Shown: positions 1 through 55,173 of the stretch, piece by piece
How the letters are laid out: the number at the start of each line of letters is the position of its first letter
How positions within the stretch are numbered: the first letter of the stretch is position 1
Source: Clostridia bacterium
GTDB lineage: Bacteria; Bacillota; Clostridia; Oscillospirales; CAG-272
Length of the DNA: 55,173 nucleotides
NCBI GenBank assembly: GCA_017547755.1
Contig: JAFYOX010000053.1
Location: 1-55,173 of the forward strand
Reading direction: 5' to 3'
Translations under genes and position numbers: made by a program
Notes under the pieces: generated by a model
Seen by the model: the letters and a program-made list of their open reading frames with translations, nothing else
What the model was told of the DNA's origin: nothing
Databases searched by the model: none

Positions 1-66
1 ATTGTGTTATACTGTACCTGCTTTCCGGTATGGTTTTGCTGCAACTTTATTATACCACGAAAGCAG

Positions 67-104
67 CGACCGGGCTATCCTTTTCGGATAACCCGGTCGT
101 TTTT
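67..104 (+). terminator. rho-independent terminator
   Basis: A 13-bp stem (CGACCGGG... pairing with ...CCCGGTCG, one G-T pair) with a short loop is followed by a T run. It likely ends a gene left of the window. Confidence 0.7.
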
Positions 105-113
105 CGTTTTTGT

Positions 114-140
114 GGGGCTTATTGCGACAGCCCCTTTTTT
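114..140 (+). terminator. terminator, copy of a dispersed hairpin
   Basis: GGGGCT and AGCCCC arms surround a TATTGCGAC-like loop and are followed by six T. The 21-bp hairpin is identical, in reverse complement, to the one at 23450-23470, so it is a dispersed terminator type in this genome. Confidence 0.7.
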
Positions 141-493
141 CATGCTTTTTTGCAGTTGAATGTAGACCGATGTATTCCGATTTAGACGGAAATAGTCGTG
201 TTTGCAATGGCGGCGAAATGTCGGCGGAACTCTTCCCTGCTGTAAACCACACTGCTTCTTCCCCTTCAAGTCGGCGTGACGGCGGCGAAAACACAGAAAA
301 TTACTCGAAATTTTGAAAAATTTCTTCCCGGAAGCAATCCTTGAATACTTCCGTGTACTTATCCACAAGATCACGCGGCCGAGACGCAAAGCCTGCATGC
401 CTCACCGTGTCTCATCTGCTGTACATCCTTGAAAAAATCCTCCGTCTTTTTCGAAAATCACAGTCCCCTCTGATTTATCCAGAAATAGCAGGC

Positions 494-534
494 AGCCTTA
501 TCAAGCCGAACCGGCTTGATAAGGCTCTTTTTTT
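494..534 (+). terminator. rho-independent terminator
   Basis: A perfect 15-bp stem (AGCCTTATCAAGCCG / CGGCTTGATAAGGCT) with a 3-base loop is followed by a run of seven T. Confidence 0.8.
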
Positions 535-573
535 GCCTCAGCAGGCAGTTGTACCCTACGGAATATCTGCCCG

Positions 574-621
574 ATTCATTTGGTGGGATTCCAATGGCAA
601 AAACACGCCGAAAAGTATAAA
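574..621 (+). promoter_or_regulatory. activator-type promoter, motif copy A
   Basis: ATTCATTTGGTGGGAT lies at 574-589, and the -10 TATAAA lies at 616-621 after 26 bp. There is no good -35 box. The same 16-bp motif stands 28 bp before the -10 of three other units (5256, 16890 minus, 16939), which suggests a shared activator site around -41 to -56. It drives the metallo-beta-lactamase/GrpE-like/Hsp70 operon. Confidence 0.65.
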
Positions 622-658
622 ATAAACTCACATTTCAAGAAAGGAGCAGTATTCCCCC

Positions 659-1825
659 ATGAACACCCTGAACGTTCTCGGCGGCGCAGACATCGGCGGT
701 TCCTGCTATCTCACGGAACTGGAAGGCGTACGCATCCTGTTTGACTGCGGTATACGGATGAATACCCCGTATTCCGAGCATCCGGAGATCCCTTCTCCAG
801 AAACCATCGATCTGATCTTTCTCAGTCATGCTCACCTCGATCATATCGGAGCGATTGCATACACGGCGGCGGTCTGCAGAAATGCACGCATCTTCGCAAC
901 TCCCGCCACCCGTGATTTTATCCGTTATCAGCTCTCCGAAACAGTTGCCGAATATATCGGAGCGGATACAGACGCGCTTCGCTTCAGCAATCACCTCCTC
1001 TGTCAGTTCGTCCTCAACCGGATCGAAACCGCAGAATTCCGCGAAAGAATGGAAATCCACCTCGCCTCTCCAGAAAGCGGTCAGGAAGCGGATGTGAAAT
1101 TCTCCTTCTTTCCGGCAGGACATATTCCCGGTGCGGCGGCGGTCTATCTCCGGATCGGTCAGCGCTCCATGCTGTACAGCGGAGACTTCTATTTCCGGCC
1201 CACACCGCTGACCGCCCCCTGTTCCTTGCCCGAAGGACTTCGTCCGGACATTCTTCTGCTCTGCGGAACATATGCCAACCGTCTCCGTACCGATAAATCG
1301 GCACCGACCATTGCTTCCATCAAAGATAACTTCGCCTGCCTCTTCCGACAGAACCGGAATGTCCTCGTCCGCTGCAGCCAGCTGACCAAAGGTCTGGAAA
1401 TGCTCGCAATGATCGACGATCTCGTCCGGGAAGGAAGACTTCCGCGCATCCCTGTTTTCATCGATGAGAGTCTCTGGCAGCTTGCCCGGCATTACGAACG
1501 GACCTCCGATTTCCGCCTCCCTTCCTATATGAATCCGCTGTCCGCCCGCAACAGACGGAACGGATACGGAGAAATCGTTTTTCTCTCCCAGTCTGCGGCG
1601 GCAAGGACAAAAGAATTTGCTTCCTATACCCCCATCGATACCAATTTTTCTCTCCACGCCGACGGTCAGGAACTGATCTCCTATGTACGGAATCTCCGTC
1701 CAAGAAAGGTCTTCGTCGTTCATGCCGCTCCGCGCAGTGCCGAAAACACTCCGCTTGCCGATGCCCTTCTCGAAGACAGAATCTGCGTCACCTATACTGA
1801 AAATGAAAGGATATACTCCCTATGA
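659..1825 (+). CDS. beta-CASP metallo-beta-lactamase fold protein, RNase/exonuclease-like
   Basis: This 388-residue protein has the metal-binding signature HAHLDH (H57, H59, D61, H62), then AGHIPG (H155) and SGDF (D176), followed by a beta-CASP-like insertion and late histidines in SLHADG (H333) and VVHAAP (H355). The pattern is that of CPSF73/YSH1-type nucleases, which cleave RNA or DNA with two zinc ions. The usual EST-YG element before the insertion appears as CGTYANR. Start is the ATG after AAGGAG. It is the first gene of the operon and its stop overlaps the next start (ATGA), so it is probably translationally coupled to the GrpE-like protein and Hsp70. Family and metal site are seen; the RNA substrate is inferred. 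Confidence 0.8.
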   Translation: MNTLNVLGGADIGGSCYLTELEGVRILFDCGIRMNTPYSEHPEIPSPETIDLIFLSHAHLDHIGAIAYTAAVCRNARIFATPATRDFIRYQLSETVAEYIGADTDALRFSNHLLCQFVLNRIETAEFRERMEIHLASPESGQEADVKFSFFPAGHIPGAAAVYLRIGQRSMLYSGDFYFRPTPLTAPCSLPEGLRPDILLLCGTYANRLRTDKSAPTIASIKDNFACLFRQNRNVLVRCSQLTKGLEMLAMIDDLVREGRLPRIPVFIDESLWQLARHYERTSDFRLPSYMNPLSARNRRNGYGEIVFLSQSAAARTKEFASYTPIDTNFSLHADGQELISYVRNLRPRKVFVVHAAPRSAENTPLADALLEDRICVTYTENERIYSL

Positions 1826-2919
1826 CTTCCATGTTTTCCAGACTCCCCGTTGCCGATTCCCTTATCCGGCATATTTCCGAGATCATTGACGAATACAGTA
1901 CGGTTCCGATCCGTTCGGAAAAAGTACAGAAACTGGCACTTACCGAAAATCTCCTGATCCTCAACTACCTCCATTCCCCGGAAATGCAGTACGCCGAATG
2001 CCTCCGCACCATTCAGCAGGCCGCCCCCTATCCGTTCGAACTTCCCCACATCCGCCGGATCGCAGAAAACGGAAGAATTGACAAGATCAATACGCGCATC
2101 CGTCTGACCGAATGGGCACGCCATACCGCCGAACTTCTTTATACCGGGATGGCCGGTGATCGTGAAATTTTTGAGGAAGCTCTCCGTCAGGCGAAAGCTC
2201 CGGTCAGCGATTATGCAGACACCCAGCATCCCATGCAGAGCCGTTTCCTTCTTTTCGCCATGTACGAATTCATTCCGGAACTGCATAACTCCCCGTCTTA
2301 CAATAATCTCCATAAGCTCGGCAGAAAGTACTGTCAGGTCTGCCTGAACAAATCCCTCGACTCCATCGCCTTTGACCTGCAGTCCGCCGAACCGGAAAAG
2401 AAACCCGTATCCCCGGAGGATCTCCGCCGCGAAGTTTATCTCGCAAAGCGTGAACTCGAGGAATACCGTGCGATGGTGGAAGCCGCGGACGCCGATTTCG
2501 AAACGAAGATCGAAGAACGCTCCCGTGAAGAGATTGCCGAATTCTTCCGTTCCCTCAACGACTCCCGCTACGGTCACATCATCGACTCCGTCTATCTGCA
2601 GAACCGTGCCTGCAGCGAACTCCGCCGGAACGGTGAGAACATTCCCTACCTTCTGGAAGGTGTTCCCGCTCTGCTCGAAAAGATCCTCCGTTTCTTCAAG
2701 GATTCCGGCATTTCTCCCGCAGTCAAGTTCCCGCCCAATTCCCTGCAGAAGCTGACGCTTGCCCAGATGGAAGGCTGTCAGTTTGAACCGCATCCCGCAC
2801 GTACCGCTCCGCTGACGGAAGACACCGTCGTTACCGTCCGCGTCATCTCCTCCGGCTGGCGCTTCGGCGACCTCATCATCTCCTGCCCCATTCTCCGCGA
2901 AGAAACAACGTCCCGCTGA
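1822..2919 (+). CDS. large protein with C-terminal GrpE-like domain
   Basis: The product has 365 residues. About 200 N-terminal residues are helical and unrecognised. A charged coiled-coil-like helix (about 205-235) follows, and then a segment that resembles GrpE: a short helical bundle with LLEGVPALLEKILRFF and a beta-wing-like end with GWRFGDLIISCPIL, similar to the GYxxGxRxLRPA strand of GrpE. GrpE is the nucleotide-exchange factor of Hsp70, and this gene directly precedes an Hsp70 gene, which supports a dedicated co-chaperone role. It is about twice the length of ordinary GrpE. The GrpE assignment rests on pattern and context, not on an alignment. ATG overlaps the stop of the upstream gene; M4 is an alternative start. 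Confidence 0.6.
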   Translation: MTSMFSRLPVADSLIRHISEIIDEYSTVPIRSEKVQKLALTENLLILNYLHSPEMQYAECLRTIQQAAPYPFELPHIRRIAENGRIDKINTRIRLTEWARHTAELLYTGMAGDREIFEEALRQAKAPVSDYADTQHPMQSRFLLFAMYEFIPELHNSPSYNNLHKLGRKYCQVCLNKSLDSIAFDLQSAEPEKKPVSPEDLRREVYLAKRELEEYRAMVEAADADFETKIEERSREEIAEFFRSLNDSRYGHIIDSVYLQNRACSELRRNGENIPYLLEGVPALLEKILRFFKDSGISPAVKFPPNSLQKLTLAQMEGCQFEPHPARTAPLTEDTVVTVRVISSGWRFGDLIISCPILREETTSR

Positions 2920-2986
2920 CCCGGGACGCTGTTTCCCCAATTCTCCTGACACACCAATATCATTTACATACAGAAAGGAAAATATC

Positions 2987-5161
2987 ATGACCAATCCTGC
3001 TTCTTTCAATACAAACATCAGCTCCGGCACTTCCGGCACTGCGTACTTCGGAATCGATTTCGGTACAACCAACAGCGCGATCTCTTTCGCAAAGCCCAAA
3101 CGCAACGGCGAGCTTGCTTCCGCCGCTTTTGATATTCCCCGCATCAAAGGTGCAAAACCGTCGCTCGACGGAACCCTCAGCTATGTCTCCGGACGCGCAA
3201 AAACACTTCCGTCCTGCGTTTATTACAGCCGTGACGGCGTAATCGCAGGCGATTTTGCCAAAGAACAGTACAGCAAATATCCTGAATCGGTCGCCCGTTC
3301 GGTCAAAAGCCAGATGGGCAATCCCCGTCTGGAAGGACTTCCGGACATTCCGGACAAACGTCCGGAAGAAGTCTGTGCGCAGGTCCTCCGTACACTGAAA
3401 AAAGAAGCGGAGCAGATCCTTCGCAGCCGCATCACAGATGCAATCTTTACCGTTCCCGCCAGTTACGGTGCGGAACAGAAAGAAGCGACCATGCGCGCCA
3501 TAGAAATGGCGGGATTCCATGCCCGTGATGAACACGGCAATTGGCTTCCTCTTCTTCTTTCGGAGCCCAACGCGGTTCTCTATGATATCATGAACCGTAT
3601 CCGGAACGGCGAGCTTCCCACAGAGCTTGATCTTTCGGACAAGAAACTTATTCTCGTCTTCGATATCGGCGGCGGCACCCTTGACGTGACTCTGCACGAG
3701 GTACAGTGGGCCGGAGAAAACTCCTGCCGGATGAACATCTCGGAAGTTGCAACCTCACGCTATACCCGTCTCGCAGGCGATGATTTCGACCGCGTGATCG
3801 CGGATGCTCTCCTCGTCCGCTGTCAGGAAAAACTCCGCCGGAATCATCCGGCTGCTGCGGACAGGCTGCTCATGCCCCGGCTTCTCACCGCGGCGGAAGA
3901 GCTGAAGATCCACCTCAGCAGCAAGGTCAGCAATCAGAACTTTGCTGCCGACAGCTGGTTTGATGATTCCTCCGATGAGGATACTTCGGAAGAAATCACC
4001 GAAAGCATCTCCGTCATGCTTGATTCCGGACTTTACAACGACACCATTTCAAAAAAGGAATTTGAGGAAATGATCGCTCCTCTGATGGGCAACCACCTCT
4101 GCATGAACGATTGCCGCCGGTACACTTCCCTTTCCAGAGAAGAACGCCGTACCATCCTCGCACCGGTTCTTGAGGTCCTCGCAAAAGCGGACCGTTACTA
4201 CAAGGAGCTCGGTCATCCCGGATTTACCGTGGATGCGGTCATTCTCAACGGCGGGATGTCCAACCTCTACGCGATCCGTGAACGACTTGCAGCGTTCTTC
4301 GGTCTGGAACCGATCACCACGGTCGATCCCGATCTCAGCGTAGCAAACGGTGCTGCGCTCTACAGCTATTACCTGGCGAACGACGGCGGATTCATCGAAA
4401 CCATCCAGAACGAAGACCTTTATCTCGGTCTCGGCCGAGGCGGTACGGAATCCCTGATCCGTTACGGTCAGAAGCTTCCTTATTCCGTCACCATTGATGG
4501 CTTCCGCGTAAAGCCTCAGACAGGCTGTCTGGAAATTCCCATCAAGCGCGGCAGTCTCTCCGGCGATTTTCCGACCTTTGCACGCGGCGCGATCACGTTT
4601 GACCGGATCTTCCGTACCGAAACCGATCTCCGTCTGGACTGCAGTTTCGATCGGAACGGTCTCATCTCCATCCACGCTTCTCTCCTCAATCCGGCGACCG
4701 GAATGGTTCTTTCCGGCGGCAGCGTCGAACTGCAGCTCGGCAGCGGAATGGACGAACGCCGCTTTGCGGACAAGATCCTTCCGAAGAACGGCTCCCGTCT
4801 CATCCCCGCCAACGAAATTTCCACCCTCCGTACCCTGTGTACCGCTAAGAAACGGGATATGCACCGGATCAACGAACAGGTGGATACCATTCTGAAGTGC
4901 AGTAACCTCGCTGATTTTGAAAGCGATATGCTCCGGGCTCTGAACAGCCGGACACCGGATCCTTTCCGTCTCTGCCTGTACCGCCTTCTTCCCGGCATGG
5001 TGAATCTCTGGACGTCCGCAGGCCGGGCGGAAATGCGACGCATCTGCAAAACGGATATTCTGGACAACTGCTCCGCCGGTTTCGTAAGTCAGCTCCGTCT
5101 GCTGATCTCCGGTACTGCAAAAAAAGTCCTCACACAGCTCACCGAAACAAAGGCTGTCTGA
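2987..5161 (+). CDS. divergent Hsp70 (DnaK-like) chaperone
   Basis: This 724-residue protein has a complete actin-like ATPase domain. Phosphate-1 loop GIDFGTTN is at 22-29, the connecting segment at 155-200 (FTVPASYG, LLLSEPNA), phosphate-2 VFDIGGGTLDV at 224-234 and the adenosine motif VILNGGMSN at 418-426. It then has a short beta-type substrate-binding region (about 478-600) and a helical C-terminus. It lacks the EEVD- or GGxP-type tails and has a poorly conserved linker, so it is a specialised paralogue rather than the housekeeping DnaK. The GrpE-like gene lies 67 bp upstream, and no DnaJ gene is near. A strong terminator follows. Start has AAAGGA at good distance. Confidence 0.85.
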   Translation: MTNPASFNTNISSGTSGTAYFGIDFGTTNSAISFAKPKRNGELASAAFDIPRIKGAKPSLDGTLSYVSGRAKTLPSCVYYSRDGVIAGDFAKEQYSKYPESVARSVKSQMGNPRLEGLPDIPDKRPEEVCAQVLRTLKKEAEQILRSRITDAIFTVPASYGAEQKEATMRAIEMAGFHARDEHGNWLPLLLSEPNAVLYDIMNRIRNGELPTELDLSDKKLILVFDIGGGTLDVTLHEVQWAGENSCRMNISEVATSRYTRLAGDDFDRVIADALLVRCQEKLRRNHPAAADRLLMPRLLTAAEELKIHLSSKVSNQNFAADSWFDDSSDEDTSEEITESISVMLDSGLYNDTISKKEFEEMIAPLMGNHLCMNDCRRYTSLSREERRTILAPVLEVLAKADRYYKELGHPGFTVDAVILNGGMSNLYAIRERLAAFFGLEPITTVDPDLSVANGAALYSYYLANDGGFIETIQNEDLYLGLGRGGTESLIRYGQKLPYSVTIDGFRVKPQTGCLEIPIKRGSLSGDFPTFARGAITFDRIFRTETDLRLDCSFDRNGLISIHASLLNPATGMVLSGGSVELQLGSGMDERRFADKILPKNGSRLIPANEISTLRTLCTAKKRDMHRINEQVDTILKCSNLADFESDMLRALNSRTPDPFRLCLYRLLPGMVNLWTSAGRAEMRRICKTDILDNCSAGFVSQLRLLISGTAKKVLTQLTETKAV

Positions 5162-5180
5162 ACAGCCTCCGCAAACCTCA

Positions 5181-5217
5181 AGCCTTGGTTCTTACACAGG
5201 AACCAAGGCTTTTTTTG
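5181..5217 (+). terminator. terminator of the Hsp70 operon
   Basis: AGCCTTGGTTC and GAACCAAGGCT-like arms with a short loop are followed by seven T, 20 bp after the Hsp70 stop. Confidence 0.85.
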
Positions 5218-5255
5218 CCTGACGGTATTCTGTCGGCGCATGACAAGTCCGGACG

Positions 5256-5305
5256 ATTCATTTAGTGTGATCCCTCTCGCTTATCCCTTCAAAATCAAGT
5301 ATGAT
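5256..5305 (+). promoter_or_regulatory. activator-type promoter, motif copy B
   Basis: ATTCATTTAGTGTGAT lies at 5256-5271, followed after exactly 28 bp by TATGAT at 5300-5305. It drives the SprT-like gene. No -35 consensus is visible. Because the -10 lies downstream of the in-frame upstream ATG at 5240, it argues for the start at 5336. Confidence 0.65.
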
Positions 5306-5335
5306 ATAGTCACACAAAAAAAGGAGAGTAACACT

Positions 5336-5911
5336 ATGAATTACAAGTTCAACGAAAATCACCGCTGGCCGGAAGAACGCATCCGTCAGGAATTGCAGCG
5401 TCTGGATAAATTCACCGGTCTGAACGGAAATGCCCTCCCGATCAAATTCACCTACAGCAGCTGTACACTGGGATCGTTTAATTCCCGTGACAAAAAACAG
5501 TGGTTCGAATTTTCACGTGCCTATATGGAAGACCCCGGAACCCCCGATCAGGTCTCTGTGGATACCATCCGCCACGAATATGCACATTACATGGACTGGA
5601 CTGTCTACGGAAATCTCGGTCACGGCCCGACCTGGAAAAAATGCTGCGATGAAATCAATACCCTGTCCGTCCGCCTCTATAATCCTGCCATAGCGCAGCA
5701 TTATCGGAAACTGCATGAACGCAGTGAGGCCAATACCCGTCTCTGCGCCGGCTATACGGAAGGACAGGCGGTGATCCACGAAAAATACGGTACCGGCGTG
5801 ATCCGCAGCGTCCGCGACGTAAAGGAGGACCGGATGCTGGAAGTCGTATTCGAAAACGGACAGACGAAAACACTGTCCGCACGGTGGGTTCACGACCACT
5901 GCAGAACATAA
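5336..5911 (+). CDS. SprT-like zinc metalloprotease with Tudor-like C-terminus
   Basis: The 191-residue protein has the zinc protease motif HEYAH (H80, E81, H84) and a third ligand region GHGPTW (H96), as in SprT/Spartan proteins, which cut DNA-crosslinked or damaged proteins. The C-terminal part (about 140-185) has the pattern G-x-V-x-H-x-K-Y-G-x-G with FENGQTKTL, like the small SH3/Tudor-type module at the end of PcrA/UvrD helicases, so it may bind nucleic acid or RNA polymerase. The start at 5336 has AAGGAGAG upstream and lies after the -10 box. It is a single-gene unit that shares its promoter motif with the Hsp70 operon, consistent with protein quality control. Confidence 0.75.
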   Translation: MNYKFNENHRWPEERIRQELQRLDKFTGLNGNALPIKFTYSSCTLGSFNSRDKKQWFEFSRAYMEDPGTPDQVSVDTIRHEYAHYMDWTVYGNLGHGPTWKKCCDEINTLSVRLYNPAIAQHYRKLHERSEANTRLCAGYTEGQAVIHEKYGTGVIRSVRDVKEDRMLEVVFENGQTKTLSARWVHDHCRT

Positions 5912-5921
5912 TCGCCGACAG

Positions 5922-5968
5922 CAGAAGCCGGGATATCCGAAACGGATATCCCGGCTTCTGTTCTTTAT
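5922..5968. terminator. bidirectional terminator between convergent genes
   Basis: A perfect 18-bp stem (CAGAAGCCGGGATATCCG and its complement) with a 3-base loop lies between the stops of the SprT-like gene and the PBP gene, followed by a T-rich stretch. Confidence 0.8.
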
Positions 5969-5977
5969 CTTTCCGAA

Positions 5978-7345
5978 TCAATCTCCTGTCTGAAGCGTAT
6001 ACACCGCATTTCCGAGAGCCCGGGCAATCCGCAGTGCCGCAGACGAATCCATCGTATCTTCCACAACAATAAAGAACGCGGTATTCCGTTCTTCTATAAC
6101 CCCCATCAGAAGCGAGTTGTGCGTGTCCCGGCCGTCGATGGTAACCTCTGCGGTTCCGGTCTTTGCATAAGAAACCGTTTCCGGATAACCACGACATATG
6201 TAGTATGTCTGATAGGCAGACTGCCAGTTTTCGCGGACATATCCGGCAGTTTTTCCGGAAAACAAACGCTCTGTTTTTCCGGAATCCGCCCTGCTGATCA
6301 CTTCACCGCTCCGCGAGTCCGTGATCTCTTCCACAAGATAGGGGATCGCGGCTTCTCCGTTATTGGCAGCCGCTCCTGCAATTCTGCACATATCCATCAC
6401 ATTGACAAGAGAATCCCCCTGACCTATCAAACCCCATACATCCTGGAAAGAAGCGTTGTTTCTGAATTGTACGGAGGAATCGGTGCGGGAAAGTTTGCCT
6501 ACTTCCCTGTAACCCCGGGTCTCCGTATTCACCGAAAATCCCATATCGGACAGAGTTTCCGCAGTCTCCGCAGGATCAAGCTGCTGAATGATCCTTGCAA
6601 AATAACAGTTGCATGAGTGTCCGAGTGCTCCCGCAAAATCCACGGTACCGTGGATCCCGGCACAGTATACGATGGTTCCGTCCGGAAGCTGAAGCGAACC
6701 TGTACAGGTATGGACAAGACCAAGGATGTCTTTGTCCTGTTTTGCCGCCAGAAGGGACGCGATAATCTTCATCGTGCTGCCGGGGACATACCGTCCGCCG
6801 AAACACTGGTTGACCAGTGTCCCGCTTTTCAGATTTCCCGAATCGTATGCCGCAGACGGCAGGGACAGTGCTGTGTAAATTTCACCGGTAACATAATTGT
6901 AGCTGAAACAGCAGCCGTCGTTTCCTTCGAATGCATCTGCGATCTGCCGCTGGAATGCACTGCTGAGAAGCGTCGTACGAAGAACGTTTCCTTCTGTTAC
7001 CCCGTCTTCGGAATCATCATCGTAGAGATGGATCCCATGGAACAGGCTGAAATCCGGCAGAAACTCTTTGCCGTAACGAACATACAGCGAGTTATCTGAG
7101 CCGCCCTTCCGGCTGATCAGATTGCCGTACAGTTCCGGTTCGGCGATTGTTCCTTTTTCCATCAGAGCCTGTCCGGTACGATCCGTGATCGTACCATAGA
7201 CTCCCGCTGCCCTCTGGATATCATCTCCCGAAAGATATTCTGCCGCGATCGTGAGCCGGATTGCGGCAGCGGGAAGCGCCAGCAGCAGAAGGGCTCCGAG
7301 AAAAGTGATCCAGACATTTTTTCTTTCTTCCATTCTTTTTTTCAT
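5978..7345 (-). CDS. class B penicillin-binding protein (PbpA/FtsI-like transpeptidase)
   Basis: The 455-residue protein has one N-terminal membrane anchor (about 10-32) and an extracellular transpeptidase domain with all three active-site motifs: SxxK at S190-K193 (STMK), SxN at S244-N246 (SCN) and KTGT at 395-398. It crosslinks peptidoglycan. The start at 7345 was chosen because GAGGG precedes it and it lies 4 bp after the FtsW/RodA stop; an in-frame start further up would sit inside that gene. As last gene of the nine-gene operon it pairs with the FtsW/RodA glycosyltransferase. The pedestal region is short compared with division FtsI, closer to PbpA. Confidence 0.85.
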   Translation of the reverse strand: MKKRMEERKNVWITFLGALLLLALPAAAIRLTIAAEYLSGDDIQRAAGVYGTITDRTGQALMEKGTIAEPELYGNLISRKGGSDNSLYVRYGKEFLPDFSLFHGIHLYDDDSEDGVTEGNVLRTTLLSSAFQRQIADAFEGNDGCCFSYNYVTGEIYTALSLPSAAYDSGNLKSGTLVNQCFGGRYVPGSTMKIIASLLAAKQDKDILGLVHTCTGSLQLPDGTIVYCAGIHGTVDFAGALGHSCNCYFARIIQQLDPAETAETLSDMGFSVNTETRGYREVGKLSRTDSSVQFRNNASFQDVWGLIGQGDSLVNVMDMCRIAGAAANNGEAAIPYLVEEITDSRSGEVISRADSGKTERLFSGKTAGYVRENWQSAYQTYYICRGYPETVSYAKTGTAEVTIDGRDTHNSLLMGVIEERNTAFFIVVEDTMDSSAALRIARALGNAVYTLQTGD

Positions 7346-7349
7346 GTTA

Positions 7350-8735
7350 TCAACCCTCTTTTTCTTCCGGATTTGCAGCAGCATGTTTTCCTGACCGGAC
7401 AGCCGGACACAGGGCAGCCGCACAGGCGCCCATGATACAGCCAAAAGAAATCATTGCCGAACCGCCTCTGGAGATAAACGGTGCCACGACCCCCGTAAAT
7501 GGCAGAAAGTCGATGGAACCGCCGTAATTCAGAAGCACCTGAACAGTGATCAGCATGGCTGTCTGAACGAGAATAAGATACGAACAGGGATGAACCGAGG
7601 AATTCCAGCGCGCCTGAACAACAATGAGGTAATAAGATAAAATCACTGCTGCAAGAGCCGGTACGCCGAAAACTGCCTGTACCCCGGCGATCGCCATATC
7701 GCTGTCATAAGAATATATTCCGGAGATACGCGATACATTTTCAATGCCCAGTCCCCGGAAGCCGCCGTAGAGAAGCTCTTTCAGAAGGCTTGTCTGCTGT
7801 CTGAGCGCATCGATAATCTCCGGTGCTGTATCCCGGCGCATGGCATAGCCGCAGTTGAGGAACCGTGATCTTGCCTCATCACTGAAGAAACAGATCAGCA
7901 GGATCAGTGTGACCGCAGCCAAAGCAATCACGGAAACCGAAAAAAGTTTATTGTCAAAGATATAATAGGTCACGAAAGCGAAGATGCCGAAAATGATCGC
8001 GGCATTTCCGATATCGTGGAGAAGAACCAGCGTCACACAGCTGAATATGGACGTCGTGCAGAAAACAGCAGACCGTGACGTGTTCAGATACGAGTAAGCT
8101 CCCAGCAGGATGAGCAGAAACTTTACAGCTTCGCCGATCTGCACGCTGATTCCGCCGACGCTGATCCAGAGTGCGGCATTGTTCGCAGCTTTGCCGAACA
8201 GCAAATTAATCAGCAGACCTGCCCAGATCACGAAAGCCAGACTGTAGTAGCACCAGAACGGAATGGCAGGATGATTCCGTACGGCAAGGAAAACGATCAG
8301 TCCCGCACCGATCGCCATACACATATGAATCAGCCAGGAGGAGCTCATCAGAAACTGGTACTGATAGGAACTCCCGATGAGCAGCAGAAAGCAGAGCGCC
8401 GTCAGGAATGACGTGATGCGGAGCTTTGTCAGAAACATGAACACCGTTCCTGCAAGGAGCAGTGCAAGGATCACTCCCACGGAAAGCATGTAAACCGTTG
8501 TCTTTTCCTGCAGGATGGTCCTCCGGACGTTCAGCTTGTTCAGCTGTTCTTCGATCTCCTCCTGCGACCCCTCTCCCCAAAGGATGTTCTGCTCCGTTTC
8601 CGCCGTGACTGCCAGTTCGTTTTCAATGACCGGTACGGTCGAAGTTACAACATATACCGCAAAAAACACGATAAACAGAGCTGCACAGAAAAACTGGAGT
8701 CCCAGCTGCAGATTGTTTTTTATAGATACTGTCAT
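7350..8735 (-). CDS. FtsW/RodA-type SEDS peptidoglycan polymerase
   Basis: The 461-residue protein has about ten hydrophobic segments. The C-terminal SEDS signature LPFTGVVAPFISRGGSAM is clear, and YDSDMAIAG matches the conserved region with the catalytic Asp of RodA/FtsW. SEDS proteins polymerise glycan strands from lipid II at the membrane and act with a class B PBP, here the next gene. A loop of about 35 residues after the first helix (WGEGSQEEIEEQLN...) is unusual for RodA. The neighbouring FHA, kinase and phosphatase genes suggest control by phosphorylation, as in the mycobacterial rodA-pbpA cluster. Start has GAGGGA at 8-bp spacing. Confidence 0.85.
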   Translation of the reverse strand: MTVSIKNNLQLGLQFFCAALFIVFFAVYVVTSTVPVIENELAVTAETEQNILWGEGSQEEIEEQLNKLNVRRTILQEKTTVYMLSVGVILALLLAGTVFMFLTKLRITSFLTALCFLLLIGSSYQYQFLMSSSWLIHMCMAIGAGLIVFLAVRNHPAIPFWCYYSLAFVIWAGLLINLLFGKAANNAALWISVGGISVQIGEAVKFLLILLGAYSYLNTSRSAVFCTTSIFSCVTLVLLHDIGNAAIIFGIFAFVTYYIFDNKLFSVSVIALAAVTLILLICFFSDEARSRFLNCGYAMRRDTAPEIIDALRQQTSLLKELLYGGFRGLGIENVSRISGIYSYDSDMAIAGVQAVFGVPALAAVILSYYLIVVQARWNSSVHPCSYLILVQTAMLITVQVLLNYGGSIDFLPFTGVVAPFISRGGSAMISFGCIMGACAAALCPAVRSGKHAAANPEEKEG

Positions 8736-8785
8736 TTGCCTGTCCCTCTGACGTATGACCGCCAGAGATATACTCCTTTCCGATG

Positions 8786-9409
8786 TTATCCCGAATTTCT
8801 TCCGGTTTCCCGCGGATCCGCCAGATGCAGCCGGATATCATTGCTGATCCTGACATCCTGATTGTAATTCAGTCCCGTCCCGGCGGCAGGAATTTTCTGT
8901 GCCCGGGTGTAGATCACGGGATCCGTTGTGCTCTTCCGGACAAAGAAAAGTTTTTCTATCACCGGTCCAATCTTTTTTTCCGTGCGGTCGATGCGTGCGA
9001 TCCAGCGGTCCATCCGCAGAAACAGCCGGGCAAGCCGCTGTACGGAAGGTTTTTCGAATCGCTCCGCATTCTTTTCCTTCCAGACGGAATAGAACTCCGT
9101 CCATTCCGTCCGGAGGCTGGCGTTCCGGTATGGTCGGATGTGATATCTGCCGTCCGCATCGTCATACCACAGGATTGCGTGGATTCTGGACACGGAGAGA
9201 TCCCTGTCGCCGAGATAAAAGTCACATTTGCGCTTTCTTCTTCCAATGATATAGTGGGAAGACGTTAGATGGTATTTTTCCGACTGCAGGATCAGATCCG
9301 TACAGAACTTTTTGCGGTAATACCGTCTGCGCTGTCTGTCCTCGGAATGCAGCGTCGTCAGAGCCAGAAGAATGGCCGCTGCCGCCATAAGAATTGCCGC
9401 AGTATACAT
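8786..9409 (-). CDS. membrane-anchored FHA domain protein
   Basis: The product has about 207 residues. An N-terminal hydrophobic segment (about 2-18) is followed by an FHA domain with the core pattern IIGRRKRKCDFYL...DLSVSRIHAIL (GR, then SRxHA). FHA domains bind phosphothreonine, so this protein probably links the operon's kinase to the FtsW/RodA-PBP pair. The C-terminal half is basic and unrecognised. ATG at 9409 was chosen; a GTG at 9421 overlaps the preceding gene's stop and is an alternative, but its RBS would be too close. In mycobacteria FhaA/FhaB are encoded beside rodA-pbpA-pstP-pknB, an analogous arrangement. Confidence 0.75.
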   Translation of the reverse strand: MYTAAILMAAAAILLALTTLHSEDRQRRRYYRKKFCTDLILQSEKYHLTSSHYIIGRRKRKCDFYLGDRDLSVSRIHAILWYDDADGRYHIRPYRNASLRTEWTEFYSVWKEKNAERFEKPSVQRLARLFLRMDRWIARIDRTEKKIGPVIEKLFFVRKSTTDPVIYTRAQKIPAAGTGLNYNQDVRISNDIRLHLADPRETGRNSG

Positions 9410-9417
9410 ATATCTGA

Positions 9418-10926
9418 TCACCCTCTCTGATCATTTTGTCTGCCGCAGAGAAATTCCGGTTTGTTTTTTCTCTTTTTGAACATTCCGGTCAGCTGGCGGA
9501 AACAATCCCCGGCACAAAAACTCACAACCGCCGTAAGCAGTATATGCAAGACATAAAGGAAGACGTCCAGATCAAGTTGAAAATTCAAAATCTGACCGAT
9601 ACCGTCATAATAACCGAGAATCGCCTGCTTCATCAGAAAAACAAATGTGCAGGGAACGATCAAAGTCAGCACACAGATCCCGGCAAGAACCGTGAAAATT
9701 CCGGAAACCGTTTTTCCGGCGCTCTTCCGTCTCTCATCGGATGCCGTTTTCTGATCTGCCGCGATCATCTCCTTCAGACGTTCTCTGCGTTCGTCCGATC
9801 CGTCGAAGTCCTCGCTTCCGGAGCAGTCAGCGGACATTTTCTGCTGCTTCCGCTGGTTTCGTTTCCGCTGACGCAGAAACTCGGAGGTCTGCGGGAATTT
9901 TCGGATATTCTTCAGGCAGTACTTCACCGTCCCGGCTTCCCATTCCGGCGAAAATATCTTATGCTGAAGACAATGCAGTACCCGTTCATCCCCCATTACA
10001 TCCAGAAACCGTACGATGCTTTCCGCTTCATCGGGCAGCCAAAGAGTCTCAAGAATCTCATGGTATGTCTCCCACGAACCGATCTCACCGATCAGCTTCA
10101 TGATTTCCTGATCATCTTCCTCGTTCTTTCTCGAAAGAAGTTCTGCCTTCCGGCGGATTTCATCGTCCGCGTTCCAGACTGCTTTCTGTTCGGAACAGTA
10201 ATAACTCTTCTTTGCCGGCATTCCGCCGCCGAATCCGCCCGCACGGATGTTTTCAAAGCGGTCGGCATTGGAGAAATTCAGCCCGATATTCTGCGAATCG
10301 GCAGCATTCTCCACACCGGTATGGAAAGAGACGGTTTTTCTGAGCGATGCGGGAAGGTGTGAAAACAGCCAGTCAAGGCAGCATTCCGGATTCATTCCGG
10401 AAATAAAGATCTGGTTTTTCATCGGCGGCTCCTGCTGCGCACAGAGAGCACCCGCATACAGAAAAATCTGCAGTTCCTCACCAATGTTTTTCACCGCAGA
10501 GAACGTACTATCGCCGTCCGCCATGAATTTTTCAAAGATCTTCTTCTGGTCTTCCCGATCCGCGGGAAGCTTGTTTTCTACGATCAATCTGGAATACTCC
10601 CGGAAGCCTTTCGCTCTGCGGCGGAAAAGATTATCTCTGAACATCATATCTGCCTCTCTGGTATTCAGGATAAAATGAACCGCACTGACGGAAGCCCGGT
10701 GATCCTCCGCACGGATCATATTGCGATAAATCACACTCAGGATGTAGTCACCGCCGCCAAGCGGTCCGTAACGCAGTGCAGGCTCTGCACTTCCCGTTTT
10801 CTGAAAAACCGTCATGGAAGAACAGATATCTGTAATTGCCTTCCGGTATTTTTCGATCGGGAAATCCTTTGAGGAACCATAAAACCCGTAACCGTTCTCA
10901 CGGTTTCCGTATTCAATCCATAACAT
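9418..10926 (-). CDS. GTPase-associated protein 1 (GAP1)-like membrane protein
   Basis: The product has 502 residues. The N-terminal half has the pattern YGxxxxGYGFYGSS, a later GPLGGGDYILSVIYRN and an EDHRASVSAVHFIL stretch, which resemble what I remember of the GAP1 N-terminal domains found next to small GTPases in bacterial conflict systems. The middle is helical and charged. Two hydrophobic segments (about 415-440 and 455-480) place the C-terminus in the membrane. The adjacent upstream gene is a P-loop GTPase, which supports the assignment. There is no enzyme motif. The start is the first ATG; its ribosome binding site is weak, and the 90-bp gap upstream can fold into a small hairpin around a GGTAC/GTACC pair. 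Function is inferred only. Confidence 0.5.
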   Translation of the reverse strand: MLWIEYGNRENGYGFYGSSKDFPIEKYRKAITDICSSMTVFQKTGSAEPALRYGPLGGGDYILSVIYRNMIRAEDHRASVSAVHFILNTREADMMFRDNLFRRRAKGFREYSRLIVENKLPADREDQKKIFEKFMADGDSTFSAVKNIGEELQIFLYAGALCAQQEPPMKNQIFISGMNPECCLDWLFSHLPASLRKTVSFHTGVENAADSQNIGLNFSNADRFENIRAGGFGGGMPAKKSYYCSEQKAVWNADDEIRRKAELLSRKNEEDDQEIMKLIGEIGSWETYHEILETLWLPDEAESIVRFLDVMGDERVLHCLQHKIFSPEWEAGTVKYCLKNIRKFPQTSEFLRQRKRNQRKQQKMSADCSGSEDFDGSDERRERLKEMIAADQKTASDERRKSAGKTVSGIFTVLAGICVLTLIVPCTFVFLMKQAILGYYDGIGQILNFQLDLDVFLYVLHILLTAVVSFCAGDCFRQLTGMFKKRKNKPEFLCGRQNDQRG

Positions 10927-11016
10927 ACTGCAATTGCGTTCTCACGGTACCTCTCCGCTTCGGGAAGTACCGCTTCCCGCTTCCTTTCTGTAATGTATTC
11001 TATGTATTTTCCATGT

Positions 11017-12144
11017 TTACTGCGCTTTTTCTCTGCCGATCTTCAGAAAACCCAGTTCCGCAAGGATCCAGAGCAGAGGATCCATAATATTGACAGCCGT
11101 ATCATACACCGAGCGCTGCGCGGCATCCGGATTCTGCGCTTCGGAACGACAGGTCTGGATAAAGAAGCCTGCGCGGTGCTGCGGCTTTTCCGCAATGCGC
11201 GCTCCTGCCTCCAGACGATAATTGCTGACGATCATATTTTCGAGTGCCATTCTGGGAAGAAATTCTTCGGGGAAATAATCGCTTTTTTTCTTCTGGGGAT
11301 GGAATGTTGTTTTATCGAACAGCGGTATGCTGCTTCCGCGATAACTGATTTTTTTATCCATCACTTTGTCCATACATGTGATCACATGGCACAGACTTTT
11401 TATTCCGTCCAGATACTGAAGTTTCTTCAAACCGTTATAAAGGGATACAACTTCGCCTGTACCGCGGTCTGCCGCATCTACAACAAGGAGAACATCGGCA
11501 TGCTCCAGAAAAATTCCGCGTTCGCTTTCCGTGATCTTTCCTTCGAAAAGTTCCCCTGCAAGGTCGACAATAAGGAGCGAAGCAATCTTCTTATGATTTC
11601 CGGTAAGGTCAAAAAGTGTCGTGGAACCTGTCTCGCTGCGGTTGGTCGTTTTCACATCCGTCGTTTCGCCGATGGAATCCGCTGGAACGATGCGCAGTCC
11701 CGGAGCAAGTACCGTTAATGCTTCGTTCAGCGGAAGGAGATTCCCCGGATAACGGACAGCATTCACAAAGGTGGTTTTTCCGACTCCGCGAGCGCCCGCC
11801 AGAGCAACTACATAGGTAGGGAATTCTCCCTGACCGGGATACAGGTAATTGGTTTTTCCATTGCGGCAGCAATGAGGGCAGATCCGGAGAAATACCAGCT
11901 CTTCGCCGCTGTTCTCCTGTACCGCATGGATTTTCACAGGCAGATCCTGTCCTGCCTTCCCTCTCCGGGTCTTTCTGTCGATCCGGAACAGGCTTTTTTT
12001 ATCCGCACCCATTCCTGCAAGGTAACATTTTCCGAATACATCTCTTTTCAAAACGGTATGGATGTTTTTGTCCGAATTATAGTAATTCACCTCTTCCGAA
12101 ATTTTACCGCAGAAATGACATAAGCATTCGCCTGTTTTCAGCAT
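11017..12144 (-). CDS. zinc-ribbon P-loop GTPase
   Basis: This 375-residue protein begins with a probable zinc ribbon made of CHFC (C9, C12) and CPHC (C89, C92). It then has a P-loop NTPase domain with Walker A GARGVGKTT (117-125), a switch-like TGSTTLFDL, Walker B/G3 IVDLAGE (D194) and TCMDK (256-260), which may be a degenerate T/NKxD base-specificity motif. This fits the TRAFAC-type GTPases that accompany GAP1-like proteins. A hydrophobic-rich C-terminus ends near MDPLLWILAELGFL. The next gene downstream encodes the GAP1-like membrane protein, and the gap to the upstream membrane gene is 4 bp. Guanine specificity is inferred. Confidence 0.65.
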   Translation of the reverse strand: MLKTGECLCHFCGKISEEVNYYNSDKNIHTVLKRDVFGKCYLAGMGADKKSLFRIDRKTRRGKAGQDLPVKIHAVQENSGEELVFLRICPHCCRNGKTNYLYPGQGEFPTYVVALAGARGVGKTTFVNAVRYPGNLLPLNEALTVLAPGLRIVPADSIGETTDVKTTNRSETGSTTLFDLTGNHKKIASLLIVDLAGELFEGKITESERGIFLEHADVLLVVDAADRGTGEVVSLYNGLKKLQYLDGIKSLCHVITCMDKVMDKKISYRGSSIPLFDKTTFHPQKKKSDYFPEEFLPRMALENMIVSNYRLEAGARIAEKPQHRAGFFIQTCRSEAQNPDAAQRSVYDTAVNIMDPLLWILAELGFLKIGREKAQ

Positions 12145-12147
12145 ATT

Positions 12148-13140
12148 TCATCTCTCCTTTCCGGCTGCAGAACCCTCTGCGGTCCCGCAGATCCATGTAA
12201 CTGCGTAGTTGGGGATATCGTCCTGAGGATTTCTGAGCTCCCTGATGTTCTTTACAAGAAGCAGAGGAACATTCTTTTCCAGAGGATGGTACAAGTATTT
12301 TCCGTCTTCGCTGACCACAATGAACGCACGATCGTCCTTATAACAAAACTTTATGCAGTCCTCTCCCTCCTCGTTGATGTCTGCCGGAATTTCAATGACA
12401 TTTCTTGCATTCCAGGAACAGATGCTTTCGTTTTTTCGATCCTGCTGGTCGTGCGGACCAAGCTTCTGCACACGAAGATATCCGCCGTCCGGGAACTCCA
12501 TTGCCGTTCCGGCTATTTTCTTCCGGAAAATGCAGAGAGAAAGATTGCGCCAGACTCTTATCGGCAGAGGAAGGAGCGTTGTGAAACTGATCCGCGGCAT
12601 CCGTACCGCCGTCTTCGGTGTACGGCGTTTTTTTACGTTACGCTTCCCGGTGTTCCGGAAAGTTTCCGTGTTATTCCCATCGTCCCTGCTGGCTGCGGGT
12701 ACGGGAACAGCTTTGGGTCTGGGAGGCCTCATCTTATGCTTCAGTCTCAGGATTTCCGCATACCGGAAGATAAGCCGGATGTACGGTATCGTGAGAAGGA
12801 GCGTTATAATGTACGGAGTTTCCGGCCGTCCGGCGGCCAGATTCACCAGTTCCAGAAAGCGCTGATATCCCTCCCGGATGTCATATCCGTTTTCATCCAG
12901 TTTCTGCAGAAGCAGATCCGTCAGCATACGGAAAAGATCCGCCAGAAGCGTATGGATCGCTTGAAAAACTTCATATAACGGCGGAAAAAAGGAGAGAAAA
13001 CCGGGAAAAAGAATCAGCAGAACCATGCTCTCGATTATCGTAAAAATCAAAAGACGATTTTTGCTGCCGATCTTCTTTTTCAGCCGCTTATTCAGGGTCA
13101 AAGAATTGTTCACAGGATTTGCCGAAGCTGCCGCATTCAT
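12148..13140 (-). CDS. two-helix membrane protein of unknown function
   Basis: I do not recognise this 330-residue protein. It has a hydrophobic segment at about 30-55 (FTIIESMVLLILFPGFL), a second at about 108-130 (ITLLLTIPYIRLIF), a basic, proline-rich linker (140-200) and a soluble C-terminal domain of about 120 residues, apparently beta-rich, with hydrophobic strands such as AFIVVSEDGKYLYHP. The position, 4 bp from the GTPase and 25 bp from the kinase, suggests that it recruits or senses for one of them at the membrane. Confidence 0.55.
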   Translation of the reverse strand: MNAAASANPVNNSLTLNKRLKKKIGSKNRLLIFTIIESMVLLILFPGFLSFFPPLYEVFQAIHTLLADLFRMLTDLLLQKLDENGYDIREGYQRFLELVNLAAGRPETPYIITLLLTIPYIRLIFRYAEILRLKHKMRPPRPKAVPVPAASRDDGNNTETFRNTGKRNVKKRRTPKTAVRMPRISFTTLLPLPIRVWRNLSLCIFRKKIAGTAMEFPDGGYLRVQKLGPHDQQDRKNESICSWNARNVIEIPADINEEGEDCIKFCYKDDRAFIVVSEDGKYLYHPLEKNVPLLLVKNIRELRNPQDDIPNYAVTWICGTAEGSAAGKER

Positions 13141-13165
13141 ATCATTCCCGTCCTTTCAAAATAAT

Positions 13166-14863
13166 CTATTCCTTGTGGATCACCACATAGTGGATGCTGC
13201 CGTCCGCACTGCGGAAAAAGATGTCCTGTGTACGCCGCTTTTCCGGCGTCATGTTTCTCCCCAAAGCATCCTTTTTGTTTTTCACGGATGCCGGTATGGT
13301 TCCGATCTCCGGTACATCTTCGGAAGGCTTCCGTGAGGCAGACTGCACTTTATGAAACGGACGGCATTCCGTATACCACCGGCTTCCCGTGTCGTTCCGG
13401 ACATCGCCGTCGCAGTACACGATCAGCCGGAACTGACTGCCGAGGAGATCTGCGTAATACCGGATCGGTCTGCCGTTGACTGTCAGAAATTTTCCTGCAT
13501 TCATATCTGCAGAAGCGAAAATATGAATCTGACCGCTGAAATACCGGAAATCCTGCGGATCCTTTTCGCGGTCACGGATCATCTTGTAAAGACTTGCCGT
13601 AACTCCGGAACAGGAACCCTTCGGATACGCCGGAAGTTCCTTCCGCAGTCCGTCGGACACATCCTGTTCCGAAAGATAATCCTCTGCATTTCCGATTCTG
13701 CCCATCCCGGAGCATACCTCCGACCAGTTTGTACGGGTGTCCGCGTCGTTCCTGTTCACGTCGTGGTAAACATAAACCATATGACGGGTATTCTCCGATG
13801 CAAAAACGGAATATTCCTTCATCGCCTTCAGATACTTCGCACGATTTCCGGCAAGCCCGGTCAGATCCAGCAGAATAACATCCGAAAGCATGGACTGCAA
13901 ATTTATCAAAACTTTTTTCAGTTCCATGAGAGAAATACGACCGTCCGGTCTGCAGGCGATACACCGGCGGAACACCCGCACCAGTTCCTCGGGAAACTCC
14001 TCCCCGGAAAGCGTCAGTTTTCCGGCAAGTTCGCGTTCAAGCCATGAAGGCACCGCAGTGTCATCGGCGTATTTTTCCCACAGCGCCTCATATGTCTTCC
14101 GGATCGCGCCTCGCGGAATCTTCGCAAACCAGCAGCACATCGGATTCATCGTTTCTCCGTTTTCATCGCGGAACAGTCCGAACAGTTCCGCAAGAAGCAT
14201 TCCGAGTGCAAACACATCTGCCTTCGCGGAAGGCTTCATTTCCAGAATATATTCCGGAGGAGTATTTGAGAAAGACATTGCATTCAGGTCCGTACCGTCG
14301 CTGTCAGGGGACTCCTCTGCGGCTTTCGAACTGGCAAAATCGATGATTTTGACACAGAACGATGTTCCCTTCCGTTCCAGCATGAGGTTGCCGAGCTTCA
14401 GATCACGGTGTGCAACGATGTAACCGTTTTTCCCGGTATTCAACTCTTCCAGACCGGCAATCGTCTGCAGCAGGATCTCGAGTTTATCCCCGAAAGTAAG
14501 TACAGCAGGTTCGATCGTCTGATACAGCGGTTCAATGATCATACACGTCAGCGGCTGATTTGTTTTGGAGCCGGAAAGAAGGAGACGGGTATTGTCATCC
14601 TTCAGAAGGATCCGGCGAAGATGTTCCCCTTCATAGGAGATCAGGTCCATATATTCCCGGTTCTGAGGGGTACGTTCGTGCAGCATGCTCTCCGTAACGT
14701 CGTACTGCTTCAGACAATAGCGGGTTCCGGGCAAAAGATTCCCGGGAGCTTCTTCACGAAATCTTCCGGAGTATACATACTTTCCGGTACTTCTTGAGGA
14801 AATTTTTTCTTCCACGAAAAACGGATATTTTTCCGCCTCATATGTAAAGAAAATATTCTGCAT
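13166..14863 (-). CDS. Ser/Thr protein kinase with unidentified C-terminal domain
   Basis: This 565-residue protein has a Hanks-type kinase domain at about 1-340: CLKQYD with lysine K52, HRDLKLGN (catalytic D154, N159), then DFA (D175) where most kinases have DFG, PPE (202-204) for APE, and KADVFALG in the F helix. The catalytic residues are present, so it is probably active. There is no membrane segment or PASTA repeat, unlike PrkC/PknB. The C-terminal 220 residues begin with LLDLTGLAG and contain GSCSGVTASLYKMI, which could be a degenerate von Willebrand A-type fold, but this is unsure. The PP2C gene lies 25 bp upstream and would be the opposing phosphatase. Confidence 0.75.
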   Translation of the reverse strand: MQNIFFTYEAEKYPFFVEEKISSRSTGKYVYSGRFREEAPGNLLPGTRYCLKQYDVTESMLHERTPQNREYMDLISYEGEHLRRILLKDDNTRLLLSGSKTNQPLTCMIIEPLYQTIEPAVLTFGDKLEILLQTIAGLEELNTGKNGYIVAHRDLKLGNLMLERKGTSFCVKIIDFASSKAAEESPDSDGTDLNAMSFSNTPPEYILEMKPSAKADVFALGMLLAELFGLFRDENGETMNPMCCWFAKIPRGAIRKTYEALWEKYADDTAVPSWLERELAGKLTLSGEEFPEELVRVFRRCIACRPDGRISLMELKKVLINLQSMLSDVILLDLTGLAGNRAKYLKAMKEYSVFASENTRHMVYVYHDVNRNDADTRTNWSEVCSGMGRIGNAEDYLSEQDVSDGLRKELPAYPKGSCSGVTASLYKMIRDREKDPQDFRYFSGQIHIFASADMNAGKFLTVNGRPIRYYADLLGSQFRLIVYCDGDVRNDTGSRWYTECRPFHKVQSASRKPSEDVPEIGTIPASVKNKKDALGRNMTPEKRRTQDIFFRSADGSIHYVVIHKE

Positions 14864-14888
14864 TTCGAACTCCTTTCAAGTCTTCCCG

Positions 14889-15674
14889 TCAGCTGAGCTG
14901 AATACGGGTCGCCATAATTGTAAAATTATCTGTGGAGGAACTGTTCTCAACTTCGTCGAGAATACGCTGACAAAGTCCTGCCATATGGTCCGCATTCCCG
15001 CAGACGATCTCCCGCAGAATATCTTCTCCAAATACGGAAAGCGCGCCGTCGCTTCCGAGAAGAAGAACACAGTCCTGAGAGAGCGTTACGTGATCTGTAA
15101 AAATCTCTTCTTCGCGGAGAGGTGTGGTTCTTCCCAGAGCAAGAACCAATTTGTTTTTCAGCGGAGATGATAAGGCTTCTTCCCGGCTCAGGAGTCCTTC
15201 CCGGACGGCATATCCGGCCGCGTTGTGATTTTCATAAAGTCCGGTAAGCACCCCCTGCTTAAAATCAATGAGGTAGACCGGCGAATCTCCTACATTACAA
15301 ACGAACAGCCGGTCTCTGAAAACAACGGCGCAGCTGAGGGTCGCGGCGCACCTGTTTTTCCGAAGCATACTGTCCGCTTCCATCACTGCCTGGCAAAGCG
15401 TTCTGCGGATGTAATAATCCAAATACTCTTCCTCTGCTTCCGCCAGATCGTAAAGACTTCCCAGCAGAGGAAGAAGGCCGTTGTAGAAACTCCGGACGGC
15501 AAGCTCTGCGGCGAGCTTGCCGTTTGCTTTCGATACTCCATCCACCACGCACTGAATGCTCATCCGCTGAGGTGCCGTAGGCGCGGGATCGACCAGCACA
15601 TGCAGACATTTATCCTCATTTTCACTCTTACGATGCCGGACAGAACATTCCCGGAAATCCTTGATGTAAAACAT
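14889..15674 (-). CDS. PP2C-family protein phosphatase
   Basis: The 261-residue product shows the PPM/PP2C motifs in order: ENED (18-21), VVDG (D45), VGDSPVYL (128-135), LGSDG (D209) and STDNFT (D249). The metal-binding acidic residues are kept, so it should dephosphorylate phosphoserine/threonine with Mn or Mg. The usual DGMGG loop is replaced by DGVSKANGK, an uncommon change next to the metal centre. Start at 15674 follows GGAAGGTGAG; a start nine codons up would lie in this RBS. It lies between the pseudokinase and kinase genes in one operon, so it likely reverses that kinase on the FHA ligands and on cell-wall or GTPase targets. Confidence 0.8.
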   Translation of the reverse strand: MFYIKDFRECSVRHRKSENEDKCLHVLVDPAPTAPQRMSIQCVVDGVSKANGKLAAELAVRSFYNGLLPLLGSLYDLAEAEEEYLDYYIRRTLCQAVMEADSMLRKNRCAATLSCAVVFRDRLFVCNVGDSPVYLIDFKQGVLTGLYENHNAAGYAVREGLLSREEALSSPLKNKLVLALGRTTPLREEEIFTDHVTLSQDCVLLLGSDGALSVFGEDILREIVCGNADHMAGLCQRILDEVENSSSTDNFTIMATRIQLS

Positions 15675-15697
15675 GCTCTCACCTTCCTTTCCCTGTG

Positions 15698-16780
15698 TCA
15701 AACTTCCGTGGCATCGGTCTGAGAGGAAGATTCTTTTCCGAAAATCCCCTTCAGCTTTTCCAAAACATCTTCTCTGGGAAAGGAGAGAAACGGCAGCTTC
15801 CAGGCTTCACTGCCGGTCTCCGTATCATCGCTGATCGGCTCGGAAGGGGCTGCAGCCTTCTTTTTCACGGAGATCTTTTTCTCCGGAACCGTCCGGGAAT
15901 CGATGCCGAGTTCACGGAAAATCGCACCGCTTCTTACCTCTTCCAGAGTCGGACGCATTTTCTGGAAAGGATTGATCGCCCGAAGAAGATATGTATTTTC
16001 TTCATTCGGAAGATTTTCGACGTCCTTCATTTCGGAACCTCCGTTCAGAAGAATCAGATAAATGCAGGCTGCCGCATAGAGGTCGGTCGTGAAATCCGCA
16101 TCGGGTCCGCCCGCTTCCGGAGGATACAGTTCCGAGAATGCTTCATTCAGTGCGGGGATCGGAAGAATGCGGATGGAAACATTTCCGCCGCAGAAACGGA
16201 CATACACGGTGTCCAGACTCAGGCAGCATAAAGCTCCGAAAAAGGGGCTGCTTCTCCTGACCTGCATCTTTTTTACCAACGGTGAATAGTTCGTCAGGAC
16301 ATTCTGCCACTGTCCTTCCTGAATAAAGAGGAGCAGTTCCCGAAAAACGATCGGTGCGATCTTTTTCTTTACATCGGCCGGAAGCTCACGCAGGGAACGT
16401 TCTTCGTCCCACAAATAAAAGGAATACAGCGTGTAGCCGTCCTTCTCGGAATAGGGAGCGCTGCCGGGGATAAATGTTGTATCCGGCACATGAAGAACTG
16501 CAGAAAAATGTTTCTGCAGAGCAGACTGCAGCGGAACACTGCAGTCTTTCACCGCCCAGACAACGGTGCCGGGATCGGCGGTGATCAGTTTTCCTCCGCA
16601 GCATGCACCTGCACAGGTGATATCTCCGAGAAAAACATCGGAGGAACGTGAAAAATCCGGAATGCGTTCATTCTCATTTTTCACTTCTGCATCGGGAGAG
16701 ATGTCGTTGATGCGGAATCTGGAATCCCTGCGATTTGCGGGGGACTGTGTTCTCTCATCCATATTTTCACGATTGCTCAT
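15698..16780 (-). CDS. probable pseudokinase, first gene of the nine-gene operon
   Basis: The 360-residue protein has an acidic, disordered N-terminus and C-terminus around a region that keeps the back half of a protein kinase. YPPEAGG resembles the APE motif, DFTTDLYAAACIYLILLNGG resembles the F-helix DxxxxG region, and FQKMRPTLEEV resembles the RPT motif at the end of the domain. No lysine strand, HRD or DFG motif was found, so it should not phosphorylate and may act as an allosteric partner or scaffold for the active kinase two genes on. The low overall similarity makes this an inference. A promoter with the shared 16-bp motif lies directly upstream. Confidence 0.55.
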   Translation of the reverse strand: MSNRENMDERTQSPANRRDSRFRINDISPDAEVKNENERIPDFSRSSDVFLGDITCAGACCGGKLITADPGTVVWAVKDCSVPLQSALQKHFSAVLHVPDTTFIPGSAPYSEKDGYTLYSFYLWDEERSLRELPADVKKKIAPIVFRELLLFIQEGQWQNVLTNYSPLVKKMQVRRSSPFFGALCCLSLDTVYVRFCGGNVSIRILPIPALNEAFSELYPPEAGGPDADFTTDLYAAACIYLILLNGGSEMKDVENLPNEENTYLLRAINPFQKMRPTLEEVRSGAIFRELGIDSRTVPEKKISVKKKAAAPSEPISDDTETGSEAWKLPFLSFPREDVLEKLKGIFGKESSSQTDATEV

Positions 16781-16840
16781 AGATTGATCCTGTCCTTTCC
16801 GGAAATTTTGTAATTCCGATATTCATCTGATCGTATCTGT

Positions 16841-16890
16841 ATTATAGGATTTTCCGGCATTTTTATCGATATGGATCCCACCAAATCGAT
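16841..16890 (-). promoter_or_regulatory. activator-type promoter, motif copy D
   Basis: Read on the minus strand, ATCGATTTGGTGGGAT (16890-16875) is followed after 28 bp by TATAAT (16846-16841). It drives the nine-gene kinase/GTPase/cell-wall operon. No TTGACA is visible. Copy C, facing the other way, starts 48 bp to the right. Confidence 0.7.
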
Positions 16891-16938
16891 ATATATCCTC
16901 TGTACGACCGTTTCCGGCGCAAATCCAAACAAAATCAC

Positions 16939-16988
16939 ATTCATTTAGTGAGATGGTGGTTGCTGAAAACCGGCAGAATCCGTATGAT
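16939..16988 (+). promoter_or_regulatory. activator-type promoter, motif copy C
   Basis: ATTCATTTAGTGAGAT (16939-16954) is followed after 28 bp by TATGAT (16983-16988). It drives the 17042 gene. With copy D it makes a back-to-back arrangement of the same site. Confidence 0.7.
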
Positions 16989-17041
16989 ATTGGTGTGCCA
17001 GGTACCGGCGCACCATCTTCTTTCACCGAAAGGACCTCATC

Positions 17042-17584
17042 ATGAAAAAAGCTGTAAAGAATCAGGGAAAAATCGTCCATGCCTATCGTCTCGGCGATGC
17101 ATCCGAAACCGAACTCCGCCTGCTCAGGGAAGGACTTATCCGTATCCGCGAAGACAAAACCTATGAACTCTTCTCCCTCGAAGCAGTCAGCGGCTCCGGA
17201 GAAATCGCACGGAAAGGCGACTATTTCAAGCTCAGCGCAGACGGCCGCCCTTACCCGAACGCCAAGGATTTCTTTGAAGCCAACCACCGTTTTCTGGACG
17301 GCGATCGTTATGAACAGTATCCAAAGCCGCTGGAAGTCTGGTGTGCCGAAGACGGTCTCTGTCCCGAAATCCGGTTTCTGCAGGAACACAAAGGACTTGT
17401 GCTCGATCCGTCCGGAGGTGAAAAATATTTTTCCGCACCTCTGTGGGGAACCGTTCTTTCCGCCGCCGCGGACGCCGTGATCGTTTTCTACAGCATCACA
17501 AGAAACGATGACGGCACGATTGCCGACGCGGATTTCAATTTTGTTTCGCGTGAGGAATTCGACCGTACCTATTCGCGGCTGTAA
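17042..17584 (+). CDS. small conserved-looking protein, PGDYG-like
   Basis: The product has 180 residues, is soluble and has no signal peptide. The sequence around residues 50-95 (ARKGDYFKL...GRPYPNAKDFF...YEQYPKP) looks like proteins with a KGDY/PGDYG-type core that I recall as an uncharacterised domain; I cannot name a reaction. ATG follows GAAAGGAC. It forms its own unit but has the same promoter motif as the Hsp70, SprT-like and kinase operons, so it should belong to the same response. Base usage is like its neighbours. Confidence 0.55.
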   Translation: MKKAVKNQGKIVHAYRLGDASETELRLLREGLIRIREDKTYELFSLEAVSGSGEIARKGDYFKLSADGRPYPNAKDFFEANHRFLDGDRYEQYPKPLEVWCAEDGLCPEIRFLQEHKGLVLDPSGGEKYFSAPLWGTVLSAAADAVIVFYSITRNDDGTIADADFNFVSREEFDRTYSRL

Positions 17585-17636
17585 CAGCACTCCTGTCCGC
17601 AGGCTGCAGCCTTTCCTCCCGCCGGCACATGAGACA

Positions 17637-17665
17637 TTGCAAATATTGCAGAATTATGATATAAT
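17637..17665 (+). promoter_or_regulatory. sigma-A type promoter
   Basis: TTGCAA (17637-17642), 17 bp, TATAAT (17660-17665). It precedes the two-gene unit ending in the kinase-CARF protein. The shared 16-bp motif is absent, so this unit is controlled differently from its neighbours. Confidence 0.7.
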
Positions 17666-17698
17666 TCACCCATAGATACCCAAGGGAGGATGTTCGTC

Positions 17699-19243
17699 AT
17701 GGCACAGTCTCTGCGTGATATAATAAAAACAAACCTCGATGTTCCGGTCCGGAACATTTTTGACACCAATTACAGCAGCGATGCTCTCATCAATGCCGCT
17801 GCCGCACAATACGCCAAATTCGAGGGAAAAGATATCTCTAAATTTGTTCCGGCACGAAAAACAGAAAAACTCTGGGAATGGTATTCCGGCCGGTATCCGT
17901 CTGCGAAAGCCGAAACTTCCGCGGACAGGGCAAACAGCCGGAACGTCAGCCGGACAACTTCGGAAGACACCTATGATTTTCATATTCCATACAAAGCGGA
18001 ATCGTTCAAACGCAATCTTCTCGGCACAACGTTTCCGAGTTCGGAATTTATCCAGCATATCTGTGCCGCCTTCTTTATCGGCCGCGAAACCTGCAATCAA
18101 CTTCTGACCACCTACGGATACCTTCCCCTCCACGAGAAAAATCTCCATAATCTGGCTGTCTACTCCGTTTTGTCAAACATCGATACCCTGGGCGGCAATC
18201 CGCTGGAGCTGATCCGGAACCGGTATTTCAAGGCGCGGGAAATTCTGATAGAGATCTGCGGCAATGATCCGATCGTTATGCAGACGATTGAGACGCTGCT
18301 GCTCGCCGAAGAACTGGGGGCCCGGCCGGATTTCACGGAAGAGCACTATCTGAACTATGTACGAAAAAACGCCGTCTATCTGACCCGCAGACACAGCGCG
18401 CTTCTGAAAGAACACAGCCGGCTGGTAAATGTCTTTCAGGATCTGTACGACATCCGCAGGAAAATGCCTCTGAATACCCGATGGTCCGAAACGGAAGGTG
18501 TGTACAGTCTGTTCTCCTTTGTCACGCTCTTCTGTCTGAACCTTCAATATAATAATTTCAAGGACCGCCTGATCAAGGAGATCCGTAAAGACGGCGAAGT
18601 CATGGAACGTGCAAACCGTCATCCTACCAGAGAAATCATGATCCTGCTGTGGCTGTATGAGGAATTTTTCCGCAACAGTCCGCCGATCCTGTGTCCGCCG
18701 AAATATGCCTCCGTTTTTCCGAAAGAATACCGCACAGTGCGTACGATCTCTCCGGACGAAACAAAAACCGAACTGGATATCCACCGGCTTCTCTTCGGAA
18801 CCGCACCTTCCCGCGGAAGCAGAAAAATACGCTACAACAGAAATCCGTATACCGCGAACGTGCATTTTGACGGTCCCGAAGCGCATCGCCTGATCAACGA
18901 AAAACTGAAAAACTACGGCTACAACCCGCTCACTCTCAACTGCAAATTTGACCTGCTGATCATGAAATTTTTCTCGCTGAAAATTTATCAGTTCTGGGAC
19001 AGCGGTACCGCGGAATATTCCTGCGATTTTTTTGAAGAACAGCAAATCCTGCTGAGAGATGATCCGGATTTTTCCGATGCTGTCTTCGCGTATGAAGAAT
19101 ATCGTGTTCCGCTCGCACTCTCCATGTTCTTCAAAATCCTCGGTTATGCCCGGAAGATGGGAGAATCGCTCTCCGGAGAAAAAAATCCAAAGAAGCATCC
19201 GCGGGAATTTCTGCTTGAATGCCGATTGAACAGCCAGATCTGA
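17699..19243 (+). CDS. unknown protein with HTH-like segment, partner of the kinase-CARF protein
   Basis: The product has 514 residues. I do not recognise the family as a whole. After a low-complexity Ser/Arg-rich stretch (about 75-95), a segment at about 120-160 (FIGRETCNQLLTTYGYLPL then an N-LAVYSVL helix) has the pattern of helix-turn-helix-like domains of XRE-type proteins, in which a 'LL..aGY.PL' stretch follows the helices. The rest is predicted all-helical with many charged residues. The start at 17699 has GGGAGGA eight bases before it; the ATG nine bases up overlaps that site. The next gene starts 14 bp after this stop, so both form one operon, and this protein could be a regulator, adaptor or substrate of the kinase-CARF protein. 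Confidence 0.55.
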   Translation: MAQSLRDIIKTNLDVPVRNIFDTNYSSDALINAAAAQYAKFEGKDISKFVPARKTEKLWEWYSGRYPSAKAETSADRANSRNVSRTTSEDTYDFHIPYKAESFKRNLLGTTFPSSEFIQHICAAFFIGRETCNQLLTTYGYLPLHEKNLHNLAVYSVLSNIDTLGGNPLELIRNRYFKAREILIEICGNDPIVMQTIETLLLAEELGARPDFTEEHYLNYVRKNAVYLTRRHSALLKEHSRLVNVFQDLYDIRRKMPLNTRWSETEGVYSLFSFVTLFCLNLQYNNFKDRLIKEIRKDGEVMERANRHPTREIMILLWLYEEFFRNSPPILCPPKYASVFPKEYRTVRTISPDETKTELDIHRLLFGTAPSRGSRKIRYNRNPYTANVHFDGPEAHRLINEKLKNYGYNPLTLNCKFDLLIMKFFSLKIYQFWDSGTAEYSCDFFEEQQILLRDDPDFSDAVFAYEEYRVPLALSMFFKILGYARKMGESLSGEKNPKKHPREFLLECRLNSQI

Positions 19244-19257
19244 AAGGTGGTTATCCT

Positions 19258-22200
19258 ATGTATTTTGATAACAATGACCTGCGAACTCCATTAAAAAACG
19301 GTACTTCCGTTGTTCTTGCCGATGAGAAAAAGAAGATCCGCACCGAATATATTATCGATTCTCTCGCAGGCTCCGGCGGTTTTGCAATGATGTACATTGC
19401 CCACGAAAAAAATAACCCTCAGCACTTTACGGCACTGAAGGAACTCTACCCGCGCACTCTGAACAACGCCATCGCGGAACGCCTGGAAAACGATAAAATT
19501 GTGATCTACAATCCCCTGACAGAATCGGATGAACAGGACAATCCGGAAATCTGGGAACAGATCGAACCGTATTTCGAACGGGAAGTACGGCTGACACGCC
19601 GCGCAGCCGCCGTATACGATTCCAACGGCAGAGTTCTTCCGCAGAACAATCCCGATATTTTTGGAATTCAGGGCCCCTATACGGCGGAAAACGGGAACCG
19701 CTACATCGTCATCGATACCCGCAGCGGAAAATCTATGCAGCAGTTTATTGACAACGGATGGGAAAGTACGGCGGACAAAGGAAAATTCCGGAACAATCTT
19801 CTGGGAGAAGTTCTTGAAATTCTCCGGAAAGTCACACAGAGACTGACGTTCCTGCACGGAGACCACCGGATGTATCATCTTGACCTTTCTCCTGCCAATA
19901 TTTATGTCAGTTATATCAACGGCGGTCTGGACGTGGATCCCATCATCATTGACTACGGCAGTGCCTACGACCGGAACGATCCGCAGGAGTCCGCCGCGCA
20001 CCGTTTCACCTGCAACCCCTATTCCGCACCGGAAATCACTGCGCTTGCCGAACTGAACGATCTGAATGCCGGATACACGATCGATGTGACTTCGGATACC
20101 TACAATCTCGCCGCGATCCTCTTTTACGCGGTTTTCGGCGAAGTATACACCATCGATAAAATTTACGATACTTCCTGGAAGCAGCAGCTTTATACCCTGT
20201 ATCCGGATAATGTATATGAGAATTTTGCGGAGCAGCTGAACGATTTCTTTGACAAGGGACTTTCCTCCGATCAGCGGGAACGTTATGTCACCATACAGCC
20301 CTATTTCGAACGGAAACAGAATTCCCTGTTCGATGCACTGACCGAACTTCAGGAAAAATACAAACAGAAAGAGGCTGATATTCTCAGCAGAATGCCGCCG
20401 GATGAACTGATGTCCTATCTGCTTCTGGACAAGTATCCGCTGTACCGGTACTGCAGCAATGACGGCGATCTCCATGTTCTCTGTCTCGGAAGCGGCTCCT
20501 TTGTCACAAGCATGATCCGTTCCATCCTCGGCACCGGACAGATGATCGGCAGAAAACTGTATATTCACGTCGTTTCCGGCAATGCGGCTTCCTATCGTGA
20601 CCATCTGCTTTCCAAAGCCCCGCTGCTTGAAAACTATGCGGACTTCGGCGACGGATCTCCCGTACCGGAGAACGTATATGTTTCCTTTTCCTTTGAAACC
20701 GTATCGGATTTTGCAGACGAGGAAACCTGCCGCAGGATCGCAGAAAAATACGGCGAAAAAAGCCGCTATGTGATCATTTCGCTCGGTGCGAACAACAGCA
20801 ATATCACGCTCGCACGCCGTTTTGCCGGTGAAATCGGGAATATTTCATCCGAAAACACCATTATTCATTACTATATGGCAGAGGATTCGGCACAGAATAT
20901 CCGTGCGGATCTTGACACTTCCGCAATCCCACCGCATGTGACGATCCAGCCGTTCGGAAACCGTCTTTCCTCCTTCAGCAAAGACGTACACAAGCTGGGC
21001 AGAAAAGCCTTCCGTCTCCATTATCTGTATGAAAAAATATACAATTCCAGTGCGGCAAAAAGTCAGGCGCTGAAAAAATTCCTTGCCGATGATTACAGCC
21101 AGCGCTCCTCTGCTGCCGCCGCAGTCCATATTGACTATAAGCTCGCCAGCCTCGGCATCTCCGTCGCCGAACCGAAAAGCACACAGCGTTCAGCGGCTTC
21201 CCGGCAGTCCAGGATCATCGAACAATACCGCCGCTGCCTGCGGGATCCCGTACAGTACGGAAAACTCCTGCAGCTGGAACACACGCGGTGGATGTTCTTT
21301 ATGATCGCCGACGGATATCGTCTTCCGAGTGCGCAGGATCATGAACGCTACAGTTTCAAAACGGTCAGCAAAGTCTTCAACAAAGCTTTCAAATGTACGG
21401 ATAAAAGCATAAAACTGCACCATTGTCTGGTTCCCTGCAGTGCAAACGGGATCTGTCTGCCGCAGGATCACGGAGAATGGAACAGGTATACCTGCAAAAA
21501 TGAAATCGATGCGTCCGATTACGATGCTCTGGACAAAATGTCTCTTTATGTCCATATGCTCGCCGGCGAACGCATCCGACGATCTTCCACCGGCGTCCGT
21601 ATCCTCAGCCTCGTCGAAAACGACCTCAGGGAAATGCTGTATATCGCGCCTGAAAACGAATCGCTGAAGAAAGAATTCGAATCCTTCCTTGAATGGATCC
21701 GTCAGGTTCTGAAGGGCACTTCCCCGAAGGAACAGAAAGCAAGATTCATCCGTCTGCAGGAACAGTTTTCGCTGAATGAGATTGATATCACAGACATCGC
21801 AAAAAAAATTTCCGACGAACTGGCTGTGTTCGCGGAATATCATTCCTACAAGGATTATAAGGAACCCGACAAAGCGATCATCGATCACCTGCTGTGGGTA
21901 AAGTTTGCCGAAGACTTTGTAATGCTCAAAGCCAAAACCCCGTCGGTTCTCTCCGATATTGCCGCTCCGCTGGTCATCGAGCCGCGGAAGCTGATATATC
22001 TCGGAACAGAACCGCAGGAAACGCTGACCTCCTTTTTCAGAAATCACGGAAACAACACCGACGTATCTTATGAAAAATGTTCCTTTGAACGGCTGGATAC
22101 GGTTACGGATACACTGTCCCGCCTGATCCGCGCCGCTTCCGGTCAGACGTGCATCATCGATGTCACCGATGCACATCCGCTTTTCACTGCAGCGGCTGTC

Positions 22201-23436
22201 ATGCTTGCTTCGAAAGACAAGAAAATCGGGGTGATTTCCTGCGATACAACGGATTTTTCCATTATCAATATTATGAATTACCCCTGTGCGGCAATCCATC
22301 GCCTGAACACCTCCGTTTCCGCAGGTGAAATCTTCGGGCTGTACGGCGCGCAGGAAAAATCGGGTACGGAAAACTATATGTACCGTCTCGGCAGCGATAT
22401 GGATAATCTCTGGGACTTCTACCGGAAATACCGCACCGACTGGGAAATGATCTCCGCCTTTTTCATGGAATATGCCAAAGGCTCTTCCGAGGTCCATGTT
22501 TCCGGATTCCCGGTTCCGGCGAATCCGGAGATTCCATGGAAAACTTACCGTCGTTCCGGTTCCTCCGAATTATATCGTATCACGGGAATCGAGGAAATTC
22601 TCGGCAGACTGCAGGATGTCGGCCTGATCCGGAAGCTTGTTCTGCAGGAAACGGAAGCATACAGCAATCTTTCCTTTGAATATCCGGTCGGGAACGAAGC
22701 CGCATCCGGCTGTCTTATAACGCAGCTCGACGATCTTCTGACCAATCTTGGAAATCTGAAGCTGAAATACAGGATCACGCCGAAATCCGCCGGGGTATAT
22801 GATATTGATATTGCAAGCGGTGTTCAGGTATCGCGGCATTTCAAAACCGATACGTTCCGAAATATCTGCGGCAAAAAGGAATTCCGGCTCCGGAACATGG
22901 AGGATCCTCTCAGGGAACTGGAAAAACTCGGAATCATCTCTTCCCTTACGTTCGATCATGCGGACGTCTCCTGTTTTGTCAGCTTTATTTACAGCAGCCG
23001 TGCTGTCCGGGACTGTCTGACCACCGCCGGAAATATTCTGGAGGCATACGTCTGGCATACGGCGGAAAGAACCGGGTATTTTGACAGTCTGCAGGCAAAC
23101 TTCTCCTTCCGGTGGCATGATTCTTCCGTCAGCAACGAGCTGGACATCATCCTTACCAAAGGGCTGACCACCCTGGTGTGTTCCTGCAAAACCGCCGGAC
23201 TCTGCAGAGAGCATCTGTATGAGATCTCGGATCTGACCCGCCGGTTCTCCGTGAACAGCAAGCCGGTGATCATTTACTCCTCGGATAAAGCGATGGAAAA
23301 CGGCAAAACTTCGGACACCACCGACGCCGTCCGGGAACGCGCACGCGAAATGGGCATTTATCTGATCGACCGCGATATCCTTGACGGAAATCTCGGAGAA
23401 GAACTGCGCCGGATTGCCGAAGAACGCCCGGAATAA
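19258..23436 (+). CDS. kinase-Rossmann-RyR-CARF-nuclease fusion protein
   Basis: The product has 1392 residues. A kinase domain (about 25-330) has GSGGF (38-42), K61 in ALKELYP, HLDLSPAN (D209, N214; HLD not HRD), DYG (D232) and APE (257-259). A Rossmann-like domain (about 405-580) has LGSGSF (410-415) and SLGANN. A RyR-like segment has LEHTRW with GY nearby (674-687). The C-terminal 490 residues match DUF1887/Card1 proteins: a CARF-like Rossmann fold (about 910-1000, IIDVTDAH), a winged-helix-like part, then a PD-(D/E)XK-like nuclease with LEAYVW (E1262), NELD (D1296) and CSCKT (K1311). The Glu of the family's ECK is Ser1309. Start has AAGGTGG upstream. The domain order is read from motifs; a nucleotide-triggered effector role is inferred. 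Confidence 0.7.
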   Translation: MYFDNNDLRTPLKNGTSVVLADEKKKIRTEYIIDSLAGSGGFAMMYIAHEKNNPQHFTALKELYPRTLNNAIAERLENDKIVIYNPLTESDEQDNPEIWEQIEPYFEREVRLTRRAAAVYDSNGRVLPQNNPDIFGIQGPYTAENGNRYIVIDTRSGKSMQQFIDNGWESTADKGKFRNNLLGEVLEILRKVTQRLTFLHGDHRMYHLDLSPANIYVSYINGGLDVDPIIIDYGSAYDRNDPQESAAHRFTCNPYSAPEITALAELNDLNAGYTIDVTSDTYNLAAILFYAVFGEVYTIDKIYDTSWKQQLYTLYPDNVYENFAEQLNDFFDKGLSSDQRERYVTIQPYFERKQNSLFDALTELQEKYKQKEADILSRMPPDELMSYLLLDKYPLYRYCSNDGDLHVLCLGSGSFVTSMIRSILGTGQMIGRKLYIHVVSGNAASYRDHLLSKAPLLENYADFGDGSPVPENVYVSFSFETVSDFADEETCRRIAEKYGEKSRYVIISLGANNSNITLARRFAGEIGNISSENTIIHYYMAEDSAQNIRADLDTSAIPPHVTIQPFGNRLSSFSKDVHKLGRKAFRLHYLYEKIYNSSAAKSQALKKFLADDYSQRSSAAAAVHIDYKLASLGISVAEPKSTQRSAASRQSRIIEQYRRCLRDPVQYGKLLQLEHTRWMFFMIADGYRLPSAQDHERYSFKTVSKVFNKAFKCTDKSIKLHHCLVPCSANGICLPQDHGEWNRYTCKNEIDASDYDALDKMSLYVHMLAGERIRRSSTGVRILSLVENDLREMLYIAPENESLKKEFESFLEWIRQVLKGTSPKEQKARFIRLQEQFSLNEIDITDIAKKISDELAVFAEYHSYKDYKEPDKAIIDHLLWVKFAEDFVMLKAKTPSVLSDIAAPLVIEPRKLIYLGTEPQETLTSFFRNHGNNTDVSYEKCSFERLDTVTDTLSRLIRAASGQTCIIDVTDAHPLFTAAAVMLASKDKKIGVISCDTTDFSIINIMNYPCAAIHRLNTSVSAGEIFGLYGAQEKSGTENYMYRLGSDMDNLWDFYRKYRTDWEMISAFFMEYAKGSSEVHVSGFPVPANPEIPWKTYRRSGSSELYRITGIEEILGRLQDVGLIRKLVLQETEAYSNLSFEYPVGNEAASGCLITQLDDLLTNLGNLKLKYRITPKSAGVYDIDIASGVQVSRHFKTDTFRNICGKKEFRLRNMEDPLRELEKLGIISSLTFDHADVSCFVSFIYSSRAVRDCLTTAGNILEAYVWHTAERTGYFDSLQANFSFRWHDSSVSNELDIILTKGLTTLVCSCKTAGLCREHLYEISDLTRRFSVNSKPVIIYSSDKAMENGKTSDTTDAVRERAREMGIYLIDRDILDGNLGEELRRIAEERPE

Positions 23437-23444
23437 ACGAAACG

Positions 23445-23475
23445 AAAAAGGGGCTGTCGCAATAAGCCCCTTTTT
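23445..23475. terminator. bidirectional terminator, dispersed hairpin copy
   Basis: GGGGCT/AGCCCC arms (23450-23470) are flanked by AAAAA on the left and TTTTT on the right, so the hairpin can end both the kinase-CARF gene (plus) and the surface-protein gene (minus). It is the reverse complement of the hairpin at 114-134. Confidence 0.8.
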
Positions 23476-23488
23476 GTATGGTATGGAT

Positions 23489-24714
23489 TTACGCGTTGTG
23501 GTTCTTCTTCTTGCCGAAGAGGTTCAGTACGCAGAGACCGAGAACTGCTGCTGCGCTGCTGATGTACCAGAACATGGAGTCGCCGGTCAGCGGAACGGGT
23601 TCGTCCGGGATGTTGGTCAGCGGGATTTCTTCGTCAGGAATGTTGACGAGCGGGATTTCTTCGTCGGGAATTTCTACGATTTCCGGTTCTTCTTCAACCT
23701 TCAGCTTGAAGGTGAACTTTCTCTTGGTGGGTTCTTCCGGCTTGGGTTCGGGATCCTTGGGTTCCTTGGGTTCTTCGGTGGGTTCTTCCGGATCTTCCGT
23801 CGGATCTTCGGGATCTTCGGTGGGATCTTCGGGATCGATTTCCGGGTCGATTTCTTCGTACCAGTGACGTTCCGCTACTACATGGTTGTCTTCGTCCACG
23901 ACGAAGATCGAAGGTGAAATCGGAATTTTCACTGAGATGAAGACCGGTCAGAGTGTACACACCGTTTACCGCGGTAATGGTTTCCGCATTTCTTTCTTCG
24001 GTGTTTTCCCCTGCAAGACGACGGGTAACGACAACTTCTTCACCATTCTGCATGTAAGTGATGTGTACCAGCAGGTCGTCAGATTCCGGATCGGGTACAA
24101 ATTCCAGAGTAAAATTCAGTTCTGCTTCGTAAACATCGTTGTCTGCGTTGTCATTATAGTTTGCTTCAAAACCATCTGCCTTATCGCCGATCGTAAGGCT
24201 CAGATTATCGATATTGTTCTTTTCGTTGATAACGATCGTGGATTCCTGCTTTTCATTAAGATTAATCAGATATTCGTAAAGTGCTCTTGTTCTTGCCGCA
24301 CCGGCATAATCATTCTTACCGTTGAGGGAATCGCCGAGCGCGCTGCTTCCATAATAGACATCCCCGACAATCATACGGTCGGTACCGTCCAGGGCATGGT
24401 TAGAACCGTTTGCGTAGGACCAGATCGCCATCTGCGTAGCGTCGAATGCTTCGCCTTCGGTCAGAGCGTCGATTACTTCATCTGTCAGAACGCGGAGTCG
24501 TAATTTCTATCACAGATGAAGTAATCGCAGAAGTAACATCCGTTACTTCTGCGGTCACGGTCGTGGTGATCTCCGTCTTGGTTCCGTCTTCGTTTTCTGC
24601 GATTTCCGTTTCACTTCCGGAAACAACTTCTTCTGCGAACGTCGGAAGGGTTGCGCCTGCAAACATATTGGCTGCGAGAAGCAGAACAAGCAGTTTCTTA
24701 AGATTGTTTTTCAT
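23489..24714 (-). pseudogene. broken thioester (TQXA) surface protein with cell-wall sorting signal
   Basis: Three frames together give one surface protein. Part 1 (24714-24478) starts with a signal peptide (KKLLVLLLAANMFAGATL) and stops after about 78 codons. Part 2, in another frame, continues with LTDEVIDALTEG and FDATQMAIWSY, the Gln half of a TQXA thioester domain, then a beta-type domain. A second frame change near 23900 leads to part 3, with an acidic Pro/Glu repeat (PTEDPEDPTEDPE), PDEEIPLTNIPDE repeats, VPLTGDS as sorting motif, a membrane helix and KKK. The expected thioester Cys and about 60-80 residues before LTDE are missing. This suggests a deletion at the inverted repeat (24470-24527) or an assembly fault. 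A TATAAT (24782-24777, minus) lies upstream. Confidence 0.75.
24470..24527. repeat. perfect 16-bp inverted repeat at the break of the surface-protein gene
   Basis: CGATTACTTCATCTGT (24470-24485) and its exact complement ACAGATGAAGTAATCG (24512-24527) flank 26 bp. The first frame break of the surface protein and its missing thioester half fall here. Confidence 0.85.
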
Positions 24715-24860
24715 CGCTCTATATCTCCGTTCATTAGCTGTCGGTTTGTTTTTGTGTTTCTCTCTTTGTTGGCACTATTATATCACGCAGGTGTTACGGA
24801 AAGAGTTACATTTTCGGTTTTTTTGCTTCATTTTTTCAATCGGCAGCAGGATCTTTGCGC

Positions 24861-24898
24861 AAAAAAATACTCCCCTGGGTCCAAGGGGAGCGTTTTTT
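24861..24898. terminator. bidirectional terminator
   Basis: CTCCCC and GGGGAG arms sit between seven A on the left and six T on the right. It lies 19 bp after the stop of the NagB-like gene (minus) and can serve it. Confidence 0.75.
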
Positions 24899-24916
24899 AT
24901 AAAATTATGCCGGAAT

Positions 24917-25666
24917 TCAGATCCCGGTCGTGTCGCAGATCAGCTTTGCGGAATTGTAATCGAGGAAGAGATTCCAGTCGGCGTGGGTCTTCAGCGCCGT
25001 CGCGGGAACCCTGTTGGTGAGAGGCTTCTGCATGGTATTGAAGATCGCTTCCGCCTTGACTGCGTGCGGAACCACGGAAACGATGCACTTCGCGCGCAGG
25101 ATCTCCTTCACGGTCATGGAGATCGCCTGCTTCGGAACGGCGTCCAGATTTTCGAACCAGCCTTCGCCGAGCTGCTGTCTGCGGCAGCGTTCGTCGAGAT
25201 CGACCACGTGGTACGCCGCTTCGGTCTCAAAATCCGCCGGCGGATCGTTGAACGCGATGTGACCGTTTTCGCCGATGCCGATGATGCCCACGTCAACGGG
25301 AGTCTCACGGATCTTTTCGGTGAGATATGCAATGTTCGCTTCCACGTCGCCTTCGCCGTCCACGAAATACACCGCCTTCATCTTTGCCGGAAGCAGTTCA
25401 ATGAAGCGTTCGGTCAGGTACTTGCGGAAGGACGCGATATGCGTCACGGGCATTCCGATGTACTCGTCCAGATGGAACATTTCCACCTTCGTCCAGTCCA
25501 CATCGAGGGTAACGAGCTTCCGGAACATTTCAAACTGGGATGCGCCGGTGGATACGCAGATGCGGGCGTATCCCTGTGCGGCGATCGCTTCGTTGATCTT
25601 CTGCGCGATGAATTCTGCGGCAGCCGCACCGTTCGCGGCTGCGTTTGCGTGAATCTGAATTTTCAT
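24917..25666 (-). CDS. nagB: glucosamine-6-phosphate deaminase-like protein
   Basis: The 249-residue protein has NagB-family motifs FHLDEY (D67, E68) and IGENGHIAFND (H136, D141). NagB converts glucosamine-6-phosphate to fructose-6-phosphate and ammonia. This fits with the nearby GH20 hexosaminidase, which would release N-acetylglucosamine; no deacetylase gene (nagA) is in the window. Length is that of the family. It diverges from the DUF4091/GH20/GH2 operon, with 247 bp between. The ATG follows AAAGGAGA. Symbol given by family; some paralogues act on other amino-sugar or sugar phosphates. Confidence 0.75.
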   Translation of the reverse strand: MKIQIHANAAANGAAAAEFIAQKINEAIAAQGYARICVSTGASQFEMFRKLVTLDVDWTKVEMFHLDEYIGMPVTHIASFRKYLTERFIELLPAKMKAVYFVDGEGDVEANIAYLTEKIRETPVDVGIIGIGENGHIAFNDPPADFETEAAYHVVDLDERCRRQQLGEGWFENLDAVPKQAISMTVKEILRAKCIVSVVPHAVKAEAIFNTMQKPLTNRVPATALKTHADWNLFLDYNSAKLICDTTGI

Positions 25667-25836
25667 GGGAGTTCTCCTTTATATATAAATGAAGTATACG
25701 GCAATTTTCTGTACGGTTCCGGGATTTTATCGCGGTATCTGCCGATATCATAGCACGTTTTTTCGCCGGTGTCAATGAAAAACAAGGTTCTCCGCATCCG
25801 GAATGCACAAAAAATCCCGGCAATCCGCGGAATAAT

Positions 25837-25865
25837 TTGCATTTTTCACCGGAATATGCTATACT
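25837..25865 (+). promoter_or_regulatory. sigma-A promoter of the glycosidase operon
   Basis: TTGCAT (25837-25842), 17 bp, TATACT (25860-25865), before the DUF4091 gene. Confidence 0.7.
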
Positions 25866-25913
25866 GATGCCAACAACAATTTCACGCATACTGCAAAACA
25901 GAAAGGATCCTCT

Positions 25914-27578
25914 ATGCTCTCTCTTCAGATGAAAATGGTGTCGTCCCTCGAAAAATGCTTCCTCGACGACGCAATGGACTCCAAAACCGAAAAAAATCGC
26001 TTCGTCATGTTCGCAAACGAAAAGCTGGCGTTCCAGGTCATGTACCATGCAGACGTCATTGACGAAGGCATCGCCACCTATTCCGGTGACCTTTCCGTAT
26101 CCGGCGCGCTGGCTCCCTATGCGGAAATCCGTCAGGTTGCCAATGTTCCGAACCAGTTCCCGACCTATAACGTCAGCCCCGGCGGCGAATTCATCCGCAC
26201 CGAACCCGGTCTGTACCCCGACCTGATCCGTCCGCTGGTCTACCCGGACCGCATTCCGCTTCCGCACAACCAGACGCACGCCCTGTGGGTGACCATCCGT
26301 CTTCCGGAAGATTTCGCCGCAGGTACGTACGATCTCACCCTGTCCCTGAACGACCGGAACGGTCCGATGGCATCCGTCACCGGGGAAGTCACGGTGCTCG
26401 CCGAAAAACTTCCCGCACAGACCTTCATCCATACCGAATGGTTCTACACGGACTGCATCGCCAACTACTACCACGTCAAGGCGTTCTCGAAACAGCACTG
26501 GAAGCACATCGAAGGCTATATGCGCACCGCGGTGGACAACGGCATCAACATGATCATGACACCCGTATTCACGCCCGAACTCGACACCTACGTCGGCGGC
26601 GAACGTCTGACCACCCAGCTCGTCGACATCGAACTGACCGCGGACGGCACGTATACCTTTGAATTCAGCAAGCTCCATCAGTGGATCGACCTCGCGCTGA
26701 AGTGCGGCGTGCAGTATTTCGAAATCCCGCATTTCTTCACCCAGTGGGGTGCCAAGGCGGCACCGAAGATCGTCGTAAAGGTGAACGGCCGCCGTCAGAA
26801 GTATTTCGGCTGGCACACCGAATCCACCGGCGAAAAGTATAAGAACTTCCTCGCACAGTTCATTCCTGCCCTGCTCGCGGAATTCCGCAGCCGCGGTCTC
26901 GACCACAAGTGCTACTTCCACATCTCCGACGAACCGAACATCAAGGCGCTTGACCACTACCGTGCGTGCAAGGAAATGGTCGCTCCCTATCTGAAGGGAT
27001 ACCCGATCATCGACGCGCTGTCCGAACTTGAATTCTACACCTCCGGTGCCATCGAAAAGCCCGCGCCGAATACCCGCAGCGCACACAAGTTCCACGAAGC
27101 CGGCATTCCCGGTCTCTGGGCATACTACTGCGGCGGCGGACGTGCCGGTGTTGCCGACCGTTCCATCTCCATGCCGTCGCACCGCACCAGAATGCTCGGC
27201 GTACAGCTCTATTATTATAATATTGAAGGCTTCCTCCACTGGGGCTACAATTTCTACAACTCCCGTTTCTCCCACACCGTTCTCGATCCCTACGGCAATA
27301 CCGAAGGCTGCTACTTCTCCCCGGCCGGCGATGCATTCCTCGTTTATCCCGGCTCCGACGGAACCGCATGGCCGTCTCTCCGCCTGAACGCACTCCGCGA
27401 AGCCATGGACGACATCCGTGCGCTCCAGCTTTACGAAGCAAAATTCGGCAGAGAAGCCGCAGAAGCCCTGATCCTCGAAGGCACCGACGGCACCTTCACC
27501 TTCACGCACTACCCGACCGATCCGCTGTATCTCCCCAATCTGCGTGAAAAGATCGCCGCCGCTTTCGCGGAAGCGTAA
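25914..27578 (+). CDS. DUF4091-type putative glycoside hydrolase
   Basis: The 554-residue protein has an N-terminal beta region, a central TIM-barrel-like part with HISDEPN (about residue 340) as likely acid pair, and a C-terminal DUF4091 pattern: LGVQLYYYNIEGFLHWGYNF, then GD-FLVYPG and SLRLNALREAMDDIRAL. Such proteins occur next to glycan-degrading enzymes in gut Firmicutes and Bacteroidetes, and their substrates are mostly unknown. No signal peptide is visible, so it acts inside the cell on imported oligosaccharides. First gene of an operon with GH20 and GH2 (gaps of 44 and 55 bp). Start follows GAAAGGAT. Confidence 0.7.
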   Translation: MLSLQMKMVSSLEKCFLDDAMDSKTEKNRFVMFANEKLAFQVMYHADVIDEGIATYSGDLSVSGALAPYAEIRQVANVPNQFPTYNVSPGGEFIRTEPGLYPDLIRPLVYPDRIPLPHNQTHALWVTIRLPEDFAAGTYDLTLSLNDRNGPMASVTGEVTVLAEKLPAQTFIHTEWFYTDCIANYYHVKAFSKQHWKHIEGYMRTAVDNGINMIMTPVFTPELDTYVGGERLTTQLVDIELTADGTYTFEFSKLHQWIDLALKCGVQYFEIPHFFTQWGAKAAPKIVVKVNGRRQKYFGWHTESTGEKYKNFLAQFIPALLAEFRSRGLDHKCYFHISDEPNIKALDHYRACKEMVAPYLKGYPIIDALSELEFYTSGAIEKPAPNTRSAHKFHEAGIPGLWAYYCGGGRAGVADRSISMPSHRTRMLGVQLYYYNIEGFLHWGYNFYNSRFSHTVLDPYGNTEGCYFSPAGDAFLVYPGSDGTAWPSLRLNALREAMDDIRALQLYEAKFGREAAEALILEGTDGTFTFTHYPTDPLYLPNLREKIAAAFAEA

Positions 27579-27622
27579 GTTTCCCCACGACAAAAAATCC
27601 GAGAACCACGGAGGATAATTCC

Positions 27623-29464
27623 ATGTTCTTCAAGCCGAAATTTTACGAAACCGATCCGAATGCTCCCGTCCGCTTCACCGCGGAAACCGTTCTCGAACTT
27701 CCCGAATGCGGCACCGCCGGTTTTCTGAAAGACCTGTATGCCGAAACCTTCGGAAAGGTATCGGGCGGCACCGGCACCCTCTGCGCAAAGCTCATCCTCA
27801 CCCGCGGACTTCCCGAAAATCCCGCGATCGTCCGGAAATGCGGCGCCGACGGAAGCGAAGAGGAATACATCCTCGAGATCGGCGAAACCTCCCGTATTTA
27901 TGCAAACAGCGACCGCGGATTTGTCTACGGGATGGTCACGCTTGCCTCTCTGAAAGGCAGTACCTGCGCGGGGATCCTCCGCGACCGTCCCGTCTGCTCC
28001 GTACGCGGCTACCGTGTATACCTCCCCGGACGGCAGAACATCCCCGTATTCAAAGCGATGGTCGATTTTCTCGCGGAATACAAGTACAATTCCGTGATCC
28101 TGGAGATCGGCGGCGCCATGGAATACAAGCGCCATCCGGAGATCAACGAAAAATGGGTGGAATTCTGCAGTGAAATGTACGCCGATCCGCACCGTGCCGC
28201 GCAGATCGAATTCTATACCTATCCGTGGATGAAGAATTCCATCCACTGCGAAAACGGCGACGGCGGCGTGCTGACGCAGGACGAATGCCGCGAAATTGCC
28301 GCATTCTGCCGTTCCCGCGGCATGGAAGTCATTCCCGAAGTCCCCACGCTGAGCCACAGCGACTACATCTGCCTCGCCCATCCCGAAATCGCGGAGATCT
28401 CCGAAGACGCCTATCCCGACACGTACTGTCCGAACCATCCCGACACCTATCGCTACGTCTTTGACATCCTCGATGAAGTCATCGAAGTCTTCACGCCCCG
28501 TCAGATCCACATCGGTCACGACGAAGCATATACCCTCGGCATCTGCGAACGCTGCCGCGGTACGGATCCCGTTGACCTCTACGTCGGCGATATCCGGAAG
28601 ATCAAGGAATATCTTGATACCAAGAACATCCGCGTGAGCATGTGGGCGGAAAAACTCCTGCGTGCCTTCACCAAAGACGGCGATCCCATCGGCGGTACGG
28701 GCACCGCGCACCTGCAGGACGGAAACGAATGGCCGATCCCGCCGCTGTGGGAATGCCGTGACCGTATGCCCGAAGGACTGCTGTACTCCCACTGGTACTG
28801 GTCGTTCGGAAAAGAGTACGACCGGGTCTTCCACGACCGCGGTTATCCGATGTTCTTCGGCAATTTCGACGCCATCGACTGCGACGACTGGCAGGAACGC
28901 ATCGGCTGGGGCGCACTCGGCGGATGGGTCTCCAACTGGGGTTCGTTCGAAGAAGAATATATGCAGCGCAATATGCAGTATTTCAACCTGATCGGCGCGG
29001 CGGAAGCCTTCTGGAATTCCGATTTCACAAGCGCCGACAAGAAGGCCGTCCTCAACCGGACCTTCGCGGAAGCGTACCGCCGGAAATGGCAGGATAAGTC
29101 CGACACCATCACGATCCGCCACCGTACGCTCGAAAATCTCCGTCACGAATTCTTCTGGTGCGGCGTTTTCATCGATGAGAAAAAATACCGCATCGGCAGC
29201 TACGAAGTCCGGTACACCGACGGCACCACGGCGATCCTTCCCGTCAAGTACGGCACCAATATCGGTGCGAAAGCCATGCCGGAATATCCGCTGGACACCG
29301 AGCTCATCCAGCTGGCGGGCACCGTTCTTCCGCTCGGGGAAAACGGCGACCTCGTCTACGAATGCCGTTATGAAAATCCGCATCCCGGAGTAACCATCGA
29401 AAGCATCCGTTATCTCCCCGTCCGCGAAGATTTCACCGTCGAATTCGAAGCGGTCTCTCCGTAA
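27623..29464 (+). CDS. GH20-like beta-N-acetylhexosaminidase
   Basis: The 613-residue protein has the GH20 catalytic pair in the strand HIGHDEAY (D300-E301), preceded by the family pattern (barrel start RGYRVYLPG, then EVIPEVPTLSHSDY). Exo-acting GH20 enzymes remove terminal N-acetylglucosamine or galactosamine by a substrate-assisted mechanism, in which the Asp orients the acetamide. A small N-terminal alpha/beta domain (1-120) is typical. No signal peptide. The C-terminal 130 residues form an additional beta domain. Between the DUF4091 and GH2 genes of one operon. The ATG follows CGGAGG. The substrate linkage cannot be read from the sequence. Confidence 0.75.
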   Translation: MFFKPKFYETDPNAPVRFTAETVLELPECGTAGFLKDLYAETFGKVSGGTGTLCAKLILTRGLPENPAIVRKCGADGSEEEYILEIGETSRIYANSDRGFVYGMVTLASLKGSTCAGILRDRPVCSVRGYRVYLPGRQNIPVFKAMVDFLAEYKYNSVILEIGGAMEYKRHPEINEKWVEFCSEMYADPHRAAQIEFYTYPWMKNSIHCENGDGGVLTQDECREIAAFCRSRGMEVIPEVPTLSHSDYICLAHPEIAEISEDAYPDTYCPNHPDTYRYVFDILDEVIEVFTPRQIHIGHDEAYTLGICERCRGTDPVDLYVGDIRKIKEYLDTKNIRVSMWAEKLLRAFTKDGDPIGGTGTAHLQDGNEWPIPPLWECRDRMPEGLLYSHWYWSFGKEYDRVFHDRGYPMFFGNFDAIDCDDWQERIGWGALGGWVSNWGSFEEEYMQRNMQYFNLIGAAEAFWNSDFTSADKKAVLNRTFAEAYRRKWQDKSDTITIRHRTLENLRHEFFWCGVFIDEKKYRIGSYEVRYTDGTTAILPVKYGTNIGAKAMPEYPLDTELIQLAGTVLPLGENGDLVYECRYENPHPGVTIESIRYLPVREDFTVEFEAVSP

Positions 29465-29519
29465 AGCATAAAACGATCTCCGAACCATAAACAAAAAAAT
29501 CCCCCGAAGGAGGACGATC

Positions 29520-31865
29520 ATGACAATTACCAACCTCAACCGGGGATGGAAATTCCATCTCGGCGACGAGGAAAACTCGTTCGAAACCCGCCACCGGGAC
29601 GATGAATGGCAGAACGTGACCATCCCGCACGACTGGTCCGTCGCCTATCCCAAGAGCCGCGAATATTCCAGCGGCACCGGCTACGTCATCGGCGGTACCG
29701 CGTGGTACCGGAAAGCCTTCGCTCTGGAGGAATCCGATGCCGGACATCCGTTCTTCCTCTGCTTTGACGGCGTATACAAGAACAGCCAGGTCTGGGTCAA
29801 CGGCTATTATCTCGGCAAACGTCCGAACGGTTACATCTCCTTCCGCTATGACGTGACCGATTATCTGTACTTTGACGGACGCGACAACATCATCGCCGTC
29901 AAGGTCACGCATGAAGACATCGCGGATTCCCGCTGGTTCACCGGTTCCGGCATCCACCGGAAAGTCACGCTTGTCCGCTATGATTTCGTTTATCCGTCGG
30001 AATACGGCGTGTTCTTCAAAACCGACCGTGCCGACGAAACGTGCGCGGATTACACCTGCGTATGCGAACTGTACCCGTCAAAATATGCGGATGTCTCCGA
30101 CATCACCGTGACCGCCGCACTTCTTGACGCGGACGGACAGACCGTTTCCGAAACCAAAGCCGACGCTTCCCTGTCCGGCTCCGGCATGACCGCCGTTTCC
30201 CTGTCCGGAACGATCAAAGATCCCACACTGTGGTCGCCCGCATCGCCGTCCCTGTACACGCTCCGCGTGACGGCGGAAGATCCTGCGGGAAACCGCACGG
30301 TCATCGCCGAAGAACACGTCGGGATCCGCACGTTCCGGTTCGATCCCGATCACGGCTTCTTCCTCAACGGACAGCCGACGATCTTCAAGGGCGTCTGCAT
30401 GCACCACGACGGCGGCGCGCTCGGTGCGGCCATGACCAAGGGTGTCTGGATGCGCCGTCTCGAAAAACTGAAGGCAATGGGATGCAATGCCATCCGCATG
30501 AGCCACAATCCCCATATGCCCGAGCTGTACGATCTGTGCGACGAAATGGGCTTCCTCGTCATGGACGAAGCCTTTGACGAATGGGAAGGCTGCAAGAACA
30601 AGTGGTTCAACGGCCACAACGTCTATCCGCCGAAGCATCAGGGATATTCCGAAGATTTCCCGGAATGGCACGAACGCGATCTGACCTCGCTCATCCGCCG
30701 CGACCGGAATCATCCGTCCATCGTCATGTGGTCGATCGGCAACGAGATCGACTACCCGAACGATCCGTACAACCATCAGAGCTTCGCCGAAATGACCGGC
30801 AACAACGACGCGAACAAGCCGGAAGCGGAAAAGAAGTACAACAGCGGCAGACCCAATATGGAACGCCTCGCCGTCGTCGCAAAGGAACTCACGGATATTG
30901 TCAAGCGGAGCGACACCACCCGTCCGGTGACCGCCGCCGTGGCATATCCCGAACTTTCCACCCGCATCGGCTATATCGATTCCTTCGACATCGTCGGATA
31001 CAACTACAAGGAACAGTTCTACGAACAGGATCATGCCCGCTTCCCGGACAAGCCCTTCCTCGGCACGGAAAACGGACACCATTACGGCGCATGGAAAGCC
31101 GTCACCGACAACGAATACATCTCCGGGCAGTTCCTGTGGACTGGCATCGACTTCCTCGGCGAATGCGGCGGCTGGCCGTACCATTCGTCCGCGGCAGGCA
31201 ATCTGACCACAGCAGGATTCGAAAAATCCCGGTATTACCTCCGTCAGAGCTGGTGGTCGGACGAACCGGTCATCTCCCTGTTCACCGGACGTTCGTTCCC
31301 CGGACGCCGCGAACACCGCGAATGGAAGCCCGTGACCGACAGCTGGAACTACCTGCCCGGCGAAGAAGTGGAAGTCCGCTGCTACACCAACGCCGGACAG
31401 CCCGATCTCTTCCTCAACGGCACAAAAGTCTCCGACGAATGCCGGCTCGATTCCGCAGATCTCGGCTATTACAGCTGGAAGGTCGCCTTTGAAGAAGGAA
31501 AAATCGAAGCCGCCGCCGGAAATGTCCGCTGTGCGCTCGAGACCGTCGGTGCGCCTGCGAAGATCGAAATGAAAAATGCCGGTTACGCCTGGGACGATCT
31601 TGTACAGATCGAACTGACGGTAACCGACATCATAGGACGCCGTGTGGTCTGCGACCAGTCGCGGATCCGGATCCGCATCGAAGGCGAACACGAATATCTC
31701 GGCATGGACAACGGCGATATCGAAGACCTGAACGACTACCGCGACCTGCGCCGGAACACGCTCGACGGACGGCTGATGATCTACCTCCGCAGAACGGGCA
31801 GCGAACCCGTGACCGTCCGTGCCATGAACCAGTACCTCGGCATGGCGCAGATCACGATCGGCTGA
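29520..31865 (+). CDS. GH2 beta-galactosidase-like glycosidase
   Basis: The 781-residue protein has the family order of sugar-binding, Ig-like and TIM-barrel domains, then C-terminal beta domains. The barrel contains RMSHNPHMPELYDLCDE, acid/base IGNE (E409) and probable nucleophile GTENG (E517). GH2 comprises beta-galactosidases, glucuronidases and mannosidases; the acid/base loop with SIGNE-D and the overall length fit the beta-galactosidase group. No signal peptide, so intracellular. Last gene of the DUF4091-GH20-GH2 operon. Its stop overlaps by 14 bp the 3' end of the convergent SGNH gene. Confidence 0.8.
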   Translation: MTITNLNRGWKFHLGDEENSFETRHRDDEWQNVTIPHDWSVAYPKSREYSSGTGYVIGGTAWYRKAFALEESDAGHPFFLCFDGVYKNSQVWVNGYYLGKRPNGYISFRYDVTDYLYFDGRDNIIAVKVTHEDIADSRWFTGSGIHRKVTLVRYDFVYPSEYGVFFKTDRADETCADYTCVCELYPSKYADVSDITVTAALLDADGQTVSETKADASLSGSGMTAVSLSGTIKDPTLWSPASPSLYTLRVTAEDPAGNRTVIAEEHVGIRTFRFDPDHGFFLNGQPTIFKGVCMHHDGGALGAAMTKGVWMRRLEKLKAMGCNAIRMSHNPHMPELYDLCDEMGFLVMDEAFDEWEGCKNKWFNGHNVYPPKHQGYSEDFPEWHERDLTSLIRRDRNHPSIVMWSIGNEIDYPNDPYNHQSFAEMTGNNDANKPEAEKKYNSGRPNMERLAVVAKELTDIVKRSDTTRPVTAAVAYPELSTRIGYIDSFDIVGYNYKEQFYEQDHARFPDKPFLGTENGHHYGAWKAVTDNEYISGQFLWTGIDFLGECGGWPYHSSAAGNLTTAGFEKSRYYLRQSWWSDEPVISLFTGRSFPGRREHREWKPVTDSWNYLPGEEVEVRCYTNAGQPDLFLNGTKVSDECRLDSADLGYYSWKVAFEEGKIEAAAGNVRCALETVGAPAKIEMKNAGYAWDDLVQIELTVTDIIGRRVVCDQSRIRIRIEGEHEYLGMDNGDIEDLNDYRDLRRNTLDGRLMIYLRRTGSEPVTVRAMNQYLGMAQITIG

Positions 31866-32823
31866 GACGCACGGCGTTCAGCAGACGGTTTGCAAAAACG
31901 GCCGATCCGGCTTCGTTGAAATGCACATGATCGCTGCAGAACAGCGCGGGAAGTGCGGGAATGAACGGTTTTCCGGAAAACACGGTGATCCCTCTCGCAA
32001 GACAGAGCCCGGTCAGTTCTCTGCAGTATTCGTCCATGCGGCGAAGGATCGCTTCGCTTTCCTCCGGGAAAAAGTCCGGCAGGACCGCATATTTTTCAGC
32101 CTCCGGATACAGGACACACAGTCCGGAAAGCCATGCTTCCGCCGCGGCAAGAGCGGTTTCGTTGTCGGGCGTTTTTCCGAGATCGTTTCCGCCGTATTCG
32201 ATGAAGATCATCTCCGGACGGCAGTCGGCTTCCGCCGGAAGGCTGTCTCTGTCAAAGACCATGGAGCCGATGCCGCGGTTGAGATATCCGCCGCCCAGCG
32301 CTTCCGCTGCCGGAACGAACCACGACAACGACGGCGTCGGAATGTACGCGGACTGTGTGATGGAATCCCCGTAAAAGAGAAATTTCGGATCCTTCCGCGG
32401 GGTCGGCTGCGCGTTTCCGGGACGGAAATCCACCGGCAGGAACACGCATCCGTTCGGGAACCAGATCCGGATCACGGAAGGCTCCCGGCTTTTCCGGACA
32501 TAGGAGACCGTCACATCGCCGGTCACGTCCGGATCCACGGCAAAATGCGCGGCGAAAACGCCGTTTTCCTCCACGTCGATCCCGCTGTTCATGATGTACC
32601 GGCCTTTGTCCATGTACAGACGGTACGTCAGGGAAACCTCCGGTTCGTCGGTCACGCATTCCAGATAAATTCCCGCAGGAGCACGGCTGCGTACGAAATC
32701 CGCATCACTCCGGCTGCCGTAATACGCCAGCTGATCCGGTGTGAACCGCGAAAATCCGGTGCATCCGTCAAGATCATAGGTCCCGCAGCATCCGTGCAGG
32801 AACGAAAGAATCGATTCGGTCAT
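31852..32823 (-). CDS. SGNH/GDSL-type esterase
   Basis: The 323-residue protein has an N-terminal beta-sandwich (about 1-130) and an SGNH hydrolase domain: FYGDSIT (block I Ser), RGIGSM (block II Gly), YGGNDLG (block III Asn) and SDHVHF (block V Asp/His). This group of esterases removes acetyl or other acyl groups from sugars, so it likely deacetylates the glycan or its oligomers. The start at 32823 was taken because AGGAGG precedes it; an upstream open frame runs through a terminator and into the next gene and is spurious. A terminator at 32845-32880 separates it from the upstream Gfo/Idh gene. Confidence 0.8.
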   Translation of the reverse strand: MTESILSFLHGCCGTYDLDGCTGFSRFTPDQLAYYGSRSDADFVRSRAPAGIYLECVTDEPEVSLTYRLYMDKGRYIMNSGIDVEENGVFAAHFAVDPDVTGDVTVSYVRKSREPSVIRIWFPNGCVFLPVDFRPGNAQPTPRKDPKFLFYGDSITQSAYIPTPSLSWFVPAAEALGGGYLNRGIGSMVFDRDSLPAEADCRPEMIFIEYGGNDLGKTPDNETALAAAEAWLSGLCVLYPEAEKYAVLPDFFPEESEAILRRMDEYCRELTGLCLARGITVFSGKPFIPALPALFCSDHVHFNEAGSAVFANRLLNAVRLSRS

Positions 32824-32844
32824 GTATTCCTCCTGATCTTTCAG

Positions 32845-32880
32845 AAAAAGGGATTTGGCATCACTGCCAAATCCCTTTTC
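32845..32880 (-). terminator. terminator after the Gfo/Idh gene
   Basis: GGGATTTGGCA and TGCCAAATCCC arms with a 4-base loop; on the minus strand the stem is followed by TTTTTC. It would reduce read-through from the Gfo/Idh gene into the SGNH gene. Confidence 0.75.
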
Positions 32881-32915
32881 CGATATTCTTTGCCCATCCG
32901 ATGGGGCTTTTTTAC

Positions 32916-34208
32916 TCAGTGCTTCAGAGTTGCTCTGTGCAGTTCCGCGAATTTTTCGTCGTACTGACCGAAGATTTCCTGATACATTGCAAACTGCTTT
33001 TCGGTCGGACGGTAGTCCGGGTGAGAGCAGCAGGGCAGATCGGGTTCCTTGCCGTCCGCGCCGACGAAAATGGTAAGACGGTCGTTTTCGTACTGCTTTC
33101 TTGCTTCTTCCGTGTGGAAGTCCGGAATTTCGTACGGCTTGCCGCCGTTGAGCATGGAGCGATGTGCAAGGATCGCAACGGAAGACATCGCAACCGCAGA
33201 GTGAACGTGGAAGGGATGTTCGGGCTGACGGCCTTCTTCGATGCATTCAAGGAACATTCTCGCGGTGAGGTAGTCGGCGCCGCCGTGACCGCTGGCAATG
33301 ATCTTTTCTTCGTCCGGATCGTTCCAGCTCGGATCGTAGCAGTTGACTTCTTCCATATCTTCGGGCTTGGTCCAGCCGTTGTAGCGGAGCATGATCTTGG
33401 CGCCCATACCGCGGAGGTTTTCGATCTGACCTTCGGTACCGCAGATACGGTATGCGTTGTGGTGTCCGCCGAAGGAAGCACAGCCGGTCACACGGAAAAT
33501 GGAACCGTCGTCGTTCTGGGTAGTGATGATCGCCGCACGGTCACCGGAATGACCTGCAAACGCATGGTCGCCTTCCAGCGGAGCGAATGCGGCAAATGCG
33601 GTAACGACCTTCGGGGTCGCACCGGTCGCACGCATGACCGGACCGAGAGAGTGGGTGATGTAGTACGTGGTGCTGCAGTAGTTGCGCCAGTGCTTGGAGA
33701 AGTAGTTGTAGGTGCGCTTGAAGCCGAGGTCATCCGGGTCGCCGGGATGGTTGTATTCGCCTTCCGCATAGAGGAGCTTGCCGAGCGTACCGGTCTTGAC
33801 AACGCGCTGCATTTCGCGGTTGAAGATCATCTGCGGATAGTTTTCCGCGAGGAAGTAAACAACGTCCGGATACTTTTCGGATGCACGGATCAGTTCAACG
33901 CCTTCCGCCATGGTGCCGTTGCTGATGCATTCGGAATATACGTGAATGCCCTTTTCCATGCAGCGGATCGCATACGGTGCGTGTTCGTGGAAGTAGTTCC
34001 CGAGAATGACCGCGTCCATGTCGTGTTCGATGAATTCATCGAAATTGTTGTACATCGCGGGTTCGCCTTCGAACCAGTCCTTGACGTTTTCCAGACGCTT
34101 TTCGTTGAAATCGCAGAGAGCGGTGATTTCACAGCCGAGCGCGGCGAAATTTCTGGCAATATCCGCACCGCGGCCGGTGCCGAACACGCCGATCTTGTAC
34201 TTTTTCAT
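32916..34208 (-). CDS. Gfo/Idh/MocA-family protein lacking the EKP lysine
   Basis: The 430-residue protein has an N-terminal NAD-binding Rossmann fold (GVFGTGRGADIARN) and the C-terminal alpha/beta domain of the family (FKRTYNYF..., SGHGGADYL). Members oxidise or epimerise sugars and sugar alcohols. The usual catalytic EKP motif reads ECI (HVYSECISNG), so the catalytic lysine is absent; the activity may differ from simple dehydrogenation. Start at 34208 after AGGAGG; a TTG six bases upstream is less likely. A consensus promoter (34316-34288) lies upstream and diverges from the GH28 promoter. Codon choice is strongly biased, like tdh and the GH36 gene. Confidence 0.7.
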   Translation of the reverse strand: MKKYKIGVFGTGRGADIARNFAALGCEITALCDFNEKRLENVKDWFEGEPAMYNNFDEFIEHDMDAVILGNYFHEHAPYAIRCMEKGIHVYSECISNGTMAEGVELIRASEKYPDVVYFLAENYPQMIFNREMQRVVKTGTLGKLLYAEGEYNHPGDPDDLGFKRTYNYFSKHWRNYCSTTYYITHSLGPVMRATGATPKVVTAFAAFAPLEGDHAFAGHSGDRAAIITTQNDDGSIFRVTGCASFGGHHNAYRICGTEGQIENLRGMGAKIMLRYNGWTKPEDMEEVNCYDPSWNDPDEEKIIASGHGGADYLTARMFLECIEEGRQPEHPFHVHSAVAMSSVAILAHRSMLNGGKPYEIPDFHTEEARKQYENDRLTIFVGADGKEPDLPCCSHPDYRPTEKQFAMYQEIFGQYDEKFAELHRATLKH

Positions 34209-34287
34209 AGTCAAAGTACCTCCTGAATTATGATTGAATTGAATTGAATTTCTGTTTTTTTGTCACGAGCCTCTTAAAATTTATTCC

Positions 34288-34316
34288 ATTGTAGCAAAAC
34301 ACAGTCGTTTTGTCAA
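34288..34316 (-). promoter_or_regulatory. sigma-A promoter
   Basis: Minus strand TTGACA (34316-34311), 17 bp, TACAAT (34293-34288), before the Gfo/Idh gene. Confidence 0.75.
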
Positions 34317-34346
34317 TAGAAATCCCTGCAGCTTCCCGCAAAAAGG

Positions 34347-34375
34347 TTGACATTCCGCCGCCGTCCGGCTATACT
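34347..34375 (+). promoter_or_regulatory. sigma-A promoter
   Basis: TTGACA (34347-34352), exactly 17 bp, TATACT (34370-34375), before the GH28-like gene; back to back with the Gfo/Idh promoter. Confidence 0.8.
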
Positions 34376-34414
34376 GTATTTACAAACAATACTGAAAAAA
34401 CCGGAGGTATCCCC

Positions 34415-35497
34415 ATGACATTTCTGAAAAACGGCGGCGCCTACTGGCAGGCGCAGATCGACGCGGCCGCCCTTACCGAAAGCCGTCAGATCACCCTCTC
34501 CGGGAACTGGGAGATCGAACAGACCATCCGTATTCCCTCGGATTTCACGCTGTATCTCGAGGACTGCCACCTGAAAATGGCGGAAGGCACCTTCTGCAAT
34601 ATGTTCCGCAACGCGGGCTTCGAACAGCCGGGCGGAAATATGTCTGCGGGAGCTGACCGCGACATCCGGATCCTCGGCCGCGGACGTGCGATTCTCGACG
34701 GCGGCGTGTACAACGGACTGCATGAGCGCAATTCCCTCAAGGACGGCAATCCGCACATTTCGGTGAACAATCTGATCCTCTTTGTCAACGTGGACGGCTT
34801 CGAGATCACCGGCATCCGTCTGCAGAACCAGCGCTGGTGGGCGATGAATTTCCTCTTCTGCCGCCACGGTTCGATCCGGCACATCGATTTTCTCTCCGAA
34901 GACGGCATTGCCGGCCGCGACGGTTCCCGGATCCCCGGAAAGACCCTCGCCGATATCGGCGGATATCCGGGACATGAGGCATACATCCGCAATTCGGACG
35001 GCATCGACCTGCGTACGGGATGCCACGACATCCGGATCGAGGACATCACCGGATTCACACAGGATGACACCGTCGCGCTTACCGGACTTCCCGGAAAGCT
35101 CGAAGAAATGTACCGCGTCGAAGACCTTCCCACAGACATTTACAACGTCATCATCCGGAACGTGAACAGCGCGTCCTTCTGCACGAACATCCGCCTGCTG
35201 AATCAGGGCGGCATCCGCCTGTACAACATCCTCATCGACGGCATGATGGATTCGTCCGCCGGCTCGCCTCACATGGACCGCGGCATCTACGGCGTTCGCG
35301 TCGGCGACCGTCATATGTACGGTCCGCGGCACTCGACGCCCGACGAAACGTTCAATATCACCATCCGCAACGTGTATTCCAGAGCACGCGTCTCCGCCGT
35401 CCAGCTCGCCGGTTCGATCACGAACTGTGTCCTCGACAACATCAACGCTTTCGACGGCTGCCCGCAGACCCTCAACAACGAAGCACAACTGTATTGA
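34415..35497 (+). CDS. GH28-like (polygalacturonase family) beta-helix protein
   Basis: The 360-residue protein is a parallel beta-helix with the GH28 signature NSDGID (193-198) and QDD (216-218), which carry the catalytic Asp residues of polygalacturonases. The usual later G-H-G and RIK motifs are not obvious. No signal peptide; the start ATG at 34415 follows CCGGAGG. GH28 enzymes hydrolyse pectin galacturonan or related rhamnogalacturonan linkages; exact substrate unknown. It precedes the GH36 gene by 88 bp and may share its transcript. Confidence 0.65.
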   Translation: MTFLKNGGAYWQAQIDAAALTESRQITLSGNWEIEQTIRIPSDFTLYLEDCHLKMAEGTFCNMFRNAGFEQPGGNMSAGADRDIRILGRGRAILDGGVYNGLHERNSLKDGNPHISVNNLILFVNVDGFEITGIRLQNQRWWAMNFLFCRHGSIRHIDFLSEDGIAGRDGSRIPGKTLADIGGYPGHEAYIRNSDGIDLRTGCHDIRIEDITGFTQDDTVALTGLPGKLEEMYRVEDLPTDIYNVIIRNVNSASFCTNIRLLNQGGIRLYNILIDGMMDSSAGSPHMDRGIYGVRVGDRHMYGPRHSTPDETFNITIRNVYSRARVSAVQLAGSITNCVLDNINAFDGCPQTLNNEAQLY

Positions 35498-35585
35498 ATT
35501 TTCCGCATCCGTGTGATAAAATAAAAAAAACCGCGTTTTTCGCGGAACAATGCTGCGTAAACCATCCAGAAAAAAGGAGAAAATC

Positions 35586-37766
35586 ATGCCTATTTCCTTT
35601 ACCAGAGAAAACAGCCTCTTCCGGCTGACCACAAAGAACACCCTTTACGCGTTCGATATCGTCAAGGGCAAGCTGATCCATCGCTACTACGGCAAGAAGG
35701 CCGGTGCGGTCGTCAAGACCTTCGCGGACGAGCCCGGTGATGTATGGTCCTTCGCACCGTACGCAAAAGAAGGTGAAGTTTACTTCTCCCTCGACACCCA
35801 GCCGCTCGAATATTCCTGCTTCGGCAGCGGTGACTTCCGCACCACCGCGCTCCGCATCAGAAACGGCGCGGGCAACTCCGTCACGGGCTTTGATTACGTT
35901 TCCCACAAGATCCGCAAGGGCCGCGTGGAAATTCCGAACATTCCCTGCGGACGTGCCGACGAACGCACCCAGACCCTCGACATCACCCTGCGCGACACCG
36001 CGTCCGGCTGTGAACTCCATCTCTACTACACCGTATTCTACGACTGCGACGTGATCTCCCGCTACGCTTCCATCACCAACAAGAGCGGCGGCGATGTTGT
36101 CATCGAAAAGTGGATGAGCCTTGCGCTCGACCTGCCCGGACACAACTACGACGTTGTTTCCCTCGCCGGTGCGCACTGTTTTGAACGTGTTTTCAACGAA
36201 CGTACCCCCGTATTCCGCGGCAATCTCTCCATGTGCAGCCGCCGCGGTGCATCCAGCCATCAGATGAACCCCTTCATGGCTGTCTGTGACCGCAAGGCGG
36301 ACGAAAACCGCGGCGACGTCTACGGCTTCAACTTCGTATACAGCGGCAGCTTCCTCAACGAAGTCGAAGGCGACCAGACCGGCAAGACCCGTGTCCAGGT
36401 CGGTCTCGGCGAAGAAAACTTCAACTACCGTCTGAAGGACGGCGAAACCGTCTTTGCTCCCGAAGCGGTCATGACCTACTCCGCAAAGGGCTTCGGCACC
36501 ATGTCCCGCAACTTCCATCACTTCACCAACGATCACATCGTTCCCGCAAAGGCAAAGGAACGCCGTCCGGTCGTTCTCAACTCCTGGGAAGCGTTCTACT
36601 TCGACATTGACGAAAACATCATGGTCGACTTCGCGGCTGCGGCTGCAGAATGCGGCATGGACATGGTCATCATGGACGACGGCTGGTTCGGCGCACGCGT
36701 CAACGACAAGGCAGGTCTCGGCGACTGGTACGTCAATAAGAACCGCTTCAAGGAAGGCCTCGCTCCGTACGTGGAACGCGTCAAGAATACCGGCGTGAAG
36801 TTCGGCATCTGGGTCGAACCCGAAATGGCAAACCCCGATTCCGACCTCTTCCGCGCGCATCCCGAATGGTGCATCCGCTGCCCCGACCGTCCGATGTCCT
36901 ATTCCCGTTCCCAGTACGTTCTTGACATGGCAAATCCCGAAGTTATCGAATACCTCAAGGGAATGTTCGAAGAAACCTTCCGCGGCGTTCCGATCGACTA
37001 CTTCAAGTGGGATATGAACCGCCACATCTCCGAACCCGGCTCCATGTACCTCGGTGCGGAAGACCAGGGCTCCATGGAATACCGCTATATGCAGGGCGTT
37101 TACTCCCTCTTCCAGTGGTTCCGGGAAACCTATCCGGACGCAATGATCGAAAACTGCTCCGGCGGCGGCGGACGCTATGACCTTGCAATGATGGCGGTCT
37201 GCTCCCAGATCTGGACGAGCGACAACACCAACGCAAGAACCCGTACCCTCATCCAGTACTCCTCCATGCTGGCATACCCGGCATCCGTAATGAGCTGCCA
37301 CGTCTCCAACCCGCGCGGCAATATGCACGAACTTGATCTCAAGTACAAGGTTGCGGTAAACGGCGTTCTCGGCTATGAATTCAACGTTCTCAATACACCC
37401 GAAGAAGTCAAGGAAGAGATCCGCCGTCAGGTGAGGGAATACCGTACCTTCGACCGCGTCATCACCGACGGCGAATACTACCGCCTGTCCTCTCCGTACG
37501 AATCCGACGTTTCCGCGTACTACTTCGAACTGGGTGACCAGATCCTGCTCAGCGCGATCCATACCAACGGCAAGTCCGTCATCGGCAAGAAGAAGCCGTG
37601 CACCAAACTCGCCGTACGCACCGCGGACGCGAATGCGACCTACCGCGATACCCGCACCGGCATGACCGTCACCGGCGAACAGCTGAAGAAGGGGATCGAA
37701 ATCGGCGAATTCGCACCCGACGAATCCGGCTGGGACGCAAAGCTCTGGCATTTTGTGAAGGAATAA
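35586..37766 (+). CDS. GH36 alpha-galactosidase
   Basis: The 726-residue protein shows the GH36 features: N-terminal beta-supersandwich, TIM barrel with WEAFYFDI, WVEPEM, catalytic nucleophile D476 in FKWDMN, and acid/base D546 in IWTSDNTNA, followed by a beta C-domain. These positions agree with well-studied family members. It removes alpha-1,6-galactose from melibiose, raffinose, galactomannan and like sugars. No signal peptide, so cytoplasmic. The start at 35586 follows AAAAAAGGAGA; an upstream in-frame ATG lacks an RBS. Codon use is strongly biased, suggesting high expression. A hairpin of the 3'-repeat family follows the stop by 7 bp. Confidence 0.85.
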   Translation: MPISFTRENSLFRLTTKNTLYAFDIVKGKLIHRYYGKKAGAVVKTFADEPGDVWSFAPYAKEGEVYFSLDTQPLEYSCFGSGDFRTTALRIRNGAGNSVTGFDYVSHKIRKGRVEIPNIPCGRADERTQTLDITLRDTASGCELHLYYTVFYDCDVISRYASITNKSGGDVVIEKWMSLALDLPGHNYDVVSLAGAHCFERVFNERTPVFRGNLSMCSRRGASSHQMNPFMAVCDRKADENRGDVYGFNFVYSGSFLNEVEGDQTGKTRVQVGLGEENFNYRLKDGETVFAPEAVMTYSAKGFGTMSRNFHHFTNDHIVPAKAKERRPVVLNSWEAFYFDIDENIMVDFAAAAAECGMDMVIMDDGWFGARVNDKAGLGDWYVNKNRFKEGLAPYVERVKNTGVKFGIWVEPEMANPDSDLFRAHPEWCIRCPDRPMSYSRSQYVLDMANPEVIEYLKGMFEETFRGVPIDYFKWDMNRHISEPGSMYLGAEDQGSMEYRYMQGVYSLFQWFRETYPDAMIENCSGGGGRYDLAMMAVCSQIWTSDNTNARTRTLIQYSSMLAYPASVMSCHVSNPRGNMHELDLKYKVAVNGVLGYEFNVLNTPEEVKEEIRRQVREYRTFDRVITDGEYYRLSSPYESDVSAYYFELGDQILLSAIHTNGKSVIGKKKPCTKLAVRTADANATYRDTRTGMTVTGEQLKKGIEIGEFAPDESGWDAKLWHFVKE

Positions 37767-37773
37767 TATCCTG

Positions 37774-37836
37774 CGGGGAAACCTTTCTGCAAAAAGGTTT
37801 CCCCGCACCCCTTCCAGAAAACTTTATACTATTTAT
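37774..37836 (+). repeat. 3'-end hairpin repeat, copy 1
   Basis: GCGGGGAAACCTTT and its complement form a stem (37774-37807), followed by ACCCCTTCCAGAAAACTTT and TATACTATTTA. It starts 7 bp after the GH36 stop. Related copies lie at 50656, 49296 and 50822. Probably a terminator or mRNA-end stabiliser. Confidence 0.7.
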
Positions 37837-37946
37837 TTAACGTAAGTTCGATAGAATTCTGTCCTGACAGTTTTGCCGGTAGGAGCGACCAGTGCAGTTG
37901 TCAATATAAAATTTCCTCGAACTCACGTTATTTAAACTATTTATTA
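37829..37946. mobile_element. possible MITE-like element
   Basis: Inverted ends TAACGTAAGTTCGA (37839-37852) and TCGAACTCACGTTA (37918-37931), one mismatch, enclose a 65-bp interior. The outer direct repeat ACTATTTATT occurs at 37829-37838 and 37937-37946 and could be a target duplication. It has no coding capacity and lies in the leader of the UROD-type gene, where it may instead be a regulatory hairpin. Confidence 0.35.
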
Positions 37947-37960
37947 TAAGGAGAACTCCT

Positions 37961-39169
37961 ATGAATTCGAGAGAACGGGTACGTGCGGTGCTGAATCACG
38001 AACTTCCGGACCGGGTACCGAACGGGCTCGGCGGATGTGAGACGGAAGGTCTGCACATCGTCGCATACGACAAACTCCAGAAAATTCTCGGCGTGGAAGC
38101 ACAGCCGCCGCGCCTCGATACATTTATGACCAACGCGGTCTTCGAAGAACCCGTGATCCGCGCCATGGACGGCGACATCATCCTGCTGGCGTCTCCCCGG
38201 ATGTGCGCGAGCGAACTGCGCGGCGATGCCGCCGGTCAGTGGAAGGAACAGGAACTGTGGGGACACACCTTCCGTGTGGCAGCCCGCGAACGGTTCCGGA
38301 ACAACGACGACGGCACGGTCACATGGGAAACGGCGGGAAACGCGATCTGTCCGGCAGGCGCGTATTTCTTCGACCACAAGGGAAACACCGACCTGATGGC
38401 GGACTTCGGCGTACCGGATCCGGATGCGTTCCATCCGAACGATACCTTTTCCGACAGCTTCCTCCGCAATCTCGAAACCGCCGCAAAGCGGCTGTATGAG
38501 GAAACCGATCTTTCCCTCTGCCTCGGCGAAACGATCACCGACCTGCAGATCGCGCCCGGCGGCATGATCGGCTCGATGGTCCTCATGATGGAGGAACCCG
38601 ACGTCATGCGCGCTCTGCTCGACAAATGCGCGGATGCGGCACTGAAACAGATCCGCCTGCTCGATCAGGCGGTCGGCAAGTACGTGGACATCCTCTCGAT
38701 CGCGCACGATTTCGGCGACAACCGCGGCGTCACCATCGGCGAACACCTCTGGCGCAACATCTACAAGGACGCCTACCGCAAACTCTTCCGCGGCTGGCAG
38801 GAGATCACGGACATGAAGGTCAACCTCCATTCCTGCGGCTCCATCGACACCATCCTGCCCGATCTGATCGAATGCGGCGTGCAGGTGGTCAATCCCGTGC
38901 AGGTTTCCGCGAAAAACATGGGTCCCGCAAGCCTCAAGGAACGCTTCGGAAACGACGTCGTCTTCTGGGGCGGCGCGTACGACGTCCAGCTCATCCGCGA
39001 TTCGATGACCTACGACGAAGTGTACCGCGCGGTCAGCGAAAACATCCGCATTCTCGGTGCGGGCGGCAATTATATCTTCTCCGGCGTGCACAATCTGCCG
39101 GCGACCATGCCCGAACACCATCTGAAAGCCATGATCGACGCCTACCGCGATACGAGGGATTACCGATGA
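37961..39169 (+). CDS. uroporphyrinogen decarboxylase (UROD)-family protein
   Basis: The 402-residue protein has the family start (RERVRAVLNHELPDRVP) and typical later motifs (LHSCGSI, NPVQ, FWGGAYDVQ, FSGVHNLPA). The fold is shared by HemE and by the methyltransferase-type MtaA/CmuA proteins. It sits in a sugar-degradation region with no haem or corrinoid genes nearby, so haem synthesis is unlikely. Many gut anaerobes have such genes next to glycan loci and their reaction is not known. The stop overlaps the start of the HAD gene (ATGA). A possible MITE lies in its leader. Confidence 0.65.
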   Translation: MNSRERVRAVLNHELPDRVPNGLGGCETEGLHIVAYDKLQKILGVEAQPPRLDTFMTNAVFEEPVIRAMDGDIILLASPRMCASELRGDAAGQWKEQELWGHTFRVAARERFRNNDDGTVTWETAGNAICPAGAYFFDHKGNTDLMADFGVPDPDAFHPNDTFSDSFLRNLETAAKRLYEETDLSLCLGETITDLQIAPGGMIGSMVLMMEEPDVMRALLDKCADAALKQIRLLDQAVGKYVDILSIAHDFGDNRGVTIGEHLWRNIYKDAYRKLFRGWQEITDMKVNLHSCGSIDTILPDLIECGVQVVNPVQVSAKNMGPASLKERFGNDVVFWGGAYDVQLIRDSMTYDEVYRAVSENIRILGAGGNYIFSGVHNLPATMPEHHLKAMIDAYRDTRDYR

Positions 39170-39867
39170 GTACGGAAGCAAACAAAGTCCTGTTCTGGGA
39201 TTTCGACGGAACGCTGGCGATCCCGAACCGTGCGTATCCGTGGGCACTGAACGAAGCGCTCGTTTCGCTCGGCTACGAAGCGCCGTGGAAGCTGGTCGAC
39301 CGCTGTACGAATACGGTCATCCCGTGGCACACGGGACATTACCTCTATCCGCAGAACACCGGCGCGCAGTGGTGGAACGATGTCACCCGCCGCGCGGAAG
39401 TTTTCTACGAATGCTGCGGCGTGAAGCCGGAAGATTACGCCTCCGTCAGTGAAGCGTGGCGGCGGATCATGCCGACCTACCCGCATACGCTGTACGACGA
39501 CGCCGTGACCGTCCTGCGCCGCTGTACGGACATGGGATTCACGAACTGCGTCCTGTCGAACAATTATCCCGAACTGCCCGACGCCATCCGTATGCTCGGA
39601 CTCGGGGAATTCTTTACGGCATATTTCGTTTCCGGAGCGATCGGATACGACAAACCGCGGCCGGAGATCTACCTCCACGCTCTGCGTGAGATGGGGAATC
39701 CCGAAACCGCATACATGATCGGAGACAATCCCACCGCCGACATCAAAGGCGCGAAGCTCGCCGGACTGAAAACGGTCTGGGTCCACCCGAACGATCATCC
39801 CGACGGATCCGCGTATGCGGATTTCATCTGTAAGGAACTGCCGGAGATCCCGGACGTTCTCGTATAA
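39166..39867 (+). CDS. HAD-superfamily phosphatase
   Basis: The 233-residue protein has HAD motif I DFDGTL (D12, D14), motif II LSNN, motif III lysine in YDKPRP and motif IV GDNPTADIKGA, with a helical cap (about 20-90). This is the beta-phosphoglucomutase/phosphoglycolate phosphatase group, which dephosphorylates small metabolites. It overlaps the UROD gene by four bases (ATGA) and is probably translated with it. A terminator follows 5 bp after the stop. Confidence 0.75.
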   Translation: MSTEANKVLFWDFDGTLAIPNRAYPWALNEALVSLGYEAPWKLVDRCTNTVIPWHTGHYLYPQNTGAQWWNDVTRRAEVFYECCGVKPEDYASVSEAWRRIMPTYPHTLYDDAVTVLRRCTDMGFTNCVLSNNYPELPDAIRMLGLGEFFTAYFVSGAIGYDKPRPEIYLHALREMGNPETAYMIGDNPTADIKGAKLAGLKTVWVHPNDHPDGSAYADFICKELPEIPDVLV

Positions 39868-39871
39868 AATC

Positions 39872-39898
39872 AAAAAGCCGGAAAACTCCGGCTTTTTG
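39872..39898. terminator. bidirectional terminator
   Basis: AAAAAGCCGGA and TCCGGCTTTTT arms with a short loop; A and T runs on the two sides suit both the HAD gene (plus) and the heparinase-like gene (minus) that meet here. Confidence 0.85.
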
Positions 39899-39902
39899 TC
39901 GT

Positions 39903-41840
39903 TTATTCGGTGATTTCGATCTTTCTGCCCGGCAGATAAAGCGTGAATCCGGTTTCGGCGGGATCGGCGGACGCTTCCACGGCTTTGATCTCCGGGAAAT
40001 CCGGACGCTGCGGGTAAAGTACGGTCACAACGCGCAGATTTCCGGTAAAAGGAACGGTCTGACGGATCGTCGGGACGGCATAATGTTCGACATCGCCCAC
40101 GCCGTGTACCGGGAACCATCCCTGGAATTCCGGCGTTTTCTGTCCCTTGACGATGGAAATTCCGCCCGCGGAAGAGATCACGGAGAACGCTGTTCCGTCC
40201 TCAAACCGGCTGGTAACACTGTTCCGGTCGAGCATCGTCGGGACGTTTTCGAGATGCCAGAGCAGTTCCGCGCTGTGCGGCGCATCATCCGGCGCGGCAA
40301 AACGGTCGATGACGACAAAGAACGGCGGCAGTCCCTGTTCATCCTTGCAGAACAGGAAGCGGCGCGTGTGCTTTACGTCAAGGAAATCGGGACCGTAGCC
40401 TTCATCGTACGTCGATTCGGCAGTGTCGCGGTGCGGTTCGCTGACAAAATACGCGGTATCACAGAGTTTGCGGATATCTTCCGGCTCCCAGTGGTACCGT
40501 GCGCGGCAGTTCTGATCCATTCCGTCGATGCGGGCGGTGTTGTGTGCCCGGGTCGAGAGGACGTACTTCCGCATTTCCGACTTATCGTAATCGAAGATCC
40601 CCGCTTCGTGGAGCATTTCGTGTCCGTAGGCAAATACGGTGACGTTCAGCTTGTCTTCGTGCTGATGACCCGCGCCGAACGGCGACATATCCATGTACGC
40701 CCAGACCGCGTCGGGTTCCCAGCCGGTACGGAAGACCGCCGCACCGCCGTAAGGCATCAGAAGCGAACCGTACGACGGAGGTGTTCCCTCTTTCCGTCCG
40801 GAGACGATGTAGCGGTAGACCTCGTTGTCCGGGTAGAGGCGCATCGCGCCGCGCAGTTCCGCGGCGGCATCCACACGGTTGCTGTCGTTCGCCGCAGGGG
40901 TATGCAGGTCAGGTGCGGCGAGCTTGACGTAAACATCGTTGAGGGAAATCAGACCTTTTTCGAGGAAATCGGGCGCCGTTTTTCCGGTACGGCGGTACAT
41001 ATCGAGGATACCCATATAGTTGTGCACCACCACGGAATGATAGCCAACGCTCAGTTCGTTCTGCATCCCGTCGGGATAGACCTGCACGTCCAGCTCTTCC
41101 TTCAGACGGGTCAGGGCATATTCCAGCCACGCTGCGCTTTCGCGGAAGAACGGGAATACGTGTCCGATGCGCGCAAGACCGTGCAGTTCCATGATGAGCC
41201 AGTTGTTCTTCGTATTGAAATTCCGCAGACGCCATGCGTGTTCCCACAGGGATTTGCAGAAGATCACCACGGCATCGTCGCTGACGGCGTGCAGGAACGC
41301 ATGGAACGTATACGTCCACGGCGCAATACGGATGCCGGCTTCAATGGTACACCAGCAGATCGTTGCGTACCCGCTTGCGTTCTCGGGTACCTGTGCCTGC
41401 TTCGTCCACGAAATGAGCTGTTCCTCCCATTCTTCCGCAGCCTTCCGGTCGCCGGTCAGAAGGAAGTATTCCGCGAGGAACTTCCATTCGGGATGGCGGT
41501 TGAGCTGCCACGGCCATTCTTCGTAACCGTTGTAGGTGGGGTTGAACTCCCAGTCGATCTCCTTCCCGAACGTATAGGGCACGCGGCAGGAGATGAACGT
41601 ATGTCCGAACACACGTTCCGCGACGGCACGGACCGTGTCCGCACGTTTTCCGACGGCTTCCCGTTCGCCGGCAAGGTACAGCGCAGGGTTCAGCGTTTCC
41701 CGCACGTATGCGGCAAAACGGCGGGTCGCTTCGGCAAAATTCCCGTCACGCGCAAGCTCCGGAAGCCCGGACAATGCGGGAACGGCGGTGTCGATGCACT
41801 CGGTAAAAAAGCGAAGATCGCTCAGACGTGTGGTTTCCAT
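39903..41840 (-). CDS. heparinase II/III-like polysaccharide lyase
   Basis: The 645-residue protein has a helical toroid (about 1-340) with YNGYEEWPWQLNRHPEW and NNWLIMELHGLARIG, and a C-terminal beta-sandwich with GAGHQHEDKLNVTV and RAHNTARIDGMDQN, as in heparinase II/III and alginate-lyase families. These cleave uronic-acid glycosaminoglycans or alginate by beta-elimination. No signal peptide, so it likely acts on imported oligomers, removing unsaturated ends. Start at 41840 after GAGGTG; a GTG at 41849 is an alternative. A sigma-A promoter precedes it and diverges from the GH5 unit. Confidence 0.7.
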   Translation of the reverse strand: METTRLSDLRFFTECIDTAVPALSGLPELARDGNFAEATRRFAAYVRETLNPALYLAGEREAVGKRADTVRAVAERVFGHTFISCRVPYTFGKEIDWEFNPTYNGYEEWPWQLNRHPEWKFLAEYFLLTGDRKAAEEWEEQLISWTKQAQVPENASGYATICWCTIEAGIRIAPWTYTFHAFLHAVSDDAVVIFCKSLWEHAWRLRNFNTKNNWLIMELHGLARIGHVFPFFRESAAWLEYALTRLKEELDVQVYPDGMQNELSVGYHSVVVHNYMGILDMYRRTGKTAPDFLEKGLISLNDVYVKLAAPDLHTPAANDSNRVDAAAELRGAMRLYPDNEVYRYIVSGRKEGTPPSYGSLLMPYGGAAVFRTGWEPDAVWAYMDMSPFGAGHQHEDKLNVTVFAYGHEMLHEAGIFDYDKSEMRKYVLSTRAHNTARIDGMDQNCRARYHWEPEDIRKLCDTAYFVSEPHRDTAESTYDEGYGPDFLDVKHTRRFLFCKDEQGLPPFFVVIDRFAAPDDAPHSAELLWHLENVPTMLDRNSVTSRFEDGTAFSVISSAGGISIVKGQKTPEFQGWFPVHGVGDVEHYAVPTIRQTVPFTGNLRVVTVLYPQRPDFPEIKAVEASADPAETGFTLYLPGRKIEITE

Positions 41841-41872
41841 GAAAATCACCTCGTTCGCTTGAATTTGGTTTT

Positions 41873-41901
41873 ATTATACTATATCGCACATACAAAAACA
41901 A
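41873..41901 (-). promoter_or_regulatory. sigma-A promoter
   Basis: Minus strand TTGTTT (41901-41896), 17 bp, TATAAT (41878-41873), before the heparinase-like gene. Confidence 0.65.
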
Positions 41902-41932
41902 TATTTTTCCGTCCCGGAAGCGGATTTTTTTG

Positions 41933-41961
41933 TTGATTTCAACGGCGGAGGATGATATAAT
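41933..41961 (+). promoter_or_regulatory. sigma-A promoter
   Basis: TTGATT (41933-41938), 17 bp, TATAAT (41956-41961), before the GH5-like gene and the genes after it. Confidence 0.75.
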
Positions 41962-42010
41962 ACAGAAAAGACTGTGAACGAATCTTCCATAATACAAAGG
42001 AGAAACTGCC

Positions 42011-43171
42011 ATGAAACCGTTGACCGACTATTCCTGGGTGCGCGGTGTCAACCACTACCAGTGCGGAGAGGAACAGCTCCGCCGCGAACTGGGTTACGGC
42101 AAGCGCGTGAATCTCAACGCCGTACGCATCTGGCTCGACCGCGGCTGGTACGAGCGCAATCCGGAAAAATACATCGCCGATCTCGTGAACTATGTCCGCA
42201 TCTGCTACGACTGCGGCTATCAGGTCATGCCGATCCTCTTCAACGGGAATTTTCTCGATCCCGAGACCCTCACGGAGACCTATTACGAACGAAACGATGC
42301 CTTCGCGCGCGCCGTTGTCCATGCGCTGAAGGACGAACCCGGGCTTCTGATGTGGGACATCATGAACGAACCCGCCTGCAACGGATGGACGTACGCGGGC
42401 GACATCGACGAAGCCGAAAAAAAGCGCCGGTACGATCTTCTCTGGGCATTTTTACGGAAATATTCCGCGTTCGTGAAGGAACTTGACCCCGTCAACGCGA
42501 CGACCATCGGTCACACCGTTGCGGCGGAAATCGAACCGACCGCAGACTGCGTGGACGTTCTGTCGTTCCACGACTACAGCGGCACGCGCAAAAATCTGTA
42601 CGACAACTACGGTCTGGCGGACGAACTGTCGAAAAAGTACGGCAAGCCGGTCATGCAGACCGAAACCGGCTGTCTCGCACGGTGCAATCCGTACGACGTG
42701 ACCCTGCAGGCGTGCGAAGAATACAAAATGGGCTGGTTCGTGTACGAACTGATCATCCACGGCCGCTGCGACTCCGAACACGGCGTGTTCTATCCGGACG
42801 GCACCGTCCGTGATCCCGCGACCATCGCCGCCATGATGGGATGCTACCGCTGCCGCGATCTCGACGTGATGGTCGTGCCGATCCCGAACCGCGAAGGTCA
42901 GGGACAGCGCTGCGTGGACGACATCAGACGCGCGCTGACCGAATACACCTGCGACGCGTTCGACTACCGTCCGTCCGACATCGCGCAGCTGCTTGACGCC
43001 TGCGAACGGGCGGCAAATCTGCTCGAATGCTGCGACATGATCCCGATGGCATGTCCGCCGACCGCGCGCATTTTCGCATGGCGGAAGATGGAACGTCCGC
43101 CGCTTGCGGAGATCCGCCGCTTTGCATACGAACTCGCCAAGCAGATGCAGGACATCTGCGAACTGCTGTAA
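42011..43171 (+). CDS. GH5-like glycoside hydrolase (clan A)
   Basis: The 386-residue protein is a TIM barrel with WDIMNEP (acid/base E120) and MQTETGC (nucleophile E218), the paired glutamates of clan A, in the order of GH5 cellulases and mannanases. A C-terminal alpha-helical tail of about 70 residues is unusual. No signal peptide, so intracellular. First gene of a plus-strand unit with the metallophosphoesterase, Gfo/Idh and beta-helix genes (gaps of 22-30 bp). Start after AAAGGAGA. Subfamily and linkage unknown. Confidence 0.65.
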   Translation: MKPLTDYSWVRGVNHYQCGEEQLRRELGYGKRVNLNAVRIWLDRGWYERNPEKYIADLVNYVRICYDCGYQVMPILFNGNFLDPETLTETYYERNDAFARAVVHALKDEPGLLMWDIMNEPACNGWTYAGDIDEAEKKRRYDLLWAFLRKYSAFVKELDPVNATTIGHTVAAEIEPTADCVDVLSFHDYSGTRKNLYDNYGLADELSKKYGKPVMQTETGCLARCNPYDVTLQACEEYKMGWFVYELIIHGRCDSEHGVFYPDGTVRDPATIAAMMGCYRCRDLDVMVVPIPNREGQGQRCVDDIRRALTEYTCDAFDYRPSDIAQLLDACERAANLLECCDMIPMACPPTARIFAWRKMERPPLAEIRRFAYELAKQMQDICELL

Positions 43172-43199
43172 TACGTAATGCTGTAAAGGAGGAATTCCC

Positions 43200-44108
43200 A
43201 TGAAATTTTCCGTATTTGCCGATCTTCATCATTATCCGGGCGTCTTCATGGGCGGCACGGACGAAGACCTCGCGTTCATCCAGAAACGTGCGGAAGACGA
43301 AAACTGCGCGTTCATCATCCACGCCGGCGACTTCTCCCACGGCCCGTCGCTCGTTCCGGATTATGTGGAAAAGTACAACAATTTCCACATCCCGAGCTAC
43401 CACTGCCTCGGCAACCACGACTCCGACCATACCCCGTACGACGAAACGCTCCGCCGCTACAATATGCCGGACGGTCACTACTGTTTTGACAACGGCGGCT
43501 ACCGCTTCATCATCTGCGACCCGAACTACTACTATGTAAACGGCGAGTACATCCACTACGACATGGGCAACTACTACAAATTCGGCGCGTACCGCGACTA
43601 TATGCCGCCGGAACAGCTCGACTGGCTCCGCGAAACGATCGATACCGCGCCCGGCCCGTGCATCCTCTTCAGCCACGCAAGCTTCGAACGGGACGACGGC
43701 GTCCAGAACCGCGACGAAGTTCTCAAAATCATCAACGAAGCGAACAGAAAGAAGCCGCACAGCGTGCTGATGTGCATCAACGGGCATCATCACCGCGACT
43801 TCCTCCGCATTCTCGACGGCGTATGCTATTTCGATCTGAATTCCGCTTCCTACGACTGGGTGGAAAAAAAGCACGACAACTACCCGAAGGAGCTCTGCGA
43901 GGAGATCCGTCTTCTCGCAAATACGGTCGTCTACAACGATCCGATCCACGCGATCATCACCCTCGAAGGCACGACGATCACCATTGAGGGGATGGAAAGC
44001 TCGATGTTCATGGGCATCAACCGCGAACACACGGAAAACCCGATCTACGACCGCGCGGGACGTCCCGTCACACCGACGGTGCAGTCCGCAAAAATCACGC
44101 TGGGATAA
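43200..44108 (+). CDS. calcineurin-like metallophosphoesterase
   Basis: The 302-residue protein has ADLH (D8, H10), GDFSHG (D44), GNHD (N72-D74), a histidine in FSHAS and NGHHH, all the metal ligands of this family, so a dinuclear-metal phosphodiesterase or phosphatase is expected. The substrate is unknown. It lacks a signal peptide or anchor. It stands second in the GH5 unit, with AAGGAGG before the ATG, which suggests a role in handling phosphorylated or phosphodiester-linked sugars. Confidence 0.75.
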   Translation: MKFSVFADLHHYPGVFMGGTDEDLAFIQKRAEDENCAFIIHAGDFSHGPSLVPDYVEKYNNFHIPSYHCLGNHDSDHTPYDETLRRYNMPDGHYCFDNGGYRFIICDPNYYYVNGEYIHYDMGNYYKFGAYRDYMPPEQLDWLRETIDTAPGPCILFSHASFERDDGVQNRDEVLKIINEANRKKPHSVLMCINGHHHRDFLRILDGVCYFDLNSASYDWVEKKHDNYPKELCEEIRLLANTVVYNDPIHAIITLEGTTITIEGMESSMFMGINREHTENPIYDRAGRPVTPTVQSAKITLG

Positions 44109-44138
44109 CCGAAAACCGATACGGTCAAGGAGTTACAT

Positions 44139-45272
44139 ATGAAAAAACTGAATGTTGCGCTTGTAGGTCTGGGATTCGGCGGCGCATTTGCCGACATCTA
44201 CAAGCATCACCCGAACGTCGGGGAACTCACCCTTTTTGACACCAACACCGCTCTTCTCCATCAGTTCCGCGATCATCTCGGCGGAGATGTGAAGACCGCG
44301 GAAAGCTTCGATCAGATCCTCGCCGATCCGTCCATCGACGCGGTCCATCTCGTGACCCCGATCCCGCTGCACGCCGATCAGACGGTCGCGGTGCTCGAAT
44401 CCGGCAAGCACTGTGCCTGCACGGTGCCGATGGCGACCTCGCTGGAAGACATCCGCCGCATCACCGAAGCGAAGCGGAAATCCGGTAAGAATTACATGAT
44501 GATGGAAACCACGCTGTACACCTACCAGTATTTCTACGCCGCAAAGATGAAGGAAGAAGGACAGTTCGGCAAGATCCAGTTCTTCCGCGGCTCGCATTAT
44601 CAGGATATGGCGAACTGGCCGGATTACTGGATGGGTCTGCCGCCGATGTGGTACGGTACCCACGCCATCGGCCCGATGGTCGCCCTCTCCGGATCGCGCA
44701 TCTGCCGCGTCAACTGCTTCGGCTCCGGCACGATGGAAGACTGGCTGCACGAACAGTACGGCAATCCGTTCCCGGTGGAATCCGCTCTGTTTGAATTCGA
44801 AAACGGCCTCAAGGGCGAAGCGACCCGTTCCCTTTTTGAATGCGCGCGCGTATATCAGGAAGGAATGTTCGTCTACGGCTCGGACGCCTGCTTCGAATGG
44901 GGCTTCTCCGACGGAGACGATCCGTACATTACCACGTTCCACGCGGCGGAAGCCGGAAAGCGCGGCGGCTGGAGCGAAGTCAAGGTCACGCCGATGCCCA
45001 ATTATTACGCCGATCTTCCGGAAGAGCTGTGGCACTTCACGGTCGGCGGCAATTACGACCCGCTGAACCCGCAGGAATCCCTGAAAAAAGGCGCCGGTGC
45101 CGGACATCACGGTTCGCACGCCCATCTGGTCCATGAATTCGTCATGAGCTGCATCGAGGAACGCAAGCCGTGGATCGACGAGGTTCTCGGCGGAAACATT
45201 ACGGCGGCAGGCATCTGCGCGCATGAATCTGCAATGAAGGGCGGCGCACCCGTCATCGTTCCGGAATTCTGA
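44139..45272 (+). CDS. Gfo/Idh/MocA-family protein lacking the EKP lysine
   Basis: The 377-residue protein has the NAD-binding fold (VALVGLGFGGAF) and the family C-terminal domain. The catalytic EKP motif reads TVP (HCACTVPMATS), so the lysine is absent, as in the other member at 32916-34208, with a different substitution. The cofactor fold is intact, so the protein may use NAD in another reaction or bind sugars. It sits between the metallophosphoesterase and beta-helix genes, gaps of 30 and 22 bp. Start after AAGGAG. Confidence 0.7.
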   Translation: MKKLNVALVGLGFGGAFADIYKHHPNVGELTLFDTNTALLHQFRDHLGGDVKTAESFDQILADPSIDAVHLVTPIPLHADQTVAVLESGKHCACTVPMATSLEDIRRITEAKRKSGKNYMMMETTLYTYQYFYAAKMKEEGQFGKIQFFRGSHYQDMANWPDYWMGLPPMWYGTHAIGPMVALSGSRICRVNCFGSGTMEDWLHEQYGNPFPVESALFEFENGLKGEATRSLFECARVYQEGMFVYGSDACFEWGFSDGDDPYITTFHAAEAGKRGGWSEVKVTPMPNYYADLPEELWHFTVGGNYDPLNPQESLKKGAGAGHHGSHAHLVHEFVMSCIEERKPWIDEVLGGNITAAGICAHESAMKGGAPVIVPEF

Positions 45273-45294
45273 GCCGCAGAAAAGGAGATTGATT

Positions 45295-47013
45295 ATGAAA
45301 CGCATCATCGTCACCGATCACGGCGTAAAAAACGACGGTTTCTCCTGTCAGTCCGGGGCGATCGCAAAGGTGATCGCCGACGCACCGGACAACTGTGAAA
45401 TCTTCTTCCCCGCCGGACGGTATTATCTTACAAAAGCGGTCTATATCGTCGGCAAAACCGGCGTGACCCTCTGCGGCGAAGCGGGAACGGTCCTGTTCAC
45501 CCACTTCACGCCGTGGAACGATCCCGCGGAAAACAACGGCGGCTTCGAATGTCTCGACTGCCGCGACCTGACCTTCACGGATATGACGTGGACAACGGAC
45601 AATCCGGTCAACTGTGCCGGACGCGTCACGGCTGTCGACTGTGAAAACCATACCTACGACGCAGAGATCGATCCGCAGTTCCCGATCACCGGATGGGAAC
45701 ATTTCTGGGGTACGGACACCTGCGACGAAGAAGGCACGCCGGACTACGTCATCGAAACCTACGACAGAATCACGAAAGAGACCCTCACCGACGAAAACGG
45801 AAACGAACGTGTCAAATTCACCGGCACGAAGTACGAACACCTCGGGGACAACAAAATCCGCGTGTTCATGTCCGACCGCTGGGATCTCTCCCGCCTGACC
45901 GTCGGGCACCGTGTCCTCTACCGTTATCTCATCTACGGCAGTACGGTCTATTATTTCGCAAACTGTCACGACGTCACCTTAAAGCACCTCGAATTCGAGC
46001 GCTGCACGAGCATGGCGGCGATCATTGCGCCGCGCTGTTCGAACTTCACGTTCGAAGACTTCAACGTCCGGATGCCCGAAGGCGACCACGCGCTCTACTC
46101 CGCCAATGCCGACGCGATCCACATCACCGGTCTGTCGGGATACCTGCACATGAAGGACTGCGACTTCGTCGGTCTCGGCGACGACGCGCTGAATATCCAC
46201 AGCCAAGCGGGCGAGATCGAATCCTGGAACCCCGAAACGGGCGAAATGTCCTGCATCTACCGCAACCGCGCGATGGAACCGGGCAAGCTCGGCACACTCT
46301 GGGCACAGGGCGGCGACACGATCGTTGTCTACGACCGCGAAACCTTCCTTGAAAAGGGGAAACTGCTCCTGTCGGATTACCGCGACGGAAAAGCTCTTGT
46401 GAAAAAAGTCACGGGAGAATGCGGCGTCGGCGATATTCTCGCAAACGAGGAATTCTTCGCGTCCGTCCATCTGGAAAACTGCAGTGTTTCGCACACCAGA
46501 GCACGCGGATTCCTGCTCCAGTCGTGGAATATGCTTGTGGAAAACTGCAGAATTTACGGCATGTCCCTGCCGGGGATCATCATCTCTCCCGACATCCGCG
46601 TATGGTACGAAGTCGGTCCGTCGAAAAATGTGGAGATCCGCAACTGCGTCTTTGAAAAATGCGGCATCAACGGCAGTGCGGCGAACATGGGCACCGTCAT
46701 GGTGAAGGCAAGCCACGACGTCGACGCGGACAATTATCCCGCAGGCGTTCACGACGGCATCCGCATCCATCATAATCTCTTCAGAAACTGCGGCAACAGC
46801 GGGATCTTCGTCAACGCCGCAAAGAACGTGGACATCCACGACAATGTATTTGAAAACTGCTCCTGCAAGCGTTTCAGCGACAAGGTCGAAACCAACCGCT
46901 ACGACATTTTCCTCCGCCGGTGCGACAATATCACGGTGAAGGACAACCGTACGGACAAGGACGAACGCTGGCTGGAACTCTATGAGGAATGTGTGAACAT
47001 CCCGAAAGCCTGA
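45295..47013 (+). CDS. right-handed parallel beta-helix protein
   Basis: The 572-residue protein starts with a pectin-lyase-like opening (GVKNDGF, then FFPAGRYYLTKAVYI). Tandem beta-helix coils follow, with repeats such as 'D-VTLKHLEFERC', 'HLENCSVSHTRARGF' and 'IHDNVFENCS'. This fold is that of GH28, polysaccharide lyases and related enzymes, but no clear catalytic triad was identified. It is probably a glycan lyase, hydrolase or epimerase of unknown type. No signal peptide. The start at 45295 has AAAGGAG. Confidence 0.6.
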   Translation: MKRIIVTDHGVKNDGFSCQSGAIAKVIADAPDNCEIFFPAGRYYLTKAVYIVGKTGVTLCGEAGTVLFTHFTPWNDPAENNGGFECLDCRDLTFTDMTWTTDNPVNCAGRVTAVDCENHTYDAEIDPQFPITGWEHFWGTDTCDEEGTPDYVIETYDRITKETLTDENGNERVKFTGTKYEHLGDNKIRVFMSDRWDLSRLTVGHRVLYRYLIYGSTVYYFANCHDVTLKHLEFERCTSMAAIIAPRCSNFTFEDFNVRMPEGDHALYSANADAIHITGLSGYLHMKDCDFVGLGDDALNIHSQAGEIESWNPETGEMSCIYRNRAMEPGKLGTLWAQGGDTIVVYDRETFLEKGKLLLSDYRDGKALVKKVTGECGVGDILANEEFFASVHLENCSVSHTRARGFLLQSWNMLVENCRIYGMSLPGIIISPDIRVWYEVGPSKNVEIRNCVFEKCGINGSAANMGTVMVKASHDVDADNYPAGVHDGIRIHHNLFRNCGNSGIFVNAAKNVDIHDNVFENCSCKRFSDKVETNRYDIFLRRCDNITVKDNRTDKDERWLELYEECVNIPKA

Positions 47014-47038
47014 ATCGTATGGAAGCCGGTTCACACCC

Positions 47039-47098
47039 AAAAATTTCTTTGCAAATGGAACCAACCATTTGCAATCGCCTCCGGCGACCGAAATTTTT
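47039..47098 (+). terminator. long 3' hairpin
   Basis: Outer arms AAAAATTTC/GAAATTTTT and inner arms TTTGCAAATGG/CCATTTGCAA form a long imperfect stem after the beta-helix gene. It has no clean T tail, so it may weaken rather than stop read-through into the next gene. Confidence 0.5.
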
Positions 47099-47130
47099 CA
47101 AAGTATAATTTTCATTCAGAGGTATAAAAA

Positions 47131-47997
47131 ATGAGTCGTTTTCTTGAAGAATTCGTAAAATTCATCGACACCCAGCCGTTTGACGTCATCCGTCTTTCGG
47201 AAGCACAGGGCGACGGCGAGATCGAGACCGTCGAACGGCAGGAGATCTGCCGCTGTCAGAACACCTATTCCGTTTCGAAGACCTTCACGATGACCGCCAT
47301 CGGTCTGCTGTACGACCGCGGACTGGTGAAGACGGATGAAAAAATCTGCGATATTTTCGCGGAAGAATGGGCGGAATACGGGGATGAGATCGACGAACGC
47401 TGGAAGCTGAACACCGTCGAAACGGCGCTGACGCATAAGATCGGCGTTCCGGGCGGCTTTCTCGACATCGACACGCACCGGATCTCCGAATTCGGCGAAG
47501 ATTTCCTCCGCTATATGCTGACCTATCCGCTTGTTTACACGCCTGGCACGGACAGCAAATACTCGGACGGCGCGTTCTATCTTCTCGCGCGCGTTGCTGA
47601 AAAGAAAACCGGCGAAGTCATGGACAATTTCCTCTGGCGCGAACTTCTCTGGCCGATGGGATTCCAGGAAATGGCGTGGAGCCACTGCCCGCAGGGTCAC
47701 GTCATCGGCGCGACGGGTCTGTACCTGCACTCGGAAGACATGGTCAGACTCGGTCAGCTCTACTTAAACGGCGGTGTGTACAAGGGACGGCGGTATCTTT
47801 CGGAAGAATGGGTGAACCTTGCCCTGACACACGGCTTCGGTCTCGACAGCTGGGAAGACGGCAGAGCGTATTTCAAGGGCGGCATGTACGGGCAGAAGCT
47901 GGCGTTCTTCCCGGAACAGAAGCGCGTCATCGCAATGCAGTCCTTCGGCGGCGACAGCAACGTCGTGACGAAGTGGGCGATGGAATATAAGGACTGA
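47131..47997 (+). CDS. serine beta-lactamase-fold hydrolase (class C/esterase-like)
   Basis: The 288-residue protein has SVSK (S47, K50), the catalytic SxxK of the class C beta-lactamase and DD-peptidase fold, and YSDG (Y144) in place of YxN. It lacks an obvious KTG motif; near the end FKGGMYGQ may replace it. Such proteins are often esterases or amidases acting on modified sugars rather than on antibiotics. No signal peptide. It lies after the long hairpin and may be co-transcribed weakly with the GH5 unit. Confidence 0.65.
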   Translation: MSRFLEEFVKFIDTQPFDVIRLSEAQGDGEIETVERQEICRCQNTYSVSKTFTMTAIGLLYDRGLVKTDEKICDIFAEEWAEYGDEIDERWKLNTVETALTHKIGVPGGFLDIDTHRISEFGEDFLRYMLTYPLVYTPGTDSKYSDGAFYLLARVAEKKTGEVMDNFLWRELLWPMGFQEMAWSHCPQGHVIGATGLYLHSEDMVRLGQLYLNGGVYKGRRYLSEEWVNLALTHGFGLDSWEDGRAYFKGGMYGQKLAFFPEQKRVIAMQSFGGDSNVVTKWAMEYKD

Positions 47998-48157
47998 GAA
48001 ATCGCGGAAGCATCATCGGAAAAATTTATAACCCGATGTTCCGCGGACGGCAATCGTTTCCTCATCCTTGTGCAAAATCCAAAATCCGGTACAAATAAAA
48101 ATACCTTCAAACTGTTTCTATAGAAAAAAACTATATCCAGCTAACTCATTTTTGCTA

Positions 48158-48186
48158 TTTACAAACGAAAAAACATATGATATTAT
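48158..48186 (+). promoter_or_regulatory. sigma-A promoter of tdh
   Basis: TTTACA (48158-48163), 17 bp, TATTAT (48181-48186), in an A/T-rich 250-bp gap before tdh. Confidence 0.6.
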
Positions 48187-48250
48187 AATACGGTAGAATA
48201 TCAAACAAAATCCAACAATATAGAATGAAATAGAACGAGGAGTAACCATC

Positions 48251-49288
48251 ATGCTTGCACTTGTTAAGAAATATGCGAAGCCCGGCCTGTGGATGGACGA
48301 AGTTCCGGAACCGGTCTGCGGCGACAATGACGTCAAGATCAAGATCCACAAGACCGCAATCTGCGGCACCGACCTGCACATCTACAACTGGAACAAGTGG
48401 TCCGAAGACACCATTCAGGTTCCGCGCGTTATCGGTCACGAATACGTCGGTGAAATCGTGGAAACCGGCAAGAACGCAAACCGTTACACCATCGGTCAGA
48501 TCGTATCCGGCGAAGGTCACATCGTCTGCGGCAAGTGCCGCAACTGCCTCGCAGGCAACGGTCACCTCTGCAAGGAAACCATCGGCGTCGGCGTAAACCG
48601 TGACGGTGCTTTCGCAGAATACCTCGTTATCCCGGAAACCAACGTTCGTCCCTGCGCGGACAACATTCCGGAAGAAATGTACTCCTTCTTCGATCCCTTC
48701 GGAAACGCAGTTCACACCGCACTCGCATTTGACCTCGTCGGCGAAGACGTTCTCGTTACCGGTGCAGGCCCGATCGGCATCATGGCTGCATGTGTTGCAC
48801 AGTTCTGCGGCGCACGCTACGTTGTCATCACCGACCTCAACGACTACCGCATCGACCTCGCAAAGCAGCTCGGCGTAAAGTACGCGATCAACACCACCAA
48901 GGAAAGCCTTGACGACCTCATGAAGGATCTCGGCATCGTGGAAGGCTTCGACGTCGGTCTCGAAATGTCCGGTGCACAGGCTGGTCTCAACACCATGGTT
49001 GACCACATGGTACACGGCGGCCGCATCGCACAGCTCGGTCTGCTCCGTCAGGATGCAAAGCTCGACTGGAACAAGCTCATCTTCAACGGCCTCACCATCA
49101 AGGGTATCTACGGCCGTCAGATGCACGAAACCTGGTACAAGATGCAGGCTATGCTCCAGGGCGGCCTCGACATCTCCGGCATCGTAACCCACCGTTTCGA
49201 CGTCCGTGACTTCGAAGCAGGTTTCGAAGCAATGAACTCCGGCAACTCCGGTAAGGTCATCCTCGACTGGACGAACCTCAATAAGTAA
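48251..49288 (+). CDS. tdh: L-threonine 3-dehydrogenase
   Basis: The 345-residue zinc-dependent medium-chain dehydrogenase has catalytic zinc ligands C38 (ICGTDLH) and H63-E64 (GHEYVGE), the structural zinc loop [15 protein letters not shown], and the NAD site GAGPIG. Together with the next gene it fits threonine 3-dehydrogenase, which makes 2-amino-3-ketobutyrate from threonine. Codon use is strongly biased (AAG, CGT/CGC, CTC, ATC dominate), indicating high expression. The 3'-end hairpin element lies 8 bp after the stop. Family members also oxidise other alcohols, but the tdh-kbl pairing makes the call strong. Confidence 0.85.
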
Positions 49289-49295
49289 GGTTTAT

Positions 49296-49371
49296 CGGGG
49301 AGAAACTTTTTGAAAAAAGTTTCTCCCCGAGACTTCCTCTGGAAGTCTCGACCCCTCATTCAAAAACTTTT
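49296..49371 (+). repeat. 3'-end hairpin repeat, copy 2
   Basis: CGGGGAGAAACTTTTT with its complement (49296-49329), then a second hairpin GAGACTTCC/GGAAGTCTC, then ACCCCTCATTCAAAAACTTT. A reverse-complement relative of the same length lies at 50822-50904, so kbl is flanked by an inverted pair of these elements. Confidence 0.7.
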
Positions 49372-49462
49372 AAACAAATGAATTGACAAGGTTTGGGTGC
49401 GGATTTTGGGAATACCAAAATTTGTACGCAGGCCGACAAAATATTGACAGGAGAATACTGAT

Positions 49463-50641
49463 ATGAAGTCTGCACTTAACTTCTTCCGCGCGACCTGCGA
49501 AGAAATCGCAGCGGGCGGTATGGCGAAGAACGAAAAGATCATCACCACTCCCCAGGGTGCGCGCGTTCTTGCAAACGGCCGCGAACTGATCAACCTCTGC
49601 GCTAACAACTACCTCGGTCTCGCTTCCAACGAAATCATCATCAACGCTGCAAAGGCTTCCTACGACAAGTGGGGCTACGGTCTTTCTTCCGTACGTTTCA
49701 TCTGCGGTACTCAGGAAGTTCACAAGAAGCTCGAAAAGCGCCTCTCCACCTTCCTCGGCACCGATGACACCATCCTCTACAGCTCCTGCTTCGACGCAAA
49801 CGGCGGTCTGTTCGAAACTCTTCTCACCGCAGAAGACGCTGTTATCAGCGACGAACTGAACCACGCTTCCATCATCGACGGTGTACGTCTCTGCAAGGCT
49901 CAGAGATTCCGCTACAAGAACAACAACATGGAAGACCTCCGCGCAAAGCTCGAAGAAGCGAAGGACTGCCGCATCAAGCTCATCGCTACCGACGGCGTCT
50001 TCTCCATGGACGGTATCGTAGCAAACCTTCAGGCAATCTGCGACCTCGCTGACGAATACGACGCGCTCGTTATGGTTGACGACAGCCATGCAGTCGGCTT
50101 CATGGGCGAACACGGCCACGGCACCGCAGAATACTGCGGCGTAGAAGGCAGAGTTGACATCATCACCGGTACCTTCGGTAAGGCACTCGGCGGTGCTTCC
50201 GGCGGTTACACCAGCGGCCGTAAGGAAATCATCGACCTGCTCCGTCAGCGTTCCCGTCCGTACCTCTTCTCCAACACCGTTGCTCCCGCGATCTGCGAAG
50301 CAACCATCGCGGTTCTCGACCTGCTCGATTCCGACCCGTCCTATCGCGAACGCCTCTTCAACAACACCAGGATCTTCGCAGAAGAAATCGGCAAGCTCGG
50401 TCTTGACGTAACCTTCCGCGGTTCCCCGATCCTCCCGATCATGCTCTACGACGAACATAAGGCAAGCGAATTCGCCGCTCGCGCTATGGAAAAGGGCATC
50501 TACGTTGTTGCATTCTCCTACCCCGTCGTTCCGAAGGGCAAGGCCCGTATCCGTACCCAGATCTCCGCAGCCCTCACCGAATCCGACATCCGCGATATCG
50601 TCGCAAAGTTCGCCGAAATCAAGGAAGAAATGGGTCTGTAA
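49463..50641 (+). CDS. kbl: glycine C-acetyltransferase (2-amino-3-ketobutyrate CoA ligase)
   Basis: The 392-residue protein is a class II alpha-oxoamine synthase with VDDSHAVG and the PLP lysine in TFGKALGG (K240). It splits 2-amino-3-ketobutyrate with CoA into glycine and acetyl-CoA, so with Tdh it turns threonine into glycine and acetyl-CoA. Length and motifs are those of Kbl. It follows tdh after a 174-bp gap holding the hairpin repeat, so it may have partial read-through or its own promoter. Codon use is as biased as in tdh. Start after CAGGAG. Confidence 0.9.
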
Positions 50642-50655
50642 GTAAATATTATTTT

Positions 50656-50718
50656 CCGGGGGAAACTTTTTCGAGAAAAAGTTTCCCCCGGACCCCTTTC
50701 AAAAAGCTTTATACTATA
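50656..50718 (+). repeat. 3'-end hairpin repeat, copy 3
   Basis: CCGGGGGAAACTTTTT with its complement (50656-50691), then ACCCCTTTCAAAAAGCTTT and ATACTATA. It starts 15 bp after the kbl stop and is closely related to copy 1 after the GH36 gene. Confidence 0.7.
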
Positions 50719-50724
50719 AAAAAA

Positions 50725-50808
50725 GACAAAGCAAGTGCAAATCTGAAGTAATAAAACGGCTGTACAGCTACTAAAATTTTATCGCTTCAAATCTGCACAA
50801 ACTTTGTC
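50725..50808. terminator. long imperfect inverted repeat between convergent genes
   Basis: A 32-bp left arm (50725-50756, GACAAAGCAAGTGCAAATCT...) pairs with 50777-50808 with a few mismatches and G-T pairs. Poly-A and poly-T runs flank the stem on both sides, so it can act as a bidirectional terminator for kbl (plus) and the M14 gene (minus), or be a MITE-like element or small RNA. Confidence 0.55.
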
Positions 50809-50821
50809 TTTCTTTTTTGTT

Positions 50822-50904
50822 CAAAAGTTTTTGAATGAGGGTGAAGACTTGCACAGCAAGTCTTCTGGGGAGGGACTTTTTTCAAAAATTCCCTCCCCGA
50901 TAAA
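50822..50904 (-). repeat. 3'-end hairpin repeat, copy 4
   Basis: On the minus strand, GTTTATCGGGGAGGGAATTT begins directly after the M14 gene stop and forms a hairpin (50867-50898). A second hairpin (GAAGACTTG/CAAGTCTTC) and CCTCATTCAAAAACTTTTGA follow. It is copy 2 in the other orientation. Confidence 0.7.
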
Positions 50905-50905
50905 C

Positions 50906-51967
50906 TTAATTTTCTCTGATATATTCCGCAATACTTCTGCCGAAGGAACGGCCGAGTTCGAGCATGGCTTCCTGGGAGATTTTGCCCATGCCGTCCGTTA
51001 CGCCGAAGTAGGGCGTTTCCGTGGTGACGGAAAGGACGACGGATTCCTGCTTGCTGAAGTAATTCTTCGAGTTCGGGCTGGTTTCGTCGTTCCATTTTTC
51101 GTTCGGGCCGACATCCCAGTTTCCGGTGTATTTCAGTTCGCCCGCCGCGGTCGCTTTCTTCATGTATTCGCCAAACGCGTTCGTGAACGGCTGCATCGCC
51201 TCCGTACTGCGGCTGAAGAAAACGTAATCGTTTTCCGCACCCATATGCCACGGCGAATGGAAGTCGAACGTGTACCGCAGGTCGTGTTCCCTGTCGAATT
51301 CCATCATCTTTGCGACCACTTCGTAGATCGGTGCGTCCGTATAGTCGCGGTTGTGGTCGTGCGGACGGCGGTTTTTGCCCTGATCCCCGTCGACCACGCC
51401 GTCGTAGTCCACGAACGGGATCGCCAGCACGGAATATCCTTCCGGCAGGAGGAACGTCAGAGCTTCCAGCGCACCTTCGAGGACATAGTTCCCCGTCGAT
51501 TCGCAGGCGTGGTGTCTCGCGGTCAGCAGGATCCACTTGTCACCGTCACCGAAACGGACGGACGGAAGATCGCGTCCCTTTACGGAATTGCAGAATACCT
51601 CCGGCATCAGACGGCTCCGCCGGCAGAACGCGTCAAAGCGTTCGGGAGAATAGAGCATATTGTGCGCAAAATACACGCGGTCTTCGTCGTCCGCGAAGGT
51701 ATAGGTGAACGTGTCGCCGATGCCGGATTCGCTCCACTGCCACGCGGCAAGGTCACGGCTGACCGCCGCACCGAAGCGTCCGACACGATGCGCAGACGGA
51801 AACCGGAACGTCCACGTTTCGCCTGCCGCACCTTCCGCGTAGAACGCCCAGTAGAACCAGTCGCCCTCGGTGTCGCGGAGATCGCGTTCGAGATATACGG
51901 TATTATTTTCGGTATCCATACGGTCGACAACGATGTTGCCGCCGGTAAAATCGCTGTGAATTCTCAT
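50906..51967 (-). CDS. M14 zinc carboxypeptidase, CCP-like
   Basis: The 353-residue protein has an N-terminal beta-domain (about 1-110) and an M14 peptidase domain with HACE (H153, E156), third zinc ligand H237 in DFHSPW and catalytic Glu E317 in TTETPY. This domain pair is that of the cytosolic carboxypeptidase (CCP/Nna1-like) group. It would cut C-terminal residues from peptides or peptide-modified sugars. It has no signal peptide. It is the last gene of the minus-strand unit with the FAD enzyme and the second serine hydrolase (gaps of 17 and 12 bp). Start after CGGAGG. Confidence 0.75.
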   Translation of the reverse strand: MRIHSDFTGGNIVVDRMDTENNTVYLERDLRDTEGDWFYWAFYAEGAAGETWTFRFPSAHRVGRFGAAVSRDLAAWQWSESGIGDTFTYTFADDEDRVYFAHNMLYSPERFDAFCRRSRLMPEVFCNSVKGRDLPSVRFGDGDKWILLTARHHACESTGNYVLEGALEALTFLLPEGYSVLAIPFVDYDGVVDGDQGKNRRPHDHNRDYTDAPIYEVVAKMMEFDREHDLRYTFDFHSPWHMGAENDYVFFSRSTEAMQPFTNAFGEYMKKATAAGELKYTGNWDVGPNEKWNDETSPNSKNYFSKQESVVLSVTTETPYFGVTDGMGKISQEAMLELGRSFGRSIAEYIREN

Positions 51968-51979
51968 AAAAACCTCCGT

Positions 51980-53263
51980 TTATACAAGCTCTGCCTGAAT
52001 TTCCGCGGCGGTGATCGCCCGCGGATCAACGCCCTTCTTCACGGCAAGAGCCGCCGCGATGCCTGCCGCTTCCCCGATGCCGACGCAGATCGGCATGACG
52101 CGGTAGTTCGAATGTGCCATATGCGTTCCGCTGATGTTCCGTCCGGCAAGAAGAAGTCCTTCCACACCTTCGGGAAGCAGGCATCCGTACGGGATCGTAT
52201 AGCCCTTCGGCTGGCTCCATTTGTGCTGGACGCCGGTTTTGTCAAGACCCGCACCGGTCAGGTTGTGAACGTCAAAGTTGAAGTGCGCGCCGCGGACGAC
52301 CCAGTCGTCAAACACCCGTGCGGCAAGAATATCGTCTTCGTTCAGGACATATTCGCCCTTGAAATGGCGTGTTTCGCGCACACCCATCATGGAACCCGCG
52401 CTGATGATATAGCAGTGTTCGAATCCCGGGACGAATTCGCGCAGATATGCCACGATCGCCGGCATCTGCGAACGGCAGACCAGCTCGGCTCTCGTCAGGT
52501 CTTCGGCGAGAGTGCCGTCGATCTCGGTACAGTTGGTCATATTGCAGGTAACGATGCCCGGCAGGGTGGAACGATAGACAAGGATATGTCCCGCCGGATA
52601 GGGGATGTGCGCCTTGGCGAGTTCCTGCAGTTCCCCTTTCGGCGTTTCGTACGTCGATTCGAACGAACCGAGGAAGACCGCGCGGTCGGTATCCACGCCG
52701 CCGACCTTGAACATCAGCGTACACGGCTGCATTTTTCCGTCGGTTTCTCTTCCCTTATAATAGGGCACCCCGGCAAACGCCGCAACGTCGCCGTCGCCCG
52801 TTCCGTCAACGAACACCTTCGCCGTAAACACGCGGCGTCCGCTCTTGCTTTCGGTGATCACCCCCGTGATGCGGTTTCCGTCCATGACCACGCCGCACAC
52901 GAACGTATACAGCAGAACGGTCACGCCCGCATCGCGGAGCAGATCGAGATACACGCTTTTGAGCTGTTCCGGATCGATCGTCGGGGTGATCTTCCCCTTC
53001 TGTCCGCCTTCGTTGCGGTCTGCCATCGCCTGCAGAAGTTCGGTATAGAACTTACTGTGTACGGTTCCGGTAAAGTGGCTCATCAGACCGGACGTGGAAA
53101 TGCCGCCGACGGTGTTGTTCCATTCGATCAGCAGGACACGTGCGCCGTGCCGTCCCGAGTTGATCGCGGCGGAAACGCCGGCAGGTCCCGAACCCGCGAC
53201 GATGACGTCATATTCTCCGGCAACGGGAAGATCCCGTGCCGCTTCGTGAACAAATTTTTCCAT
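51980..53263 (-). CDS. FAD-dependent oxidoreductase
   Basis: The 427-residue protein has the dinucleotide-binding motif VAGSGPAGVSAA (22-33), the second FAD motif (LLIEWNNTVGG), DGTGDGDVAAFAGVPY and a C-terminal LLAGRNISG that contacts FAD. It resembles the FAD_oxidored family found in sugar-degrading loci of gut anaerobes, whose substrates are often unknown. No signal peptide. Middle gene of the three-gene minus unit, 17 bp from the serine hydrolase and 12 bp from the M14 gene. Confidence 0.7.
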   Translation of the reverse strand: MEKFVHEAARDLPVAGEYDVIVAGSGPAGVSAAINSGRHGARVLLIEWNNTVGGISTSGLMSHFTGTVHSKFYTELLQAMADRNEGGQKGKITPTIDPEQLKSVYLDLLRDAGVTVLLYTFVCGVVMDGNRITGVITESKSGRRVFTAKVFVDGTGDGDVAAFAGVPYYKGRETDGKMQPCTLMFKVGGVDTDRAVFLGSFESTYETPKGELQELAKAHIPYPAGHILVYRSTLPGIVTCNMTNCTEIDGTLAEDLTRAELVCRSQMPAIVAYLREFVPGFEHCYIISAGSMMGVRETRHFKGEYVLNEDDILAARVFDDWVVRGAHFNFDVHNLTGAGLDKTGVQHKWSQPKGYTIPYGCLLPEGVEGLLLAGRNISGTHMAHSNYRVMPICVGIGEAAGIAAALAVKKGVDPRAITAAEIQAELV

Positions 53264-53280
53264 AAATTCCTCCCGGATAG

Positions 53281-54768
53281 TTATGCTTTCCGTTTTCCGT
53301 CCGCCTGACCGGCGTATTCGTCAAGGAACCATTCCGCCGTTTTGGTGACTGACAGATGCACGCGTTCCCCGTTTTCATCAAACGTGAATTCCGCCGCCAT
53401 GTTGCCGAAGTAATCGTCGATCACGTACGTCCGGACGAGCAGTTTGTCGGGCGCCGTCCAGACCGCCGCATTCAGGCAGCGGTATTCCTCCCCTTTCGGC
53501 TGATTGATGCGCCGTCCGGAATAATGCGTTTCCGGGAAGGTGGTATCTTCGTACGCCGCAAGCCGGAACGGCAGGACTTTATCGCCGCGGCCGGTATGAT
53601 AAACGAGCGCACCGCCGCCGTTATTGTCGAAATTGATTTCAAAACTGTCGATTCCCATGCGGTTTTCCGCAAGTTCGTAGGTCACGCCGCCGATTTTTTC
53701 CGCCATCGGGGAATCCGCGTCTCCAGCGGGAACATTGACTTCGAGAGATGCGAGCAGTTCGTTCATTTCCGCGAGAGCGGCGTTGTCTTCGGGCTGGGGC
53801 TCGTCCGTCATGCGGTCGACGACGGTTTCCCAGAGGACGTTATAGATCATGGCATAACCGTCTGCGTCACCCTGCATATCGCTGGTGCAGACGAAAAGGA
53901 AATCCTTTTCGGGGATACAGACGGCAAGCTGACCGCCCATTCCGCAGAAGGAGAAGGAATTCTTCCACGTATTCCAGATCTGATATCCGTAGCCGTACCC
54001 TTCCATGGCGTTGATGATCTTTCCGTTATCGATCTGATGCGCGGTCGCGGCGCGGACATAGTCTTCGCTGAGGTACCGTTTTCCGCCGATTTCGCCGCCG
54101 TTAGCGAAGATCAGAGCAAATCTGGCGAGGTCACGGGTGGTACATTCGACGCCGGAGCCGCCCCATGCGTATCCTTCGGGGGCTTCGACGCACCATGCGT
54201 TTTCGGAAAATCCGAGTTCGCGGAGCGCTTTATCCTTGAGATATTCAAGAAAAGTCTTCCCGGTCATGCGTTCCACGAGGACATCGAGGGTATACGTCGC
54301 GGAGGTATCGTACCGGAATTCGGTTCCGGCGGGATGATCCGGTTCATGATGCGGGTGGAAGAAGGTATGCACCCAGTCCATATCCTGCGCGGTATACGTA
54401 CTGTACTTATGGCAGGTGGACATTTTGAGCATATCCTCAACAGTCATCTCCGCGATGAGCGGATGGATCCCGTCCCCGGTCTGATCGGGAAAATGATCCG
54501 CGATCTTATCCTTCAGCGAGATCTTCCCTTCATCAACAAGCATCCCGACCGCCGCGCTGACGAACGTCTTGCTCACCGAATACATCCGGTGCAGCCAATT
54601 CTCATCAAACGGCTTCCAGTACCCTTCCGCAAACACCTTCCCGTGCCGCATCATCAGAAAACTGTGGCACATCTTCCGTCTCCGGTTCATCTCTCCCACA
54701 TACTCCCCGACCCACTCCGGCTTCACGCCAACCTCTTCCGGTCTGCAAAACTCCAGAACATCAGCCAT
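53281..54768 (-). CDS. serine beta-lactamase-fold hydrolase with C-terminal beta domain
   Basis: The 495-residue protein has SVSK (S64, K67) as the SxxK motif and FRYDTSA (Y153) in place of YxN, as in esterase-type class C relatives, and an extra C-terminal domain of about 130 residues. It is a second member of the group, only distantly similar to the one at 47131. No signal peptide is visible, so a cytoplasmic esterase or transacylase is likelier than a beta-lactamase. First gene of the minus unit, with a sigma-A promoter 34 bp upstream. Confidence 0.7.
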   Translation of the reverse strand: MADVLEFCRPEEVGVKPEWVGEYVGEMNRRRKMCHSFLMMRHGKVFAEGYWKPFDENWLHRMYSVSKTFVSAAVGMLVDEGKISLKDKIADHFPDQTGDGIHPLIAEMTVEDMLKMSTCHKYSTYTAQDMDWVHTFFHPHHEPDHPAGTEFRYDTSATYTLDVLVERMTGKTFLEYLKDKALRELGFSENAWCVEAPEGYAWGGSGVECTTRDLARFALIFANGGEIGGKRYLSEDYVRAATAHQIDNGKIINAMEGYGYGYQIWNTWKNSFSFCGMGGQLAVCIPEKDFLFVCTSDMQGDADGYAMIYNVLWETVVDRMTDEPQPEDNAALAEMNELLASLEVNVPAGDADSPMAEKIGGVTYELAENRMGIDSFEINFDNNGGGALVYHTGRGDKVLPFRLAAYEDTTFPETHYSGRRINQPKGEEYRCLNAAVWTAPDKLLVRTYVIDDYFGNMAAEFTFDENGERVHLSVTKTAEWFLDEYAGQADGKRKA

Positions 54769-54801
54769 TCTGCTTTTCTCCTTTTCGTTCGTTTTTCTTT
54801 C

Positions 54802-54830
54802 ATTATACTACAGGGATTTAGGGATTGCAA
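54802..54830 (-). promoter_or_regulatory. sigma-A promoter
   Basis: Minus strand TTGCAA (54830-54825), 17 bp, TATAAT (54807-54802), before the three-gene unit. Confidence 0.7.
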
Positions 54831-55173
54831 GGGTGGAGGATGGGGGATACGGTCGCTTTTTGAAAAAAGCTCCGCAAAAACTTTAATCTGCGGCAGCCGG
54901 ATTGTGGGGCTGATATGGGTTTGTGAAAAAGGATTTTTGAAGGGTCTGTGCGCTGACATTTAGGATATCCCAGCCGATAAAATATGAGCGATCCAAGACC
55001 TATGTAGTAGTGGAGACGGAAATCAGGGCATTCGCTCCCTGCTTTCCCACGCCGGCTTCCGATACGATGATATCGTGCGTCAATATAGAATTCAGCTACA
55101 TATTATTGGGCATCCGCACTCCTTGGCTGCCGCCGTTCGTGCTTTGCGGCAGTTAAAACTGTATGTCAGCCGC
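54831..55173. other. window edge, no gene assigned
   Basis: A small palindrome (GCTTTTTGAAAAAAGC, around 54856-54871) recalls the 3'-end repeats. A plus-strand frame is open from about 54989 to the window edge without an ATG, ending in a basic stretch, and could be a gene fragment; it is not recognised. Confidence 0.35.

What the first reader, a model, noticed from the sequence alone, without database searches (positions are those of the whole stretch)
19258..23436. Single protein joining Ser/Thr kinase, Rossmann domain, RyR-like segment and CARF-nuclease
The kinase motifs, LGSGSF, LEHTRW and the LEAYVW/NELD/CSCKT signature occur in one 1392-residue frame. Card1/Can2-like (DUF1887) effectors are normally reported as CARF-wHTH-nuclease, and CARF proteins usually depend on CRISPR type III cyclic oligoadenylates. 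Here there is no CRISPR array or Cas gene in 55 kb, and a kinase and a possible nucleotide-binding Rossmann domain are fused in front. This could be a CRISPR-independent, phospho-controlled nucleotide-sensing effector. Individual domains are known; the combination may be new.
Basis: partly seen in the sequence, partly recalled or inferred. Interest (0 to 1): 0.88.

Follow-up and report, generated by a model that had tools for sequence, protein, structure and literature searches.

The report
Kinase, RyR sensor and nuclease fused
A bacterium carries one giant protein that joins a protein kinase, a domain related to a piece of the animal ryanodine receptor, and a nuclease module known from CRISPR immunity, apparently without CRISPR, which suggests an unknown kind of bacterial defence switch.

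Summary
The fusion is real. One 1392-residue frame (19258-23436, +) holds a Ser/Thr kinase with intact motifs, an RCK/TrkA-type Rossmann domain, a RyR (ryanodine-receptor repeat) domain, and a complete Can2/Card1-type CARF, doubled winged helix and PD-(D/E)XK nuclease. A 43%-identical full-length relative lies in another family of the same order, beside relatives of the same two neighbours (a 517-aa helical partner and a 180-aa protein): a rare three-gene module. Cas10 was found in neither genome; SMODS cyclase in 0 of 21 genomes with Card1-like modules. The window copy's CARF lost the GG kept by all 16 other aligned sequences. The RyR part keeps an H-x-x-W pair that, in phage RyDEP, binds TIR-made cyclic ADP-ribose. 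In 29 genomes with the RCK-RyR module, a TIR gene lies within 5 kb in 7 (0.58 expected), the relative included but not the window copy. Best reading: a CRISPR-independent, defence-type nuclease, gated by a nucleotide seen by RyR (perhaps a TIR product) and set by the kinase. Architecture near certain; ligand, role and activation inferred. New variant of a known kind.

The parts
17042..17584 (+). 180-aa protein of unknown family; first gene of the shared module in the window (downstream of the fusion in the relative)
   Evidence: 51% identical to L022:9379-10014:- beside the relative; its profile matches in 2 of 196 genomes searched (own included), the two with the fusion; two further copies elsewhere in the own genome; no Pfam, PADLOC or NCBIfam hit at E 0.1
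17690..19243 (+). 517-aa helical partner protein, directly upstream of the fusion (14 bp gap)
   Evidence: 27% identical to L022:14268-15926:- directly upstream of the relative; 2 of 196 genomes; perhaps a divergent member of a ~400-aa family encoded near kinases (weak)
19258..23436 (+). the fusion protein, 1392 aa
19258..20352 (+). Ser/Thr protein kinase, residues ~1-365; K61, D209 (HLD), D232 (DYG), APE at 257-259
20461..21003 (+). RCK/TrkA-N-type Rossmann domain, residues ~402-582
   Evidence: AlphaFold2 model and VIA-align: CASTOR, DMI1, TM1088A, TrkA, MthK
21079..21567 (+). RyR (ryanodine-receptor repeat) domain region, residues ~608-770; H675 and W678, probably H721, match ligand residues of RyDEP
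   Evidence: PMC13232231 section 4; limits approximate, this part was not covered by the fold matches
21907..22284 (+). CARF domain, residues ~884-1009, with DVTDA where relatives have D-x-x-G-G
22543..22725 (+). winged-helix copy 1, residues ~1096-1156
   Evidence: internal repeat with copy 2, 0 of 2000 shuffles as good
22852..23028 (+). winged-helix copy 2, residues ~1199-1257
23026..23400 (+). PD-(D/E)XK nuclease of the Can2/Card1 (DUF1887) type, residues ~1257-1381; E1262, E1294, D1296, K1311

Best explanation
A CRISPR-independent, defence-type suicide or dormancy nuclease. The Can2/Card1 module at the C-terminus is held off until the middle RCK-RyR module binds a nucleotide signal, most likely an ADP-ribose-type molecule such as those that TIR proteins make. 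The conformational change passes through the CARF dimer and the doubled winged helix to open the nuclease, as cA4 does in Can2. The N-terminal kinase, with the 517-aa helical partner as sensor or adaptor, sets or licenses the switch by phosphorylating the partner, the 180-aa protein or the fusion itself. Shown here: the architecture, intact kinase and nuclease motifs, the shared three-gene module, conserved RyR residues, no Cas10 match. Inferred: that it is defence, the ligand, the direction of control, the kinase substrate.
For: Catalytic motifs intact in both copies at 43% identity. Whole Can2/Card1 fold, nearest VC1899, an orphan CARF protein not associated with type III CRISPR. RyR profile match, with the H-x-x-W pair and a following H invariant in 22 of 22 aligned RCK-RyR sequences; RyDEP uses H75, W78 and H100 to hold 3'cADPR. 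The RCK-RyR module is in 29 of 295 genomes of the order, and 31 of 32 proteins read look membrane-anchored. A TIR gene lies within 5 kb of it in 7 of 29 genomes against 0.58 expected, among them a TIR-kinase gene 766 bp from the relative. A Card1-like gene stands close to RyR genes in two genomes of one genus (one checked). No Cas10 and no SMODS in the two carriers.
Against: No TIR gene near the window copy: the four TIR matches of its genome lie on other contigs. TIR and RyR genes may merely share defence islands, which was not controlled for, and 22 of 29 genomes have no TIR within 5 kb. RyDEP's own sequence was not in hand; H721 as H100 is inference, and 4 of 5 small stand-alone RyR proteins have T there. 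By eye, D117 falls on N742 in the window and D in the relative, but the automatic alignment chose another register. The RyR3 repeat also binds ATP-type ligands. The module sits beside cell-wall-type genes (FtsW, PBP, FHA), which would also fit a housekeeping role. No experimental data.
Confidence: 0.38

Rival explanations
1. The CARF is the true sensor: a cyclic oligoadenylate from a type III CRISPR system, or a CBASS-type product, turns the nuclease on, and kinase and RyR only tune it.
For: The C-terminal half is a complete Can2/Card1-type protein. The relative keeps DVTGGDE. At the places of Can2 S19 and T42 the window has T and T, the relative S and L.
Against: No Cas10 match in either genome (own genome 75% complete, the relative's estimated 100%). 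Among 21 genomes with Card1-like modules Cas10 is over the cut-off in 1 and matched at E 0.01 or better in 3; SMODS in 0 of 21. GG lost in the window copy; at K99 and Y118 of Can2 the window has P and S, the relative E and R (sequence alignment only).
Confidence: 0.15
2. Phospho-switch: the kinase and the helical partner sense infection or stress, and phosphorylation alone unleashes the nuclease; RCK-RyR and CARF are scaffolds or metabolic vetoes (for example an NAD or ATP level check).
For: Intact kinase motifs. The partner may belong to a family encoded near kinases, including a kinase-ATPase fusion in four genomes of the genus (weak link). RCK domains in channels bind NAD or ATP (recalled).
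Against: The RyR H, W and H are invariant in 22 of 22 sequences, which a mere scaffold would not need.
Confidence: 0.27
3. Not defence: a chromosomal regulator of envelope or redox stress working with the neighbouring kinase-PP2C-FHA-FtsW-PBP cluster.
For: That cluster lies divergently next to it.
Against: The relative lies in another setting, next to TraG/VirD4-like and ClpP-like genes (by reading) and TIR genes; the full-length fusion is in only 2 of 391 genomes of the class, unlike housekeeping genes.
Confidence: 0.12

Closest known systems
Can2/Card1 (DUF1887, CARF-nuclease) and VC1899
   Different: behind kinase, RCK and RyR domains; winged helix doubled (clear in the window copy, weaker in the relative); S for E before the C-K (SCKT, as in all 17 aligned sequences); GG of the CARF lost in the window copy; no Cas10 found
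Thoeris (TIR plus effector) and phage RyDEP (PMC13232231)
   Same: RyR domain with the H-x-x-W pair; TIR genes close to the relative and to some other RCK-RyR genes
   Different: no TIR near the window copy; effector is a kinase-bearing nuclease; RyDEP is a phage protein that removes or soaks up the signal, here RyR would be the receptor
RCK-gated channels (CASTOR, DMI1, MthK) and TrkA
   Different: soluble here, no transmembrane-like segment; followed by RyR
Defence kinases PD-T4-6, MAD6, PglW
   Same: kinase domain similarity; PglW couples a kinase to a nuclease-type domain (recalled)
   Different: far below the curated score of MADS6 (35.5 of 460 bits); other effector and sensor domains

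Membership tests
Can2/Card1 (DUF1887) | CARF, winged helix and PD-(D/E)XK fold in one chain | tested here: met
Can2/Card1 (DUF1887) | nuclease active-site residues | tested here: met
   E1262, E1294, D1296, K1311 invariant in 17 of 17; Can2 E276/D278
Can2/Card1 (DUF1887) | score over the Pfam cut-off PF09002 | tested here: not met
   19.5 of 26.4 bits for the whole window protein, 22.4 for its C-terminal part and 25.9 for the relative
Can2/Card1 as CRISPR effector | type III CRISPR (Cas10) in the genome | tested here: not met
   0 of 2 genomes; own genome only 75% complete, the relative's estimated 100%
Can2/Card1 as CRISPR effector | four cA4 contacts shared by Can1 and Can2 (S19, T42, K99, Y118) | tested here: inconclusive
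   T, T, P, S in the window; S, L, E, R in the relative, by sequence alignment only
RyR domain (PF02026) | profile match to RyR | tested here: inconclusive
   no Pfam RyR hit for residues 381-800 at E 1 or the whole protein at 0.1; 22-sequence profile to solved RyR 1.2e-9 (tandem) and 9.6e-5 (single); a related membrane protein hits PF02026 at 0.01, below cut-off
RyR domain (PF02026) | ligand residues H75, W78, H100, D117 of RyDEP | tested here: inconclusive
   H675 and W678 clear; H721 probable; D117 place uncertain
Protein kinase | VAIK lysine, HRD and DFG aspartates | tested here: met
   K61, D209, D232, the same in both copies
Thoeris | TIR gene next to the effector | tested here: not met
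   none within 10 kb of the window copy; 766 bp from the relative
Thoeris | effector activated by a cADPR-type signal | not testable with these tools
   needs biochemistry
CBASS | CD-NTase (SMODS) in the genome | tested here: not met
   0 of 21 genomes including both carriers; own genome 75% complete

The most novel reading that the evidence does not exclude
Bacterial RCK-RyR proteins are receptors for TIR-made cyclic ADP-ribose signals, forming an unrecognised TIR-RyR branch of nucleotide immunity whose usual effector is membrane-bound and channel-like; the window protein is its soluble form, in which the signal, licensed by a kinase, opens a CRISPR-type nuclease without CRISPR.
Probability: 0.3. 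Interest if true: 0.92.

Novelty: new variant of a known kind. Interest (0 to 1): 0.77.

Why it matters
It puts kinase signalling, an RCK-RyR nucleotide-sensor module and a Can2/Card1-type nuclease in one chain, linking fields that do not usually meet. If RyR is the receptor, it would give a bacterial RyR module a function, explain why phages encode RyR proteins that destroy or soak up cADPR, and bear on the open question of how cADPR acts on animal ryanodine receptors. It also shows a CRISPR effector module under a different input. All of this is testable with one purified protein and a handful of nucleotides.

Tried and rejected
Considered and dropped: assembly or frame artefact (43%-identical relative with the same domain order); cOA from CRISPR or CBASS as main input; phage gene (no hit in phages; PHROGs none for the fusion at E 0.001; viral contigs, searched with six peptide patterns, none confirmed).

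Led nowhere or weak: the plasmid search gave 3 records, all in the kinase part. The one genome-contig scan used two N-terminal peptide patterns only and returned only the relative's own contig, a weak negative. Alignment A8 mixed fragments of different domains and was misaligned; not used. hhalign of the 517-aa partner with the ~400-aa family gave only 0.9% and 3.8% probability. In one search the profile of the two long partners ranked L044 (12.6 bits) and L056 (5.9) above all 1050 shuffles, but the other five family members did not separate, and the reverse search put the partner at rank 8 and its relative at rank 30 of 616; so this homology is weak. The winged-helix repeat is strong in the window copy (0 of 2000) and weaker in the relative (37 of 2000, over 15 residues). 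phmmer with three TIR seeds missed the TIR of G260; the Pfam count was used. Fold matches of the middle model cover its residues 11-264 only, so the RyR part rests on sequence. The Poisson test ignores defence islands and contig ends.

Papers: the searches returned none and none; the listings (listed: 15 of 38, 5 of 5, 1 of 1, 12 of 28, 10 of 4907, 6 of 6, 2 of 2) showed no title describing this architecture or RyR as a TIR effector. PMC7016017 (passages) speaks of RyR only as animal channels. The library is open-licence only, and Makarova et al. 2020 on CARF classification is not held, so priority is not excluded.
Full report

The relative and the module. Searching 196 near genomes with the protein gave matches in 43, but full length only in the window's own genome and in G152; in 394 genomes of the order 6 match at 1e-15, again 2 in full length; in 391 genomes of the class 2 match the two-sequence profile at 1e-25. 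These sets overlap and include the own genome. G152 contig 12 has the same length and the same match as CANQFV010000012.1, an uncultured Oscillospiraceae MAG. The two proteins are 43% identical over their length. Both are preceded at 14 bp by a ~520-550-aa helical protein (27% identical), and both are next to a ~180-210-aa protein (51%), upstream in the window, downstream in G152. In the 196 genomes the profiles of these two proteins match in the same 2 genomes only; the 180-aa protein has two more copies in the window's genome, one next to an HSP70-like gene. The long partner may be a far relative of a ~400-aa family found in 7 of 196 genomes (G041 weakly). In the loci read, this family lies near kinase genes, partly judged by reading, among them a trio of partner, long kinase-bearing protein and lipoprotein-like gene in four genomes of the window's genus; an AAA/STAND-type ATPase part was tested in one of the four. 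The homology of the 517-aa protein with this family is weak.

The nuclease should work, the CARF may not bind cA4. E1262, E1294, D1296 and K1311 are invariant in 17 of 17 aligned sequences, and E1294/D1296 fall on Can2 E276/D278, which PMC7969007 names as active-site residues (passages seen). The same passages say that VC1899, the closest fold here, is an orphan outside type III CRISPR, with weak residual RNase activity not regulated by cA4. In the window copy the D-x-x-G-G motif of the CARF is DVTDA; the other 16 of 17 sequences, the G152 relative included, keep GG, 15 of them as D-x-[TS]-G-G. Of four cA4 contacts shared by Can1 and Can2 (S19, T42, K99, Y118), the window has T, T, P, S and the relative S, L, E, R, by sequence alignment only.

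No known source of cyclic oligoadenylate was found. Cas10 (PF22335) matched neither G000 (75% complete) nor G152 (estimated 100%). In 21 genomes carrying Card1-like modules it was over the cut-off in 1 and weaker in 2 more, so in these genomes Card1-like proteins mostly stand without a detectable Cas10; several are incomplete. SMODS (PF18144) matched 0 of 21. The window has no repeat array at the settings.

The RyR lead. PMC13232231 (preprint, May 2026; [quoted passage not shown] I did not have RyDEP's sequence; the H-x-x-W pair is H675/W678 here by spacing and by the RyR alignment. A further histidine, H721, lies where solved RyR repeats have H and is my candidate for H100; 4 of 5 small stand-alone RyR proteins have T there. 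E674, H675, R677, W678 and H721 are invariant in 22 of 22 aligned RCK-RyR sequences. By eye D117 falls on N742 in the window and D in the relative, but the alignment chose another register, so this is open. The RCK-RyR module was found in 29 of 295 genomes of the order. Of 32 such proteins of 300 residues or more in the loci held (those of G260 and G345 not among them), 31 have hydrophobic, membrane-like segments in the first 250 residues (L108 only at 215-233), the exception being the G152 fusion; the window fusion, checked apart, has none either. TIR_2 matches 105 places in 28 of the 29 genomes; in 7 genomes a TIR lies within 5 kb of a RyR-module gene, with 0.58 expected from TIR number and genome size (Poisson P about 2.6e-6; within 2 kb 5 against 0.28, P 1.2e-5; within 10 kb 7 against 1.06, P 1.2e-4). 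In five of them the genes are on one strand with gaps of 14-55 bp by the frames (G137 through a small RyR gene, G178, G193, G324, G378); G260 looks the same. In G152 a TIR-kinase gene lies 766 bp from the fusion, tail to tail, with the 180-aa-type gene between, and 4 of the 5 TIR matches of that genome lie on the same 66-kb contig. Small stand-alone RyR genes lie beside or near the RCK-RyR genes in six loci (one checked in Pfam, 5.5e-39; five aligned), and a Card1-like gene stands close to them in two genomes of one genus (one checked, 26.4 bits at a cut-off of 26.4). Against this: the window copy has no TIR nearby, 22 of 29 genomes have none within 5 kb, and clustering of defence genes in islands was not controlled for.

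How it most likely works. I propose that RCK-RyR is the nucleotide sensor, the Can2/Card1 half the effector, and the kinase with its helical partner a second key. In channels, RCK domains turn ligand binding into movement (recalled), and in Can2 ligand binding to the CARF dimer opens the nuclease cleft (PMC7969007 passages); a chain RyR-RCK-CARF-nuclease would use the same mechanics with a different input. The doubled winged helix (0 of 2000 shuffles in the window copy, 37 of 2000 in the relative) may carry the coupling. The defence role, the ligand, the order of events and the kinase substrate are inference. I put the architecture near certain, CRISPR independence at about 0.85, RyR as sensor of an ADP-ribose-type nucleotide at about 0.5, and the complete mechanism at 0.38.

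Novelty. The paper searches (listings only) showed no title that describes kinase, RCK, RyR and CARF-nuclease in one chain, or a RyR protein as a TIR-gated effector. In the 2025 CRISPR classification PMC12669027 the words kinase and RyR do not occur in the main text (passages seen); the type III effector survey PMC11229360 names no such fusion in the passages seen; the eLife 2020 conflict-systems paper PMC7159879 (passages) describes kinase and PP2C pairs in conflict systems and does not hold the word RyR. The library misses subscription journals and a key CARF paper. I file it as a new variant of a known kind: known domains, new order and, probably, new wiring.

Noticed in passing
L026:8851-14193, L092:9044-13003, L098:6567-9199, L109:8454-12886, L114:8143-10717: Same-strand, nearly touching genes of a TIR protein (LRR, TPR, beta-propeller-like or short forms) and a membrane RCK-RyR protein: candidate TIR-RyR systems in their own right. 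Three membrane RCK-RyR proteins tested have no PADLOC hit at E 0.01.
   Followed up: partly
L027:6553-11915, L044:1884-7299, L045:290-5802, L056:4045-9426: Four genomes of the window's genus share a trio: ~400-aa partner, kinase-bearing protein of ~970-1350 aa (AAA/STAND part tested in L027 only) and a lipoprotein-like gene (by eye).
   Followed up: partly
window 5978-16780, - strand: Cluster of PBP transpeptidase, FtsW/RodA, FHA, double-GTPase-like (below cut-off), kinase (13166-14863), PP2C (14889-15701) and a kinase-like but degenerate protein (15698-16780, by eye), divergent from the module; it resembles the mycobacterial pstP-rodA-pbpA-pkn layout (recalled).
   Followed up: partly
G000:C28:1-5217 (L039): A second copy of the 180-aa protein lies beside an HSP70-like gene; another HSP70-like gene is in the window at 2987-5161.
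   Followed up: partly
L048:9923-17001, L105:9787-18492: RCK-RyR genes beside a vWA-like protein (L048, below cut-off) and a long protein whose start looks tubulin/FtsZ-like (by eye): another conflict-system-like setting.
   Followed up: no
L023:12425-15943, L098:9244-12618, L093:4681-8097: Long proteins with similar N-termini beside RCK-RyR genes; the one tested (L098) has two AAA domains and an M41 (FtsH-type) peptidase.
   Followed up: partly
L002:1327-2751 (G000 contig 110): The window's genome has a second, stand-alone Card1-like protein of 474 aa that keeps the GG motif.
   Followed up: partly
window 23489-23932, - strand: Proline/glutamate-rich protein with an LPXTG-like anchor (30.6 bits, below the cut-off of 48) and a 30-bp imperfect tandem repeat, just downstream of the fusion on the other strand.
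   Followed up: no
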